From: Gemmatimonadota bacterium | GTDB lineage: Bacteria > Gemmatimonadota > Gemmatimonadetes > Gemmatimonadales > Gemmatimonadaceae | Length of the DNA: 57,104 nt | Reading direction: 5' to 3' | Assembly: GCA_021324775.1 (NCBI GenBank) | Contig: JAJPIM010000038.1 | Span: 1 to 57,104, forward strand | Shown here: positions 1 through 57,104 of the stretch, in pieces | Position numbering within the stretch: the first letter of the stretch is position 1 | Layout of the letters: every line of letters starts with the position of its first letter | The notes under the pieces: generated by a model | The model's database searches: none | Told to the model about the DNA's origin: nothing | Seen by the model: only the letters and a program-made list of their open reading frames with translations | Made by a program: the position numbers and the translations under genes

Positions 1-93
1 CTCGACTACGGGTACGGGTTCGACAAGGTCAATGCCGCCGGAAAGCCAGACCCTGGGTGGGAGCTGCACTTCAAGCTCGGCCAGATATTCTGA
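1..93 (+). CDS. bamA: BamA C-terminus (partial, outer-membrane assembly factor)
   Basis: Only the last 30 codons of this gene are present; the start lies before the window. The reading frame ends LHFKLGQIF followed by TGA at 91-93. A terminal phenylalanine after alternating hydrophobic residues is the usual C-terminal beta-signal of an outer-membrane beta-barrel. Identification as BamA (insertion of beta-barrel proteins into the outer membrane) rests mainly on context: bamA directly precedes skp and lpxD in many diderm genomes, and that order is seen here. Another Omp85-family barrel cannot be excluded. Confidence 0.7.
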   Translation, partial: LDYGYGFDKVNAAGKPDPGWELHFKLGQIF

Positions 94-173
94 CGGAGTG
101 CCCGGGCCGCTGCCCGGGCCGGTGCGCGCGTACGCCGCACTTTCCTATTGATGATCACACACGTGGAGTCGAA

Positions 174-836
174 ATGCGGATAAGCAGTCGTACGATGCGG
201 GCGGGATTCACAATCGCGTCACTCGGGATCGGGTGCGCGACTATAGGGGTTGCCCAGGCCGGGGCGCAGACGAGCAGCGCGACGGCGGGCAAACTCGCGT
301 ACATCCGTTCGCAGGACATCTTCGCCCAGGCGCCGGGACGGACCGACGCCGAATCCCAGTTCAACGCCTTCGTCCAGACGGCGCGTGCCGAGGAAAAGAC
401 GATGGGCGACTCGATCAACGCGATGCTGAGTGACTACGGCAAGGCGGAGGCGACGTTGGCTGCCGATGCGAAGGCGAGCCGCCAGCAGGCGATTCGCGAC
501 AAGCAGGCGCAATTCCAGCAGCGGCAGCAACAGCTCGAGCAGCAGGTACAGCAGAAGCAGAGTGAGCTCGTTGGCCCCATCCTCGAGCGGATCAACAAGA
601 TCATCAATGATCTGCGCGCGGAAAACGGATACGCGATGGTGTTCGACGCGCAGGCCAGTGGCGGATCGGTCGTGGCGGCCGACAAGAACCTCGACATCAC
701 CGACCAGGTGACCGCTCGCCTCCGGACGATGGCGCCTGGTGCGCCAGTCTCGTCGACCAAGCCGGCGGCGAAACCGACGGTAGGACCCACGGCGGGCCCG
801 TCGGGCGTGGGCCATCCGAAGTCGCCATCGCAGTGA
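174..836 (+). CDS. skp: OmpH/Skp family periplasmic chaperone
   Basis: A 220-residue protein with a signal peptide (basic MRISSRTMRAG, a hydrophobic stretch, then VAQAGAQ). A long Q/E/K-rich coiled coil follows at about residues 75-150, the tentacle region of Skp/OmpH. This family holds unfolded outer-membrane proteins in the periplasm and passes them to the BAM complex. The ATG at 174 was chosen because GGAG lies at 165-168 and it gives a clean signal peptide; the frame is open upstream to 57 but that extension is not secretory. The C-terminus is a Pro/Ala/Thr/Lys-rich tail of about 30 residues, likely disordered. It lies between bamA and lpxD, the canonical position. Confidence 0.9.
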   Translation: MRISSRTMRAGFTIASLGIGCATIGVAQAGAQTSSATAGKLAYIRSQDIFAQAPGRTDAESQFNAFVQTARAEEKTMGDSINAMLSDYGKAEATLAADAKASRQQAIRDKQAQFQQRQQQLEQQVQQKQSELVGPILERINKIINDLRAENGYAMVFDAQASGGSVVAADKNLDITDQVTARLRTMAPGAPVSSTKPAAKPTVGPTAGPSGVGHPKSPSQ

Positions 837-860
837 GATCGGCGGATCACGCACGACCCG

Positions 861-1952
861 TTGGGGGACCGTCGGGCGATTCTGACCGCGGCTGAAGTCG
901 CGACCCTCACGCACGGCCGGGTGGTGGGTGATCCCACCACCCCGGTCCACGCCGTTGCACCCCTCGACCGTGCAGGCCCTGGCGATCTGAGTTACTTCTC
1001 CGGGGCGAAATACGCCGCACGGTTTGCCGCATCGCGGGCGGGGGTTACGCTCGTGTCGCCCGACTTGGCCGAACATCCCGGACCGCCTGTCCGGATCGTC
1101 GTGGAACGGCCGGCGGACGCGATGCTCCTGGTCCTGCCGAAGCTCTACCGGCCGCCAGAGCGGGTGCCCGCCATCCATCCCACCGCGCGTATCGGCCGCG
1201 GGGTGCAACTGCCTCCCGACGCCACGATCGATGCCTATGCGGTGATCGGCGACGGCGCGCAAATCGGCGCCCACGTGTGGATCGGTTCGCACTGTGTGAT
1301 CGGTCCCGGCGCCGTCCTCGGCGACGACGTGCAACTGCACCCCGGCGTGACCGTGTGTAGCGGCACGCAACTCGGGCATCGGGTCGCGGTGCACTCGGGT
1401 GCGCGGCTGGGCAACGACGGATTCGGTTACGTCTTCCGCGACGGCCGTCACACGAGGATCCCGCACGTTGGGCGCTGTCTGATCGGCGACGACGTCGAGA
1501 TCGGCGCCAACACGACGATCGACCGCGGGAGCGTCGACGATACCGTCGTGGGAGCCGGGACCAAGATCGACAACCTGGTGCACATCGCGCACAACGTGCA
1601 GATCGGCCGCCTCTGTCTGGTGATGGCGCAGGTAGGCATCGCCGGATCCGTCCGGGTAGAAGACGGGGCGATCCTCGCGGGGCAGGTCGGCGTGTCCGGT
1701 CACGTCGTGATCGGCGCTCGGGCCACGCTTGCGGGGCAGGCGGGGGTATTCGGGAACGTGCCGGCGGGCGAGACCTGGTCCGGCTACCCGGCCCGCCCGC
1801 ACCGGGAGGCAACCCGCGCGCATGCCGCGATGTTCAAGCTGCCGCAGATCATTCGCTCGCTCGAGCGGCTGGCCGAAGCGGAGCAGCGTGCCCGGTCGGA
1901 GAAAGCAGCGTCCGCCCCGGATCGCCAGCCGACACAGACCGGGACGCCGTGA
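861..1952 (+). CDS. lpxD: UDP-3-O-acylglucosamine N-acyltransferase LpxD
   Basis: LpxD adds the second (N-linked) acyl chain to UDP-3-O-acyl-GlcN in lipid A synthesis, using acyl-ACP. The 363-residue product has the N-terminal LpxD uridine-binding domain ([12 protein letters not shown] near residue 10; SYFSGAKYA near 45), then a run of left-handed beta-helix hexapeptide repeats at about residues 105-320. The catalytic-histidine region reads [12 protein letters not shown]. The C-terminal helix includes [14 protein letters not shown]. The only in-frame start is TTG at 861 with no clear ribosome site, so the true start is slightly uncertain. The stop overlaps the next start (TGATG at 1950-1954). 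Confidence 0.93.
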
Positions 1953-3379
1953 TGGTCGCCATCAACGGTCCGCGACGCCAGACAATCGCGCGCCCCATCA
2001 CACTCGAGGGCATTGGTCTCCACCTCGGCGTTCACTGCCGCATCACCTTCCGTCCCGCGCCCGAGGGGACAGGGGTCGTGTTCCGGCGCGTCGATCTGCC
2101 GGGTGCGCCGGAAGTCGAGGCGCGGGTGCAGAACGCGGCACTCAGCGAGCGCCGCACGCAATTGGTCGGGGCATCGCCCGGCGCGGACCTGCACACCGTG
2201 GAGCACGTGCTCGCGGCCGTCGTGGCCACCGACATGGACGATCTCATCATCGACGTGGACGGGCCTGAGCCCCCGGTGCTGGACGGCAGTGCCGGGCCGT
2301 TCTTCGAGGCCCTGGTGAGTGCCGGGGTAGCGCATGGGAGCCGGCCGGCCGAGTATTTGGAGCTGTCGGAATCCGTTCGTGTGATCGACGGGGCGTCGGT
2401 GTACGAGGCCCACCCGGCATCCGACCTCAGGCTGGAGGTCACGATCGACTTTCCCCATCCGCTGATCGGCCGCCAGCACGGGTGTTACGTCGTCGATCGT
2501 GCAGCCTTTGGGCGGGAGTTGGCGGGCGCCCGGACATTCGGATTCACTCACGAGGTGGAGGAGCTTCGCGCCAAGGGGCTGATCCAGGGCGCCTCGACGA
2601 CGAATGCGGTGGTGCTCGGCGAATCGGGGCTGATCGACGCGACGTTGCGCTGGCCCGACGAGTTCGTTCGCCACAAGGCGATGGACTGCGTCGGCGACCT
2701 CGCGCTGGCCGGGTGCCGTGTGCGGGCGCATGTGACCGCGGTGCGCCCAAGTCATCGCGGGACCATCACCCTGGTCCGGGAGATGATGCGGGCGGCGCAC
2801 GGAGCGGCGGGGGCGACGCCACACGACGCTGGCGGCGTGATGGGGGCGGACGAGGATGCAGGTGGCCGGGCAGCCGCCACGGTCGAACGGACCGACGGAC
2901 GACAGGAGCGACGCATGGTGGAAGCGACAACAAAAGAATCGAAGCAGGTGATCCTGGTCGACGAGCTCATGAAAGTGATCCCACACCGGTATCCATTCCT
3001 GTTCGTGGACCGGATCCTCGAGGTCGAGGAAGGGAAGCGGATCGTGGGCATCAAGAACGTCACGATCAATGAGCCGTACTTCGAGGGTCATTTCCCCGGG
3101 CACCCGATCATGCCGGGCGTGTTGATCATCGAAGCGATGGCGCAGGTCGGCGGCGTCCTGCTCATGGGCGGCCTGACCGAGGCCGAGAACAAAGTCGTGT
3201 ACTTCATGTCGCTCGACAATGTGAAGTTCCGCCGCCCGGTGCGGCCCGGTGACCAGATTCGGCTCGAACTCGAGATCGCGCAGATCCGGGGACGCGTGTG
3301 CAAGATGCGCGGTGTCGCCAAAGTCGACGGCGATGTCGTCGCCGAGGCGGACATGGCTGCGATGGTGCGCGACCGGTGA
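1952..3379 (+). CDS. lpxC/fabZ: Bifunctional LpxC-FabZ fusion
   Basis: A fusion of two enzymes in 475 residues. Residues 1-280 are LpxC, the zinc deacetylase that makes the committed step of lipid A synthesis: [10 protein letters not shown] gives E84 and H85, [14 protein letters not shown] gives H241 and D245, and SHRGTI gives the catalytic H268. After a linker at about 285-330, residues 335-475 are FabZ, the 3-hydroxyacyl-ACP dehydratase: [27 protein letters not shown] with catalytic H380, and IIEAMAQ with E394. The pairing joins enzymes that compete for 3-hydroxyacyl-ACP. LpxC-FabZ fusions are known in Bacteroidota and some other phyla. ATG 1952 is preferred; GTG 1949 is in frame one codon upstream. 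Confidence 0.95.
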
Positions 3380-3387
3380 CCGCTACC

Positions 3388-4164
3388 ATGACCACGGTCG
3401 TCCACCCGACCGCGCTGATCAGCCCCGACGCGCAAGTCGGTGACGGCGTGCGGATCGGAGCCTACGCGATCGTCGGCGAGCAGTGCGTGATCGGCGACGG
3501 GTGCGTGCTGGCGCCACGCGCCACGCTCGAGCGCAACGTGACCCTGGGCCGGTCGGTGGCCGTCGGGATCGGATCGATCCTTGGCGGCGACCCCCAGGAC
3601 CTCAAGTTCGACGGTGAAGAGACCGACGTCGAGATCGGCGAGGGAACCGTGATCCGCGAGTACGCAACCATCAATCGTGGGACGGCGCAGTCGCGGCGCA
3701 CCACCGTCGGACGGCACTGCCTGATCATGTCGTACGTGCATCTCGCCCACGATTGCCACGTCGGTGACCACGTCATCATCGGCAACGGCTCCCAATTCGC
3801 CGGGCACGTCACGATCCAGGACCGTGCGACGATCTCCGGACTCGTGGCCGCCCATCAATTCACCCGGATCGGCCGCTACAGCTTCGTGGGCGGGCTGTCA
3901 CGAGTCGCGCGCGACGTGCCGCCGTTCGTCCGCGCTGCGGGGAACCCGATCAAGCTCTACGGCCTCAACAGCGTCGGACTGCAGCGCAACGGCTTCCCCG
4001 CCGATACCGTGCGCGAGTTGAAGCGCGCATACCGGCTGCTCTTCCGGTCGGAGCTCAACGTGTCGCAGGCGCTCGAGACCGCGGGCGCGGAATCCGAGCC
4101 GATCGCCGAAGTGCAGGAGCTGATCGAGTTCGTGAAAGCGAGTCCGCGAGGCGTCAGCTTTTGA
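3388..4164 (+). CDS. lpxA: Acyl-ACP--UDP-GlcNAc O-acyltransferase LpxA
   Basis: LpxA is the first enzyme of lipid A synthesis, moving a 3-hydroxyacyl chain from ACP to UDP-GlcNAc (or UDP-GlcNAc3N). The 258-residue length matches the family. Hexapeptide repeats run from residue 5 to about 190, and HLAHDCHVG carries the catalytic H121 (equivalent to H125 of E. coli). The C-terminal helical part includes [17 protein letters not shown] 3388 fits LpxA starts ([15 protein letters not shown]). A GTG at 3376 overlapping the lpxC-fabZ stop would add four residues. The stop overlaps the next TTG start by four bases (TTGA). Confidence 0.95.
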
Positions 4165-5168
4165 GCAGCAACGGGCGCGCCGTCCGCGCACCGCGTCTCG
4201 GTGTCATCGGCGCGGGCGCACTCGGCTACCACCACATTCGGCTGCTTCGCGACCTGGGCGGCATCCAGTTCGCCGGGTTCTACGAGGAGCGACCCGATCG
4301 CGCGGCCACAGTGGCCGCGGAGCTGTCGGTGCGCGCCTTCGCGTCGCTGGACGAGATCCTCGGCGCAACCGACGCGCTTACCATCGTGGTCCCCACGCCA
4401 TCGCACTACGAAGTCGCGCGGGCCGCGCTCGAGCGCGGGCTGCACCTGCTGATCGAGAAGCCCCTTGCCGCGAGCGTCGACGAGGCGGATGCACTGCTCG
4501 CGCTGGCGGCGGCGCACGACGCCGTGCTGCAGACGGGGCATGTCGAGCGATTCAATCGCGCCGTTCGGGCCGCGCTCCCGCTCGTCCGCGGACCACGGTT
4601 CATCGAGAGCGACCGCCTCGCGCCATTCACGCCACGGGGAGCGGACGTCGCCGTCGTGCTGGACCTCATGATCCACGACATCGATCTTGTGCGCACCCTG
4701 ATGCCCGACCGCGTCGCCGATGTCGCGGCCGTCGGCGTGCCGTTGCTCACCTCATCCGTCGACATCGCCAACGCGCGCCTCACGTTCGCGAGCGGAGCCG
4801 TCGCCAATATCACGGCGAGCCGGGTGTCCAAGGAGCGGCTGCGCAAGATCCGGATCTTCCAGCCCAGCGGGTATCTGTCGCTCGATCTGGCCGCGGGCAC
4901 GGGCGAGTTCTACCGGTTGCGGCGCGAAGTCGATCTTGGTGCGCTCGCCCGCGAAGGGCGGCCCATCGAGATCGACGCCTTCGTCGAGCGGGTGCCGCTC
5001 GATGCACCGGAAGGGGAGCCGCTCAAGCTGGAGCTGGAGAGTTTCGTGGCGGCCGTTCGGGGCGAGCAGCCGGTGACCGTCACCGGCGAAGATGGCCGCG
5101 ATGCGCTGGCCATCGCGCTCCGCATCGTCGGAGAGATCGAACGGCAGTTGCTGGTGGCCACCGCGTAG
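4161..5168 (+). CDS. Gfo/Idh/MocA oxidoreductase, GnnA-like
   Basis: A 335-residue NAD(P)-dependent oxidoreductase. The Rossmann motif GVIGAGALG (G17, G19, G22) is followed by the family signature LLIEKPLA (residues 97-103) and a substrate-domain motif MIHDIDLV with H172. Its place inside the lipid A operon, between lpxA and lpxB, is where gnnA lies in Acidithiobacillus-type operons. GnnA oxidises the 3-OH of UDP-GlcNAc so that GnnB can aminate it for amide-linked lipid A. No GnnB-type PLP aminotransferase is in the window, so that specific role is inference. TTG 4161 is the start consistent with the four-base overlap with lpxA. Confidence 0.82.
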   Translation: MSSNGRAVRAPRLGVIGAGALGYHHIRLLRDLGGIQFAGFYEERPDRAATVAAELSVRAFASLDEILGATDALTIVVPTPSHYEVARAALERGLHLLIEKPLAASVDEADALLALAAAHDAVLQTGHVERFNRAVRAALPLVRGPRFIESDRLAPFTPRGADVAVVLDLMIHDIDLVRTLMPDRVADVAAVGVPLLTSSVDIANARLTFASGAVANITASRVSKERLRKIRIFQPSGYLSLDLAAGTGEFYRLRREVDLGALAREGRPIEIDAFVERVPLDAPEGEPLKLELESFVAAVRGEQPVTVTGEDGRDALAIALRIVGEIERQLLVATA

Positions 5169-5232
5169 GCCATCACGGGCCGCAGCGCGCGGGCAGCCCG
5201 GCGTTCCCACCTCAACCGCCCAGTCCGGACTC

Positions 5233-6363
5233 GTGACCGAAGTCCTGTTGTCGGCCGGGGAAGCATCGGGCGATCTCCACGCCGCGGGGGTGGCCGCGGA
5301 GCTCCGCGTCTTGCGTCCCGGCCTGCACCTGGCAGGCATTGGGGGCTCGCGTATGCGGGCTGCGGGCGTCGAGCTGCTCGAGGACATCGAATCCTCGGCC
5401 GTCATGGGCTTCGTCGAAGTCGTGCGCCACATTCCGCGGCATTACGCGCTGTTCCGGCAGTTCCGCGAGCGCCTGCGGAGCGGATCGGTGGGATTGCTCA
5501 TCTGCGTCGACTACCCGGGATTCAACATGAAGCTCGCCGCGGCGGCTCGTGCCGCCGGCGTGCCGGTGCTGTACTACATCACCCCTCAGGTGTGGGCGTG
5601 GGGCGCGAACCGGCTGAACGAGCTGGCGCGAACGATCACCAAGGCGGCGGTGATCCTGCCGTTCGAAGAACCGTTGCTGCTCGAACACCACATTGACGCG
5701 ACATTCGTGGGGCATCCATTGCTCGATCGCGCGGTGGCGATGCCGGATCGCGAGACGGCACGGACCACGCTGAAGCTGCGGCCCGGGGACCCGGTGCTGG
5801 CGCTGTTTCCAGGGAGCCGGTCGCAGGAGATCGGGCGGCATCTCGACGCGTTCGTCGCGGCGGGGCGCGAGACTGCGCGCCGTGTGCCCGGGCTGCAGGT
5901 GATCGTGAGCGCGGCTCCCGGAATCAAGCTCGATCCGGCGCGATGTCCGTATCCGGTCGTGCCGTCGGCGTCGTTCGTGGTGCTGCGCGCAGCGGATGCG
6001 GCGCTGTGCAAGAGCGGGACGACCACACTCGAGGCCGCTGTTGCGGGATGTCCGCTGGCCGTCGCGTACCGTACCAGCCCGTGGACCTACGCGATCGCAC
6101 GGCGGCTCGTCCGCATCCCGCGGATCGGACTCGTGAACGTCGTCGCGGGCCGGCAAGTCGCGCCGGAGTTCGTGCAGAACGCGCTGGTGCCCGGCGCCGT
6201 CGCCGATGCGTTGGTTCCGCTGCTCGATCACGGCAGTCCGGCGCGGGCCGCTGCGATCGAGGGGCTGGCCGCCGTCCGTGCGAAGCTGGGCACACCCGGC
6301 GCGACGCGGCGCGTCGCGGAAATGGCAATTCAGTTACTCGGCGGGCGTGGGGCGGCGGCGTGA
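5233..6363 (+). CDS. lpxB: Lipid-A-disaccharide synthase LpxB
   Basis: LpxB (GT19 family) joins UDP-2,3-diacylglucosamine and lipid X at the inner membrane to give lipid A disaccharide phosphate. From GTG 5233 the protein is 376 residues, normal for the family. Typical motifs are LLSAGEASGDLHAA at the N-terminus, GFVEVVRH near residue 63, CVDYPGFN near 95, YYITPQVWAWG near 117, and ALFPGSRSQEIGRH near 195. The donor-site part reads CKSGTTTLEAA near 260. The frame is open upstream of 5233, but only this start gives the family N-terminus. It ends in a GTGA overlap with the next gene. Confidence 0.95.
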   Translation: MTEVLLSAGEASGDLHAAGVAAELRVLRPGLHLAGIGGSRMRAAGVELLEDIESSAVMGFVEVVRHIPRHYALFRQFRERLRSGSVGLLICVDYPGFNMKLAAAARAAGVPVLYYITPQVWAWGANRLNELARTITKAAVILPFEEPLLLEHHIDATFVGHPLLDRAVAMPDRETARTTLKLRPGDPVLALFPGSRSQEIGRHLDAFVAAGRETARRVPGLQVIVSAAPGIKLDPARCPYPVVPSASFVVLRAADAALCKSGTTTLEAAVAGCPLAVAYRTSPWTYAIARRLVRIPRIGLVNVVAGRQVAPEFVQNALVPGAVADALVPLLDHGSPARAAAIEGLAAVRAKLGTPGATRRVAEMAIQLLGGRGAAA

Positions 6364-7088
6364 ACGAGGCGCCGCCGGATGATGGCGATGGCACGTCGCC
6401 GGGGATGGGGGAGGGCAGCAGTCCGGTCCCTCCGGCCGGGCGTCTCGACTGGCGATCGCGCGTCGCGGTCGCGACAGGTACGGCGGTCATCCGAGGCCTC
6501 GCGGCAACGTGGCGGTTCCGGCAACTCAATTACGAGCCGGTCGGCGCGTTTCGCGCGCAGCGGCGCGCCGCGATCTACGCGTTCTGGCACGCGCAGATGC
6601 TGCCCTTTCTGGCCCTGCATCGCAATGCGAACGCGGCGGTGCTGGTCAGCGTGCACCGCGATGGCGAGCGGATCACACATGCGGCGGCGCGATTCGGCTT
6701 TCGTGCGATCCGAGGTTCGACATCGCGCGGCGCCGCGGGCGCGCTCCGTGGGCTCGTGCGCGCATTGCAGGACGGACTGGAGGTCGTCGTCACGCCGGAT
6801 GGGCCGCGCGGCCCCGCGGAGCAGTTTGCGGCGGGCACGCTGATCGCGGCGCAGCAGGCGGGTGTGCCGGTGGTCTTGATGGCTGCCGCGGCGCGCCGGG
6901 CGTGGCGGCTCGGGAGCTGGGACCGGTTCATGATCCCGAAGCCGTGGACCCGGATCAGCGTGGCCTATAGCGAACCGATGCTGGTGACCGGCTCGTCGCC
7001 GCGCGAGGCGGCCGCCGCCGCCGCCGATTTTCAGGCCCGGCTCATCGCGCTGAATCAGGTGGCCGCGACGGACGTGGCGCGTGGGTAG
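6360..7088 (+). CDS. DUF374 lysophospholipid acyltransferase-like protein
   Basis: A 242-residue protein of the DUF374 group of the LPLAT superfamily. Diagnostic pieces are IYAFWHAQMLPFL (the FWH box), VSVHRDGERI, RGSTSRGAAGALRGL and VTPDGPRGP. These proteins are membrane-associated and thought to transfer an acyl chain. Its location between lpxB and lpxK, with four-base overlaps on both sides (GTGA at 6360 and the lpxK start inside its end), suggests a role in lipid A or LPS acylation, possibly replacing LpxL. That assignment is inference. The N-terminal 35 residues are low complexity (Asp/Gly/Pro). Confidence 0.85.
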   Translation: MNEAPPDDGDGTSPGMGEGSSPVPPAGRLDWRSRVAVATGTAVIRGLAATWRFRQLNYEPVGAFRAQRRAAIYAFWHAQMLPFLALHRNANAAVLVSVHRDGERITHAAARFGFRAIRGSTSRGAAGALRGLVRALQDGLEVVVTPDGPRGPAEQFAAGTLIAAQQAGVPVVLMAAAARRAWRLGSWDRFMIPKPWTRISVAYSEPMLVTGSSPREAAAAAADFQARLIALNQVAATDVARG

Positions 7089-8163
7089 CCAATCGGCACC
7101 GTCCGCGCGGCGCGGCGCGATCGACCGGATCTGGTTCAGCCAGTCGCCCCGGGCCCGCGCCGTACGGGCGGTGCTCGCACCACTGTCTGCGGCCTATGGC
7201 GGGATCGCCGCGGTGCGGCGCGGCCTGTACGACCGCCGATTGCTCCCGACATTCGAGCCGGCGATCCCGGCGATCAGCGTCGGGAACCTCACGGTCGGCG
7301 GCACCGGGAAGACGCCGATCGCAGCATGGTTGGCGGCCACACTCGCGGACCGTGGCCAGCACCCCGGCCTCGTGCTTCGCGGATACGGCGACGGCGACGA
7401 GGCCGCGGTGCATCGCATTCTCAACCCGACGGTACCGATTACCACCGACTCTGACCGCGTCGCCGGCATCGCGGCGGCGGCCGTCGAGGGGTGTGACGTC
7501 GCGGTACTCGACGACGCATTTCAGCACCGGCGAGTCCGGCGGGCCATCGATCTCGTGCTGGTGAGCGCGGATTCGTGGCCGCCCTTCCGATGGCTGTTGC
7601 CGGCGGGACCATGGCGCGAGCCGCTTCACGCACTGCGCCGCGCATCGTTGGTCGTGATCACGCGCAAGACGGCGCCTGCGGCCACCGTCGAAGCCGTGCG
7701 GGCGGCCGTGTCCGCTGCGGCACCCGGCGCCGATTTCGCCGTCGCGTCTCTCGCGCCAGACGCGCTGCGCACCCTCGGCGGCGACGAGCGCCCGCTCACA
7801 TCGCTCCGTGGATCGCACGTTCGCGCGGTCGCGGGGATCGGATGGCCGCCCGCGTTCTTCGAACAGTTGGCCGCGGCGGGGGCCGAGGTCGATGCCCTGC
7901 CGTTCCCCGATCATCACCGGTATTCGGTCGCGGATGTGGCCGGAATTCGCCGTTACGCGGTCCCCGGCGCGACGACCGTCTGCACACTGAAGGACGCCGT
8001 CAAGCTCGCGGCCCTGTGGCCTCGCGAAGCCGAGCCACTATGGTATGTTTCCCAGCGGGTCGAATTCGATTTCGGGGTCGAAGCAGTGCTGGCCGCCCTC
8101 GATGCGATACGCCGGATCCGGCCCGTGTCCAGCCGATCGTCCGCCTCCACCATCGACTCATAG
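7081..8163 (+). CDS. lpxK: Tetraacyldisaccharide 4'-kinase LpxK
   Basis: LpxK phosphorylates the 4' position of the lipid A disaccharide at the inner membrane. The 360-residue product has the Walker A region [14 protein letters not shown] (residues 67-79), GLVLRGYG, and a DDAFQHRR box. That box is DDGFQH in most homologues, so Ala replaces Gly here. The C-terminal half carries [12 protein letters not shown] and [11 protein letters not shown], both typical. The start is GTG 7081, inside the end of the DUF374 gene. No waaA/kdtA gene, which often sits near lpxK, is present in this window. Confidence 0.92.
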
Positions 8164-8206
8164 CCGGCACGCCGCCTTGGCGTCGCAGCCGGCGCAGCCC
8201 CTGACC

Positions 8207-9514
8207 ATGGCTACCGACCTCCGACTGCCAACGCACAAGATTGTCCACCCAGACAAAGACCGGTTTCTGAACGAGGAAAATCCGTTCGAAGCCATGATGT
8301 CGCGTTTCGACCGGGCGGCGGAGCTGCTCGACCTCGAGCCCGGGATCTACCAGGTCCTGCGCAATGCCGAGAAGCAACTCATCGTCTCGATTCCCGTCCA
8401 GCTCGACAATGGGAATGTCGAGGTCTACACCGGCTATCGCGTGCTGTACAACACCTCTCGCGGCCCCGCGAAAGGTGGCATCCGGTTCGACCTGCAGGTC
8501 ACCCTCGAAGAAGTGAAGGCGCTGGCAGCCTGGATGACCTGGAAGTGCGCGGTCGTGAACATCCCGTTCGGGGGCTCGAAAGGCGGCGTCGTATGCGACC
8601 CGCTCAAGATGAGCGTTGGCGAGCTCGAACGGCTGACGCGGCGCTACACCGCCGGCATCATCTCGGTGCTGGGTCCCGACTCCGACGTCCCCGCGCCAGA
8701 CGTCAACACGAACGAGCGCGTCATGGCGTGGGTCATGGACACCTACTCCATGCGCGTGGGCCACACCGTGACGGCCGTCGTGACCGGCAAGCCAGTCGAG
8801 ATGGGCGGATCGCTCGGCCGCCGAGAGGCGACCGGCCGCGGGTGCATGCTCGTGACCAAGGAGGCGCTGGAGCACCTGGGCATGCCGGTGCGCGGGACGA
8901 CCGTCTCGATCCAGGGATTCGGCAACGTCGGATCGGTCGCGGCCGAGATGCTGGAGCGCGAAGGATGCAAGATCACCGCGATCGGCGACCGGTCCGGATG
9001 CATCTACAATCCGGGCGGCATCGACGTCGTCGACGCCATCAAGTACGTCAGGAAGCACAAGACCCTCGAGGGTTACAACAACGGCGATCCGATCAGCGGC
9101 GACGAGCTGCTCACGCTGGACGTCGATGTACTCCTCCCCGCGGCGCTCGAGAACGTGATCACCAGCAAGAACGCGTCGAAGGTGCGGGCCAAGGTGATCG
9201 TCGAAGGCGCCAACGGGCCGACCACGGCCGGCGCGGACGCGATCCTCGATGAGAAGGGCATTTTCGTCGTCCCGGATATTCTCGCGAACGCGGGCGGCGT
9301 GACCGTCTCGTACTTCGAGTGGGTGCAGGACCGCGGCGGCTACTTCTGGTCCGAGGAAACGGTCAACGACCGGCTCCGTGACATAATGACACGCAGCTTC
9401 CGCGACGTCCTGAGCCTGTCGCGGCAGCACAAGGTGAACATGCGAACCGCGGCCTACATGCTGGCGATCAGCCGCGTCTCGACGGTGCACAAGCTGCGCG
9501 GCATTTACGCGTAG
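8207..9514 (+). CDS. gdhA: Glu/Leu/Phe/Val dehydrogenase (glutamate dehydrogenase type)
   Basis: A 435-residue enzyme, of the length typical of hexameric glutamate dehydrogenase, which interconverts glutamate and 2-oxoglutarate plus ammonia. Substrate and catalytic residues are in [10 protein letters not shown] (K89), [12 protein letters not shown] (K113) and [14 protein letters not shown] (K125). The nucleotide domain has [16 protein letters not shown] near residue 235. A leucine or phenylalanine specificity cannot be excluded, but the length and the K-rich motif favour glutamate. ATG 8207 gives the expected N-terminus ([10 protein letters not shown]). It has no clear ribosome site and a 43-bp gap from lpxK. 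A GC-rich hairpin follows the stop. Confidence 0.9.
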
Positions 9515-9515
9515 T

Positions 9516-9544
9516 CGCCCGCCCGTGCGCGGACGGCGCGGGCG
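9516..9544 (+). terminator. Possible terminator hairpin after gdhA
   Basis: CGCCCGC (9516-9522) can pair with GCGGGCG (9538-9544) just after the gdhA stop. There is no T-run, so this is a weak call. Confidence 0.3.
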
Positions 9545-9616
9545 GCGAGCGATGGCGTCAGATAATGCGTGGCGCGTGCGTCGGGCGAGGGTGGATGAGG
9601 CATGCCTGGGCCAGGC

Positions 9617-10078
9617 ATGCGGCTGGTGATCGCGGCTGTGGGCCGGCCTCGCGATCCCGCCCTGGCGGCGGCCATCACGGCCTATCAGGAGCGCGCGTCA
9701 CGCTACTGGCCGCTGGACGTGATCGAGGTCCGTGATGAGCCGGCGCGGGGTGCACGGCCCGCCGCGAGCCGCGATCGCGAAGGGGTCCGGCTGCTCGAGC
9801 GGCTCGCCGGCATGCGGTTCGTGGTGTGTGAGCGCGATGGACAACGCCGGACTTCGGAGGAGTTTGCCGGATGGCTTCAGGACATCCGGGAGAGCGGCCG
9901 GGATGTGGCATTCGTGATCGGCGGCGCGTTCGGCCTCGCGGAATCCGTGACGAGCGCGGCGTGGCGCCATATGTCGCTCGCACCATGGACGCTGCCACAC
10001 GAGATCGCGCGTCTCGTGCTCGCCGAGCAACTCTATCGCGCCGGGACGATCGTGCGGGGAGAGCCGTACCACAAATGA
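9617..10078 (+). CDS. rlmH: 23S rRNA (pseudouridine-1915-N3) methyltransferase RlmH
   Basis: RlmH is a SPOUT-class methyltransferase that methylates pseudouridine 1915 of helix 69 in the 70S ribosome, using SAM. From ATG 9617 the product is 153 residues, close to the usual 155. Family motifs are MRLVIAAVGRP at the start, FVIGGAFGLAESV (the SAM-binding knot region; usually FLIGGADG) near residue 98, and LPHEIARLVLAEQLYRA near 128. It ends RGEPYHK, in the position of the usual YHR/YHK tail. An ATG at 9602 would add five residues (MPGPG) but does not fit the family. Confidence 0.92.
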   Translation: MRLVIAAVGRPRDPALAAAITAYQERASRYWPLDVIEVRDEPARGARPAASRDREGVRLLERLAGMRFVVCERDGQRRTSEEFAGWLQDIRESGRDVAFVIGGAFGLAESVTSAAWRHMSLAPWTLPHEIARLVLAEQLYRAGTIVRGEPYHK

Positions 10079-10099
10079 CATGTAGACGGTGAACGGGCG

Positions 10100-11779
10100 A
10101 TGTCCGGCGGACGGATGGCAGCACTTGTGGAGCGGGGCGTGACCGCGCCCATCGTCGTGCGCACCCAACCGCTTGGCGGGGGCGCGCTCACCACGGCCGC
10201 GCTGGACGGCTCGGTCCCCAGTCACTGGTACGCACAACGGCCCGGCGATCCGCGCGCGTGGGCCGCCCGCATCGAAGAGGTCCGGCGCCAGGCGCCCGCG
10301 GATTGGCTCGGCGCGCTGTGGCCGGCGATCGCGGCGGACGGCCCGGCCGCAGAGCGGCTCCGGAACGCAGCGGCCCGCGGCGTCGTGGTGACGACCGGTC
10401 AGCAGCCCGGCCTGTTCGGCGGCCCGATGTACGCGTGGTCCAAAGCGATCGGCGTGCTGGCGCTGGCCGACGCGATCGAGAAAGCGACGGACATTCCGGT
10501 GGCGCCTCTGTTCTGGGCTGCGACCGATGACACGGATTTCGCCGAGGCGAGTACCACGTGGGTGGCCGCGCGCGGCGGCGCCGTGGCGTTGAGTGCGGTC
10601 CCCGCGGCGGAGCCGGGCACTGTGCTCGCCGGGGCGCGGCTTGGCGATCTGTCATCGGAATTCGAACGCCTCGCCGCCGCGGCGGGATCCGCGCCGTACA
10701 CCGAAGCGCTGGATGCCGTTCGCGCGGCGTATGCGGTCCACGAGTCGCGGCGCTCGCCGGTTACTGCCGGCCACGCGTACGTGGCATTGTTGCGTCGGAT
10801 TCTGGCGCCGCTGGGAGTGGCCGTGATCGACGCGTCGCACGCCGCCGTGCGGACGAGTGCGATGCCGGTGCTCGTGCGCGCGCTCGAACGCGCGGACGTC
10901 GTGGCCACGGCGTTGACGGAACGGAGCCGCGAGATCTCCGCGCACGGCTACACCCCGCAGGTGAGCGACGTCGCGGGACTGTCCCTCGTGTTCGAATGGT
11001 CGGGGCTCGGCGACCAGGCCCCGGACGGCACGGGTGGCGCCGCGTCCGATGGCGAGCCGCCGGCCGGCGCGCGCAAGACGCGGATCCCGCTCAAACGCGC
11101 GGCCGACGCGGCGACACGCGCGCCGGGGGCGACGCTGAGCGGCAACGTGCTGCTTCGGCCCGTCGTCGAGCGGAGCATCCTGCCGACCATCGCCTATCTG
11201 GGTGGTCCCGGCGAGATCGCCTACTTTGCCCAGACGAGCGCTGTTGCCGGCGCCCTCGGCCTACCCGCACCGCTGGCGGTGCCGCGCTGGTCATGCAGCC
11301 TGCTCGAGCCGGCGATCGCGGCGCTGATGGAGCGCCACGGCATCACCGAGCACGCACTGCGGGACGCACACGGCCCTGAGGGACGCCTCGCGCGCGCGGC
11401 GCTGCCCGCCGCGATCCGCGATGCGCTCGCCGCGCTTCGTGCGGCGGTGGACATCGGCATCGATGATGTGGCGGCCGCGGATCCGGCGGGTCTCGTGTCC
11501 GGCGCCGCGATCGAGGGCGCGCGCGTGCACCTCCGCCATCGGGTCGCCCACCTGGAGCGTCGCTATCTCGCTGCGGCGAAACACGCCGCGGCTGCGGTGA
11601 TGACCGATGTCGCGACGGTGCGCGGGGCGCTGCGTCCGAACGGCATGCCCCAGGAACGCGTGCTGAACTTCATCCCGTTTCTGGCGCGGGGCGGACCGGC
11701 ACTGGTCGAGTCCATGCGTGTCGAGGCGGCGCGCCACGCGATCGCGTTGGTGGGAGGCGGGTCATCGGCGATCCGATAG
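10100..11779 (+). CDS. bshC: BshC, bacillithiol biosynthesis cysteine-adding enzyme (putative)
   Basis: BshC is thought to ligate cysteine to glucosaminyl-malate in the last step of bacillithiol synthesis. The 559-residue product has VVTTGQQPGLFGGPMYAW (residues 96-113), PVAPLFWAATDDTDFAEA (133-150), and a C-terminal coiled-coil region followed by VLNFIPFLARGG. The family motif near 140 is usually a variant of FW-x(3)-EDHDF. Here it is FWAATDDTDF, with Thr where His is expected, so catalytic activity is not assured. A Gly/Pro/Asp-rich insert at about 310-325 is unusual. bshA and bshB are not in the window. Confidence 0.85.
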   Translation: MSGGRMAALVERGVTAPIVVRTQPLGGGALTTAALDGSVPSHWYAQRPGDPRAWAARIEEVRRQAPADWLGALWPAIAADGPAAERLRNAAARGVVVTTGQQPGLFGGPMYAWSKAIGVLALADAIEKATDIPVAPLFWAATDDTDFAEASTTWVAARGGAVALSAVPAAEPGTVLAGARLGDLSSEFERLAAAAGSAPYTEALDAVRAAYAVHESRRSPVTAGHAYVALLRRILAPLGVAVIDASHAAVRTSAMPVLVRALERADVVATALTERSREISAHGYTPQVSDVAGLSLVFEWSGLGDQAPDGTGGAASDGEPPAGARKTRIPLKRAADAATRAPGATLSGNVLLRPVVERSILPTIAYLGGPGEIAYFAQTSAVAGALGLPAPLAVPRWSCSLLEPAIAALMERHGITEHALRDAHGPEGRLARAALPAAIRDALAALRAAVDIGIDDVAAADPAGLVSGAAIEGARVHLRHRVAHLERRYLAAAKHAAAAVMTDVATVRGALRPNGMPQERVLNFIPFLARGGPALVESMRVEAARHAIALVGGGSSAIR

Positions 11780-11856
11780 CACCCACCACGGGCGGCGCGG
11801 CAGCACCGGATGCTGCCCGCGACAACCGGGGCGGGGGAGGCCGCGCCGCGTCGCTC

Positions 11857-13395
11857 GTGGCCGCCGGCATCCTGCTCAGCCGCGTAGCGGGCTTGGTGCG
11901 CGAGCGCGTGCTGGCCCACTACTTCGGGAGCGCGGAAGCCGCCGACGCGGTGCGCGCCGCGTTCCGGATACCCAACCTGCTGCAGAATCTCTTCGGCGAA
12001 GGCGCGCTGTCGGCGTCCTTCATCCCCGTCTACGCGCGGCTGCTCGCGCGAGGTGACCGGGAGGAGGCGCGCCGTGTCGCGGGAGCCGTCGCGTCCCTGC
12101 TGGCGATGGGCGTGTCGGTGCTGGTGCTGGCCGGCGTGCTCGCGACCCCGCTGATCATCGATCTGATCGCGCCGGGATTCTCCGGAGACCGGCGCGCCCT
12201 CACCATCGTGCTCGTCCGGATTTTCTTCCCGGGCGCGGGCATGCTCGTGCTGTCGGCGTGGTGCCTCGGTGTGCTCAACAGCCATGGCCGGTTCCTGCTG
12301 TCGTATTCGGCGCCCGTCGCCTGGAACGCGGTGCTCATCGGGACCCTGATCGCGTTCGGCGGACACCAGAGCGTCGACCAGCTGGCCGTGACGTACGCAT
12401 GGGGGTCGGTGGTGGCCAGCACCGTCATGTTTGCGGTGCAGCTTCCGGCGGTGCTCCGGCTCACGCATCGCGTGCCGCTCTCTCCGCGAACCGGATCTCC
12501 CGAGGTCCGCACCGTCGCGCGCAACTTCGGGCCGGTATTCGTGACACGGGGTGTGGTGCAACTCAGCGCCTACGTCGATCAGTTTCTCGCGAGTTGGTTG
12601 CCGGTTGGCTCGGTTGCGCTGCTCGGCTATGCGCAGAATCTCTCGCTGCTGCCTGTGAGCCTGTTCGGCATGGCCATCTCCGCTGCCGAGCTGCCCGCCA
12701 TGTCGGGGATGATCGGGGAAGCGGACGACGCCGCGTCCACGCTGCGCGCGCGGCTCAACGATGGACTCCGGCGGATCGCTTTTTTCATCGTGCCGTCGGC
12801 CATGGCATTCCTCGCGCTGGGCAACGTGATTGCCGCGGCCATCTATCGCACGGGGCGGTTCACGGCAACCGATGCACTCTGGGTCTGGGCGATCCTCGCC
12901 GGGTCCGCGGTCGGCATGCTGGCCTCGACACTGGGCCGGTTGTACTCGTCGGCGTACTACGCTCTGCGAGACACGAGGACCCCGCTGCGGTTCGCGGTGC
13001 TGCGTGTCGCGCTCACCACCGGACTCGGCTATCTGAGCGCGCTGCCGCTCCCGCGCCTTCTCGGAGTCGATCCGCGCTGGGGGATGGCGGGGTTGACCGC
13101 ATCAGCCGGTATGGCGGGGTGGGTGGAGTTCACGCTGCTTCGCCGGTCGCTCGCGGCCCGGGTCGGATCGACAGGCGTCCCGGCGCGGCTCGTAGCGTCA
13201 CTCTGGGGCGCGGCGGTGGTCGCGGCCGCGGCCGCATACGGGGCTGAGCGTGTTCTGGCGATCGGCCACCCGATCCTGCGCGCGGCGCTCGTCTTGCCCC
13301 TCTACGGCCTCCTGTATCTCGCGCTGACCGCAGCCCTGAGAGTGCCGGAGCTCGGGGCGCTGGTGCAGGCGGTCCGGCGCTGGACCCGGCGCTGA
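11857..13395 (+). CDS. murJ: Lipid II flippase MurJ (MviN)
   Basis: MurJ flips the peptidoglycan precursor lipid II across the inner membrane. The 512-residue protein begins AAGILLSRVAGLVRERV, a classic MurJ N-terminus. It continues with ADAVRAAFRIPNLLQNLFGEG and ASFIPVYARLLARG, and about 14 hydrophobic segments. The start is uncertain: GTG 11857 is the first canonical start, but codons upstream back to about 11764 are open and contain no ATG, GTG or TTG. A GGGAGG at 11752-11757 lies seven bases before an ATC at 11764. It follows bshC closely and ends 71 bp before uvrC. Confidence 0.92.
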   Translation: MAAGILLSRVAGLVRERVLAHYFGSAEAADAVRAAFRIPNLLQNLFGEGALSASFIPVYARLLARGDREEARRVAGAVASLLAMGVSVLVLAGVLATPLIIDLIAPGFSGDRRALTIVLVRIFFPGAGMLVLSAWCLGVLNSHGRFLLSYSAPVAWNAVLIGTLIAFGGHQSVDQLAVTYAWGSVVASTVMFAVQLPAVLRLTHRVPLSPRTGSPEVRTVARNFGPVFVTRGVVQLSAYVDQFLASWLPVGSVALLGYAQNLSLLPVSLFGMAISAAELPAMSGMIGEADDAASTLRARLNDGLRRIAFFIVPSAMAFLALGNVIAAAIYRTGRFTATDALWVWAILAGSAVGMLASTLGRLYSSAYYALRDTRTPLRFAVLRVALTTGLGYLSALPLPRLLGVDPRWGMAGLTASAGMAGWVEFTLLRRSLAARVGSTGVPARLVASLWGAAVVAAAAAYGAERVLAIGHPILRAALVLPLYGLLYLALTAALRVPELGALVQAVRRWTRR

Positions 13396-13427
13396 CCGCG
13401 GCCAGCCCCGCACGGACGCCGTTCGCG

Positions 13428-13453
13428 ACCGGCGCCACCCCGCCCGGCGCGGT
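13428..13453 (+). terminator. Possible hairpin after murJ, abutting the uvrC promoter
   Basis: ACCG-CGCC (13428-13436, one bulged G) can pair with GGCGCGGT (13446-13453). The 3' arm runs into the uvrC TATAAT element. It could end murJ transcription or influence uvrC initiation. No T-run is present. Confidence 0.3.
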
Positions 13454-13466
13454 ATAATTCTATATC
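13453..13466 (+). promoter_or_regulatory. uvrC -10 element, probable leaderless promoter
   Basis: A perfect TATAAT (13453-13458) stands out in a very GC-rich stretch. Its last base is eight bases before the uvrC ATG at 13467, so transcription would begin at or next to the start codon. No Shine-Dalgarno sequence lies in between. No convincing -35 hexamer was found at 16-18 bp upstream. Confidence 0.6.
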
Positions 13467-15296
13467 ATGCTTGCAGTTCCGGCCGCGGCGGCAGCCAAGA
13501 TTCCCCACCTCCCGGAGTCCCCTGGCGTCTACCTGTGGAAGGACGCCGAGGGACGGGTGTTGTACGTCGGCAAGGCCAAGCGGCTGCGATCGCGGGTCCG
13601 CAGCTATTTCGCCGGCGACGGCCCCATTGGGGTGAAGACGGAGTTCATGCTCCGCCAGGTGGCCGACGTCGATACGATCGTGGTACCGACGGAGGCGCAT
13701 GCTCTGATCCTCGAGGCCAATCTCATCAAGGAGTACCGTCCGCGGTTCAACATCGCGCTCCGCGACGACAAGTCGTACCCGTATATCAAAGTCACCACGC
13801 AGGAGCCATTTCCGCGGGTGTTCGTCACGCGGCGGCTCCAGAACGACGGCGCGCGGTATTTCGGTCCGTACACCGATGTGGGCGCGATGCGTCGTGCGCT
13901 CAATGTCGTGAAGCAGCTCTTCACCGTGCGCTCGTGCCGCTACGACATGCCGGCGGAGATGCCGGAGCGGCCGTGCCTCGACTATTACATCAAGCGGTGC
14001 AAGGCGCCGTGCATCCTCGCGCAGAGCCAGGCCGACTACGCCGCGATGATCGGCGAAGTGATCGAGATGCTCGAGGGCCGGACCGGCGACGTCACCGCGC
14101 AAGTGCGGGCTCGGATGGATGCGGCCGCGGAGCGGCTCGACTTCGAGCGGGCGGCGGAGCTGCGCGACGCACTGATCAAACTCGAGGAACTCGAGGAGCC
14201 GACGATCGTGCTGGAGGTGGAGGGCGGCGACCGCGACGTCGTCGGGTACGCGCGGGACGGCGACGACGCGTGCGTCGCGATCCTTCGTATCCGCGGCGGC
14301 AAGATGCTCGCGCGGGACCACCGCCTGCTCGAGAACGTCGCGGAGGAACCGGATGCCACCGTCCTCTCGGCCTGTCTGGCCCGGACGTATGTAGGAGCCG
14401 CCGAGCGAGCGGGCGAGTTGCTCGTCCCATTCGACTTCGAGGACCGGGAGGCGTTGCAGGAGTCGATCCCCGGGACGCGAGTGCTCGTACCATCGCGAGG
14501 ACCGAAGCGCGACCTGATCGAACTCGCCCAGCAGAATGCCCGGCACCTGCTGGAAGAGTTTCGGCTGGCCGCGTCGGAGACCGACGAGCGGGCCGCCGAT
14601 CCCGTGTATGAATTGCAGCGGGAACTGGGGCTGCAGCGTGTCCCGCGGGCGTTCGTGTGCTTCGACATCTCGCACGCCCAGGGCACCGACACCGTCGCCT
14701 CGGCGGTGTGGTTCGAGAACGGCCGCCCGAAGCGAGCCGAATACCGGAAGTTCAAGATCGCGACCGTGGAGGGCATCGACGATTTCGCGTCGATGGGCGA
14801 AGTCGTCACGCGCTTCTTCCGCCGCCGGGTCGACGAATCCAAGCCATTGCCGGATCTGGTCGTCGTCGATGGCGGCAAAGGGCAGCTCGGTGCGGCGCGT
14901 GATGCGCTCGAGGCACTGGGGTTGGCGACGGTGCCACTCATCAGCCTCGCGAAGCGGGACGAGGAGATCTTCGTCGTGGGCCGGCCGGACCCGGTGCGGC
15001 TCTCGCGCCGGTCGCCTGCACTCCGGCTGCTGCAACAGGCGCGCGACGAGGCCCACCGGTTCGCGGTGACTTTCCAGCGAAAGCGGAGGGCCGTGCGCAC
15101 CGTGACGTCGGAGCTGCTCCGGATTCCCGGTATCGGGCCGATCAAGCGCCGCCAGTTGCTCGCGGCCTTCGGGAGCATCCAGGGCGTGCGAGACGCTTCA
15201 CCGGAGCAGATCATCGCGCTCCCCGGATGGTCGCAGGCATCTGCCGAGCGCCTTCTGGCGGCACTGCAGGCCACTTCGCCCACGGCGGGATCATGA
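13467..15296 (+). CDS. uvrC: Excinuclease ABC subunit C (UvrC)
   Basis: UvrC makes the two incisions around DNA lesions in nucleotide excision repair, working with UvrB. The 609-residue protein shows the GIY-YIG nuclease domain (GVYLWKDAEGRVLYVGKAK, about residues 18-36) and the Cys region CLDYYIKRCKAPC near 171. A UVR domain lies near 210-240, and the RNase H-like nuclease has CFDISHAQGTD near 398 and VVVDGGKGQL near 470. Helix-hairpin-helix repeats end the protein (LLRIPGIGPIKRRQLL; ASPEQIIALPGWSQASA). ATG 13467 is preceded by TATAAT rather than a ribosome site. The stop overlaps larC (ATGA). Confidence 0.95.
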   Translation: MLAVPAAAAAKIPHLPESPGVYLWKDAEGRVLYVGKAKRLRSRVRSYFAGDGPIGVKTEFMLRQVADVDTIVVPTEAHALILEANLIKEYRPRFNIALRDDKSYPYIKVTTQEPFPRVFVTRRLQNDGARYFGPYTDVGAMRRALNVVKQLFTVRSCRYDMPAEMPERPCLDYYIKRCKAPCILAQSQADYAAMIGEVIEMLEGRTGDVTAQVRARMDAAAERLDFERAAELRDALIKLEELEEPTIVLEVEGGDRDVVGYARDGDDACVAILRIRGGKMLARDHRLLENVAEEPDATVLSACLARTYVGAAERAGELLVPFDFEDREALQESIPGTRVLVPSRGPKRDLIELAQQNARHLLEEFRLAASETDERAADPVYELQRELGLQRVPRAFVCFDISHAQGTDTVASAVWFENGRPKRAEYRKFKIATVEGIDDFASMGEVVTRFFRRRVDESKPLPDLVVVDGGKGQLGAARDALEALGLATVPLISLAKRDEEIFVVGRPDPVRLSRRSPALRLLQQARDEAHRFAVTFQRKRRAVRTVTSELLRIPGIGPIKRRQLLAAFGSIQGVRDASPEQIIALPGWSQASAERLLAALQATSPTAGS

Positions 15297-16699
15297 CCAT
15301 CGGCATCCTGGATCCGTTCAGCGGAATCGCGGGCGACATGACGCTCGGTGCGCTGATCGACTGTGGTCTCGACCCAGCGTGGCTCCACGCGTTGCCGGCC
15401 CGGTTGGGGCTCGACGGCGTCGCCGTCGAGATCCGCGATGTGATTCGCGGCGACCTGGCCTGCAAGAAAGTCGATTTCGAGATTCCGCCGCAGCCTCACG
15501 GACGGCACCTGAGCGAGATCCGCTCGATCGTCGCGCGCAGTGACGCACCGCCCGCGGTCCGCAACCGCGCTGATGCGGCATTCATGGCGATCGCGATGGT
15601 CGAGGGCGAGATGCACGGGGTACGGCCCGAGGCGGTCCATCTGCACGAGGTGGGCGCCGTCGATGCAATTCTCGACGTCGTGGGGTCGATCTGGGGCTTC
15701 GCGCTCCTTGGCGTGGACACGGTGTATTGCGGGCCGATCGCCCTCGGCGACGGGACCGTCGAATCGGCCCACGGGACGCTCCCGGTGCCCGCGCCGGCGA
15801 CGCTCAAGCTCCTCGAAGGGCAGGTGGTGCAACCGGGCCCCGCTGGCTCGGGCGAGCTGGTGACGCCGACGGGCGCAGCGCTGGTCCGGGTGTTGTCGTC
15901 CGGGCCGCCGCCCTCCGGCTACATACTGCGGCGGAGCGGAATGGGTGCCGGTACGAAGTCGTTTCGCGGGCGCGCAAACGCCCTCCGTCTCATCATAGCG
16001 GACCCGGTCGGTCCCCATGCGGGCGCAGGTCCCGACGGCCCGGACACCCATGAGACCATCGTCTCGCTCGCGGCCGACATCGACGACATGCTCCCGGAGT
16101 ACGTCGCCGCGGCCGCGGATGCCTTGCGGCACTCCGGGGCGCTGGACGTGGTGCTCCTCGCGACCACCATGAAGAAGGGGCGGCTCGGCACCCGGATCGA
16201 GGTATTGGCCCGGCCAGCCGATGCCGCGCGCCTCGAAGAGCTCCTGCTGGCCGCGACGACGACGATCGGCGTCCGGAGACAGTTTCTGGAGCGGCGGGTG
16301 CTTCCGAGGCGCCTTCGCTCGGTCGTGGTGCTCGGGCACCGCATCGCGGTAAAAGAGACCACGCTCCCAAATGGCGAGACACGTGCCAAACCCGAATTCG
16401 ACGACGTTTTGCGGGCCGCTCAGGCGACAGGCCGATCGGCTGGCGATATATTTGCGCTCACGGCCGAGGCGGTTCAGGCGAGGCGCTTCGAGCCGGACGC
16501 GGTGCCGGCCGGGCGTAATACCCCTCCAGGCGGGGGGCAGGAACACGCGCGCCAAAGCCGGCCTGAAGGCCCCGACGTCCATTCGCACCACGATCACGAC
16601 CACTTGCAGGACCACTCGCACGACCGCAATCAGGATCACGAGCACGACCCACGAACCGGCCACGATCACCAACACGATCGCCCACACGGCCACTCATGA
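15293..16699 (+). CDS. larC: LarC-type nickel insertion protein with His-rich tail
   Basis: LarC (formerly DUF111) is a CTP-dependent nickel insertase that loads nickel into the pyridinium-bis-thiocarboxylate cofactor of lactate racemase and related enzymes. The 468-residue product has the N-terminal DPFSGIAGDMTLGALID, then HLHEVGAVDAILDVVG near residue 120 and SAHGTLPVPAPATLKLL near 160. The C-terminal half includes ETIVSLAADIDDMLPE. The last 35 residues form a His/Asp-rich tail (repeated HDH and DHEHD units), a likely metal-binding reserve. No larA, larB or larE is present. The start overlaps the uvrC stop; the frame is open upstream but belongs to uvrC. Confidence 0.9.
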   Translation: MTIGILDPFSGIAGDMTLGALIDCGLDPAWLHALPARLGLDGVAVEIRDVIRGDLACKKVDFEIPPQPHGRHLSEIRSIVARSDAPPAVRNRADAAFMAIAMVEGEMHGVRPEAVHLHEVGAVDAILDVVGSIWGFALLGVDTVYCGPIALGDGTVESAHGTLPVPAPATLKLLEGQVVQPGPAGSGELVTPTGAALVRVLSSGPPPSGYILRRSGMGAGTKSFRGRANALRLIIADPVGPHAGAGPDGPDTHETIVSLAADIDDMLPEYVAAAADALRHSGALDVVLLATTMKKGRLGTRIEVLARPADAARLEELLLAATTTIGVRRQFLERRVLPRRLRSVVVLGHRIAVKETTLPNGETRAKPEFDDVLRAAQATGRSAGDIFALTAEAVQARRFEPDAVPAGRNTPPGGGQEHARQSRPEGPDVHSHHDHDHLQDHSHDRNQDHEHDPRTGHDHQHDRPHGHS

Positions 16700-16725
16700 T
16701 CACCCGAACCCGTCAGGAGTCAGGC

Positions 16726-18246
16726 ATGACCGCTTCCGGCTTATCCCGCTTCCGCATGGCCTTCATCGTGCTGTGCGCCAGCACGAGTGTGGTCGCCGCT
16801 CCGGTCGCCTCGGCACAGAAGAAAGGGGACAAGAACTCGGGTCCCGTGTGCGCGGTCGACAATGACAACGGCGCCGAGGCCCTGAGCGGACGACTGTTTC
16901 TTGCGCGGGCGACCGACCCGAAGACGTCAGTCGAGGACCGCAGCAAGACGTTGCGGCAGGCCGTCGGCACCCTGGGCGGCAACTACGATCGCAACAAGGA
17001 CATTGGGCGCGACTACCTGCTCGGCGAGGCGCTCGTCCTGTTCGCGGCGGAGCCGGCGACACCCCTGGTTGGCCCGCGCAGCACCTACGGGTTCAAGGAC
17101 AACCCCGCGGGCACGATCGACGTGCTGGCGACCGCGGACACCATTCTGACGCTCCTCGAAACGACGCATCCCGAGTGCGCATCACAGGCATCGGCGGTGC
17201 GGCAGCAGGCGTATGTCCCGCTGGTGAACGCCTCGATTGGCGCGCTGAACGCCGGTCTCATGGACTCGGCCAACGCGACCGCGCAGCGCGCGTTGTTGAT
17301 CTACAAGAAGAGTCCCTACGTCTACAACGTGCTGGCGGGCGTGGCGGTCAAGAAGGCGGACTACGCAACCGCACAGCAGGACTATCGCCAGGTCATCGCG
17401 GTGGCTGGGAACGACACGCTGTACAAGAAGCTGAAAGTCGGCGCCATGTACAATCTCGCGGTGGTGACGACGTCGCTCGCCGACGCGGACACGGGTTCGA
17501 GCAAGAAGGCCAAGTCGGACAGTGCCGTGCAGTTGTGGAAGGACTATGTCGCGGCGAACCCCGGCGATCCGAACGGCCAGGCCGGACTGACCAATGCCCT
17601 GCAGTCGTCGGGTGATACGGCGGCAGCGGGCCAGTTGTACACTGACATGCTCGCGAACCCGCAGAAGTATACGGACATCCAGATGTTCCAGAGTGCGGTT
17701 GCGGCCGCGAGAGCCAATCGCCAGAGTGATGCGCTGAAGCTGTTCGAGGCGGGGCTGGTGAAGAACCCGTTCTACAACCAGGCCCTCGTGTACGTGAGCA
17801 ACGAGTACTTCAACGCCGGCCAGCTCGACAAGCTGTTCCCGGCAGTCCGGCGCCTCGTGGATGTGGACCCTGCGGACAGCGACAACTACCGGCTGCTGGC
17901 GGGTGCCTATCAGATTCGCGCCAAGGCCGAGGCAGGTGCCGCGCAGAAGGCGGATCGTGATTCGCTCGTCGCGGCGCTCACCAAGTGGAAGCACCCGACA
18001 TCGCAGGTCTCTGTCTCGCGCGTCCTGCACGACGGCGACAAGATGCAGATCTCGGGCAAGATCCAGAACCTGACGACGGCATCGAAGACCTACAACATCA
18101 AATTCCAGTTCCTCGACGTGACCGGCAAGGTGCTGGGGTCGCAGGATGTCCCGCCCCTGACCGTAGCCGGGGGCGCGTCGCAGCCGTTCGACGTTTCGGC
18201 GACGGTGCCGGGAGTGATTGCGTACAAGTACCTGCCGGTCGAGTAG
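16726..18246 (+). CDS. Secreted TPR-repeat protein of unknown function
   Basis: A 506-residue exported protein. The start at 16726 is set by AGGAG at 16715-16719 and yields a signal peptide (LSRFRMAFIVLCAS, then VASAQKK). ATG 16696, overlapping larC, is an alternative. The mature part is alpha-helical with tetratricopeptide-like units: NASIGALNAGLMDSANATAQ, YVYNVLAGVAVKKADYATA and VYVSNEYFNAGQLDKL. It ends in a beta-rich domain of about 80 residues (SRVLHDGDKMQISGKIQNLT onward) like a FxLYD/DUF3426-type immunoglobulin fold. TPR proteins of this kind usually scaffold periplasmic or outer-membrane complexes; no specific function can be assigned. Confidence 0.85.
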   Translation: MTASGLSRFRMAFIVLCASTSVVAAPVASAQKKGDKNSGPVCAVDNDNGAEALSGRLFLARATDPKTSVEDRSKTLRQAVGTLGGNYDRNKDIGRDYLLGEALVLFAAEPATPLVGPRSTYGFKDNPAGTIDVLATADTILTLLETTHPECASQASAVRQQAYVPLVNASIGALNAGLMDSANATAQRALLIYKKSPYVYNVLAGVAVKKADYATAQQDYRQVIAVAGNDTLYKKLKVGAMYNLAVVTTSLADADTGSSKKAKSDSAVQLWKDYVAANPGDPNGQAGLTNALQSSGDTAAAGQLYTDMLANPQKYTDIQMFQSAVAAARANRQSDALKLFEAGLVKNPFYNQALVYVSNEYFNAGQLDKLFPAVRRLVDVDPADSDNYRLLAGAYQIRAKAEAGAAQKADRDSLVAALTKWKHPTSQVSVSRVLHDGDKMQISGKIQNLTTASKTYNIKFQFLDVTGKVLGSQDVPPLTVAGGASQPFDVSATVPGVIAYKYLPVE

Positions 18247-18271
18247 GCCGGCGACGACGGGAGCCGGCGGT

Positions 18272-19555
18272 ATGGTGGCCTCAGTCCGGGTTGCGCGAGT
18301 CGAGCGTGGCGGCATCGCCGCCGCGCTCGGCATGGAGCGTGGCACCGAGCTGTTGTCCATCAACGGCCGCCGGATCGCGGATTTTCTCGACTGGGAGTTC
18401 CTGAGCGCCGACGAGGATCTCGTCATCGAGGCGCGCCAGCCCGATGGCGAGCACGTCGTCTATGAAGTGGAGCGCGGGGAAGGCGACTCCATGGGCGTGG
18501 AGCTCGAACCGCCGACCGTCCGCCAATGCGCGAACCGCTGCGAGTTCTGCTTCATCGAGGGACTTCCGCCGGGTCTCCGCGCGCCGTTGTATCTGCGCGA
18601 CGATGATTACCGGCTGTCGTTCGCGTACGGCAATTTCGCCACGCTTTCCAACGTGCGCGAACGGGACGTGCGCCGGATCCTGGAGTATCGTCTCTCGCCG
18701 CTTTACGTCTCGGTGCATGCGACACCGCACGATGTGCGGCGTGTGCTGCTCAACAATCCCAAGGTACCGGATGTGATCGGCCAACTGACGACGCTGGCCG
18801 CGGGTGGTATCCAGTTCCACTGCCAGATGGTGATCGTGCCGGGCATCAACGACGGCGTCGTTCTCGAGCAATCGTTGTCCGACTTGTGGGCGCTCGGCGA
18901 CGCCGTTCTCACCGCGGCGATCGTTCCCGTGGGGCTCACGCAGTTCTCGCATCTCTACACGGGGCGGGCGATGGATCGGGAGGCGGCGCGCGGACTCTTG
19001 TCGGTCACGAGCCGTTGGGCCGCCCGTGCGCAGGCCGAGCGAAACCAGCCGTGGGTCTTCGGATCGGACGAGCTCTATCTGCTGGCCGATGTCCCGCTCC
19101 CCGATGCACCGTATTACGGCGAGTTTGCGCAGATCGAGAACGGCGTCGGGTCGGTGACGATGCTGCGGCAGCGAGTTGGCGAAGGCCTGCCGGCGCTGGC
19201 GCGCCACGACGGGCGGCGCATCGGCGTGGTGACGGGCACGGCGATGGCGCCGCTCATGCCGCCGTTGCTCGACGCACTGCGCGACGCCACCGGGGCGACG
19301 TTCGATCTGCTTCCCGTCGTCAATTCGCTGTTCGGCCCGACCACGACGACCGCGGGACTTCTCACGAGCGCCGACATCCGAAACGCGCTGGCCGGCCGCG
19401 TCGATCTCGACCTCGCGATGGTGCCGGCCGAGTGCATCAACGAGCGTGGACAGTTCCTCGATGACCGCCTCTTCGACGACGTGCGTGACGAGCTGCCGAT
19501 GACGGTCCTGCCGTCCTATGACTTCATCGACGTCCTCCGGGAGCCGGTCCGGTGA
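18272..19555 (+). CDS. DUF512 radical-SAM-like protein with PDZ domain
   Basis: A 427-residue protein. An N-terminal PDZ-like domain (GTELLSINGRRIADFLDWEF, residues 24-43) precedes a CxxxCxxC cluster (CANRCEFCF: C86, C90, C93), the iron-sulfur motif of radical SAM enzymes. YLRDDDYRLSFAYGNF is the DUF512 signature. The family is widespread next to der, as here, and its substrate is not established. ATG 18272 was chosen because it starts the PDZ domain; no upstream residue fits the family. The 3' end overlaps the der start by four bases (GTGA at 19552-19555). Confidence 0.88.
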   Translation: MVASVRVARVERGGIAAALGMERGTELLSINGRRIADFLDWEFLSADEDLVIEARQPDGEHVVYEVERGEGDSMGVELEPPTVRQCANRCEFCFIEGLPPGLRAPLYLRDDDYRLSFAYGNFATLSNVRERDVRRILEYRLSPLYVSVHATPHDVRRVLLNNPKVPDVIGQLTTLAAGGIQFHCQMVIVPGINDGVVLEQSLSDLWALGDAVLTAAIVPVGLTQFSHLYTGRAMDREAARGLLSVTSRWAARAQAERNQPWVFGSDELYLLADVPLPDAPYYGEFAQIENGVGSVTMLRQRVGEGLPALARHDGRRIGVVTGTAMAPLMPPLLDALRDATGATFDLLPVVNSLFGPTTTTAGLLTSADIRNALAGRVDLDLAMVPAECINERGQFLDDRLFDDVRDELPMTVLPSYDFIDVLREPVR

Positions 19556-20883
19556 AGATCCCCACCGTCGCGATCGTGGGCCGCCCGAATGTGGGGAAGT
19601 CCGCGCTCTTCAACCGGCTGATCGGTGGCCGCGGCCAGACTACGACGGCGATCGTGAGCGATGAGCCGGGCACCACGAGAGACCGGCATTTCACGCGCGC
19701 CGAATGGTCGGGTCACGCGTTTTGGCTGGTCGACACGGGCGGGCTCACGGAGGACTCGCAACTGCCGATGGACCGCGAGATCCGGCGCCAGGTGCTCGAG
19801 GCGATTGGCGAAGCCGACCTGTTGCTGTTCGTCGTGGATGCACAGACCGGCCTGCATCCGAGCGACGCCCGGATTCTGGAAATCCTGCGGGACTCCCGGA
19901 AGCCCTGGCTCCTGGTCGCGAACAAAGTCGATGATCCATCCTCGACGGATCACTTCGAGTTCTACGAGCTGGGGGCGGGCGACCCGTGGCCGGTGTCCGC
20001 GACCAACGGCAAGAGCTCCGGCGATCTCCTGGATGCGATCATCGCCCACCTGCCGCATGCACCGGCCGAAGAATCGCAAGCCCTCCGCGTCGCGGTCGTC
20101 GGCCGCCCCAACGTCGGCAAGTCGTCGTTCGTAAACCGTCTGCTGGGCGACGACCGGCTCGTGGTGTCCGATCTCGCCGGCACGACCCGTGACGCGATCG
20201 ATACGCCGCTCACCTATCATGGCCGAGAGCTGATCTTCGTGGATACCGCTGGGCTCAGGCGCCAGTCGAAGATCAGCGATGGAATCGAGTTCTACGCCGC
20301 CCTGCGGTCCCGCCAGGCCATCGAACGCGCGGACGTCTGCATATTGGTCGTGGATGCCGTGACGGGTCTCGAGGGACAAGATCTCAAGATCGCGGCCCTG
20401 GCCTGGGAGTCCGGCCGGGGACTGATCGTGGCGGTGAACAAATGGGATCTCAAGGACAAGGACGACAAGACGGCGGCGAAGTTCGAGAAGGCGTGCGTGG
20501 AAAAGGCCCCGTTCCTCGCCTTCGTGCCCTTCGTGTTCACGTCGGCGCTCACCGGGCAGCGAGTGACGCGGGTTCTGGACATCATCACGGAAGTCGCCGC
20601 CGAGCGGCAGAAGCGGATTCCGACGTCGCAGGTGAACGCGACCCTGGAGGAATTGCTGGCCCGGCGCCAGCCGCCACAGGCGGCGGGACTCGATGTCCGC
20701 CTCAATTACGCCACGCAGGTCGAAGTCGCACCACCGACGATCGCCGTCTTCGGGAATCATCCCGATCTGGTGCAGGAACACTACGTTCGGTATCTGCATA
20801 ACGGATTTCGCGCCGCGTGGGGATGGACCGGCAACCCCCTGCGAGTCGTCATGCGCCGTAAGAGCGGGAAGGCCGCAGCCTAA
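19552..20883 (+). CDS. der: Ribosome-assembly GTPase Der (EngA)
   Basis: Der is a double-GTPase factor for 50S ribosomal subunit assembly. The 443-residue protein has two G domains, each with a P-loop GRPNVGKS (residues 10-17 and 184-191) and a DTAG or DTGG switch (VDTGGL, VDTAGL). NKxD motifs are present in each (ANKVDD and VNKWDLKDKDDKTA). A KH-like C-terminal domain ends FRAAWGWTGNPLRVVMRRKSG. GTG 19552 overlaps the preceding gene. plsY begins on the base after its stop, so der, plsY and gpsA appear to form one transcriptional unit. Confidence 0.96.
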   Translation: MKIPTVAIVGRPNVGKSALFNRLIGGRGQTTTAIVSDEPGTTRDRHFTRAEWSGHAFWLVDTGGLTEDSQLPMDREIRRQVLEAIGEADLLLFVVDAQTGLHPSDARILEILRDSRKPWLLVANKVDDPSSTDHFEFYELGAGDPWPVSATNGKSSGDLLDAIIAHLPHAPAEESQALRVAVVGRPNVGKSSFVNRLLGDDRLVVSDLAGTTRDAIDTPLTYHGRELIFVDTAGLRRQSKISDGIEFYAALRSRQAIERADVCILVVDAVTGLEGQDLKIAALAWESGRGLIVAVNKWDLKDKDDKTAAKFEKACVEKAPFLAFVPFVFTSALTGQRVTRVLDIITEVAAERQKRIPTSQVNATLEELLARRQPPQAAGLDVRLNYATQVEVAPPTIAVFGNHPDLVQEHYVRYLHNGFRAAWGWTGNPLRVVMRRKSGKAAA

Positions 20884-21537
20884 ATGAATCCATACGTGGC
20901 GGTGCTGATCGCGTACCTCTCCGGGTCGCTCCCATTCGCGTATCTGGCGGGCCGCGCGTTCGGCGGAGTCGATCTCCGCCGACAGGGCTCCGGCAATCTC
21001 GGAGCGACCAACGTCTTCCGGGTGCTGGGCCTCCCGGCCGCGTTCGTGGTGTTTCTGCTCGACGCCGCAAAGGGTGCGCTGCCGGTGTTGCTGCTGCCCG
21101 CGCATGGTCCCAACAGCGAATGGTGGTCGATCGCGTACGGGGTCGCGGCGATCCTCGGTCATGTGCGTCCCGTGTTCTTCCTGTGGCGGCGGGGTGGAAA
21201 GGGTGTCGCGACCGCGGCTGGCGTGTTCTTCGCGCTGACGCTCCTGCCGACCGCGATCGCCACGCTCATTTGGGTCGGGGTGTTCGTCGCGACCCGGTAC
21301 GTGTCCGTCGCGTCGCTCTCGGCAGCGACCGCGCTGCCCGTGACCGTGCTCATCTTCCGCGGCCCCCACGCCGTGTTCTGGATGTCGCTCGTGACGGCCG
21401 CCTTCGTCTGGTGGACGCATCGCGGCAACATCGAGCGGCTCCGGCACGGCGAGGAGCCCAAGACCTGGGGTAAGCCGGGCCGCGGGCGGGGAGCGCCCGA
21501 CAGCATCCAGATCGCCGGAGCGCCAGGCGTTCGATGA
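20884..21537 (+). CDS. plsY: Glycerol-3-phosphate acyltransferase PlsY
   Basis: PlsY is an inner-membrane enzyme that transfers an acyl group from acyl-phosphate to glycerol-3-phosphate, the first step of phospholipid synthesis. The 217-residue protein has the three family motifs: SGSLPFAYLAGR and GSGNLGATNVFR near the start, GHVRPVFFLWRRGGKGVAT near residue 95, and a C-terminal WWTHRGNIERLRHGEE. About five transmembrane segments are visible. The start ATG 20884 directly abuts the der stop, and the end overlaps gpsA (ATGA). Pairing with gpsA, which supplies its substrate, is functionally sensible. Confidence 0.95.
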   Translation: MNPYVAVLIAYLSGSLPFAYLAGRAFGGVDLRRQGSGNLGATNVFRVLGLPAAFVVFLLDAAKGALPVLLLPAHGPNSEWWSIAYGVAAILGHVRPVFFLWRRGGKGVATAAGVFFALTLLPTAIATLIWVGVFVATRYVSVASLSAATALPVTVLIFRGPHAVFWMSLVTAAFVWWTHRGNIERLRHGEEPKTWGKPGRGRGAPDSIQIAGAPGVR

Positions 21538-22532
21538 CCTCGGTCGCCGTCGTCGGGGCAGGAGCCTGGGGGACGGCGCTGGCGGATCTACTCGCCCGGA
21601 ACGGGCACCCCGTGCGGCTGTGGGCGCGGGAGACGGACGTCGCCGAGTCGATCACGAGCCGCCACGAGAACAGGCGATTCCTGGCGGGAGTCGCGCTGTC
21701 GTCGGCGCTTGCGGCATCGACCGCGCTGGCCGACGTCGTGCGAGGCGCCGAGCTCGTGATGTTCGCGACGCCGTCCGAGCATCTGCGATCCGTGGCCACG
21801 CTCTCCCTGCCGGTCATCGGACCCGGGGCGACGCTGGCCGTCGCGACGAAGGGCATCGAGCCGGGCAGCCTGGAAGTGATGACCCAGGTCGTGCGCGGTG
21901 CGACGCGCGGCAGCTATCCTGTCGTGGCACTCTCGGGTCCGAGTTTCGCGTCGGAGGTGGCGGCGCGGCAGCCGACGGCCGTCGTGGCAGCGTCCACCGT
22001 GCCCAAAGCCGCGCAGCTCGTGCAGCGAGTGCTGGCATCGCACGAGTTTCGCGTGTACACGCACCCGGACGTGCTGGGAGTCGAGCTCGGAGGTGCGCTC
22101 AAGAACGTCATGGCCGTCGCCACCGGTGTCTCGGATGGCCTGGGACTCGGCGCCAACTCGCGGGCGGCGCTGGTCACGCGCGGTCTTGCGGAGATGACGC
22201 GGCTCGGGGTCGCGCTCGGGGCGCGTGCGTCCACCTTCGCTGGGCTCGCCGGGCTCGGTGATCTGGTGCTGACCTGTACCGGGGCGCTGAGCCGCAATCG
22301 CGCCGTGGGTGAAGCCATTGGCCGCGGCCAGACGCTGTCAGAGGTCCTCGCGGGGCGGGAGACAGTCGCCGAGGGCGTGGTGACGGCGCGAAGCGCGCTG
22401 GCGCTCGCGGGGCGGGCAGGCGTCGAGATGCCGATCGTGCGGGCCGTGAACCGGGTGCTGTTCGAGGGGCGCCCTGCACGAACGGCGATCGGCGACCTGA
22501 TGGAGCGTGAGCTCCGTGCGGAGTCCGATTGA
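21534..22532 (+). CDS. gpsA: Glycerol-3-phosphate dehydrogenase [NAD(P)+] GpsA
   Basis: GpsA reduces dihydroxyacetone phosphate to sn-glycerol-3-phosphate for phospholipid synthesis. The 332-residue product starts with VVGAGAWGTALADLLARNG (Rossmann GxGxxG). It continues with VALSGPSFASEVA near residue 130, GALKNVMAVATGVSDG near 188 with the catalytic lysine, and TFAGLAGLGDLVLTCTG near 235. It overlaps plsY at its start (ATGA) and is followed by a MerR-type gene after a 68-bp gap. Confidence 0.95.
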   Translation: MTSVAVVGAGAWGTALADLLARNGHPVRLWARETDVAESITSRHENRRFLAGVALSSALAASTALADVVRGAELVMFATPSEHLRSVATLSLPVIGPGATLAVATKGIEPGSLEVMTQVVRGATRGSYPVVALSGPSFASEVAARQPTAVVAASTVPKAAQLVQRVLASHEFRVYTHPDVLGVELGGALKNVMAVATGVSDGLGLGANSRAALVTRGLAEMTRLGVALGARASTFAGLAGLGDLVLTCTGALSRNRAVGEAIGRGQTLSEVLAGRETVAEGVVTARSALALAGRAGVEMPIVRAVNRVLFEGRPARTAIGDLMERELRAESD

Positions 22533-22600
22533 GCGGCGCCGGCCGCCGGGCCCGGCGTACGCGCGGCGGTCCGGCGGTGCCCGCGCGGGCGGGAGGTGCG

Positions 22601-22993
22601 ATGCGTGGAGGCACGATGCGTGATGAACCGGTACGCCAGTTTTTCTCGATCGGCGACGTGTGTACGCTGACCGAACTCAAACCGCACGTCCTCCGCTATT
22701 GGGAGACCCAGTTCAAGTTCCTGAGCCCCGCCAAGAACCGGTCCGGCAACCGCGTGTACCAGCGGCGCGAAGTCGAGCTGATTCTGCTCGTGAAGCACCT
22801 GCTGTACACCGAGAAGTACACGATCGAAGGCGCGCGCCGGAAAGTCGACGAGCACCGCAAGGCCGGCGCCATCCGCGGCGTGTCGCGAGCCGCCCTGGAT
22901 CACGAAACGCTCGAGTCGATGGAGCGTGAGCTGGCGACGCTCGTACACACGCTGGCCGGCCCCGGCGCCAAACCCGACCCCGGAGCCCGCTGA
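22601..22993 (+). CDS. MerR-family HTH regulator
   Basis: A 130-residue protein with an N-terminal winged-helix MerR domain: FFSIGDVCTLTELKPHVLRY, a wing around NRSGNRVYQRREVE, and helix LVKHLLYTEKYTIEGARRKV. The C-terminal 45 residues form a short amphipathic helix for dimerisation, with no Cys cluster or other recognisable effector domain. This single-domain type is common downstream of lipid or ribosome genes in several diderm phyla. GGGAGG at 22591-22596 supports ATG 22601; ATG 22616, with GGAG at 22607-22610, is also possible. The target is unknown. Confidence 0.85.
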   Translation: MRGGTMRDEPVRQFFSIGDVCTLTELKPHVLRYWETQFKFLSPAKNRSGNRVYQRREVELILLVKHLLYTEKYTIEGARRKVDEHRKAGAIRGVSRAALDHETLESMERELATLVHTLAGPGAKPDPGAR

Positions 22994-22994
22994 C

Positions 22995-23690
22995 GTGCAA
23001 CTGGTGGCGTGCGTGATCCCGGCCTACGACGCGGCACGCACGCTGGGCTCCGTGATTCGCGGCCTTCGTGCCGCCGTGCCGCACGTGCTGACTGTCGTCG
23101 TGAACGACGGATCGCGTGATGACACGGACGCGGCGGCCGATCGGTGGGCGGATTGTCCGGTGCATTTCTCGCGAAACCGGGGCAAGGGCGCGGCGCTGCG
23201 GGCCGGGTTCGCGGCTGCGCTGCGCGCCGGCGCCACGCAGATCCTCACCATCGACGCGGACGGCCAGCATGACCCGGCGTGCGCGCCACGCCTCCTCGCC
23301 GCCCTGGCTCGCGCGGACGTCGTCATCGGTGCGCGCGAGCGGCGCGGGTCGGCGATGCCGATTCACCGGCGCGTCAGCAATGCCGTATCGGCCGCGGCCG
23401 TCAGCGCATGTGCGGGGCTGCGGCTGGCGGACAGCCAGTCCGGCTATCGGGCCCTCCAGGCCGGCGTACTGGCGCGCGTAGCGCCCGCCGGCGACCGGTA
23501 CGAATACGAGACGGACTTTCTGATTCAGGCCGCGCGCGAGGGCTTTCGGATCGCCTGCGTCCCCGTGCCGACCATCTACGGCGCGCCGAGTCATTTCCGG
23601 GAGCTGCGCGACGCCGCGCGCGTTGTCCGGACGATCTGCCGGCGGCTGCCGTTCGCCATGCTGGCGGCTGCGAGCGCGCCAGCCAAGTGA
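22995..23690 (+). CDS. Family 2 glycosyltransferase (GT-A, DPM/DolP-mannose type)
   Basis: A 231-residue GT2 enzyme: CVIPAYDAARTLGSVI at the N-terminus, VVVNDGSRDDT near residue 35, NRGKGAALRAGFAAAL near 60, and the DxD metal site in ILTIDADGQHDP near 83. SQSGYRALQAGVL is typical of the DPM1/polyprenyl-phosphate glycosyltransferase subgroup. No transmembrane anchor is present, so it acts at the cytoplasmic face. GTG 22995 lies two bases after the MerR stop, and the end overlaps surE (GTGA), so the three genes are probably co-translated. The sugar and acceptor cannot be told from the sequence. Confidence 0.88.
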   Translation: MQLVACVIPAYDAARTLGSVIRGLRAAVPHVLTVVVNDGSRDDTDAAADRWADCPVHFSRNRGKGAALRAGFAAALRAGATQILTIDADGQHDPACAPRLLAALARADVVIGARERRGSAMPIHRRVSNAVSAAAVSACAGLRLADSQSGYRALQAGVLARVAPAGDRYEYETDFLIQAAREGFRIACVPVPTIYGAPSHFRELRDAARVVRTICRRLPFAMLAAASAPAK

Positions 23691-24475
23691 GCGTCCCTGG
23701 CACCGCCCGGCGGCTGCGATTCCTCTGCACCAACGACGATGGCGTGATGGCCCACGGCCTCGACTGCCTCGTGCGCGCCGCCGAGCCCCTGGGCGACGTG
23801 TGTGTCGTGGCGCCGGACCGGGAGCAGAGCGCGGCCAGCCACGCACTCACGATGCACCATCCGCTCCGGGCGAAGCGGCGTGCGGACGGGCGCACCCAGG
23901 TCGATGGCACGCCGACCGATTGCGTGATGCTGGCAGTGCAGGCGCTGATGCCGGAGCGCCCAGACTTCGTGTTCAGCGGCATCAATCACGGCCACAACAT
24001 GGGCGAAGACGTCCTCTACTCGGGGACGGTTGCGGCGGCCATGGAGGGAATCGCCCTGGGCATTCCATCGATCGCGCTGTCGTTCGCGAGCCGCGAGCAT
24101 GGGACCGACATGCATCTCGTGGACGAGCAAGTGAGCGCGATCACGGACCTGCTCAGACATTTCGTGTCACTGCGCGACGTCCCGGCCAACACCGTCTTCA
24201 ACATCAATCTGCCGGCGGTCCCGGGTTCGGCGATCAGGGGTGTGCGGCTCACGCGTCTTGGCCGCCGGGTCTTTTCCGATTCGCTCAAGCGGATGCGCGA
24301 TCCGTGGGACAAGGAGATCTACTGGATCGGCGGCGGCACGATCGCCTGGTCGGGCGGGCCGGATTGCGACTTCCGGGCGGTCGAGGAGGGCTACATCTCG
24401 GTGACCCCGCTGCATCTCGACCTGACGCACTTCGACATGCTGGCAACGGCGGGGAGTTGGTGGCGGAAAGCCTAG
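23687..24475 (+). CDS. surE: 5'/3'-nucleotidase SurE
   Basis: SurE is a metal-dependent survival-protein phosphatase that hydrolyses nucleoside monophosphates. The 262-residue product has RFLCTNDDGVMAHGL (metal-binding Asp pair), VAPDREQSAASHALT, FVFSGINHGHNMGEDVLYSG and TVAAAMEGIALGIPSIA. The start is the GTG in the GTGA overlap with the glycosyltransferase gene; a long open frame upstream is only overlap with that gene. The last codons overlap the pcm start. The surE-pcm pairing is a well-known conserved neighbourhood. Confidence 0.94.
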   Translation: MSVPGTARRLRFLCTNDDGVMAHGLDCLVRAAEPLGDVCVVAPDREQSAASHALTMHHPLRAKRRADGRTQVDGTPTDCVMLAVQALMPERPDFVFSGINHGHNMGEDVLYSGTVAAAMEGIALGIPSIALSFASREHGTDMHLVDEQVSAITDLLRHFVSLRDVPANTVFNINLPAVPGSAIRGVRLTRLGRRVFSDSLKRMRDPWDKEIYWIGGGTIAWSGGPDCDFRAVEEGYISVTPLHLDLTHFDMLATAGSWWRKA

Positions 24476-25149
24476 GCGGCGCCGGTCCGCCGGGCGGCGG
24501 GCCGGCGGAGCCCGAGCTGCGAGGGCCGCGGAGGCGGCTCCTCGACACGCTGCGCGAGCGGGGGATCACCGACCTCTCGGTGCTGCGAGCGGTCGATCTG
24601 ACGCCGCGCCACCTGTTCGTGCCGCAGGCGATCCAGCACCGGGCCTACGAAGATGCCGCGCTGCCGATTGGCAGCGGCCAGACGATCTCGCAGCCGTCGG
24701 TCCATGCGCGCTATCTCGCCGAGCTGCGGCTGACGGGGCACGAGCGTGCGCTGGAGATCGGCACCGGATCCGGGTACCAGACCGTGCTGCTCTCGCATCT
24801 CGTCGAGCAGGTCTTTTCTATCGAGCGCGTGCGCGAGCTCCTCGACCGTGCGCGGGACGTGATCCGGCGCGTCGACGCCCGCAACATCTCGCTGCTCCTT
24901 GGCGACGGCACGTTTGGATGGCGGGAGTATGCACCGTACGACGCGATCCTGGTCAGCGCCGCGGCCCAGGACGTGCCGCGTCCACTCTTCGAGCAGCTCG
25001 CCGAAGGCGGCCGGATTCTCATTCCGCTGGGCGGGCGTGAGGACCAGATGCTCACCGTGGCCACCCGGCGCGGCGACACGCTGGTACGGCGTGACATCAC
25101 CCCCGTACGGTTCGTCCCGCTGGTAGGCGCTTACGGCTGGTCCGAATAG
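24460..25149 (+). CDS. pcm: Protein-L-isoaspartate O-methyltransferase
   Basis: Pcm methylates L-isoaspartyl residues in aged proteins, starting their repair, with SAM as donor. The 229-residue product has RHLFVPQAIQHRAYEDAALP, the substrate motif GSGQTISQPSVHARYLAEL, and the SAM-binding motif ALEIGTGSGYQTVLLSHL. YDAILVSAAAQDVPRPLF and GGRILIPLGG complete the family pattern. GTG 24460 is inside the end of surE with GGGGAG immediately upstream; the first 20 residues are Gly/Pro-rich. Confidence 0.94.
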   Translation: MAESLGGAGPPGGGPAEPELRGPRRRLLDTLRERGITDLSVLRAVDLTPRHLFVPQAIQHRAYEDAALPIGSGQTISQPSVHARYLAELRLTGHERALEIGTGSGYQTVLLSHLVEQVFSIERVRELLDRARDVIRRVDARNISLLLGDGTFGWREYAPYDAILVSAAAQDVPRPLFEQLAEGGRILIPLGGREDQMLTVATRRGDTLVRRDITPVRFVPLVGAYGWSE

Positions 25150-25243
25150 CGGGACGGATTCGCGTCTCTCCCAGTACACCGCCGGCCCGCGCCATCGACT
25201 GGCGATTGCCTACCTACCGAACCGTCGCGGGCGCGGGAGACTG

Positions 25244-26770
25244 ATGCCGGACACCAAGGACGAGGGCAGGGACGGGTACCCGCAGCATCCCGCTCCGGCA
25301 AAAACGCCTCCTTTCCGCGGGCCCGCACCACCGGCGCCGGCGCGTCCGCCGCTTCGCGCCTCTGGGCCGGTGAGTGGCCGCGTGACCATTCCCCCGTTCA
25401 TGCCGCCAATCCAGCAGGGCGGGCCGCGCCCTGGAGCGTCCCTGCAGCCCGGACCTCTGGTGCGGCCGTATGTCGCGCCACCGGTATCGCCCCGGCGCAC
25501 TGCGACCCCCGTCATGCAGGCCGCGATCGACGACGCCGCTCTGATGGCGTCGGTGACTGCCAAGCATACGACGCGCGCCATCCCGGACGAGGGAGAGCAC
25601 TACTTCGCGCCGGTCAACTCGCCGCTGTCGTCGCCCGTCGGCCCCGAGGGCTTCAGCGACGATCCGGCCTCCATTACGGTCGAGCTGCGGAGAGCGCCGC
25701 GGGCGTACGCGGCACCTGTGCCACCGGGGCCTCAACCGGAGCTTGAACGTATCGCTGACCCCGCCGACGAGGCGATCCCGTCGATCGACGCGTACGTGAT
25801 GCCCGCGGAGTCCGGCGCAGCGGACGAAACGCCGAACGCCGAATCCATCACGGAGAATGTGGTCGCCGCTGGCATGAACGAGAGCGATTTACCCCCGGCG
25901 CCCTACTTCTCGATCGATCCGCCGGCGTATCTCGCGGCGGCGATGCCGCCGATGCCACGCCAGGAGAACGCCGACGCACCCGAAGAGGACGCCACGCCGT
26001 CGCCGCAGGAGATCGAGCGCGAGCGGCAGGCGCTGGTGGACGTGATCGTCAGCGCCGTCGCGAACGCCGCCGAGGATGAAGACGCAGCGCGCGACCGGAA
26101 GATCGATCGCGAGGCCGTCCGCCTCTTTGCGGCCGACCCGCCCGCGGATGGCGAGGATCCGAGCACGCCCGCGCCGCCGTCACCGTTCGACGACGATCCG
26201 GACATCAGCCACAACATGATGTCAGGCCGTATAAATGATTTTGCCGATACACCTTACACGGCGCAACGCCCGACGCCGATAGAGCCGTGGTCACCGCCCG
26301 GATTCAGCCGGCCCTGGGGCGCTACGCCCGGCCCGATCCGGTCGGTGACGCCCCCACTTGGCGTCCCCGTCGCACCGCCGCCGGTGTCCGAGTACCCGCC
26401 GGTCCCGCCATTCGGCAATCCCGGCAATCCGCGGAGTCCGACGCCGACGCACTTCGCGGCGATCGTTCCGCCCCGCCCGATCACCCCGTTGGGGACCTCG
26501 CCGGTGCCGCCGCGAAACGTGAGCCGGCCGACGCCCGTGCGGTCTCCGACCCCCGTGTTCGTACCGATATCGACGCCACGATCAGTGCCCGCCGTGCCGG
26601 ACCTGGCGGGAGCACGCGCAGTCGCAGGCGCGCTCGAGACCGTCGCGGCGAAGATCCGGGCGGGGCATCTCGTGGTGAGCGGCGAGATACCCGAGGGCCT
26701 CGATGAGGAAGCGGCGTACGCTGGCTATCTCGCCGCTGCGCTCGCAGCACTCCTGGGGGTACGGCACTAA
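25244..26770 (+). CDS. Proline-rich, largely disordered protein of unknown function
   Basis: A 508-residue protein not recognised. It has no signal peptide or transmembrane segment. Residues 1-420 are rich in Pro, Ala, Thr and acidic residues, with many PxxP-like and PPV/PTP motifs and an acidic patch near 235-320, so most of it is probably unstructured. The last 60 residues look like a compact helical module (AGALETVAAKIRAGHLVVSG, then LDEEAAYAGYLAAALAALLG). Codon use matches the neighbours and the frame is clean, supporting a real gene. It follows pcm by 94 bp. The acylphosphatase gene starts just after its stop, so they may be co-transcribed. Confidence 0.75.
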   Translation: MPDTKDEGRDGYPQHPAPAKTPPFRGPAPPAPARPPLRASGPVSGRVTIPPFMPPIQQGGPRPGASLQPGPLVRPYVAPPVSPRRTATPVMQAAIDDAALMASVTAKHTTRAIPDEGEHYFAPVNSPLSSPVGPEGFSDDPASITVELRRAPRAYAAPVPPGPQPELERIADPADEAIPSIDAYVMPAESGAADETPNAESITENVVAAGMNESDLPPAPYFSIDPPAYLAAAMPPMPRQENADAPEEDATPSPQEIERERQALVDVIVSAVANAAEDEDAARDRKIDREAVRLFAADPPADGEDPSTPAPPSPFDDDPDISHNMMSGRINDFADTPYTAQRPTPIEPWSPPGFSRPWGATPGPIRSVTPPLGVPVAPPPVSEYPPVPPFGNPGNPRSPTPTHFAAIVPPRPITPLGTSPVPPRNVSRPTPVRSPTPVFVPISTPRSVPAVPDLAGARAVAGALETVAAKIRAGHLVVSGEIPEGLDEEAAYAGYLAAALAALLGVRH

Positions 26771-26780
26771 GTTTGGCGGC

Positions 26781-27065
26781 GTGGCGCCCCTCCACTTGCG
26801 AGTCACCGGCCGAGTTCAGGGCGTAGGATTCCGCTGGTACATCCGGGCGGAGGCGGAGCGGCTCGGCCTTGCGGGCTGGGTCAGAAACCGGCCCGACGGG
26901 AGCGTTGAGGTGGCAGCCGACGGCCCGCAGGACGCTCGAGAGGCGCTCCTCGCGGCCGTGAGGCGCGGACCGCCGAGTGCCGTGGTGGCGGCCGTCGAGC
27001 CGCTTGGGACCGGCCCGGGCGATCCGCCGGCCACGACACCATTTCGTGTGCTACCCCGATCGTGA
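26781..27065 (+). CDS. acyP: Acylphosphatase
   Basis: Acylphosphatase hydrolyses carboxyl-phosphate bonds such as acetyl phosphate or carbamoyl phosphate. From GTG 26781 the protein is 94 residues, the normal size. It begins LHLRVTGRVQGVGFRWYI with the catalytic Arg of the phosphate loop, then GLAGWVRNRPDGSVEV with the catalytic Asn. The frame is open further upstream to 26703, but that part overlaps the previous gene and does not fit the family. It lies 37 bp before apt. Confidence 0.93.
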   Translation: MAPLHLRVTGRVQGVGFRWYIRAEAERLGLAGWVRNRPDGSVEVAADGPQDAREALLAAVRRGPPSAVVAAVEPLGTGPGDPPATTPFRVLPRS

Positions 27066-27102
27066 ACCGCTTCGCCGGATCCATCGCACACATCCACTGG
27101 CC

Positions 27103-27690
27103 ATGATGACGACCTCCATGCGTGAACCGTCCGGCGCGGGCGACAAGCCGGCTTCCACCTCGTCCGCTTCGCTGACCGCCGCGGTGCGGAGGGCGATCCG
27201 CGACGTGCCCGATTTTCCGACGCCCGGCATCGTATTCAAGGATGTGGCGCCGCTGTTGGCCGACGCGCGGCTGTTTGCGCAGTCCACCGACGCACTCGCC
27301 GCACCCTTCGCCGGTGAAGGCATCACGCACGTCGTCGCGGTCGAGGCGCGCGGATTCATCTTCGGCGCCCCCGTGGCGCAGCGACTGGGAGCGGGATTCG
27401 TCCCGGTGCGCAAAGCCGGCAAGCTGCCGTGGAGAACAGAGCGGATCGAGTACGCGCTGGAATACGCGAGCGGCGTCCTCGAGATTCACCGCGACGCCTG
27501 CGGGCCGGGCGCGCGCGTCCTGATAGTCGATGATGTCCTCGCGACCGGAGGGACCGCGGCCGCGACGGCGGCGCTGGCTGAGCGGCTTGGCGCTCGTGTG
27601 GCGGGCATCGCAGTGCTGATCGAACTGGCGTTTCTGCACGGCCGAGACGCGCTCGGCGGCCGCCGTGTGGAGGCACTCGTCGCGTATTGA
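27103..27690 (+). CDS. apt: Adenine phosphoribosyltransferase
   Basis: Apt salvages adenine to AMP using PRPP. The 195-residue product has an N-terminal extension of about 23 residues (Ser/Thr/Ala-rich), then VRRAIRDVPDFPTPGIVFKD and VAVEARGFIFGAPVAQ. The substrate segment is FVPVRKAGKLPW, and the PRPP loop is VLIVDDVLATGGTAAAT. The start could be ATG 27103, 27106 or 27118; none has a strong ribosome site, and the core enzyme begins after residue 20 in any case. It is the last gene of the long + strand block. Confidence 0.94.
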   Translation: MMTTSMREPSGAGDKPASTSSASLTAAVRRAIRDVPDFPTPGIVFKDVAPLLADARLFAQSTDALAAPFAGEGITHVVAVEARGFIFGAPVAQRLGAGFVPVRKAGKLPWRTERIEYALEYASGVLEIHRDACGPGARVLIVDDVLATGGTAAATAALAERLGARVAGIAVLIELAFLHGRDALGGRRVEALVAY

Positions 27691-27753
27691 CCGCGCGTTG
27701 CGATGGTCCGGGCCTGTGCCGATGCCGATTTCCGATCTACACGGGGACGAGTT

Positions 27754-27779
27754 GGCCGGGCGACGACAGCCGCCCAGCC
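27754..27779. terminator. Candidate bidirectional terminator between apt and a DUF2911 gene
   Basis: GGCCGGGCG (27754-27762) pairs with CGCCCAGCC (27771-27779) with one mismatch and an eight-base loop. It sits between convergent genes. There is no T-run on either side. Confidence 0.4.
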
Positions 27780-27817
27780 GCGTTCCTCTCAGACCTCACC
27801 GGCGGCATCGGCCAGGT

Positions 27818-29059
27818 CTAGGGCCCCGCTGATCGCAACAGCACTGTCGCGGTGACGGTGTCCCACGACATCGTGAGCGCGCTGCCGGGTGCGCGCGGCA
27901 CCACGGCGATGGTGAATCGCTCGGCCGGCCGCGCCGACGACGAAGACGTCATCGGGACCCGCACCAGATCGGCCGACGGATCGTACTCGGTGCCCCATTC
28001 GCCGGTCTTGCGACTCACGATGAGCGTCCATCCGGTGGGCGCCGGGATCGTGAAGATCGTATATGACCCGGCGGGCACGACAGTGCCGGCGATCCTGAGA
28101 TCCTTGCTGGTCACGAGCGACGTCGCCCAGTTGGCGCCGGTGCGCCACACGGTGTTCCAGGGCACGATGTTGCCGAAGATCTCGCGGCCGCGTTTCGAGG
28201 GCCGGCTGTAGTCGATGGTCAGGGTCGCGCCGCCCACGGTCGCGCGCACGGTGTCTCGGGTCGAGAGCATGCCGAGCGCCTTTCCATGGGCGTCGCGGTC
28301 CATGAAGTCATTGGCCCAGCGATCGAGATCGGGCCACGGAATACGGGTGACGGTTGCCTGCAGCGTGCCGCCGGGATCGGTCATGGCGAGCACGCGACCC
28401 TTGGCATCGACGGTCGCGCGAATCGTGTCCGTCGGCGTCGTGATCCTGACCGTATCGTCTCGTGGGCCAACCATGATCGACCCGGTGTCGACTTGATCGG
28501 GCACATACACCCAGGCGAACGGCATAGCGTGTCCGTGCGCTGCAAGCGCGCGCGTGACCAGGATCTGATGCAGGCCGAATCCCGGCTGGAGCAGCGGCAC
28601 GGTGGTGCGCGGGGCCGCGTAGGACATCGCGTGCGAGCTGTCCTTGCGCTGGACGATCACGTGCGCGGAATCCGACGCAAAGTCCGCGGTCACCCGCACG
28701 TCGACCGGGCTGCTCGTGAGTCCCGTCCGGTAGTGCGCCACGGAGTACCCAGTGACGACACGATCGGGCGCCGGGGTCGTGCGGGCCGTGTAGATGAACC
28801 GCGACGTGTGCGGCGCGCGAGTGACGAAATCTCCCGTAATCGAATCGGCGTACGTCACGACGCGCTCGACCGCCAGAGTGTCGGCGCCGAGGCGGATGAG
28901 AAAACCGGAGCTGTCCAGGGGTGTCGCGGACTGGGCGCGGGCCGTCGCGGGAATGGCCGCGAGCGTGGCGGCAGCGATCGCAGCGACCAGCGCGATGCCG
29001 GGCCGTCGCAACGGCGCACGAAGGTGAAGCGGCTGGGTTTTGGCGGCAACAGCGCTCAT
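27818..29059 (-). CDS. Secreted DUF2911 protein (copy 1)
   Basis: A 413-residue exported protein. A signal peptide (LRRPGIALVAAIAAATLAAI, ending ATARAQS) follows ATG 29059; the open frame extends upstream but adds nothing secretory. The C-terminal 150 residues are DUF2911: ATLTIDYSRPSKRGREIFG, NTVWRTGANWATSL, VPAGSYTIFTIP and TGEWGTEYDPSADL. The 220-residue N-terminal region (GFLIRLGADTLAVERVV onward) has no family I can name but is shared with the two other copies in this window (29246-30523 and 50695-51921). DUF2911 function is unknown; it is common in Bacteroidota and Gemmatimonadota secretomes. Confidence 0.9.
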   Translation of the reverse strand: MSAVAAKTQPLHLRAPLRRPGIALVAAIAAATLAAIPATARAQSATPLDSSGFLIRLGADTLAVERVVTYADSITGDFVTRAPHTSRFIYTARTTPAPDRVVTGYSVAHYRTGLTSSPVDVRVTADFASDSAHVIVQRKDSSHAMSYAAPRTTVPLLQPGFGLHQILVTRALAAHGHAMPFAWVYVPDQVDTGSIMVGPRDDTVRITTPTDTIRATVDAKGRVLAMTDPGGTLQATVTRIPWPDLDRWANDFMDRDAHGKALGMLSTRDTVRATVGGATLTIDYSRPSKRGREIFGNIVPWNTVWRTGANWATSLVTSKDLRIAGTVVPAGSYTIFTIPAPTGWTLIVSRKTGEWGTEYDPSADLVRVPMTSSSSARPAERFTIAVVPRAPGSALTMSWDTVTATVLLRSAGP

Positions 29060-29228
29060 GTGAACCGTGCGGCAGAAGGCGAGAGACGCGGCCGGCAGCC
29101 GGTAGTGCTCACGCTGGCCAGCAGCAAGAATATGGCACGTTCGGGCTAAACCGGCCGATTCGGCCGTGCAGGCCCGCGGTGCACCCTGATCCGATACTGC
29201 GTCCGCGCGGTGTCCGGCCGTCATTACG

Positions 29229-29245
29229 ACCGGCTTCCGGCCGGT
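29229..29245 (-). terminator. Hairpin directly after DUF2911 copy 2
   Basis: ACCGGC (29229-29234) and GCCGGT (29240-29245) form a six-bp stem with a five-base loop. It begins on the base after the stop of the - strand gene ending at 29246. No T-run is present. Confidence 0.35.
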
Positions 29246-30523
29246 TCAGGACCCGCTGCGACTCGCCGGACGGACGGGCAGCGTCCCGACCGTTGTGTCC
29301 CACGTGAACGTCATGACCCCGGCCGCTGGTCCGGCCGGCGCAATACCGATCGTGAATTGCTCCACCGGGCGCGGCGCGCTCGACACCCGCATCGGGATGC
29401 GCGCGAAGTCCGCGGCCGAATCGTACTCGGTGCCCCATTCGCCGGTCCGCTTGCTCACGATGAGCTTCCACCCCGTGCGGCTGGGCAGGGAGAACAGCGT
29501 GTAGCTGCCGGCGGGTATCCGTGTGCCGCCGAGCACGATGTCCTTGTCCGTGACGAACCCCGTGGCCGCGTTCGCACCGGTGCGCCAGACGTGATCCCAG
29601 AGCACGACGCCGCCGAACACATCGCGGCCGCGCTTCATGGGCCGGCCATAGTCCACCGTCAGCGTGGCATCGCCGATAGTCGCGCGCGCCGTGCCGCGCG
29701 GAGAGAGGTTGCCGAGCGATGCGCCGTTGGCATCCCGGGCGACGAAGCCGGTGGTCCAGCGCGCCAGGTCCGGCCACGGGATGCGAGTGACAATCGCCTG
29801 CATCGTTCCGCCCACATCGGTGAGCGATTGGATGCGCCCGTATCCGTCGACCACTGCCCGGACCGGGTCGTCCTTGGTGTCGATCCGGACCGTATCATCG
29901 CGCGCATCCGCTTCGGCTGATCCCTTCATCAGGAGACCGGGGAGATAGACCGCGCTGTAGCCCACGCGATTCCCGCGGGCAGCCAGTGCCCGGTCGACGA
30001 CGGATTGGAGGATGCCGTACGATGGCTCGTTCATTGGGACCGCGCTGGCCGGCACCGCGACGGTAGAGCTCTGCGATTTGTCGCCGCGATAGACGGTCAT
30101 GTGCGCCGTGTCGTTCCTGAAGTCGACGTGCATGCTCGCGCTGACTGTTCCGTCCGCTGTCGGCGCACGGTAGAAGGCGATCGTATACCCCACGATCTCG
30201 TGGGCGGGCGTGAGACGCGCCGCATAGGTGAAGCGCTCGGTCTTGGGATACCGGTCGACGACCTCGCCGATGATCGAGTCGCGCGTCGCTATCACGCGCT
30301 CGATGGCGATGGTGTCCTGGCCCAGCCGTGTGACGTACGCTGCGCTGTCTCGTGGGCCGCGCTGCCCGTGCGCCGCCGCCGCGGCCACGAGCAGGAGCGC
30401 TGCCGCGAGAACGAGCGCGGCGGCGATCGGCGCGAGGGCGGGGACAGGTCTCCTGAGCGCATGGACCCGGGTCGCCGCGCGGCCGAGAGGGCGACGTCGC
30501 GATTGGTGTGAAGACAGTAGCAT
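29246..30523 (-). CDS. Secreted DUF2911 protein (copy 2)
   Basis: A 425-residue paralogue of the preceding gene, on the same strand and 186 bp upstream of it. From ATG 30523 there is an Arg-rich N-terminus, then a long hydrophobic Ala/Leu stretch (about residues 28-50) ending AAAHGQRG, consistent with a Sec signal. The N-terminal domain (YVTRLGQDTIAIERVI) aligns with YVTRLG/GFLIRLG counterparts in the other copies. The C-terminal DUF2911 domain has ATLTVDYGRPMKRGRDVFGG, DHVWRTGANAATGF, IPAGSYTLFSLPSRTGWKLI and TGEWGTEYDSAADF. No ribosome site was found. Tandem duplication is the simplest origin. Confidence 0.9.
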   Translation of the reverse strand: MLLSSHQSRRRPLGRAATRVHALRRPVPALAPIAAALVLAAALLLVAAAAAHGQRGPRDSAAYVTRLGQDTIAIERVIATRDSIIGEVVDRYPKTERFTYAARLTPAHEIVGYTIAFYRAPTADGTVSASMHVDFRNDTAHMTVYRGDKSQSSTVAVPASAVPMNEPSYGILQSVVDRALAARGNRVGYSAVYLPGLLMKGSAEADARDDTVRIDTKDDPVRAVVDGYGRIQSLTDVGGTMQAIVTRIPWPDLARWTTGFVARDANGASLGNLSPRGTARATIGDATLTVDYGRPMKRGRDVFGGVVLWDHVWRTGANAATGFVTDKDIVLGGTRIPAGSYTLFSLPSRTGWKLIVSKRTGEWGTEYDSAADFARIPMRVSSAPRPVEQFTIGIAPAGPAAGVMTFTWDTTVGTLPVRPASRSGS

Positions 30524-30744
30524 GGCCGGAGGGACAGAGAGCCGGAGGCGACGGGCGGGACCGGAATGAGATACCGTCCGTGAATGTGGCACGAATACTC
30601 GCGAGAGGGTTGCCGTGGCGTTGCGGGACGGATGAGGCGGACGACATTCCGGACGGCGGCCATCGCCAACTAGCTTTCGGGCGCCGGGGCAAGGGTCAGG
30701 CCCCGCGTGCGCGACCTTGGTGATTGCCTCCATCGGAGAGCCCC

Positions 30745-31917
30745 GTGACGCGTTTTCGCCCAGTCTATTGCGGGTTGTGGAGTGTCGTAGCGCTGGTGGT
30801 GGCGTTGGCGTGTGGTGCCCTGGAGGCCGTGTCCGCGCAGGACGCGCATTTCTTCTATCCGCCGCCAACGCCGGGCAACATGACGATCACCAAGGATATT
30901 GCGTTCGCGTCCGGCGATACCGGGAAGCTGCGAATGGACGTGTACCGGCCGGCCGGGGAGGCATTACCGGCTCTCATCTTCTTCAATGGGACGGGGCTGC
31001 CGCGCAGCGCAGAGGTGTATGCCGGGTGGGGGCGGATTGCGGCGTACAGGGGGTTGGTCGCGATCATCCCGGATTTGCGGCCGGACAGTGCGGTGCAGGA
31101 CTTCCAGAAGCTGGTGGCGTATCTGACGGCGCACGCGGCCGACTACAAGATCGATCGGGCGGCAATGGCGCTCTATGCGGCGTCGGCGAACGTCTCGACG
31201 GCGTTTCCGATCGTCGAGGATCCGCATCAGACCGCGATCGCCGCCGCGGTGATGTACTACGGGACGGCGGCGATCACACAATTCCGCCGGGATCTCCCGA
31301 TGTTATATGTGCGCGCGGGGCTGGATCGCCCATCGGTCAACGGAGCGGGTCCCGGGTCGATCGTGGCACTGGCGGCGCTGGCGGTGTCGCAGAACGCGCC
31401 TCTGACGTTGGTGAACGATGCGGGCGGCCATCATGCGTTCGAGGTCACGGACGATGATGGGGCGACGCGGCAGGTGATCGACGAGACGATCCAGTGGGTG
31501 AAGGGGGCGGTATCGCATCCGTATCTGGACGCGGTGCGTCATGGGGCGCCGGAGGCCGAGGTGGCGGCGCAGGTGGCGTCGGGTGATGCCAAGGCGGCGG
31601 TGCCCGGGTATGCGAAACTCGTCAACGATCATCCGGACGATGCGCGGCTGCGTCTCTCCTACGCGGAAGCATTGCTGGGCGACAAGCAGTACGAGGCAGC
31701 GTGCGCGCAGTTCGAGCGGTTGAAGGGGAAGGGGTTGGGTCCGCGCGACGTGGGGTTGCCGGCGGCGCGGGCGTGCATGCAGAACGGGGACGCGGAGCTG
31801 GCACTGGCGTGGTTGCGGACGATCCCGCGGCAATTCCTGCCGGCTGACCTGCAGCAGGACCCGATGTTCGAGAGCCTGAGGATGCGGGCCGAGTTCCGGG
31901 CGCTGTTCCAGCAGTAG
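30745..31917 (+). CDS. Secreted alpha/beta-hydrolase-like protein with C-terminal TPR region
   Basis: A 390-residue protein. GTG 30745, with GGAGAG at 30735-30740, gives a signal peptide (CGLWSVVALVVALACGALEA, then VSAQDA). TTG 30724 is an alternative. Residues 35-260 resemble a dienelactone-hydrolase/BD-FAE esterase fold: LRMDVYRPAGEALPALIFF, a degenerate nucleophile elbow YAASANVS in place of GxSxG, an acidic candidate in RAGLDRPS, and a His in GGHHAFEV. Residues 265-390 contain TPR-like helices (AVPGYAKLVNDHPDDARLRL, SYAEALLGDKQYEAACAQFE). The substrate is unknown. The altered elbow leaves catalytic activity open. Confidence 0.82.
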   Translation: MTRFRPVYCGLWSVVALVVALACGALEAVSAQDAHFFYPPPTPGNMTITKDIAFASGDTGKLRMDVYRPAGEALPALIFFNGTGLPRSAEVYAGWGRIAAYRGLVAIIPDLRPDSAVQDFQKLVAYLTAHAADYKIDRAAMALYAASANVSTAFPIVEDPHQTAIAAAVMYYGTAAITQFRRDLPMLYVRAGLDRPSVNGAGPGSIVALAALAVSQNAPLTLVNDAGGHHAFEVTDDDGATRQVIDETIQWVKGAVSHPYLDAVRHGAPEAEVAAQVASGDAKAAVPGYAKLVNDHPDDARLRLSYAEALLGDKQYEAACAQFERLKGKGLGPRDVGLPAARACMQNGDAELALAWLRTIPRQFLPADLQQDPMFESLRMRAEFRALFQQ

Positions 31918-31967
31918 GGGACGAGCGGCGAAACTCCGGACTGGGTGGCGTCGTAGGCCAGGAAAAT

Positions 31968-32357
31968 CTAGATCGCGGCGAACGCAGCGTCGGCGAGAAC
32001 GGCGATCGCGACCGCCGTCAGGACGCCCTCCAATTCCGATGTAGCGCCACGTGAGACGCGCTCGCCGTGCGTGCGGGCCGTAAGTCGTACCTCGCACGCC
32101 TCCTCGCCTAGCGGTGAGAGTGCGACCGACAGTTCGCGCGTGCCCGATCCGGATCCAAGGTACGTCCAGAACGAACCCGGGCCGGTGAGACCCGTGCTGG
32201 CTGGGAGCGCGAGGCGAAGTATCCCGCCCGCCAGTGGATGTCCCCCGACCGTGTCGATGAACTCGACCGCATACGGCCGCTTTCGGAGCAGACGTCCGAG
32301 CACGGCTAGTGTGCGCTCCGCGGATGCGGGGAATCGCCGCGTGGCGGTGGCGATCAT
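31968..32357 (-). CDS. Small protein of unknown function coupled to katA
   Basis: A 129-residue protein not recognised. Its ATG overlaps the katA stop in an ATGA (32354-32357), good evidence that it is real and translated with catalase. The sequence has an N-terminal RRFPASAERTLAVLGRLL and a beta-rich middle (YAVEFIDTVGGHPLAGG, RLALPASTGLTGPGSFW, ELSVALSPLGEEACEVRL). It ends in a hydrophobic helix (GVLTAVAIAVLADAAFAAI). The pattern recalls START/SRPBCC-like or polyketide-cyclase proteins but is too weak to assign. The C-terminal helix could associate with a membrane. Confidence 0.7.
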   Translation of the reverse strand: MIATATRRFPASAERTLAVLGRLLRKRPYAVEFIDTVGGHPLAGGILRLALPASTGLTGPGSFWTYLGSGSGTRELSVALSPLGEEACEVRLTARTHGERVSRGATSELEGVLTAVAIAVLADAAFAAI

Positions 32358-33841
32358 CGCACACCCGCCAGCGCGCCCGCGCCGCTCAATTCCGCCAACT
32401 CGGACACGAGGCCAAGCCCCTCGGCTACGCGCCGCCCGTAGTCCGCATCGGCCTGCACGAAGTGACCGAGTTGCCGACGCTGTACCTCGTGCCGGGCCTG
32501 ACCGAGTGATATGGCGATGCGCTTCGTGAGGCGGGCGCGTTCTCCTTCATCGAGGAGCCGATACAGATCGCCCGCTTGCGTAAAGTCGTCATAGCCCACG
32601 GTCGAGTCGTATCGGTCGGCGATGGCGGCGCCCAATTGCCACGCTGGATCGGCGAACGCCGGGTCGGGCGCCGGCGTGCCGGCGACGCTGTTCGGCCAGT
32701 AGTTGGGTCGTGCGCCATAGTGGCCGTTCGTTAGCGCGCCATCGCGGATGAAGTTCGCGGCCGGGGACACCGGTGCGTTGACCGGCACCTGGTGGTGGTT
32801 GACGCCGAGCCGGTGCAGGTGCGCGTCCGCGTAGCTCACGAGGCGCGCCTGGAGCATCCGGTCGGGGCTCGGCCCGATGCCGGGCACGAACGCGCTCGGC
32901 TTGAACGCGGCCTGCTCGACTTCCGCGAAGTAGTTCTCCGGATTCCGATCGAGCTTGAGCACGCCGATGTCGATCAGCGGGAAGTCCCGGTGCGGCCAGA
33001 CTTTGGTCAGGTCGAACGGATTCCAGCGGAAGCTCTCGGCCGCCTCTTCGGTCATGACCTGAATGCAGACGCGCCAGCGCGGAAACTCCCCGCGCGCGAT
33101 GGCATCGAACAGGTCGCGCTGGTGACTTTCGCGATCCTGGCCGATGAGATCCGCGGCGACCTCGTCGCGCAAGTTCGCGATGCCTTGGAGCGACCGGAAG
33201 TGGAACTTGCACCACACGCGTTTGCCCTGGCCGTCCACGAGCGAGTACGTGTGGCTGCCAAACCCGTGCATGTGCCGGTAGGTCGCGGGAATGCCGCGAT
33301 CCGAGAAGAGGATGGTGACCTGATGCAGCGATTCGGGACAGAGCGACCAGAAGTCCCACTGCATGTCCATGTCCCGCATGTTCGTCTGCGGGTGGCGCTT
33401 CTGCGTGTGGATGAACATCTGGAACTTGTACGGATCGCGGACGAAGAAGACCGGCGTGTTGTTGCCCACCAGGTCCCAGTTGCCTTGCTCCGTGTAGAAC
33501 TTGAGCGCGAACCCACGCACGTCGCGCTCCGCGTCGGCCGCGCCCCGCTCGCCAGCGACCGTCGAGAAGCGGAGAAAGACGCCGGTGGTCTTGCCGACGC
33601 GCTCGAAGAGCTTGGCGTGGGTGTATCGCGTGACGTCGTGCGTAACGGTAAACGTGCCGTACGCGCCCGACCCCTTGGCGTGCACGGGCCGTTCGGGGAT
33701 CCGCTCGCGATTGAAGTGCTGCATCTGCTCGATGAGCTGGACGTCCTGCAGCAGGGCCGGCCCGCGGGGGCCCGCGGTCAGTGCCTGCAGCACGCCGATC
33801 GGAGCGCCGTTAGCAGTCGTCAGAACAGGTGGTTTCTTCAT
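32354..33841 (-). CDS. katA: Monofunctional heme catalase
   Basis: Catalase disproportionates hydrogen peroxide to water and oxygen. The 495-residue length marks a small-subunit clade-3 enzyme. Active-site residues are clear: H54 in RPVHAKGSGAYG, N127 in LVGNNTPVFFVRD, and heme-ligand Y335 in RLVSYADAHLHR. RHMHGFGSHTYSLV and FYTEQGNWDLVGNN are further family signatures. It is divergent from oxyR and coupled at its 3' end to a small unknown gene. Translation starts at ATG 33841 with no ribosome site and a -10 hexamer seven bases before it. Confidence 0.97.
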   Translation of the reverse strand: MKKPPVLTTANGAPIGVLQALTAGPRGPALLQDVQLIEQMQHFNRERIPERPVHAKGSGAYGTFTVTHDVTRYTHAKLFERVGKTTGVFLRFSTVAGERGAADAERDVRGFALKFYTEQGNWDLVGNNTPVFFVRDPYKFQMFIHTQKRHPQTNMRDMDMQWDFWSLCPESLHQVTILFSDRGIPATYRHMHGFGSHTYSLVDGQGKRVWCKFHFRSLQGIANLRDEVAADLIGQDRESHQRDLFDAIARGEFPRWRVCIQVMTEEAAESFRWNPFDLTKVWPHRDFPLIDIGVLKLDRNPENYFAEVEQAAFKPSAFVPGIGPSPDRMLQARLVSYADAHLHRLGVNHHQVPVNAPVSPAANFIRDGALTNGHYGARPNYWPNSVAGTPAPDPAFADPAWQLGAAIADRYDSTVGYDDFTQAGDLYRLLDEGERARLTKRIAISLGQARHEVQRRQLGHFVQADADYGRRVAEGLGLVSELAELSGAGALAGVR

Positions 33842-33848
33842 GTGGCAG

Positions 33849-33878
33849 AGAATAGGGAGGTGTCGTATAGTTAGCCAA
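33849..33878 (-). promoter_or_regulatory. katA promoter, probably leaderless
   Basis: On the - strand, TTGGCT (33873-33878) and TATTCT (33849-33854) are separated by 18 bp. The -10 ends seven bases before the katA ATG, leaving essentially no leader. A + strand TATAGT (33866-33871), a possible oxyR -10, lies within the spacer, so the two promoters overlap. Confidence 0.6.
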
Positions 33879-33899
33879 GATGGATTACCTCCACGTCAC

Positions 33900-33914
33900 A
33901 TAGACGTATCCTAT
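33900..33914. promoter_or_regulatory. Candidate OxyR binding half-site at the oxyR start
   Basis: ATAG-N7-CTAT (33900-33914) matches the OxyR consensus half-site spacing exactly. It overlaps the oxyR start codon (the last base pair is within CTATGG). A second ATAG at 33867-33870 lacks its CTAT partner. The position suits autoregulation and control of katA. Confidence 0.5.
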
Positions 33915-34824
33915 GGAACTGCATCAGCTCCGATACTTTGTAGCCACGGCCGAGTGCGGCAATGTGAGCCGCGCGGCCGAGCGGTGTTTCATCGCGCAGC
34001 CGTCGTTGAGCCAGCAGCTCAAGAAGCTCGAGCAGCATCTGGGTACGATGCTTTTCGACCGGCTTGGCCGCGGTGTGGCGCTCACCGACGCCGGCCGGGC
34101 GCTCCTCCCCCGGGCGCGACGGATCCTGGCGGAGGTTCGGGAGACCGAAGCCAATCTGCGGCGTGAGGCGGAGGACGGCCCTGGCACGCTCGTCGTCGGC
34201 GCGATCCCCACGATCGCGCCCTACGTGCTTCCGCCCGCGCTGCGTGCCCTTCGGCGTGCGTATCCCGACTGTCCTGTGTCGGTCCGCGAGGATCTGAGCG
34301 AGGCGTTGGTCGAGGCCCTGGAGAACAACGAAATCGACTGCGCCCTGCTCAGCACGCCGTTGGACGATGACTTGCTGGATGTCGAGGTGATCGGCGAGGA
34401 GGAGTTGCTCGTCGCGCTGCCAACCGGGCACCCGGCGGCCGGCCGGCCGGAAATGCGTGTATCAGAGCTGCGCGGCGAACCGACGGTCGCACTCGAGGAC
34501 ATGCATTGCCTGGCCCGTCAGGTCCAGCATTTCTGCTCGACTCGGCACATCGCAAGCCGAGTCGTTTGTCGCACGACACAATTATCGACCATCACCGAGC
34601 TCGTGGCGCTCGGCCTGGGGCTCTCCCTCGTTCCGGAGATGGCGGCCGCCACGGACCGATCCGGGCGGTGCCGGTATCTCCGGCTTCGGCCCGGCAAACC
34701 GGTCCGCCAGATCGCTGTCGCGTGGCGGGCCGGCCGGAGCCGTCCCGTCGCGGCCACTCGGTTCATCGAAGCGGTCGCCACGAGGTTTCGGTCGGGTGGT
34801 CACTCATTCGTGCGACCGCACTAG
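33913..34824 (+). CDS. oxyR: OxyR hydrogen-peroxide-sensing LysR regulator
   Basis: A 303-residue LysR-type regulator. The winged-helix domain is at residues 1-60 (LHQLRYFVATAECGNVSRAA, QPSLSQQLKKLE). The sensing cysteines fall exactly at C199 and C208 (MHCLARQVQHFC), the positions of the peroxide-reactive pair in E. coli OxyR, so peroxide-driven disulfide switching is strongly supported. It is divergent from katA, the classic regulated partner, with a 71-bp shared control region. The start ATG 33913 lies within a candidate OxyR site; no ribosome site is visible. Confidence 0.95.
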   Translation: MELHQLRYFVATAECGNVSRAAERCFIAQPSLSQQLKKLEQHLGTMLFDRLGRGVALTDAGRALLPRARRILAEVRETEANLRREAEDGPGTLVVGAIPTIAPYVLPPALRALRRAYPDCPVSVREDLSEALVEALENNEIDCALLSTPLDDDLLDVEVIGEEELLVALPTGHPAAGRPEMRVSELRGEPTVALEDMHCLARQVQHFCSTRHIASRVVCRTTQLSTITELVALGLGLSLVPEMAAATDRSGRCRYLRLRPGKPVRQIAVAWRAGRSRPVAATRFIEAVATRFRSGGHSFVRPH

Positions 34825-34848
34825 CCGTCGCGGCCAGACGCCCCCCCG

Positions 34849-35376
34849 CTAGGAACGGGGCTTCGCCGTCGGCGGGAGCAAGTTGTTCAGCCGGAGATAG
34901 ATCGCAAACTGGCTGTAGTGGTCGGACCAGTCATCGACCCGTTCCATCATCATGCCGGCCCGCGTCCACTGCTGCCCAAAGGCCGAGACCGGGCCGGCGA
35001 GATTGGAATCATCGAGATGGGCGACCGATTGCTCGCAGAACGCGAAGCTCTCGCGCAGCCGCGCGACGAGCTTGGTCTTGTCGTCCGTCGGTGTGAGCTT
35101 AGCCCGGTCCGGGGCTTTCGCGCCCCCGATCGGAGGACACGCCTCGTCGTTGTCCTGCGCGACGTGCAGCACGATCTCCCCAAAGGTCATCTGCGCAGGA
35201 GTGGGCTTATAGCCGTACTTGTCCGCCGGCATTTCTTCGGCCGCCGCCACCAGGTTCTTCTCCATGCGCGTCGCGTTATGACGGAAGGCGTCGGCGGCCG
35301 GCGCCGAAGACTGGGCGGTACCGAGGGCTGGTAGAGCTGTCAGGGCAAGGAGAACGACGCTGCTGGCGATGCGCAT
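34849..35376 (-). CDS. Secreted DinB-like protein
   Basis: A 175-residue exported protein of the DinB/DUF664 four-helix type. ATG 35376 gives a signal peptide (MRIASSVVLLALTALPALGT, then AQSSA). The mature part has helices with LVAAAEEMPADKYGYKPTPA, MTFGEIVLHVAQDNDEAC and VDDWSDHYSQFAIYLRLN. The two His residues (HVAQDN and DHYSQ) match the metal-binding positions of DinB-like enzymes; the third ligand is less clear. Some family members are thiol-dependent metalloenzymes, but a secreted form with unknown substrate is all that can be said. It is convergent with oxyR. Confidence 0.85.
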   Translation of the reverse strand: MRIASSVVLLALTALPALGTAQSSAPAADAFRHNATRMEKNLVAAAEEMPADKYGYKPTPAQMTFGEIVLHVAQDNDEACPPIGGAKAPDRAKLTPTDDKTKLVARLRESFAFCEQSVAHLDDSNLAGPVSAFGQQWTRAGMMMERVDDWSDHYSQFAIYLRLNNLLPPTAKPRS

Positions 35377-35504
35377 GGGAGTGCTCGCGTTGTTAGGAGG
35401 GTGGCGCGTTCTAAGGCGCGTGGGGCACCATCTGGACCGGTCCGCGAATAATCTAGCCGATAACTGAAAAGCCACCACGACCCCGCTCGCTGACTCGTCG
35501 TCGC

Positions 35505-38285
35505 TCAGTATCCCAGCGTCACGCGCACGAGGAAGTACCGCGGCTGGGGCGTGATCCCGAAAGTACTCACGGGATCGCCGGCCGCGGTGTTGATCTCGGG
35601 GTCGACCCCGGTGTACCGGGTCCAGAGCCAGAGATTACGCGCCAGCAGCGAGAATGTCGCTGTCCCCGTGTGGAGCGCATGCGCGAGCGCCGGGGTCGCG
35701 ACATACGATAGCGATAGCTCGCGCAGGCGGATGAACGAGGCATCCTGTGCGGGCCCGAAGTACGTGGGGCCGTCGGCCGACGTCGCACTCAGACCGACCG
35801 CCACTGCCTGCGCCTGTTGCGCGAGCGGCGCACGAGCATCGTTCGCGCCCCGCGTGCTGCCCACGAGTAGTTGCATCGCGAGATCGTCGTCGATCAGCCG
35901 ATTGCCGCCTGAGTAGCCGACGAGCGCACCGACTCGCAGACGATCCCCGAAAAAGCCGAGCGTTGAGTGCAGGGCGACCGTCCGGGTGGGTATCGAGGTA
36001 CCCTGATCGGACAGCGGTCCGAGGGTCATCTCACTCGGCTCAATGATGCCGTCACCGTTGGCATCGCGGTAGCCGATCGATGGCTCCCAGATGTCGTACA
36101 GCGAATGCCCGGCCGCGTCGTAGTAGGGACCCACACCGGTGGTACTCAGCGCCAAGATCGAGACCGGAAGGTCGGCCGCGACCAAGCGGTTCTGATTCGT
36201 CCAGGCGTTGACATCAAGATTCCAGGTGAGTGCGGCGGTGTGAACGATGGCGAAGCCCACCGCTGCCTCGATGCCGCGATTCTGGATGACGCCCGAGTTC
36301 GCCTCACCTCCGTCAGGGCTCGGCAGAATGGCGCCGGTCGTTGTCTTGTCGTAAACAGTCAAACTGAGCGTAATACGAGTGTGATCCGATGATGCATCCA
36401 GCCCCGCCTCGTACTCACGGACGCGCTCTGGATGCAGCAGAGGAGGCTCGCTCACAGCAAGAGAGCAGCCGCTGGTCCCGCACAGGGTGCGGAAGAAAAC
36501 CTGCCGCGGCGAAATGGGAAGATCACCTGCCTCGCCAAGCGCAGCACGAAGCCGGAGGTCGTCTTCGCCACGACGGAACGCGGACCAGGACACGGCCACA
36601 CGCGGATACGCGGCAGTGATGGGCGGTGCGCCTAGCCACTTGGTCCCATCGAGTCGGAGCGCGCCTGTCACGAACAGGCGGTCCCGGAGACTCAGCGATT
36701 CCTCGAGAAAAGCCCCATGCTGCTGTATATCGAGGGCGCCTACCGACGGCGATTCTACGATGCCGGTGTTCGTGCCGTCCGTGAGCCCTTGCTCCTCGAC
36801 CGATGAGTTCACATAAGCTGCTTCACGGTACTGGAGTCCGAGCGCCGTGACGGCCGACACCCCACGCCAGGGGTCAGCGGTCGCCGAGATCACCGCATCG
36901 GCCGAGTAGTTGTGGGTGGAGTAATGATCGGTGCCCAGGTAACCGGGGAGCTGCGTATCGGGGTCGTCGATGGCGTAGATGTGTCCGTCGCTCACTGTGT
37001 TGCTGTGGTCGACACCGCCACTCAGCCGCCCGTCGAGCCACCGCAGCGGGTGCCACATCCAGTTCGCCCCGGTGATGTAGCGCTCGATATGATCGGTCGA
37101 TTCCAGCCCGAAGAGGTACCGTGGGCGCGCGAAAACGTCATTCCAGCCGGCCGCGGGCGATTGGGTCGAGGAGCCGAGCGCCAGGCTGAGTGCCATCGCG
37201 GACTCGCTTGCCGCGCTGTGATCGCCATTGATCGCGTTCGCGAAGAGCGAGACGGTCCCGAACCGGCTGAGATCGATCGACGCCGTCGCGCGGAGATTCG
37301 TGCGATCAAGCCGGTTGGGCCGGAGTTCTCCATTGAGCGGCGGAAAACCATCCTGCGCCGAGTAGAGCTGTGCGTCGGCGGGCGGCATCTCCAGTATGCC
37401 TGTCTCGCTCTGGCGCTGTCCGGAAACGAAGTAGCGCAACGGGCCGATGCCTCCGTGCACCTGGAGCCCAAAACGATCGCGCCCACCACCGGCGAACGGC
37501 GTCGTCATCGCGGTGGACAGCGGAGAGAAGTGCGTGATGCTGTCAACGACGCACGACCCGGAGACTTGATCGAGTGGCGTGCAATGGACAATCGATGGCG
37601 TGGCGCCCGTCGTGTGGCCCCAGGCAAAGTAGCTATTGGGCTCTCCGCCATGCGTGACTGCCAACTGGCCCGCCTCGGCGTCTGTTGACCATTCGGGTTG
37701 CGTGCCGACCGGCGGCTTGGTCGTCACGAGGATCACGCCATTCACGGCGTCGATCCCGTACTCCGTTGTCGCCGCCGGTCCCCTCAGAACATCGACGCGC
37801 TCGATCTCATCCGGATCGAGGTCTTCGAGGCGGCCCTGGCGCGGGGCGGCAAACGCAAGCGGACTGTCGGTGGCAGTCTCGGCCCGATTCAAACCGCCAG
37901 GATCAGCATCGACGCGAACGCCGTCGAGATAGACCACCGGATCGCTACCGTTCGCGCTTGCGACGCCGCGGATGACGATCCGCGCACCGCTCCCACTCTG
38001 GCCGCCGACGCTCTGGACATCAACACCCGGCACTCGATCGGCCAACACGTCGGTGAACTGGAGGATCGGCGCGGTCGGCACGATCGTGTCGGCCCGCACG
38101 GTCCCGATGGTTGCTCCTTGCTCCATCCGGGGACGCGGGCCGGCCGTGGCAGGCACTGAGTCTCGGCTGGCGACGCCGCCCGGGGCGACAGATGTCGTTT
38201 GCCCGCGGGCCGTCGTCACGCTGAGCCCAAACGCCGCCAACACGATGGCAACGCCAATCGGTGATTTCGACGCTGCCACCGGCAC
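35505..38285 (-). CDS. SusC/RagA-like TonB-dependent outer-membrane receptor
   Basis: A 926-residue outer-membrane receptor. GTG 38285 leads to a signal peptide (PIGVAIVLAAFGLSVTTARG). The plug domain includes LADRVPGVDVQSVGGQSGSG, RIVIRGVASANGSDPVVYLD and ERVDVLRGPAATTEYGIDAV. The rest is a 22-strand-type barrel ending VRVTLGY. VYLDGVR and the GxxANGVI-like step are typical of SusC/RagA. Unlike most SusC proteins there is no carboxypeptidase-regulatory domain before the plug and no SusD partner nearby. The substrate is unknown; TonB-dependent uptake of a large or scarce nutrient is the family role. No better start was found upstream. Confidence 0.88.
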   Translation of the reverse strand: MPVAASKSPIGVAIVLAAFGLSVTTARGQTTSVAPGGVASRDSVPATAGPRPRMEQGATIGTVRADTIVPTAPILQFTDVLADRVPGVDVQSVGGQSGSGARIVIRGVASANGSDPVVYLDGVRVDADPGGLNRAETATDSPLAFAAPRQGRLEDLDPDEIERVDVLRGPAATTEYGIDAVNGVILVTTKPPVGTQPEWSTDAEAGQLAVTHGGEPNSYFAWGHTTGATPSIVHCTPLDQVSGSCVVDSITHFSPLSTAMTTPFAGGGRDRFGLQVHGGIGPLRYFVSGQRQSETGILEMPPADAQLYSAQDGFPPLNGELRPNRLDRTNLRATASIDLSRFGTVSLFANAINGDHSAASESAMALSLALGSSTQSPAAGWNDVFARPRYLFGLESTDHIERYITGANWMWHPLRWLDGRLSGGVDHSNTVSDGHIYAIDDPDTQLPGYLGTDHYSTHNYSADAVISATADPWRGVSAVTALGLQYREAAYVNSSVEEQGLTDGTNTGIVESPSVGALDIQQHGAFLEESLSLRDRLFVTGALRLDGTKWLGAPPITAAYPRVAVSWSAFRRGEDDLRLRAALGEAGDLPISPRQVFFRTLCGTSGCSLAVSEPPLLHPERVREYEAGLDASSDHTRITLSLTVYDKTTTGAILPSPDGGEANSGVIQNRGIEAAVGFAIVHTAALTWNLDVNAWTNQNRLVAADLPVSILALSTTGVGPYYDAAGHSLYDIWEPSIGYRDANGDGIIEPSEMTLGPLSDQGTSIPTRTVALHSTLGFFGDRLRVGALVGYSGGNRLIDDDLAMQLLVGSTRGANDARAPLAQQAQAVAVGLSATSADGPTYFGPAQDASFIRLRELSLSYVATPALAHALHTGTATFSLLARNLWLWTRYTGVDPEINTAAGDPVSTFGITPQPRYFLVRVTLGY

Positions 38286-38542
38286 CTCGCTGCGAGACTC
38301 CGACCGCCCGTTGCAGCCTCATCCGGCGGCCCTCAGAGGTAGCGACGGGAATCGCTGCGGTCAAACGTGTGAAGATCGGCCCGACCGTCGCATCGCCGGT
38401 GATGTTACGTGGCGTATGGCGGGGTTACATCTCGAGCCTGGACATTACTCAGGAATCATCCCGATTGTTCGTAGCCACAGCTCGACCAACCGAGTCCCTG
38501 TGGGTGGGCCCGACTTCCGCGGATTCTCACGCCCCGAGGAGG

Positions 38543-38722
38543 ATGACCACAGTGACGCCGGCTCCGCTCCGCGCTTGCATCCTGTTCGCGTTGCTCTTGC
38601 GGAGCGTCGGGGCGACGCGCGGACTCGCGGCTCAGCAGCCCACGCCGAAGCCCGATATCGCGTACGTCGAGATCGCGGGCACTCCGCTCGGCGGATCGAG
38701 CGGAGACGGCGGCTTGTCAGCT
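38543..38722 (+). pseudogene. Truncated N-terminus of a secreted-protein gene
   Basis: AGGAGG at 38537-38542 is placed for the GTG at 38552 (or ATG 38543). A signal-peptide-like stretch follows (APLRACILFALLLRSVGATR, then GLAAQQPTPKPDIAYVEI). About 60 codons in, recognisable coding character ends around 38,720, where the promoter and operator of the metal-sensor gene begin. The frame remains open into the sensor gene but only as out-of-frame overlap. This looks like the 5' remnant of a gene cut off by arrival of the metal-resistance genes; the downstream part is not found in this window. Confidence 0.5.
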
Positions 38723-38743
38723 GGTAGTATAGTGGGGTATACT
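38714..38743 (+). promoter_or_regulatory. Metal-sensor gene promoter, probably leaderless
   Basis: TTGTCA (38714-38719) and TATACT (38738-38743) are spaced by 18 bp, close to the sigma-70 consensus. The -10 ends seven bases before the ATG at 38751, and there is no ribosome site, implying a leaderless transcript. Confidence 0.7.
38726..38743. promoter_or_regulatory. Candidate operator for the CsoR/RcnR-type sensor
   Basis: AGTATA-GTGGGG-TATACT is an inverted repeat with a G-tract core, the architecture of CsoR/RcnR family operators (A/T-rich arms around a G/C tract). It covers the -10 hexamer, so binding would block transcription of the sensor and the following ATPase. Confidence 0.6.
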
Positions 38744-38750
38744 TCACGCC

Positions 38751-39026
38751 ATGTCTCATATCGTCCAGAACAAGACCAAGCTCGCCCAACGCGTGGGCCG
38801 GATCCGGGGCCAGGTGGACGCCGTCGCGCGCGCCTTGGAAGACGGGGCCGAGTGCGGAGAGGTGCTGCGTCTCATCGCCAGCGCGCGCGGGGCGATGAAC
38901 GGCCTCATGGCCGAGGTGCTGGAGGACCACATCCGCCACCACGCGTTCCGCGGCGCCCGTTCGGGTTCGGTCGACGCCCAGGCGGCGAACGAAGTCATTG
39001 ACGTTATTCGCTCCTACCTGAAATAG
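38751..39026 (+). CDS. RcnR/CsoR-family metal-sensing repressor
   Basis: A 91-residue all-helical repressor of the DUF156 family (CsoR, RcnR, FrmR). Candidate metal ligands are H3 (MSHIVQNK), C35 (EDGAECGEVL), H60 and H64 (LEDHIRHHAF). The H-C-H-H set is that of the nickel/cobalt sensor RcnR, rather than the C-H-C set of copper-sensing CsoR. The RcnR-like N-terminus MSH and the motif GQVDAVARALEDG agree. These repressors release DNA when metal binds. It is followed by a P-type ATPase 57 bp downstream, its likely target, and preceded by an operator-like inverted repeat. Confidence 0.92.
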   Translation: MSHIVQNKTKLAQRVGRIRGQVDAVARALEDGAECGEVLRLIASARGAMNGLMAEVLEDHIRHHAFRGARSGSVDAQAANEVIDVIRSYLK

Positions 39027-39083
39027 GCCGGCCCCCGTCCCGCGCCGCCACTTCTGCCGTCGACCGATGCCTGCGAGGCTGCC

Positions 39084-41126
39084 ATGACGCCGAAGCCCGA
39101 AACGCTCGAGGAGGCCGCCGGCGAGCGCCTCACGCCACCCGCCCGCGCCGCCAGCACTCCCGGCTACGCTCAGCACGGCCGCGATCTGCGCGACCGCGAT
39201 CTGCACGACACCGAGCATGGGGCCGAGCAGCACGAGCACGGAGAGTCCATTGAGGGGCGGGAGATCGCCCGCGTCGTGTTCGTGGCGATCACCGCCGCGG
39301 CAGTCTGGTTTCACATCTGGGAGCCGTTCGCGAGGGTGAGCGTCATCGGACTGCTCGGCATCGCGGTGGGAGGCTATCCGATCTTCAAGGAAGCGTGGGA
39401 GAACATCCGCGAGCGCCGGATGACGATGGAGCTGTCGATGACGATCGCGCTCGTCGCGGCTCTGCTGATCGGGCAATTCTTCACGGCGCTGGTCATCATC
39501 GCGTTCGTGCTCGTCGCCGAGATTCTGGAGGGATTGACTGTCGGCCGCGGGCGGAAAGCGATCCGTAATCTCCTGGACTACCTGCCTCAGACTGCGGTCG
39601 TGCGCCGCACCGGCGGCGCGAGCGAGATCGAGGCGAGCGAGCTCACGGTGGGCGATATCGTGCTCGTTGCACCCGGGGCCCGGATCGCGGTCGACGGGCG
39701 GGTGCTCGCCGGGCACTCGTACGTCGATCAATCCACGATCACAGGTGAGTCCGTGCCGGTAGAGAAGACGATTGGCGCGCCGGTGTTCGCCGGGACGATG
39801 AACCAGACCGGGGCTCTCGATGTCGCTGCCGAACGGCTCGGACGCGACACGAGCTTCGGCAAGATCGTCGAGGTCGTCGAGCGAGCCGAACGCTCGCGCG
39901 CACCGGTGCAGAAGACGGCCGATCGCTATGCGGGCTACCTGGTATACTTTGCGCTGGGCTGTGCCGCTTTGACGTTCGCCATCACCCGCAACGCGACGTC
40001 GACGATCTCGGTGATCATCGTGGCCGGTGCGTGCGGCATCGCCGCCGGTACTCCCCTCGCAGTGCTTGGAGCCATCGGCCGGTCGGCGCGTGCCGGGGCG
40101 ATCATCAAGGGCGGCCGCTATCTGGAAGCGCTGTGGGCGATCGACACCGTCGCTTTCGACAAGACCGGCACCGTGACGATGGGTGTGCCGGAGGTCCGCG
40201 CCATTCGCCCAGTCGCCGGCACGGAGCGCGAGTTGCTCGAGGCGGCCGCTGTGGCCGGACGCCGGTCGGAGCACCCGCTGGGGCGCGCCATCGTTGCCCG
40301 CGCGAACGCCGCGGGCGTCGCCGCCGCAGAGCCGGCAACGTTCGACTATACGCCCGGTCGCGGCGTCTTGGCGACGACGGGTCGCGGGGAGCGAATCCTC
40401 GCCGGCACCCCGACGTATCTCGCCGAGCGCGGCGTCATCGGGACACCCACTGTCGGCGCCAACGGCACAGGGGAGGGTGGTCCCCTCTCATCCGTGCTCG
40501 TCGCGCGGGATGGGCGATTCCTCGGCACGATCGACGTCGCGGACGCCGTGCGACCCGAGGCCGCCGCCGCGGTGCGTGCGTTGCGCAACATGGGGCTCCG
40601 GACCGTACTCCTCACGGGCGACGCTCGCCCGGTCGCTGACGCAGTGGCTCGGGAGTTGAGAGTCGATGACGTGGGCGCCGAACTGCTGCCTGCCGAGAAA
40701 GCGGCAAGGGTTCGCGCCCTCGCGGAGAGCGGACGGAGGATCGCGATGGTCGGCGATGGCGTCAACGATGCGCCGGCACTGGTCGAGGCCAGCGTCGGGG
40801 TGGCGATGGGGTCGGGGACCGATGTGGCGCAGGAAAGCGCCGACATCGTTCTGCTGGGCAGCGACCTCCGGGCGTTCGCCGAGACCGTTCGGATTGCGCG
40901 GCGGTGCCGTGCCATCATTCGCTTCAATTTCATCGGTACGCTGTCCGTCGACGCGCTCGGCGTCGGACTCGCGGCATTCGGCTATCTGAACCCGCTCATG
41001 GCGGCGTTCATCCACGTCGCCTCGGAGCTCACCTTCATCCTGAACTCGGCGCGGCTACTGCCCGCGGTGTCGCGGGCGCCGTCGGCTCCGTCGCGCCCGG
41101 TCGCGGCTGCCACCGCTGCGGTGTGA
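39084..41126 (+). CDS. Heavy-metal P1B-type ATPase with non-canonical CPx motif
   Basis: A 680-residue metal-exporting ATPase of the inner membrane. It has TGES (residues 220-223, actuator), AFDKTGT with the phosphorylated D359, SEHPLG (395-400) and MVGDGVNDAPAL (near 556). The C-terminal helices read NFIGTLSVDALGVGLAAFGY and HVASELTFILNSARLLP. The N-terminus has no HMA CxxC domain but a His-rich stretch (about residues 30-55). The intramembrane metal site, usually CPC, SPC or TPC, is GAC (VAGACGIAAGTP, C317) with no proline. Linked to a RcnR-type sensor, nickel or cobalt export is the best guess; zinc or copper remain possible. Confidence 0.92.
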   Translation: MTPKPETLEEAAGERLTPPARAASTPGYAQHGRDLRDRDLHDTEHGAEQHEHGESIEGREIARVVFVAITAAAVWFHIWEPFARVSVIGLLGIAVGGYPIFKEAWENIRERRMTMELSMTIALVAALLIGQFFTALVIIAFVLVAEILEGLTVGRGRKAIRNLLDYLPQTAVVRRTGGASEIEASELTVGDIVLVAPGARIAVDGRVLAGHSYVDQSTITGESVPVEKTIGAPVFAGTMNQTGALDVAAERLGRDTSFGKIVEVVERAERSRAPVQKTADRYAGYLVYFALGCAALTFAITRNATSTISVIIVAGACGIAAGTPLAVLGAIGRSARAGAIIKGGRYLEALWAIDTVAFDKTGTVTMGVPEVRAIRPVAGTERELLEAAAVAGRRSEHPLGRAIVARANAAGVAAAEPATFDYTPGRGVLATTGRGERILAGTPTYLAERGVIGTPTVGANGTGEGGPLSSVLVARDGRFLGTIDVADAVRPEAAAAVRALRNMGLRTVLLTGDARPVADAVARELRVDDVGAELLPAEKAARVRALAESGRRIAMVGDGVNDAPALVEASVGVAMGSGTDVAQESADIVLLGSDLRAFAETVRIARRCRAIIRFNFIGTLSVDALGVGLAAFGYLNPLMAAFIHVASELTFILNSARLLPAVSRAPSAPSRPVAAATAAV

Positions 41127-41221
41127 TGCTGTGCCGGCATACGCACCGCGCGCGGACTCTTGCCCGTCCAAACCATTCGGTGAGTTGCGGCCCCGCAGCC
41201 GCCGTGGACCCCCGCAGGTCG

Positions 41222-42775
41222 CTAGTGTCCCGGAGCCTCGGTCGTCGCGACCGCCGTCGGCCACCCGCCACCGAGCGATTGATAGAGGTCCACGACGCCG
41301 GCCAGTGCCTGGAACTCGACGGCCACCAGCGTTTGCTCCGCAGCGAACAAGCTCCGTTGGGCGGTCAATACGTCCAAGTACGGAGCGTAGCCGGCCTCGT
41401 ACTTGTCCCGCGACAGCCGATAGGCGATACGGAGCGCTTGCACCTCCGCCTGCAACGCGACGGTTTGCTGACGATCGTTGCGCACTTCCGAGAGATAGTT
41501 ATTGACATCGTGAAAGGCGGCGAGCACAGCCTGCTCATAGGTGTTCCGCGCCTCGACCGCACGCGCCTCTGCGGCGTGCTGCGCGTCCGCGAGCGCGCCA
41601 AAATCGAAGACCGGAATCGACACGCCTGCGTAGACCTGGTAAATCTGGTTGCCTGGTGCGGTGAATGGACCCGGCGGGATGTAGCGGCTGGTTGAGAAGT
41701 TGTCGTAGCCCCAGTACCCGTTGATCGTAAACGTGGGTAACCGTGCGTCGATCGCCGCCCCGACGCCGGCCGTCGCTGCTCGGAGCTGCGCCTCGGCCTG
41801 TCGGACATCGGGCCGGCGTTCGAGCAGCTGCGACGGAATACCGACGGGCACATCGACGGCGTTTAAGACGTCGTTGAGTGAGCGCCCGCGCGGAATCGAC
41901 GCCGGGGAGCGGCCCAGGAGCACGCTGAGCTCGTTCTCTGTCTGTTCCACCTGCTTCTCGTATGATGCGACCGACGAAGCGGCGTCGCCGACGTCACCTT
42001 CGAATTGCCGCAGGTCGAGCTCCGCGATCGTGCCGCGATTGAATTTCTTTTGCGACAGTGTGTAGGTCTCCTGTCGTGACGCGAGGGTGCGTTTCGCGAT
42101 ATCCAGGTCGAGGTCCAGCTCTCGGAGCTGGAGATAGGCGGTGGCGACGGACCCGACGAGCGAGAGCAGCACGGATCGGCGGCTTTCCTCTTCCGCCAGG
42201 AGATTGCCGCGGGCCTCGGCTCGCACGTTCCGCAAGCGACCCCAAAAGTCGAGCTCCCACGATACGTTGCCCAGGCCCTCGAGATAGTTCTGCGGAGGAA
42301 TCGAGATGCTGCCCAACGCCTCCTTTTCTCGCCCCGACTGGCCGGTGATCGTGAAAGCAGGGAACAGTCCAGCGGTCGCCCGACGCAGATCGGCCTGGTA
42401 TTCCTGGACCGTCGCGGCCGCGACCCGTACGTCGCGGTTCCCGTTGATCGCGGTGACAACGAGCTGCTTGAGGACCGTGTCTTGGAACAGGTCGAACCAG
42501 GACGCCGCGGCGGTCGCGTCCGATTGCAAGAAGGTCGGCCGCGACAGCGCGCGCGTCTCGGCGTCTGACGTTGCCTCGGACGTGTCCGGCCGGCGACGGG
42601 CCATGGAGTCCCGGCTGGCGGCGAGCGCGTCATACGTTGACCTGAGCGAGTCCGCGCCAAGCGGAACCGGCCGATATTGCGGCGGCGGCTGCGTATCGGG
42701 TCGGTGGTACCCGGGCCCGACCGCACACCCCGCTGCCAGCCACATCGCAAGCGATACAAGAGAGAGGCGTGCCAC
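41222..42775 (-). CDS. Outer-membrane efflux lipoprotein (NodT/OprM family)
   Basis: The outer-membrane channel of a tripartite efflux pump, 517 residues from GTG 42775. This start gives a compact lipoprotein signal with lipobox LAAGC (MARLSLVSLAMWLAAGC). GTG 42868 would add 31 non-signal residues. The family body has AVGPGYHRPDTQPP after the lipid-anchored Cys, PTFLQSDATAAASWFDLFQD, SWELDFWGRLRNVRAEAR, LLERRPDVRQAEAQLRAA and VPLFQSLGGGW-like ends (DLYQSLGGGWP). The two outer-membrane-factor repeats are both present. It follows the RND permease gene on the same strand. Confidence 0.93.
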   Translation of the reverse strand: MARLSLVSLAMWLAAGCAVGPGYHRPDTQPPPQYRPVPLGADSLRSTYDALAASRDSMARRRPDTSEATSDAETRALSRPTFLQSDATAAASWFDLFQDTVLKQLVVTAINGNRDVRVAAATVQEYQADLRRATAGLFPAFTITGQSGREKEALGSISIPPQNYLEGLGNVSWELDFWGRLRNVRAEARGNLLAEEESRRSVLLSLVGSVATAYLQLRELDLDLDIAKRTLASRQETYTLSQKKFNRGTIAELDLRQFEGDVGDAASSVASYEKQVEQTENELSVLLGRSPASIPRGRSLNDVLNAVDVPVGIPSQLLERRPDVRQAEAQLRAATAGVGAAIDARLPTFTINGYWGYDNFSTSRYIPPGPFTAPGNQIYQVYAGVSIPVFDFGALADAQHAAEARAVEARNTYEQAVLAAFHDVNNYLSEVRNDRQQTVALQAEVQALRIAYRLSRDKYEAGYAPYLDVLTAQRSLFAAEQTLVAVEFQALAGVVDLYQSLGGGWPTAVATTEAPGH

Positions 42776-42876
42776 CTCAGTCGTCTCTTGCTGGCAATGG
42801 CGACTGACCCCCGGCTGGGACCAGCGCGTGCGCAGCACAGGGACCCACCAGTCGCTCGCTCGGCCCACGGGGTCCG

Positions 42877-45800
42877 TCAGTCATCGCCAGGCGCGGGACT
42901 CAGCAGCGCGCCGGCTTGCTGCCGCTCCTTGCCGACCCCCGACCATCTCTCGACCACGTAGAAGAGCACCGGAATGAAAAACACTCCGATGAAGGTGCCG
43001 GCCAGCATGCCTCCGATCACGGTAGTGCCCATGATCTGACGCGCCACCGATCCCGCGCCGGTCGCCGCCCAGAGCGGGACGGTACCAAGCATGAAGGCGA
43101 ACGATGTCATCAGGATCGGCCGAAGCCGTATCCGGGCGCCCTCCAGGGTGGCGTCGATGAGCGACTTGCCGAGTGCGAGCTGGTCCTTGGCAAACTCGAC
43201 AATCAGAATCGCGTTCTTGGCGGTCAATCCGATCAACATGACCAGGCCGATCTGCGAATAGACGTCGCCTTCGATTTGCACCATGTAGCTCGGCAGGAAT
43301 GCCGAGAGCAGGGTCCGACGCAGCCAAAGCATGGCGAAGGCCCCGAACACCGCGATCGGCGTGCTGAGGAGAACGCCGAACGGCAGCGTCCAGCTCTCGT
43401 AAAGCGCCGCCAAGATCAGGAAGACGAAGGTCAGGGAAAAACCAAAGATGGCCGCCGGCGAAACGCCTTGCTGTGCCAGCTTCTCCTGGAAGGACATTCC
43501 CATGTAGTCGTAGCCCATCTCGCGCGGCATGGTCTGCGCGAAGACCTCTTCCAGAGCCGCCGTGGCTTGTCCGGCGCTGTACCCGGGAGCCGCGGCGCCG
43601 TTGATTTGCGCGGCGCGATACTCGTTAAAGCGCATGGTGAACTCCGGGCCCGGACGCGCTTCAAATCGCGTCAGCGCCGCCAGCGGCACCATTTGGTTGT
43701 TGCTGTTTCGGACGAAGAACTGGCCGACATTCTCAGCCCTCGTCCGGTATTCGCCTTCGGCCTCGATATAGACCTGCCACTCTCGGCCGAAGCGGTTGAA
43801 ATAGTTAATGAACAGGCCGCCCATGAACGCCTGGACGGTCCGGTAGACATCACTGATGGGCACGCCTTGCTTGATGACTTTATCGCGGTCGACGTCGATG
43901 AACTCCTGGGGCACACTGGGAAGAAAAGTGGTGCTCAAGCCGGCAATCTCCGGTCGCTTGCTCGCCGCCGTCATGAACGTCTTCAGATTGGAGGCGAGAA
44001 ATTGCAGGTCCTGGCCGGACCTGTCCTCGAGCGCAAACGTAAATCCCCCGGCGGTGCCGACGCCCGGAATGGCCGGCGGCGAAAACGCGAAGGCGATGCC
44101 TCCCGGCACTTGGGACAGTCGCTGGTTGATGCGCTGCTTGATCGCCTGAAGCTGTTCGGCGCGAGAGCGGCGAGCGTCCCAGGGAGTCAAGGTGACGAAG
44201 AAGAATGCGTTGTAGCTCGTCTGGATAGAACTGAGCAAGCTGAAGCCGACAACGCTGGTGGTGTATTGGACGCCGGGCGTCTTGGCTAACGCCGCCTCGA
44301 TTTGCCGGGCGACCTCCTCGGTGCGTTGCAGCGAGGCGGCATTGGGCAATTGCAGATTGATGTAGAGATACCCCTGGTCCTCATCGGGCAGAAAGCTCGA
44401 TGGCACTCTCCCGGCAAAGAACGCGCCTGCTGCGCCAAACGCCACCAGCAGCACGAGCGCGATCGCGCTCTTCCGAATCAGGGCACCGCACCCTCGCACG
44501 TAGGTGTTGGTGACCTCCGCAAAGGCTCGGTTGAACCAGCCAAACAACCGGTTGAGCAGGCCTCGGCTCGTCGTTCTCGGCCGAAGCAGGAGCGCCGAGA
44601 GGGCCGGGCTCAGGGTCAGCGCGTTGAACGCCGATAGGATCACGGCAATCGCGATGGTCACGGCGAATTGCTGGTATAGACGGCCGGTGATGCCGGGAAT
44701 GAACCCCGTCGGAATGAAGACGGCCGACAGCACCAATGCGATGCCCACGACAGGGGCGGAGATCTCCTCCATGGCCTTGAGCGCCGCGGCCTTCGGTGCG
44801 AGGCCATCCTCGATGTGGCGTTCGACCGCCTCGACTACGACGATCGCGTCGTCCACCACCAGACCGATGGCCAGCACCAACCCGAACAGCGAGAGTGTGT
44901 TGACCGAGAAGCCGAACAACGGGAAAAAGACGAAGGTCCCAACCAGCGACACGGGCACGGCCAAGAGCGGGATCAGCGTGGCGCGCCAGCCTTGCAGGAA
45001 GATGTACACGACGATCGTCACCAGACCGATGGCGATGACCAGCGTGCGGAGGATCTCCTGAATGCCTTGGGTGACGGCCAGGGTGGTATCCAGCGACACG
45101 ATGTAATCCACGTCGTGCGGGAATCGCCCCTTGGCCTCGGCCATGAATCTCCTGACGCCGGCCGCGGCCTGCACCGCGTTCGAGCCGGGCAACTGGTACA
45201 CCGCGATGATGGCGCCGGGCTTTCCATTCAAGCGACCGAGCGTGGTGTAGCTCTGCGCGCCGAGCTCGATGCGCGCGACATCTTTGAGGCGCACCACGCC
45301 TCCCGCCGGAGACTCGCGAACCACGATGGCTCCGAACTCTTCGGGAGACGTGAGCCGGCCCTGGGCTCTGACAGCGTAGGTGTATTGCTGTCCTTTGGGC
45401 ACGGGTTCGCTGCCGACCTGCCCAGCAGGATTTACCGTGTTCTGCGCTTGAATGGCCGAGGTGATGTCTGGAACGGTGATCGCCAACTTGGCCAGCTGGT
45501 CTGGCTTGACCCACAACCGCATCGCGTACTGGCCGGAGCCAAAAATCTGCACGTTGCCAATGCCATAGAGTCGCGTGAGCTGATCCGCGAGATTGATATA
45601 GGCATAGTTGGACAAGAACTCCGCGTCATTTGTGCCGTTCGGCGAGTACACGCTCAGGAGCATCAGGGGCGCGGTGACCGTCTTCTGCACCGTGACGCCA
45701 AAATTGGTGACGTCCGCCGGCAGCTGCGACGCGGCTTGCGTCTCGCGCATCTGCGCGAGGATGAGGTCCGTGTTCGGTTGCGTTGCCACGTCGAAGTCGA

Positions 45801-46077
45801 CCGTGAGTCGCATCACCCCATTGGCGGTCGCGTTCAACGAATACATGTAATTCATGTTGTCCACGCCGCTCATCCGCTGCTCGATCGGCGTGGCGACAGC
45901 CTGCTCGATTGTCTGCGCATCGGCGCCCACGTAGGTGGCCTGCACCTGGACCTCGGGCGGCACGATGTTCGGGAATTGGGCCACCGGCAGCGCCGTGATG
46001 CTGACCGCGCCGACAATCACCGTGAGAATGGCAATGACGATGGCGACGATAGGGCGGTTGATGAAAAACTTGGACAC
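42877..46077 (-). CDS. RND efflux permease (HAE1 family)
   Basis: The inner-membrane proton-driven pump of a tripartite system, 1066 residues. It begins MSKFFINRPIVAIVIAILTV, the typical HAE1 start. The proton-relay motif GLVVDDAIVVVE is in transmembrane helix 4, and the second half has GLTAKNAILIVEFAKDQ and RLRPILMTSFAFMLGTVPLW. Large periplasmic loops (including the porter-domain segments) are present in both halves. HAE1 pumps export hydrophobic and amphiphilic compounds, including many antibiotics; the CusA/CzcA metal-type signature is absent. It starts three bases after the adaptor gene stop. Confidence 0.96.
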   Translation of the reverse strand: MSKFFINRPIVAIVIAILTVIVGAVSITALPVAQFPNIVPPEVQVQATYVGADAQTIEQAVATPIEQRMSGVDNMNYMYSLNATANGVMRLTVDFDVATQPNTDLILAQMRETQAASQLPADVTNFGVTVQKTVTAPLMLLSVYSPNGTNDAEFLSNYAYINLADQLTRLYGIGNVQIFGSGQYAMRLWVKPDQLAKLAITVPDITSAIQAQNTVNPAGQVGSEPVPKGQQYTYAVRAQGRLTSPEEFGAIVVRESPAGGVVRLKDVARIELGAQSYTTLGRLNGKPGAIIAVYQLPGSNAVQAAAGVRRFMAEAKGRFPHDVDYIVSLDTTLAVTQGIQEILRTLVIAIGLVTIVVYIFLQGWRATLIPLLAVPVSLVGTFVFFPLFGFSVNTLSLFGLVLAIGLVVDDAIVVVEAVERHIEDGLAPKAAALKAMEEISAPVVGIALVLSAVFIPTGFIPGITGRLYQQFAVTIAIAVILSAFNALTLSPALSALLLRPRTTSRGLLNRLFGWFNRAFAEVTNTYVRGCGALIRKSAIALVLLVAFGAAGAFFAGRVPSSFLPDEDQGYLYINLQLPNAASLQRTEEVARQIEAALAKTPGVQYTTSVVGFSLLSSIQTSYNAFFFVTLTPWDARRSRAEQLQAIKQRINQRLSQVPGGIAFAFSPPAIPGVGTAGGFTFALEDRSGQDLQFLASNLKTFMTAASKRPEIAGLSTTFLPSVPQEFIDVDRDKVIKQGVPISDVYRTVQAFMGGLFINYFNRFGREWQVYIEAEGEYRTRAENVGQFFVRNSNNQMVPLAALTRFEARPGPEFTMRFNEYRAAQINGAAAPGYSAGQATAALEEVFAQTMPREMGYDYMGMSFQEKLAQQGVSPAAIFGFSLTFVFLILAALYESWTLPFGVLLSTPIAVFGAFAMLWLRRTLLSAFLPSYMVQIEGDVYSQIGLVMLIGLTAKNAILIVEFAKDQLALGKSLIDATLEGARIRLRPILMTSFAFMLGTVPLWAATGAGSVARQIMGTTVIGGMLAGTFIGVFFIPVLFYVVERWSGVGKERQQAGALLSPAPGDD

Positions 46078-46080
46078 GGC

Positions 46081-47238
46081 TCAATTGCCCGGCGTCACGG
46101 GAGTGCTCGGCTTGATCGTGACGGGGGAGCCGTCACGGACCTTCTGCACGCCTTCCACGACTACGCGCTCTCCCGCGCGGACGCCGCTGTCGACGATCCA
46201 CATCGTGTCCACCCGCTCGCCGACCGTGATCGGCCTGAGGGCCACCTTGTCGTCACCTCCCACCACGGCCACCGAATAGGTTCCCTGGAGTTCGATCACC
46301 GCCTTCTGGGGTACGAGCATCGCACCTTTTCTCGTGTCGGGGGCGGCGCGCACCCGTCCGAACTGACCCGGGCGCAGAATGTGGTCGGGATTGGGAAATG
46401 CGCACACCACTTCGATGGTGCCCGTCGTGACGTCCACCTGCCGATTCGTCTCCAGCAGTGTGCCCTGGCGCGGATAGACCGTGCCGTCCGCCAGCACGAG
46501 CTCAAACGGCGGTGCATCCGGATGCACATCCTGTTGCGTGTGCGAGTTGATGCGTGCCGCAAAGTGCAGGTACTCCTGCTCGCTGATCGGAACGTACGCC
46601 TTGATCGGATTGACCTGCGAGACCGAGGTCAAAGTGGTGCTCGGGGTGACCAGGTTGCCGATTTGCACCTGCGCGATTCCGGCGATGCCGTCGATCCGGG
46701 ACGTGACGTGCGTGAAGTCCAGGTTCAATTGCGCCTGTTCGACTTGCGCCTCGGCCGCTTTGACCTCCGCTTCGGCCGCGAGGTACGCCTGAGTGTCATC
46801 GTCCAATTGCTGCTGCGGAATAGCGTTCTCCGCCGCCAACGGCGTCTCACGCTCGACGTCGTGCTGGATTTTGCCGGCCTGCGCCTGGCCTTGCGCGAGT
46901 TGTGCCCTCGCTTGGTCGAGTACGGCCTGAAACGGACGCATGTCGATCTGGAAGAGCAGCTGACCCTTCCGGACGAACGACCCTTCCTTATAGTTCTGGC
47001 TGACGACGTATCCTGTGACTTGTGGCTGAATCTGCGCGTTGACGTAGCCATCCAGCGTCGCGACCCATTCCCCGTACAGCGGGACATCCCGTTGTATCAC
47101 GCGGGTCACTTCGACCTCGACAGGCGGGGGTGCTGGCGCCTTCTTACTCTGGCAGCCGGCCAAGAGCACAAAGATGGGCCAAGCCATCTCGGATCCTGTG
47201 CGTGGTCTCCAGCCTGTGAGACCGGGTACGCTGAACAT
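46081..47238 (-). CDS. RND efflux periplasmic adaptor (membrane fusion) lipoprotein
   Basis: The adaptor that bridges pump and channel, 385 residues from ATG 47238. The lipobox MAWPIFVLLAGCQ lies about 17 residues in; ATG 47187 would start right at the hydrophobic core. The lipoyl-like hairpin and coiled coil are visible (VNAQIQPQVTGYVVSQNYKE, QAVLDQARAQLAQGQAQAGK), followed by beta-barrel and membrane-proximal parts (PGQFGRVRAAPDTRKGAMLV). Lipid anchoring fits AcrA-type adaptors. It is the first gene of the - strand operon adaptor-permease-channel. No local TetR-type repressor was found. Confidence 0.94.
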   Translation of the reverse strand: MFSVPGLTGWRPRTGSEMAWPIFVLLAGCQSKKAPAPPPVEVEVTRVIQRDVPLYGEWVATLDGYVNAQIQPQVTGYVVSQNYKEGSFVRKGQLLFQIDMRPFQAVLDQARAQLAQGQAQAGKIQHDVERETPLAAENAIPQQQLDDDTQAYLAAEAEVKAAEAQVEQAQLNLDFTHVTSRIDGIAGIAQVQIGNLVTPSTTLTSVSQVNPIKAYVPISEQEYLHFAARINSHTQQDVHPDAPPFELVLADGTVYPRQGTLLETNRQVDVTTGTIEVVCAFPNPDHILRPGQFGRVRAAPDTRKGAMLVPQKAVIELQGTYSVAVVGGDDKVALRPITVGERVDTMWIVDSGVRAGERVVVEGVQKVRDGSPVTIKPSTPVTPGN

Positions 47239-47700
47239 GATCTGACGCCCTTGGTTCGTTTTACACTCGGAATTCCAACACCCCGACCAGCGCATGCGGT
47301 GCGATCGCCGCGACAAGCGTTGCGGCCAATACAGAGGGAAGCGCGTAACGCCTTCTACCTCGGCCAGTCCTCCAGTCGTCCAAGCGAAATCGAGCGCGGC
47401 GCGCAGTGGCCCGATTGGGCGTCTATCACCTCCGGCCTCGCCAACACTAGGCGGCAGTGCCGCGTGTTGCAATCAGCCACAAGGGATACGAGAGCCATCG
47501 GCTGTTAGCCTTACAGCGTCATGTTACTTCTTGCGTAGGACAACCCGGGACGCACGAGCGGCCTCGGCCCCTCGAACGGGACGCTCGTTCGCAAAACCGC
47601 TTCTCGAGCGGTGATCTCGCCACCATCGGAGAGGCCTTGTCGTCGGCGTTCACCTACATGACCGCACAATTCACCGGCGTCGTCGCGCGCGGTATCAAGG
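47239..47700. other. Intergenic stretch without a supported gene
   Basis: Between the adaptor gene and the ATPase-like fragment there is no reading frame with family similarity or coding character that I trust. It probably carries the efflux operon promoter (a TAAAAC just after a TGTAAAAC-like run about 20 bp upstream of 47238 is a weak candidate). It may also hold debris from rearrangement. Confidence 0.4.
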
Positions 47701-47779
47701 CGGTGCCGTGGGATCATTGGCTTCGACTTCATCGGCACCCTGTCCGTCGACGCGCTCGGCGTCGGACTCGCTGCATTCG
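47701..47779 (+). pseudogene. 79-bp fragment homologous to the P-type ATPase gene
   Basis: This 79-bp stretch matches 40902-40980 inside the heavy-metal ATPase gene at 71 of 79 positions by eye. In the ATPase frame it encodes RCRGIIGFDFIGTLSVDALG and onward, corresponding to ATPase residues 607-632. Similarity stops on both sides and there is no open coding context, so it is a remnant of a second, related ATPase gene. It lies at the other end of the efflux operon, in direct orientation relative to the intact gene. Confidence 0.75.
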
Positions 47780-47864
47780 CCACCTCGAGCGCCTCCGTGC
47801 GCGGGAGCGACGGGCGGTCTTGGATCTCGCGAGGTTCTATCGGTGCTCGGAAGGATGACCGACA

Positions 47865-48824
47865 TTGGCTGAACCGCCCCCGCCTCTGAAATCCCGCGCG
47901 ATCCGACGATTGATCCTGCTCTCCGCGATCGTCGCGGCCGGCACGGGCATCGCCGTGGCGACCCACCCGGCGCAGGTGCGGGCAGCGCTTTCGCAGCTGA
48001 TGCGCCTCCCCATGCCTGCCCTCGCGGAAGCCTTCGTGATGGTCCTTGGCCAGCTCGCGCTCCAGAGTCTACGGCAGTGGGCCGTCGTTCCCCGGGACCT
48101 GGCGCTGAGACCCGTCCGAGTGGCGCATGCCTTCCTCTGGGGCCAGTGGCTGAACATCGTTGCGCCCGCTCGCACCGGCGATGCGCTCAGAGTCGTGCTG
48201 ATCCGGCGCGAGTCCGGCAAGGGCCTCGGGGGCGTCCCATCCGCCATTGGTGCCGTATTGGCCGACAAGGTGGTGGATCTCGCGTCCCTCGTATTGCTCT
48301 GCGCCGCGGCCGGGTCGATCGGTCTCCTTTGGACGCGGGCATACGCACGCCTGTTCGAAGCCGCAGTGGCCGCCGCTGCCGTGGTTGCCGTGGTTGCAGC
48401 CATGCGACTGCGCAGCGGTTCCCAGGAAAAACACTGGACCTGGATGCGGGATCTCCGGGACGGGTTATCGGCGCTGCGGGATGGCCCACGGGTGATGGCC
48501 AGCTTGGTGTTTGCCTTGGCGTCGTGGGTGGCCGAAGGTGGGGCACTCTGGTTGCTGTGCGCGGGGTTGGGTGTCATGCCGACCCCGTCAGAGATTCTTC
48601 TCGCCCTAGCCGTGCTGAACGTCGGCATCAGCGTGCCGATTTCGTTTGCGAATCTGGGCGTGTACGAGGCGGCGCTGGCGTCCGGTCTCGGTTACGCGGG
48701 TGTGCCGCTGCCAACTGCTCTCGCGGTCGCCGCTTCTCACCATGCCGTGGAATTGCTGGCGCAAAACGTCGCCGTCGCGGGGCTCTCGCTCTCGACCCGT
48801 GCTCCCAGCAGGATCAACCGCTAA
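47865..48824 (+). CDS. LPG synthase TM-like (UPF0104/AglD-type) membrane protein
   Basis: A 319-residue integral membrane protein with about eight hydrophobic segments, of the lysylphosphatidylglycerol-synthase transmembrane-domain family. Typical parts are HAFLWGQWLNIVAPARTGDA near residue 90, GAVLADKVVDLASLVLL near 130, and SFANLGVYEAALASGLGYAG near 262. Members without the soluble domain often act as lipid-carrier flippases or glycosyl-lipid accessory proteins. No soluble catalytic domain is attached here. TTG 47865 is preceded by GGAAGGA at 47849-47855; an ATG nearby at 47855 is in another frame and stops after five codons. Confidence 0.85.
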   Translation: MAEPPPPLKSRAIRRLILLSAIVAAGTGIAVATHPAQVRAALSQLMRLPMPALAEAFVMVLGQLALQSLRQWAVVPRDLALRPVRVAHAFLWGQWLNIVAPARTGDALRVVLIRRESGKGLGGVPSAIGAVLADKVVDLASLVLLCAAAGSIGLLWTRAYARLFEAAVAAAAVVAVVAAMRLRSGSQEKHWTWMRDLRDGLSALRDGPRVMASLVFALASWVAEGGALWLLCAGLGVMPTPSEILLALAVLNVGISVPISFANLGVYEAALASGLGYAGVPLPTALAVAASHHAVELLAQNVAVAGLSLSTRAPSRINR

Positions 48825-48968
48825 GGAGATCGTCACGCAGGCGAGACACCCCCTCAGCGCGCTCGTGAACCTCATCGACAGAAATGCGCCGGTCGAAGCG
48901 CAGCTCATCGTGGCCCGCCGGTGCAATCTGAGTCGTGGCGCGTTTTCGGCTGACGGGTTCCGCTCCTT

Positions 48969-49361
48969 TCAATTTCGCTCGGCCACGCGGACGAGCAGCC
49001 AGATGGCACTGGCCAGGAGAACCGGCGCCGAATACGTGCCGGGCATGAGGCGGCGATAGCGAACGGAGGCGCCGAGGTGTAGCAACCCATTGCCAACCAT
49101 GATCGCGCCGTAGGCAGTGGCAATGGGAACAATCCACGGCGCTCCCCGGAAGGCGAAACCAGACAGGGCGAACAGGATGCCACAGGCGAGTACGAGGCCC
49201 GTGAGCCAGAGGCGAAAGCTGAAGGTCGGAAAACTGAGAAACCGGTACCGCTGGCGCAGGGCGCGCACGGTCGCGTTGTACACAGGGAGGAAGCCGGTCA
49301 ACGCCTCGTCCGCGATGTGCAGCGCAAACGCACAACAGAGCCCAACCCAGGCGGAGCCCAT
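48969..49361 (-). CDS. Small HXXEE-like integral membrane protein
   Basis: A 130-residue protein with four hydrophobic segments: WVGLCCAFALHIADEALTGF, LTGLVLACGILFALSGFAF, VPIATAYGAIMVGNGLLHLG and TYSAPVLLASAIWLLVRV. The HIADEALTGF motif in the first helix and the second His in GLLHLGAS resemble the HXXEE membrane-protein family (metal-ligand-like His and Glu), whose function is not established. A strong ribosome site (GGAGGG) precedes ATG 49361. It is convergent with the upstream membrane-protein gene. It has ordinary coding character, though it lies in an apparently rearranged area. Confidence 0.75.
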   Translation of the reverse strand: MGSAWVGLCCAFALHIADEALTGFLPVYNATVRALRQRYRFLSFPTFSFRLWLTGLVLACGILFALSGFAFRGAPWIVPIATAYGAIMVGNGLLHLGASVRYRRLMPGTYSAPVLLASAIWLLVRVAERN

Positions 49362-49432
49362 GTGCCCTCCCTCGGTTCAATCGTTTCGGCCGCGGAATAA
49401 TGATGCTTCGGTAACCCGCGGCACTCGAGAGA

Positions 49433-49452
49433 TTCCACGCTTGCGCGTGGAA
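49433..49452. repeat. Perfect inverted repeat (8-bp stem, 4-base loop)
   Basis: TTCCACGC (49433-49440) pairs exactly with GCGTGGAA (49445-49452) around TTGC. It lies upstream of the - strand membrane-protein gene and 50 bp before an integrase remnant. It could be a protein-binding palindrome, a recombination-site half or a small hairpin. No T-run follows. Confidence 0.5.
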
Positions 49453-49501
49453 CATCGGCGCGCATCATATCGAGATGACGTTTTGCGATGACCGATGAAT
49501 C

Positions 49502-49696
49502 GTGATGTGGCGGCCGGGCATGGCGGACCGTCTCATCGCCATGCAGCTCGGCCATAAGGACACGACGCTGATCGCGACGCGGTACGGTAGATTGACACTG
49601 GACGGTTCCGTTGCGCGGGGCAGGCGCAAAGAGCCAGGTAATTCCGCCGGCACGACAGACGGCAGGGCACAAGGGCATCGAAATCGCTGGAAGTAA
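49502..49696 (+). pseudogene. Tyrosine recombinase (integrase) C-terminal remnant
   Basis: The frame reads RLIAMQLGHKDTTLIATRYG, matching the last catalytic part of tyrosine recombinases: the LGHK box with its His, and a Tyr in ATRYGRL as the nucleophile candidate. Stops lie just upstream, and the Arg-containing first boxes are missing, so only about 60 codons of the C-terminus are left. It sits 31 bp before tRNA-Arg, in the typical place for an integrase at the edge of an integrated island. Confidence 0.65.
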
Positions 49697-49712
49697 CGGC
49701 ATGGAAGTAACG
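49688..49712 (+). repeat. Direct repeat TGGAAGTAACG, two copies 14 bp apart
   Basis: TGGAAGTAACG occurs at 49688-49698 and 49702-49712, between the integrase remnant and tRNA-Arg. Short directly repeated sites at this place can be integrase arm sites or leftover junctions; chance is also possible. Confidence 0.45.
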
Positions 49713-49727
49713 CAACATCAACCACTT

Positions 49728-49801
49728 GCCCCCGTAGCTCAGGTGGATAGAGCAGCGGTTTCCTAAACCGTTGGCCGGGTGTTCGAGTCACCCCGGGGGC
49801 A
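49728..49801 (+). tRNA. tRNA-Arg (anticodon CCT)
   Basis: All arms fold: acceptor GCCCCCG/CGGGGGC (49728-49734 with 49794-49800), D stem GCTC/GAGC, anticodon stem GCGGT/ACCGT with loop TTCCTAA giving anticodon CCT, and T stem GGGTG/CACCC with loop TTCGAGT. The discriminator base is A at 49801 and CCA is not encoded. tRNA-Arg(CCT) reads the AGG codon and is a frequent integration target. Confidence 0.95.
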
Positions 49802-49830
49802 CTGCGGAGCGTAAAGACTCAGGCCGTCAG

Positions 49831-49848
49831 GCGCGGTGAGCGCCGCGC
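49831..49848 (+). terminator. Possible hairpin after tRNA-Arg
   Basis: GCGCGG (49831-49836) and CCGCGC (49843-49848) can pair 30 bases after the tRNA. The stem is GC-only and no T-run follows. Confidence 0.3.
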
Positions 49849-49852
49849 GAAT

Positions 49853-49872
49853 TACGTGCGAATACGTGCGAA
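49853..49872 (+). repeat. Perfect tandem 10-bp repeat TACGTGCGAA x2
   Basis: TACGTGCGAA occurs twice in direct succession at 49853-49862 and 49863-49872, between the tRNA and a small gene. Confidence 0.6.
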
Positions 49873-49979
49873 CTAATTGGAGCCTGTATCGTATCTATGA
49901 CCTCTGAAAAAAGCACGAGCCATTGGGCAGGCCAATACCAGATGAGTCGACGGCCACATCCGATTCGGGAGTCCTTGCA

Positions 49980-50246
49980 ATGACCACCCACCGCCGATTG
50001 TCCGCAGAACACCAGCAGACACTATTCAAGATCTTTCAGCACAAGCCGACGACGATCGAGTGGGCGGACCTCGTGCACCTGGTCGAAGAGGTCGGTGAGA
50101 TCGCGCCCAAGGGCGACGGCACGTACCGCCTCGTCGTGAATGGCGAGGGGCACGTCCTCAAGCGGCCGCACCATGACCGGATCGCAGACCCTGATGATCT
50201 GGCGGCGATCAAGACGCTCTTCGAGCGCGGTCGTGTGATGCCGTGA
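49980..50246 (+). CDS. Small protein, weakly HicA-toxin-like
   Basis: An 88-residue protein with a good ribosome site (GGGAG about eight bases upstream of ATG 49980). It begins LSAEHQQTLFKIFQHKPTTI, then EWADLVHLVEEVGEI, a short beta stretch (GTYRLVVNGEGHVL) and KRPHHDRIADPDDL with a conserved-looking PHH, ending in a helix. The order helix-beta-beta-(PH)-helix resembles small HicA-family proteins of the type found in many genomes as orphans. The fold similarity is suggestive only, and no HicB partner or antitoxin gene is next to it. Confidence 0.6.
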   Translation: MTTHRRLSAEHQQTLFKIFQHKPTTIEWADLVHLVEEVGEIAPKGDGTYRLVVNGEGHVLKRPHHDRIADPDDLAAIKTLFERGRVMP

Positions 50247-50322
50247 CCGATGCCGTCGGCACGGCAGCGGTGGTCACACCTAAGCTCACCCCTCGCGGGT
50301 GGTAACGGCGGAGGCTCGGACC

Positions 50323-50511
50323 ATGATACGTCTTGGTGACCACGTAGTTGTGCGGGGCGAGGATGAAGAAGCGATCGTGACGGCCGTGCATCCCAACTCG
50401 CAAATCGAGATCGAGTACCTGCACGCGTCCGCAGCCGGCCGGCGCCGGAAGCGGTACGCCGCGGAAGCGCTGGATCCAGTGAAGGCTGAGGGCGATCGCC
50501 GGCCGGAATAA
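50323..50511 (+). CDS. Small basic protein of unknown function
   Basis: A 62-residue protein with GGAGG at 50310-50314 before ATG 50323. IRLGDHVVVRGEDEEAIVTA followed by QIEIEYLHAS looks like a short SH3/KOW-like beta barrel, and the C-terminus is Arg/Ala-rich (AGRRRKRYAAEAL). It could bind nucleic acid. It follows the HicA-like gene by 76 bp. Nothing else can be assigned. Confidence 0.5.
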   Translation: MIRLGDHVVVRGEDEEAIVTAVHPNSQIEIEYLHASAAGRRRKRYAAEALDPVKAEGDRRPE

Positions 50512-50694
50512 CGGGCCGAAATGACGGGACGGGCCGCGCGCATTGCCTGCCCGGAGCGTTGGCGACGGTCCTGCAACCTTATTCGGGTCCGGCTTCTCCA
50601 ATACCAGGACCTCGGGCGAGACCAGACGTGCGGATGGAACGCCCGCCTTTCCCGTTCATATCGCGCTCAACCCGCATCGCCGCCGGGACGTGCC

Positions 50695-51921
50695 ATGCCT
50701 CATCGGAACGAACACATCGCGCGCCATCGGATCACGCACGGCGTTATGGGCGCTCTGCTGGTACTCGCCTGCCGTCCCACTGGGCCCGCTGACCACTACG
50801 GGTTCATCACGCGCCTCGGCAACGACACCGTCGCCGTCGAGAACGTGACGCGCCAAGGCAACACGGAAACAACCGATGAGGTCGACCGGTTCCCGCTCGT
50901 TCGCGTACGGCACACCGAGATCCAGCTCGGTCCTGACGGCAGCATCCGGCATCTCGTCATGCAGATCTACACGCCGAGCGAGCCACCGGCTCAACGCCAT
51001 CGTCAAGTCGTCGCCGACGTGACGAGGGATTCCGTGTTCCTCTCGAAGACGGATAGCACGGGCACGGTCCGGCGCGCGTTCGCCACCAATGGCGGCGTTA
51101 TCGAGGCCCATCTTCCGCAGATGTACAGCCTCTATGAGCTCTACTTCGACGCGGCACTGAACCGCGCTGAGCTGGCCAAGCGACCGCCAGGCGACACGGA
51201 GCAGATGCGGCAGTTCTACATCGATCGCGAGTTCGACCAGTTCCCGCTGGGCCATGGCGTGGTGCGGCCGCTACCGGGTGGTACGGCGGAGATCTCACAC
51301 GACTGGCTGGCTGGGGTCGGAACCGCAGCCTTTGATTCGGCCGGCCACATGCTGTCGTACTCCGGCGCCAGGACGACGTACAAGGTGGACGTCAGCCGCC
51401 TCGCGACCCCTCCCGACATTCAGGCGGCGGCTGGGCGATTTGAGGCCGCCGAGGCGAAGAGCGGCGTGACAGAGCTGAGCGTGCGGGACACCGTCCGCGC
51501 GAGCATTGGCAAGGCGAGCTTCACTATCGACTACGGCCGGCCGCTCGTACGCGGGCGCGTGCTGGTCGGCAACATTCTTCCGTACGACCATGTGTGGCGG
51601 ACCGGCGCCAACGCGGCGACGCAGTTCACGACGTCGGCGCCCGTGACCGTCGCGGGCATTCGGGTACCGGCAGGGACGTACACGTTGTGGACTGTTCCAC
51701 GCACACACGGCGCCGATTTGATTGTCAACCGGGAGAGCGGCCAGTGGGGCACCGATTACGACGGCTCGCGGGACCTCGGCATGGCGCATATGACGACAGA
51801 CACGCTTGGAACGCCGGCTGAGAAGTTCACCATTTCCATCGACCCGAGCAGCAAGACGCGTGGTGCGCTCACGATGGAATGGGGGCCGTTTCGGTGGATG
51901 GCGCCTATCGAGGTACGGTGA
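50695..51921 (+). CDS. DUF2911 lipoprotein (copy 3)
   Basis: A 408-residue third paralogue. ATG 50695 gives a lipoprotein signal with VLAC (residues 23-26), so the mature protein is lipid-anchored, unlike copies 1 and 2. The N-terminal domain starts YGFITRLGNDTVAVENVT and aligns with the corresponding RLGxDTxxVE region of the other two. The DUF2911 domain has ASFTIDYGRPLVRGRVLVGN, DHVWRTGANAATQF, VPAGTYTLWTVP and SGQWGTDYDGSRDL. It is more divergent than the tandem pair. Function unknown. Confidence 0.9.
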   Translation: MPHRNEHIARHRITHGVMGALLVLACRPTGPADHYGFITRLGNDTVAVENVTRQGNTETTDEVDRFPLVRVRHTEIQLGPDGSIRHLVMQIYTPSEPPAQRHRQVVADVTRDSVFLSKTDSTGTVRRAFATNGGVIEAHLPQMYSLYELYFDAALNRAELAKRPPGDTEQMRQFYIDREFDQFPLGHGVVRPLPGGTAEISHDWLAGVGTAAFDSAGHMLSYSGARTTYKVDVSRLATPPDIQAAAGRFEAAEAKSGVTELSVRDTVRASIGKASFTIDYGRPLVRGRVLVGNILPYDHVWRTGANAATQFTTSAPVTVAGIRVPAGTYTLWTVPRTHGADLIVNRESGQWGTDYDGSRDLGMAHMTTDTLGTPAEKFTISIDPSSKTRGALTMEWGPFRWMAPIEVR

Positions 51922-52148
51922 GGCGCGGCGACTAGACCCGCCAGGAATACGGCGACGCCGCCAGGGCCAGTCCGATCGAAGTATGGATCGACAAGACGGA
52001 GCGACGCACGTGGTTCCGTTCGAAACGACTCGCCGCGCTGATTCAGGCGGGCGGTAGGTCTGGGCGGTTGCAAGCGACTTGCCTTAGCAACCGAAGCACG
52101 GTCAATTAATGGACCGCCCGCTCTTCCGCACCATCCAGGAGGCCGGTC

Positions 52149-52610
52149 ATGGCACCCGTGTCCTTCACGCTCAACGGCAAGCCCGCGACCGTCGACGTCG
52201 CACCCGATACGCCGTTACTCTGGGTCCTTCGCGATACCCTATCTCTGACTGGCACGAAGTTCGGCTGCGGAATCGCCCAGTGCGGCGCGTGCACGGTTCA
52301 TCTGGACGGCGTCGCGACTCGCACCTGCGTCCTGCCAATAAGCGCTGTGGCCGGCAAGACGGTAACCACCATCGAGGGGCTGTCCTCGCATCGCGACCAC
52401 CCCGTACAGCGCGCGTGGATCGAGGGCGACGTCCCGCAGTGCGGGTACTGCCAGTCGGGCCAGATCATGGCGGCCGCGGCGCTCCTCGCCAAGACGCCTC
52501 ATCCGACCGACGCCGACATTGACGCCGCCATGACGAACATCTGTCGCTGCGGGACCTATCAGCGGATCCGCGCCGCAATCCACCGCGCTGCTCAGGGGAG
52601 CGTAACATGA
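52149..52610 (+). CDS. (2Fe-2S) subunit of molybdenum hydroxylase, IorA-like
   Basis: The small electron-transfer subunit (153 residues) of a xanthine-oxidase-family enzyme. It has two [2Fe-2S] clusters: the plant-ferredoxin type in [13 protein letters not shown] plus C60 (C40, C45, C48, C60), and the second in QCGYCQSGQ and NICRCGTY (C98, C101, C132, C134). A perfect AGGAGG (52137-52142) sits six bases before ATG 52149. It overlaps the large-subunit gene by four bases (ATGA). Isoquinoline 1-oxidoreductase and aldehyde dehydrogenases of this shape share the architecture; the substrate is not determined. Confidence 0.94.
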
Positions 52611-54742
52611 ATCCCCGTCAACCGGTCACCCGCCGTGAGTTCCTCGGCACCGCGAGCGCCCTTGGAGCTGGCCTCGTCATCAGCGTCTACCTTCCAGGCT
52701 GCGGCCGGCCGCGGGAAACCGCGTCGACGGAACCGTTCGCGCCAAATGCCTGGCTCCGGATCACTCCCGATGATCGCGTGCTCGTGATCGTCGATCGCTC
52801 GGAGATGGGCCAGGGCGTCGCGACCGCGCTCCCCATGCTCATCGCCGAAGAGCTCGAAGCGGATTGGTCCAAAGTTCAAATCGAGTTCGCGCCGGCGAAC
52901 AAGGCCTACATCAACCCGCTATTCGGCATGCAGGGGACCGGCGGGAGCACGAGCGTCCGGGCCGCCTGGGAGCCCCTTCGAAAGGCTGGCGCCACGGCTC
53001 GCGACATGTTGGTCTCCGCGGCAGCGCAGACCTGGGGCGTCGACAAGTCCTCTTGCCGAGCCGAACGGGGGGCCGTGGTCCACGGATCGGACCGCCTGAC
53101 GTACGGCCGGCTAGCCGCGAAGGCGGCGACGCTCCCCGTTCCGCAAGATGTCCCGCTCAAGGCGGCGAAGGATTGGACGATCATCGGCACCCCGCAGAAG
53201 CGGCTCGACACACCGGCCAAGGTCGACGGGAGTGCACAGTTCGGGATCGACACTAAGGTGCCAGGGATGGTGGTCGCCGTCGTCGCACGGTGTCCTGTGT
53301 TTGGCGGCAAGATGAAGACGTTCGACGCGACCAAGGCCAAGACGATCGCCGGCGTCCGGCAGGTGGTGGCCATCTCGTCAGGTGTGGCCGTGGTGGCCGA
53401 TGGCTACTGGCCGGCGAAGCAAGGCCGCGCCGCGCTGGCGATCACGTGGGACGAAGGGCCGGCGGCGCACGCATCTGACGCCTCCATCCACCGGCAATTT
53501 GCCGGGCTCGCTGGCGAGCCGGGTGCCCAGACACGGCATGATGGTGATCCCGCGGCTGCGATGGGCAACGCGCACACCCAACTCGCCGCTGACTACGAAG
53601 CGCCGTTCCTCGCCCACGCGACGATGGAGCCAATGAACTGCACGGCCTCCGTGCGGACAGACGGCGTGGACATCTGGGCACCGACCCAGTTTCAGGGGTC
53701 CGCCCAAGCGATGGGTGCGGAGATCGGAGGCGTCACCGCCGACAAGGTTCAGGTGCACACGACGTATCTCGGGGGCGGCTTTGGCCGGCGGGCCGAGGGC
53801 GACTTTGTGCGCGAGGCCCTCGAAACCTCGAAGGCGGTTGGCGCGCCAGTCAAAGTCATCTGGTCGCGCGAGGACGACATCCAACACGATTTTTACCGGC
53901 CCGCGTCGTATCACCGATTTCACGCCGGACTGACCGCCGGCGGCCAGCCAATCGCATGGACCCATCGTCTTGTCGCCCCATCAATCCTCGCGCGCTTCAT
54001 GGGGCCGCAGGCGATCAAGAACGGAGTCGACAGCGAGGCGGTCGAAGGCGCCATCGGGATGCCCTACGCCATCCCCAACGTGCACGTCGACTATCACCTT
54101 GCTGAGACGGGCATACCGGTCGGCTTCTGGCGTTCGGTCAACAACAGTTTCAATGCATTCGCCGTCGAGTGCTTTGTCGACGAGCTGGCCCATGCCGCAC
54201 GAAAAGATCCGTACGAATACCGGCGCGACCTGCTCGCGAAGGCGCCCCGTCACCTTGGTGTCTTGAATCTCGTGGCCGATAAGGCGGGGTGGGGTAAGCC
54301 GTTGCCGGCCGGCCAAGCGCGGGGCATCGCCGTTTGGAAGGCGTTCGAGAGCTACGTCGCGCAGGTCGCCGAAGTCTCGGCGGGCGGCGATGGCGGTGTC
54401 CGGGTCCACCGCGTCGTGTGCGCAGTCGACTGCGGCCCTGTCGTCAATCCATCGATCGTGGAAGCACAGCTCCAGGGCGCGATCGTGTATGGCCTCACGG
54501 CGGCGCTCTGGGGCGAGATTACGATCGCCGATGGGCGCGTCAAGCAGGACAACTTCACAAACTACCAGATGCTGCGACAGGCTCAGATGCCGTTGATCGA
54601 GACCTATATCCTGCCGAGCACTGACTCACAGGGCGGCATCGGCGAGCCTGGCACCCCACCGATCGCGCCAGCCGTGTGCAACGCCCTTTTCGCGCTGACC
54701 GGCAAGCGAATCCGCCGGCTACCGATCGGCAAGCTCACGTAG
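52607..54742 (+). CDS. Molybdopterin-binding large subunit, IorB-like
   Basis: The catalytic subunit (711 residues) of the molybdenum hydroxylase. The N-terminus is a Tat signal ([18 protein letters not shown]) followed by LPGC, which is also a plausible lipobox, so the complex is exported folded and perhaps lipid-anchored. Cofactor-contact segments include [71 protein letters not shown] and [19 protein letters not shown] with the catalytic Glu. The fused architecture with no separate FAD subunit is that of IorB and periplasmic aldehyde oxidases. The terminal electron acceptor is not encoded here. Confidence 0.93.
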
Positions 54743-54746
54743 CACG

Positions 54747-54814
54747 CGCCAGGCCCGGTCGGCCGTCGACCCTTACCGAGCGCGGCGCGATCGAGCCGCG
54801 CGCGGTGCCTGGCG
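54747..54814. terminator. Nested hairpin between convergent iorB-like and crp-like genes
   Basis: CGCCAGGC (54747-54754) pairs perfectly with GCCTGGCG (54807-54814). Inside it, GCGCGGC (54780-54786) pairs perfectly with GCCGCGC (54795-54801). The convergent position favours a bidirectional terminator, though there is no T-run. Confidence 0.5.
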
Positions 54815-54839
54815 AATGTCTCCGCACCGTGTGCAACCG

Positions 54840-55517
54840 TCATTGACGGGCAGAGGCGACGAGAAGCCGGAGGCCTGCAGGGTCAGTGACGCGGAGTCGC
54901 CCGCGACCAGCTGATTCGACAAGCCCAGCCTCTCGCAGTGCTCGCAGCGCACGAACGGTGACCTCGCGGACGGTCCCGAGCTCCGCCGCGAGTGCCGTTT
55001 GCGTCATGCCGAGCGTGATCACATCGCTCGCGCTCTGCTCGGCTTCCGCGAGCACCAAGCCTGCTAGCCGCGTGGTCGCGCTGTCCAACGCCAACCGGTC
55101 AACCCGCTCCACCAAGGTTCGTACGCGTTCCGCGAGCTTCCCGAGCAGCAGCCACGCCACGGCCGGCTCAGTGACAATCGCCGCCTCGATTGTCTCTCGC
55201 GTCAGCAGGAGACAGCGCGTTGGTGCAACCGCGACAACGGTTGCCGGGGCAGGGCCCCCTGTAAACAACGGCACTTCGCCAAGCGTCCCGCCTGGTCCCT
55301 CGGTGTGCAGCACGTGCTGCCGCCCGCGACGTTCTCGAACCACCCGCACGCGACCTTCGACCACGATGGCCAGCGAGTTCACCCGGTCGCCGACGCTCCA
55401 TAGTGCCACTCCGGCTGCGTAACGACGCACGACAGCCTTTGTTGCGAGCACTCGCCGGGCGGCGAGCGAGAGATTTCCGATCAACGGCGCCCGGCTCAGT
55501 GTGTCCAGATCGACCAT
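54840..55517 (-). CDS. Crp/Fnr-family transcriptional regulator
   Basis: A 225-residue regulator. The N-terminal cNMP-type beta-barrel reads [20 protein letters not shown] and [20 protein letters not shown]; no Fnr-like Cys cluster is present. The C-terminal winged helix has [20 protein letters not shown] and [17 protein letters not shown]. The ligand is unknown; the cAMP contact residues of E. coli Crp (the RxS pair) are not obvious. It is divergent from the gene at 55606 with an 88-bp shared region, the most likely target. ATG 55517 fits the family N-terminus; the longer frame upstream is rejected. Confidence 0.88.
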
Positions 55518-55605
55518 GATTCGGGAAGTGAGATTTTCGTTCCAGCGGGGATCTGCGTTCCGGCCTACTCTGTCCTCCAACCTGAATAGTGGAGGAGGAC
55601 GATCG

Positions 55606-56103
55606 ATGTGCGGTCCCACCAAGATAGGCCAGGGGACGGTGCTAAGAGCGTTCGTTGCGGTGGCGGTGCTCGGCACGCCGGCGCTCGCCCAGCAACCCGC
55701 CGACACAGCATACCGCGCGATGCAGTCGCGCGGGCAACAGGCGATGGGCGTCGAGCAGACGACGTCGAGTCACCGCTTCGCATCACTTCCCGACGGCGGC
55801 CGGATTGTCCTCGTGCGCGATGTCAACGATTCCGCTGGCGTGGCACGCATCCGAGCGCATCTCCGCGACCTGCAGCACGCCTTCGGCGCGGGCGATTTCT
55901 CCATGCCGATGTTCATTCACATGAAGACCGTGCCGGGCGTCTCGGTCATGGCGGCGCGGCACAACCTGATCACGTACACGGAATCGGACCTCCCCAATGG
56001 AGGCGCGCTGCGCATCGCGACCACCGACTCGGTCGCCATCGCCGCCATTCATCAGTTCCTGGCATTTCAGCGGACCGAGCACTACGCTGGCAGCACTCCC
56101 TAG
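55606..56103 (+). CDS. Secreted conserved protein of unknown function
   Basis: A 165-residue exported protein. GGAGGAGG (55591-55598) supports ATG 55606, which gives a signal peptide (GTVLRAFVAVAVLGTPALA, then QQPAD). The mature part has QAMGVEQTTSSHRFASLPDG, HLRDLQHAFGAGDFSMPMF, IHMKTVPGVSVM and FQRTEHYAG, a pattern I have seen in a small family of secreted, heme- or metal-unlinked proteins often mis-annotated as aspartate carbamoyltransferase. No catalytic motif is clear. It is divergent from the Crp-like regulator and probably controlled by it. Confidence 0.82.
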   Translation: MCGPTKIGQGTVLRAFVAVAVLGTPALAQQPADTAYRAMQSRGQQAMGVEQTTSSHRFASLPDGGRIVLVRDVNDSAGVARIRAHLRDLQHAFGAGDFSMPMFIHMKTVPGVSVMAARHNLITYTESDLPNGGALRIATTDSVAIAAIHQFLAFQRTEHYAGSTP

Positions 56104-56111
56104 GGTCGGAC

Positions 56112-56124
56112 GAGACGCCGTCTC
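56112..56124 (+). terminator. Short hairpin after the secreted-protein gene
   Basis: GAGAC (56112-56116) and GTCTC (56120-56124) can pair around a three-base loop eight bases after the stop at 56103. It is a weak stem and no T-run follows. Confidence 0.25.
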
Positions 56125-56283
56125 ACCGCCGCCATCGGAGTACGGCTCTAGTCTGATTTCAGCTCCAATTGCACGCGCGACGGCCGCGGACGCAAGAATT
56201 GTCTAGCTCGCTGCCTTGCTGCTGACGCTCCTTATCCCAGCGACCGTGCAGTTCTGCAGCGTAGTCTCGAGACTTCTCAGAAC

Positions 56284-57104
56284 TTACTGGCCGTTCGTAT
56301 TCCCGGTGGTGGGGCCCGAGAGGACTGGGAGCACGATCGACGACGGGTATTGGGCCCCGTGGTGGATCACGTTGTGCGCCACGAGTGGGTCCTTTTCGTC
56401 GTAGTTGTTGCCGCCGGTGTTCAGGTTCCGCTCGAAGTGCGGAAAGTTGCTGCTCGACACCTCAATGCGAATCCGGTGGCCGGCCGCAAAGGCGTTGCCC
56501 GTGGTCAACGGGCTGAGCTCCACCTTGTAGACCTGGCCGGGCGTCATGAACACCGGGTGGTCCCACCCCTCCCGCCACCGCACGCGTTGGATGGTTTCAT
56601 CCAGGTTGTATGCCTTCCCGTCCGGAGAGACGTCGAGCAGCTTGATCGTCAGGTCGGTGTCCTTGCGGTCCGAGGACAGGTACAGGGTCACCGTGACCGG
56701 GCCCGTGACCTCCACCGCGTGCGTCAGTGGTGGCGTGGTATACACCAGCACATCGGCGCGCATCTCGGTCCCGGACTGATCGTACGCCCCGGCCGGCTCA
56801 ACGGTGTCGAGCACGGACCGCGAGTAGCAGCACCAGGTGCCGCCTCCGAGAGTGCGGACCGGCGTGAGCGGATCGTAGGTGAAGCGATCCGCCGCCGCCT
56901 TGGCCGGCTTCGTCGTCGTCAGGCGGCCATCGCCCATCCGCGTGTTCGCCCCGCCGTCGCTGTCGAGGTAATACGACACAGGACGGGCTTCCTTCGGCGG
57001 CCAACTGTCGTACGTGCGCCACTGGTTCGCGCCCATCATGTACGCGCGCACCCGCGGCTGGCTGAGGACCGAGTTGTCGACGCCCTTCACGAAATGATCG
57101 AACC
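56284..57104 (-). CDS. CocE/NonD-family hydrolase, C-terminal part (partial)
   Basis: The gene runs off the right edge, so only the C-terminal 273 codons are visible and the start is missing. The segment FDHFVKGVDNSVLSQPRVRA at the edge is the family step that joins the alpha/beta-hydrolase core to the beta-jellyroll domain of the X-Pro dipeptidyl-peptidase/cocaine-esterase group. It continues with VTGPVTVTLYLSSDRKDTDL, LTTGNAFAAGHRIRIEVSSS and NFPHFERNLNTGGN. The catalytic Ser lies outside the window. Such secreted enzymes hydrolyse amino acids from peptides or antibiotics; the substrate cannot be told. It is convergent with the gene ending at 56103. Confidence 0.9.
   Translation of the reverse strand, partial: FDHFVKGVDNSVLSQPRVRAYMMGANQWRTYDSWPPKEARPVSYYLDSDGGANTRMGDGRLTTTKPAKAAADRFTYDPLTPVRTLGGGTWCCYSRSVLDTVEPAGAYDQSGTEMRADVLVYTTPPLTHAVEVTGPVTVTLYLSSDRKDTDLTIKLLDVSPDGKAYNLDETIQRVRWREGWDHPVFMTPGQVYKVELSPLTTGNAFAAGHRIRIEVSSSNFPHFERNLNTGGNNYDEKDPLVAHNVIHHGAQYPSSIVLPVLSGPTTGNTNGQ

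Follow-up and report, generated by a model that had tools for sequence, protein, structure and literature searches.

What is the short ATPase-like sequence that lies beyond an RND efflux operon in a Gemmatimonadota genome, and how did it come to be 6.8 kb from the gene it resembles? The stretch analysed here, which we call the window, is a contig of 57,104 nucleotides in which an intact P-type ATPase gene and a broken piece of the same sequence flank the operon in direct orientation. The initial annotation proposed that the piece was left by duplication and recombination, or that the operon had inserted between two related genes for metal export. Our analysis indicates that 47699-47779 is very probably an 81 bp vestige, no longer functional, of a duplicated copy of the P1B-ATPase gene close by, left at a breakpoint by tRNA-Arg(CCT), where gene turnover is high. 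The features on which this reading draws are collected in Table 1.

Table 1. Coordinates in the window of the ATPase relic, its parent gene and the neighbouring features.
Feature	Position	Strand	Evidence or remark
FrmR/RcnR-type (Trns_repr_metal) repressor gene, paired with the ATPase gene	38751-39026	+	PF02583, 1e-20
P1B-type heavy-metal ATPase gene, intact, 680 aa	39084-41126	+	Pfam E1-E2_ATPase, 4e-45; TIGR01525, 528.9 bits, over cut-off
HAE1-type RND drug-efflux operon, predicted (adaptor, permease, outer-membrane channel)	41222-47238	-	TIGR01730, TIGR00915 and TIGR01845, each over cut-off
ATPase relic, 81 bp, non-functional	47699-47779	+	73/81 identical to 40900-40980
Class I SAM methyltransferase remnant (5' part)	47784-47871	+	83% over 89 bp, 1e-18, to G017 L136:11564-11476
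Deletion scar, microhomology ATTGG[AC]TG	47863-47871	+	two L136 alignments overlap: one ends at 11476, the other restarts at 11016
LPG_synthase_TM-family gene, surviving between remnants	47865-48824	+	PF03706, 2e-31; 85% aa identity to G017
Radical SAM gene remnant (5' end, about 107 bp)	48826-48932	+	presumed-start ATG reads ACG; homology stops at about codon 40
tRNA-Arg(CCT)	49728-49802	+	neighbouring DNA different in each of the three genomes of the genus

A short in-frame copy of the ATPase gene

The match first noted, of 79 bp between 47701-47779 and 40902-40980, is exact as described (71/79), and the best local alignment extends it to 81 bp with 90.1% of bases identical (E = 3e-23 in the comparison within the window). 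Both edges are as sharp as had been claimed: immediately beyond them identity drops to chance, and 5/20 bases match to the left and 8/20 to the right. The relic has the same orientation as the intact gene and is in the ATPase frame (RRCRGIIGFDFIGTLSVDALGVGLAAF against RRCRAIIRFNFIGTLSVDALGVGLAAF in the parent), where the aligned segment encodes residues 606-632 of the protein. It covers 27/680 codons, without a start codon of its own and without flanking ATPase homology. Across the 4.19 Mb genome as a whole, the match of the relic to the intact gene has an E value of 1e-24, the next-best match has an E value of 0.015, and there is no third copy of the segment; none was found in viral contigs, and comparison of the window with itself revealed no other short duplicate of this kind.

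The initial annotation had named, as what would refute it, a similarity limited to a generally conserved motif, with the fragment closer to another family. We compared the same segment in 14 homologues, drawn from relatives, other phyla and plasmids, and found 40-64 of 81 bases identical to the relic, against 73/81 for the genome's own ATPase gene. The nearest homologue, from G007, matches the intact gene at 68/81 positions and the relic at 64/81. With this sequence as the outgroup, five of the eight differences between relic and intact gene fall on the relic branch and one on the branch of the intact gene, while two are undecided. Among the changes, an Arg of the intact gene has become Gly, and an Asn that the nine relatives compared all have is replaced by Asp in the relic. 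Third codon positions carry 5/8 differences, which against an expectation of one third is not significant (binomial P 0.09), but hints that the copy was perhaps under selection for a time and hence was not necessarily dead from the start.

These comparisons place the relic among pseudogenes. Its best match is a functional gene of the same genome; the 27 codons, with no start, no flanking homology and an otherwise invariant Asn replaced, encode no working product; and it is not conserved at the same place, since G017, a genome of the same genus, shares the right flank only. A search of 287 other genomes of the order did not find the junction that it forms. As far as sequence allows, the relic is to be regarded as a dead copy derived from a duplicate of the nearby ATPase gene. 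The initial argument that it is not fresh is borne out: it is a broken, non-recent copy, left by duplication with deletion or rearrangement. Because its divergence from the intact gene (10%) is similar to that between the window and G017 in the LPG_synthase_TM gene (11%), the duplication may be about as old as the split between these two species, an estimate that presumes comparable rates and is made from 81 bases. A divergence of 10% between the two copies also makes an assembly error at this place unlikely.

Neighbouring remnants and the region by tRNA-Arg(CCT)

The piece had been described simply as a fragment on the far side of the operon. This description misses its right-hand neighbour, as the relic abuts not plain intergenic DNA but the remnant of a methyltransferase gene that starts at 47784. 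In G017 this gene is intact (L136:11007-11621, minus strand; Methyltransf_23, 4e-17) and runs into the LPG_synthase_TM gene, whereas in the window its remnant passes straight into the start of the latter. The two alignments to G017 overlap by 9 bases at ATTGG[AC]TG, a sequence present there both in the methyltransferase gene and where the LPG_synthase_TM gene starts, so a deletion at a microhomology of 8-9 bp has removed about 460 bp relative to G017. The radical SAM gene, of which only the 5' end is left in the window, is likewise intact in G017 (PF04055, 6e-20). One surviving gene is therefore surrounded by three remnants, of the ATPase, the methyltransferase and the radical SAM gene. In G017 the corresponding locus, a glycosyltransferase / methyltransferase / LPG_synthase_TM / radical-SAM cluster, is intact and free of ATPase and RND genes. 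Since G096, from another genus, also has the LPG_synthase_TM / radical-SAM pair, this pair probably predates the damage in the window.

From the end of the operon to the start of the LPG_synthase_TM gene (47180-47900), we found no direct or inverted repeats and no promoter-like or terminator-like sites. The stretch immediately 5' of the relic (47604-47708) was considered as another gene remnant and rejected as unproven. It has one 27 bp match, in the same frame, in a serine hydrolase (L023), and its best score against the N-termini of PF00144 proteins was equalled in 105/500 shuffles; solved structures gave no match, and 115 other genomes gave nothing better than an E value of 0.33.

On a larger scale, the window and G017 have a common left border, a TPR-protein gene at 30724-31917 (74% over 30791-31931), and a common right border, tRNA-Arg(CCT) (100%). 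Between these borders only a DinB-family gene, the LPG_synthase_TM gene and remnants are held in common, and the place of the DinB gene in the order differs. G044, the third genome of the genus, shares only the tRNA and a few bases around it. The DNA beside the same tRNA is thus different in G000 (the genome of the window), G017 and G044, a pattern also seen at the tRNA-associated variable regions known as genomic-island hotspots. Partial tRNA copies, a second point of likeness, are present in G017: a 41 bp copy lies 2.9 kb from tRNA-Arg(CCT), and between the two is a 232 bp fragment, 84% identical to the genome's own tauE gene (tRNA, fragment and copy at L136:182-256, 386-615 and 3119-3159). 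Intact tauE and its relic are in direct orientation, which parallels the ATPase case, and because of this fragment gene relics beside tRNA-Arg(CCT) are not peculiar to the window. The neighbour genomes suggest that an integrated element may have been involved at the locus. Unlike the known hotspots, the window has no partial tRNA copy, even with up to 3 mismatches allowed, and no integrase was found among the ORFs scanned in G017, G044 and the window.

Two observations lie outside this locus. G017 has two further copies of the 3' part of the tRNA on another contig (C106; L214:1735-1787 and 10468-10514), where they bracket 8.7 kb with a second multicopper-oxidase-like gene, a stretch resembling an island at a tRNA target. 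Elsewhere in the window, 27907-28372 and 29347-29812 are 72% identical stretches in adjacent ORFs of the minus strand, which are probably paralogues in tandem, and a related third stretch lies at 51484-51621.

The ATPase cassette and the efflux operon

The parent gene belongs by its family-level profile to the P1B-type heavy-metal ATPases (TIGR01525, over cut-off). Because GAC stands where the CPC/SPC-type M4 motif with its proline would align, here and in all close relatives, we regard the protein as a putative variant of the P1B superfamily. Within residues 309-330, this ATPase and all close relatives have AGACG[IV]AAGTPLA, with alanine in place of the M4 proline, and copper and zinc P1B-ATPases have ACPCAL..ATP at the aligned place. 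Proteins with the variant motif come from the same family, from Phycisphaerales, Acidobacteria and other MAGs, and from plasmids, and their sequences point to a distinct, widespread clade.

The pairing of the ATPase gene with a repressor gene recurs in G017, G007, G004 and G077. Plasmids of Novosphingobium, Methylorubrum and Rhodanobacter also carry the pair, with integrase, transposase, IS21 or Tn3 genes nearby. The pair behaves like a mobile cassette, and a second arrival or a duplication is therefore plausible. The plasmid pairs have the same two-gene order and share the AGACG[IV]AAGTPLA motif; unlike them, the pair in the window is on a chromosome-like contig, next to a convergent HAE1 RND operon and with its own relic close by. 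G017 has a single pair, on a contig other than that of the shared locus, and in the searches made each relative with a close ATPase has one such copy.

A reading of the operon between the gene and its relic as a metal exporter did not hold. The permease scores 1106 bits with the HAE1 model TIGR00915, over the cut-off, against 298.9 bits with the CusA/CzcA model TIGR00914, below the cut-off, and for this reason the operon is predicted to be of the drug type. With a second RND operon of the genome (L200, G000 C29:146000-165000) it shares 70% identity in the outer-membrane channel but only 41% in the permease, so the components of the two may differ in their histories. There is a precedent for the adjacency of an ATPase of this clade and HAE1 genes: at L058:5022-11254, in a MAG labelled Hyphomicrobiales, genes for an HAE1-like adaptor and permease come directly after such an ATPase and point the way it does, unlike the arrangement in the window.

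Formation of the relic

The copy with its edges, its loss of coding integrity and its closest relative, the adjacent remnants, the deletion scar and the different arrangement in G017 are observed directly. From the present state of two genomes we infer the succession of events and whether the locus ever held a complete second ATPase gene. As a beginning, a mobile-type repressor-ATPase cassette would have been present twice at the locus, or a segment of the ATPase gene would have been copied in during break repair. Deletions would then have fused the residue of this copy to the methyltransferase gene, a member of the older cluster that is intact in G017. Separate losses would have taken about 460 bp between short repeats and the remainder of the radical-SAM gene. 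Thereafter the relic would have drifted without function. The ancestral state is polarised weakly, because the locus is common to only one other genome of the genus.

As to the first step, we lean slightly towards a full second ATPase gene, arisen by tandem duplication or by a second arrival of the cassette and deleted down to 81 bp. The direct orientation of the relic, the capacity of a mobile cassette to arrive twice, and the third-position bias of the differences would all agree with this origin, as would the intact tauE gene of G017 with its direct-orientation relic. Yet the other 96% of the gene has left no trace, and two close copies occur in no genome searched. Possible rather than probable is an origin as filler DNA, a short ATPase patch copied into a double-strand break during a rearrangement and never part of a second gene. 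This would explain why the piece is very short, sharp on both sides and located precisely where the join to the methyltransferase remnant lies, and a deletion at microhomology did occur nearby; the edges of the relic itself, however, have no diagnostic microhomology beyond about 3 bp, and the third-position bias, though not significant, is unexpected in a sequence that was dead on arrival. We consider improbable the broader proposal that the relic is a templated patch from end joining and that, with the tauE fragment of G017 as a second case, the genus regularly leaves captured patches at breaks near tRNA-Arg.

Of the origins first proposed, duplication with rearrangement stands, and insertion of the RND operon between two related, ancestral metal-export genes is not supported. 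The placement of relic and intact gene on either side of the operon in direct orientation would fit such an insertion, but we hold it to be very unlikely, given an operon of predicted drug type and a stretch beside the relic that lacks repeats. Because the G017 locus has no ATPase gene (nor RND genes) and each relative with a close ATPase has a single such copy in the searches made, nothing points to two ATPases as the ancestral state around an insertion site. Chance similarity or a generally conserved motif, conceivable in that the family conserves this transmembrane segment, is refuted by the E value in the genome and by 90% nucleotide identity to the own gene versus at most 79% (64/81) to the homologues compared.

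The preferred reading, a dead piece of an ATPase duplicate at a breakpoint, describes a familiar kind of object. Like bacterial pseudogene remnants at rearrangement junctions, the relic is a short, sharply bounded, eroded copy derived in frame from a parent that is intact nearby, and it is adjacent to other gene remnants and to a short-repeat deletion scar. We see no essential difference from such remnants, although the full history of the rearrangement is unrecoverable from two genomes.

The relic is real but ordinary debris of repeated gene turnover, and alone it is of little weight beyond showing where a rapidly changing part of the genome was broken. Its value is that of a marker. It suggests that the efflux and metal-pump genes arrived late next to the LPG_synthase_TM gene and form no long-standing unit with that gene, that the cluster to which the latter belongs was broken up in the source species, and that the region by tRNA-Arg(CCT) is a hotspot of turnover in the genus.

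Follow-up and report, generated by a model that had tools for sequence, protein, structure and literature searches.

A probable worn integration edge beside tRNA-Arg(CCT) in a Gemmatimonadaceae genome

The stretch of DNA analysed here, which we call the window, is the entire contig C23 (57,104 bases) of a 4.19-Mb genome in 46 contigs (G000). The DNA just upstream of its tRNA-Arg(CCT) gene is probably the fossil, tRNA-proximal end of at least one mobile element that entered by tyrosine recombination at this tRNA, on its 5' side. A gene order conserved among relatives is interrupted before the tRNA, a recombinase remnant stands in the interruption, displaced tRNA halves in relatives have their junctions in the anticodon loop, and one relative, G190, carries an integrase placed in the same way. 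The original prediction had read an island edge here and given the island an extent of 38.5-49.8 kb; the worn integration-site edge at the tRNA stands, on gene order and on the layout seen in G190, G197 and G033, while the extent does not.

In relatives, the conserved order is pcm-apt-tRNA-yfgM-dapF, with apt upstream of the tRNA on the same strand, a TPR/YfgM-like gene (yfgM) and then dapF beyond it, and, farther upstream, pcm, a MerR gene, gpsA, plsY and der; the neighbour gene names at the tRNA locus are our own reading of the sequences. In the window, der, plsY, gpsA, merR, pcm and apt follow in order at 19.5-27.7 kb, collinear with relatives, and the order then breaks:

26977-27690, + strand, apt (adenine phosphoribosyltransferase), the ancestral left neighbour of the tRNA, 80% identical to the apt of congener G002
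27691-49727, composite island of 22.0 kb between apt and the tRNA, from gene-order comparison
49418-49696, + strand, tyrosine-recombinase pseudogene, C-terminal part only, from an own-genus profile and tblastn
49728-49802, + strand, tRNA-Arg(CCT), intact, called by ARAGORN and scoring 64.7 bits with the Rfam tRNA model

The tRNA call thus agrees with the original prediction. We measured 74 distinct tRNA loci, some of them from outside Gemmatimonadaceae, of which 47 gave a readable apt-tRNA gap and 54 a readable tRNA-yfgM gap; the set was built by a pcm search that requires pcm within 10 kb, so that long gaps are under-counted. The apt-tRNA gap is 21-199 bp in 32 of the 47 loci, 568 bp in one and 1.0-22.0 kb in 14, the window's gap of 22,037 bp being the largest. 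Between the tRNA and yfgM, the distance stays below 0.75 kb in 47 of the 54 loci and reaches 2.8-6.7 kb in the other seven. Comparison of gene order, which had been proposed as a check, shows an order conserved in relatives and broken here, and distant relatives are without the window's arrangement. The interruption starts right after apt, at 27690, far to the left of the predicted 38.5 kb.

Two features of a tDNA island are present in the window, namely a break in the gene order conserved among relatives and an intact tRNA gene at one end (49728-49802). As had been suggested, we looked at the far boundary for a second copy of the tRNA end, but no displaced tRNA-Arg(CCT) half was found at 27.6-49.7 kb or in the rest of the window, and the halves of relatives were easily found at the same sensitivity; thus the left boundary is set solely by gene order. 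As for an integrase gene inside the island, there is a C-terminal pseudogene only. Because both the displaced fragment and the integrase are missing, we classify the window as a relict; at this site, relatives do possess these features of tDNA islands.

The gap carries the following cargo:

27818-31917, two DUF2911 proteins (- strand) and a hydrolase/TPR protein (+ strand), from Pfam
32354-34824, catalase (- strand) and LysR-type regulator (+ strand), from a domain scan
34849-35478, - strand, DinB-superfamily protein, 88% to G002, in the same gap
35505-47472, TonB-dependent receptor, CsoR, copper-type P-ATPase and RND efflux set (outer-membrane protein, pump and fusion protein), from a domain scan
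47865-48824, + strand, LPG-synthase-TM protein, 86% to G002, in the same gap
48969-49361, - strand, HXXEE-domain membrane protein, from a domain scan

The DUF2911 and hydrolase proteins are 70% and 73% identical to those encoded next to apt in G002, and on these identities the part at 27818-31917 should predate the split between G000 and G002. The apt-tRNA gap of G002 measures 18.7 kb, holds dinB and the LPG-synthase-TM gene in swapped order relative to the window, and keeps a recombinase fragment of the same subfamily (C42:13364-13624, E 5.5e-11). Nucleotide comparison with G001 and G002 spanned 30700-49700, that is, 19,001 of the 22,037 gap bases, and gave no match in either genome for the catalase and LysR genes; the G002 relatives of the window's copper-type ATPase and efflux genes lie on other contigs. 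Since part of it is shared with G002, the gap is not one recent arrival; it would have begun before the G000/G002 split and been rebuilt since. DUF2911 proteins occur on both sides of the interrupted locus, two on the left at 27818-30868 and one on the right at 50521-51921.

The broken genes that had been reported to the left of the tRNA were not recovered: 9 of 10 scanned cargo proteins carry the expected domains and none of the ten looks truncated, and the copper ATPase, CsoR, LPG-synthase-TM and HXXEE proteins have their expected domains without looking truncated. The suggested compositional scan likewise revealed little deviation: GC is 0.689 on the left of the gap, 0.658 within it and 0.654 on the right, the GC3 ranges overlap, and the GC minimum is at 42-48 kb of the window. 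Composition was thus rejected as island evidence, the gap being nearly normal; such near-normal composition had been named as an argument against an island, and it is outweighed because the gene order is interrupted.

The recombinase C-terminus announced 31 bp before the tRNA is real. Its open frame, codirectional with the tRNA, runs from 49499 to 49693 and is closed by a TAA at 49694-49696, 31 bp upstream of the tRNA; its translation contains MQLGHKDTTLIATRYGR. Tyrosine recombinases are recognised by the LGH box, the C-terminal Tyr and the HxxR of box II. The remnant keeps the LGH box and the C-terminal Tyr, QLGHKDTTLIATRYGR aligning with own-genus recombinases; its box-II region is degenerate, with CDDR where relatives have HDHR and a stop after CDDR. 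Neither the HxxR of box II nor the rest of the catalytic domain was found by tblastn, in which weak homology to the copy on our own contig C34 reaches upstream across the in-frame stop at 49496-49498 and ends at about 49418. Against a profile built from three same-genus recombinases (own contigs C6 and C34 and G002 contig C66, with the window's remnant excluded), the remnant scores 25.7 bits (E 4.2e-6 in a search of 10,288 ORFs), and the best score among shuffled versions of the same 10,288 ORFs is 8.4 bits. The best pairing, RPGMADRLIAMQLGHKDTTLIATRYGR in the remnant with RRGMPLQLVAHQLGHKDTTLVQRTYGK in G002, shows 59% identity over 27 aa. Pfam, NCBIfam and PHROGs gave no match for the remnant, nor did the PDB, and tblastn against plasmids returned five weak records (E 2-8), two of them annotated as site-specific integrase. 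The piece at 49418-49696 is a C-terminal pseudogene, and the remnant itself is predicted to be inactive; with the recombinase dead, neither excision nor transfer of the window's element is expected.

Elsewhere in the genus, recombinases end about 5-115 bp from a tRNA at L049, L050, L052 and L116. These tRNAs are Leu(CAA), Leu(TAA) and Met, each convergent with the recombinase, and Cys, which is codirectional with a recombinase on its 5' side.

The same tRNA is used repeatedly in relatives. We searched for tRNA-Arg(CCT) in 179 family genomes, of which 155 match, and found at least 11 displaced halves in at least five genomes, all half-copy counts being lower bounds. At least seven are five-prime halves (nt 1 or 4 to 41-46; one each in G002 and G031, two in G190 and three in G198) and at least four are three-prime halves (nt 33-75; two in G002 and one each in G198 and G186). 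All of them share nt 33-41, TTCCTAAAC, in the anticodon loop, and all are compatible with a crossover there; judged from these junctions, tRNA-Arg(CCT) in relatives is a recurrent anticodon-loop integration site. In G198, one tRNA is preceded by three five-prime halves and followed by one three-prime half, each of them on the tRNA strand; the five-prime halves form part of 134-nt direct repeats, which also take in element DNA, as expected for stacked elements. At this locus (L176:3513-18259), we count four or more stacked integration events around one tRNA-Arg(CCT), three on the 5' side and one on the 3' side.

Integrase genes are found at the corresponding place in some of these genomes. G190 has a complete integrase (Pfam PF00589, E 1.7e-11), which is codirectional with the tRNA and whose stop codon ends 23 bp upstream of it; a C-terminal integrase piece likewise precedes one of the displaced halves of this genome. 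In G197, all that remains of a related integrase is a C-terminal piece whose stop lies close upstream of the tRNA, and G033 has a decayed integrase piece of another type, 146 bp before the tRNA. The window repeats this pattern of an integrase end before the tRNA. Among the 74 loci, a profile search found four at which part of an integrase lies no more than 2.5 kb from the tRNA, upstream in the window, G033 and G190 and downstream in G198; the training sequences of this profile included the G190 integrase, which therefore matches by construction, its Pfam match being independent, and the pieces of the window, G033 and G198 were outside the training set.

Other copies of the tRNA were noticed in the course of this search. 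G135 (L181) has two full-length tRNA-Arg(CCT)-like copies, at 6540-6614 and 11213-11287, 4.6 kb apart on one strand. Contig C29 of our own genome bears a degenerate tRNA-Arg(CCT)-derived sequence (L024:8668-8739) that ARAGORN calls tRNA-Ser(GCT); it scores 28.1 bits with Rfam, where the cut-off is 29, its acceptor stem is mispaired, and a pseudo-tRNA is the probable reading. The same contig has an 18-nt T-arm piece at 10133-10150, 1.4 kb from the degenerate tRNA, and an outer-membrane/RND pair related to that of the window at 14.1-18.9 kb.

Repeats surround the remnant and the tRNA:

49433-49452, inverted repeat TTCCACGC-CTTG-GCGTGGAA, perfect, with 8-nt arms and a loop of 4
49688 and 49702 (49688-49712), + strand, direct repeat TGGAAGTAACG in two copies, spacing 14
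49853-49872, + strand, tandem TACGTGCGAA in two copies, from sequence inspection

These are all present as first described, but the palindrome is ordinary, because the 57-kb window holds 19 perfect inverted repeats of this kind (arms of at least 8 nt, loops of 3-8 nt), and for this one at 49433-49452 we found no evidence of any role. Exact 10-nt direct repeats with a spacing of 10-20 nt occur at four places in 57 kb, two of which flank tRNA-Arg(CCT), and an imperfect TACGTGCGAA tandem adjoins a displaced tRNA 3' half in G002. There are weak indications that the TGGAAGTAACG pair may represent recombinase arm sites. The 11-mer AAGTAACGGCA is common to the window's TGGAAGTAACG region and the element ends of G190 and G197; it was rejected as proof of arm sites, being equalled by 22 of 2000 shuffles and tied by one of 70 control loci, and is a hint only. 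The 8-mer AAGTAACG was also tried as a mark of integrase-bearing loci alone and fails for G033 and G198.

On the right of the tRNA, yfgM and dapF are absent from the 7.3 kb of contig. We located dapF on contig C20 (43 kb), which is collinear with G002 contig C13; therefore, rearrangement has also affected the right side of the tRNA. A PepX_C-type hydrolase gene at 56284-57102 resembles sequence 68 bp beyond the G002 tRNA, which suggests that 6.4 kb may also have been added to the right of the tRNA; the gene is multi-copy, so the resemblance is no proof. An 88-aa protein at 49980-50246, 178 bp past tRNA-Arg(CCT), matches PHROG 8887 (toxin) with E 9e-8.

We propose the following course of events. 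The recombinase would exchange strands in the anticodon loop, at about nt 33-41; a copy of the tRNA 5' half brought by the element would be joined to the native 3' half, so that the tRNA is restored intact, and the native 5' half would be displaced to the far end of the element. In such an element, the recombinase gene would have the orientation of the tRNA and stop a few tens of bp short of it. Successive rounds of insertion, deletion and rearrangement would then have left the cargo of about 22 kb between apt and the tRNA and only the final part of one recombinase gene. We infer where the strands were exchanged, in which order the events occurred, and that the window's remnant was once part of such an element. 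No displaced 5' half was found at 27.6-49.7 kb that would prove its far end, and plain rearrangement also took part, since the tRNA's right neighbourhood is non-ancestral.

This last point raises the question of whether ordinary chromosomal rearrangement could be the whole explanation, with the tRNA at a breakpoint in this genus and the recombinase piece an unrelated stray fragment. The displacement of dapF to C20, in collinearity with G002 C13, the non-ancestral right neighbourhood, the swapped order of dinB and the LPG-synthase-TM gene in G002 and the lack of a displaced tRNA half in the window are all compatible with it; however, the position, strand and end point of the remnant match the complete integrase of G190 and the decayed ones of G197 and G033, and apt and the genes to its left are still collinear with relatives, and we consider this explanation unlikely.

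Much less probable still is that 38.5-49.8 kb is one intact island, about 11 kb long, with metal and efflux cargo. The gene order breaks at 27690, no boundary mark exists at 38.5 kb, and the flanking dinB and LPG-synthase-TM genes both occur in the same gap of G002, although CsoR, the copper-type ATPase and the RND genes do lie together, with their closest G002 relatives on other contigs, and GC is lowest at 42-48 kb. That the recombinase motif is a chance translation of intergenic DNA is scarcely credible: the silence of the curated libraries and the PDB speaks for it, but a profile made without the remnant scores it far above the shuffled ORFs (25.7 against 8.4 bits, E 4.2e-6), and the 59% identity to G002 extends over 27 aa. 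Integration at tRNA-Arg(CCT) from the 5' side, followed by decay, is the reading that we favour.

As a decayed case, the window belongs to a known kind of integration site, with the minority 5'-side polarity. The tDNA islands described in the Islander report resemble it in having a tyrosine recombinase by a tRNA gene and a class with crossover in the anticodon loop, and resemble its relatives in their tandem arrays and displaced tRNA fragments; the window differs in having no displaced fragment, in keeping only a dead recombinase piece and in lying on the minority 5' side, a 5' fragment being given there for 159 of 3919 islands (PMC4383910). The same 5' polarity is described for the pTN3-like integrases in an archaeal review, according to which this polarity is seldom met in bacteria; these integrases belong to archaeal plasmids and are likened to the window by polarity, not by sequence (PMC8371274). 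Canonical 3'-side tDNA islands share the crossover region, as seen in the three-prime halves of G002, G186 and G198, but they lie downstream of the tRNA, whereas the remnant in the window lies upstream, in the same orientation as the tRNA.

As a finding, this is modest. Gene order gives a firm footing to a worn integration edge that is invisible to databases. In a phylum that has received little study, the results point to one tRNA locus that takes up elements from both sides at the same crossover, with a 5'-side polarity that is uncommon in catalogues. It is possible, although we regard it as rather doubtful, that tRNA-Arg(CCT) in Gemmatimonadaceae is a hotspot at which the rare 5'-side class prevails (at least seven halves versus at least four), that insertions swap the tRNA 5' half together with its promoter, and that recombinase 3' ends persist as the tRNA promoter. 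These ends would persist beside the tRNA because the stretch would now drive it; no sigma-70-type consensus promoter was found upstream of tRNA-Arg(CCT) in the window or in G190, which leaves the promoter reading without positive support. Tandem stacks such as that of G198 offer a way to address a possible dependence of the host tRNA on element DNA as its promoter.
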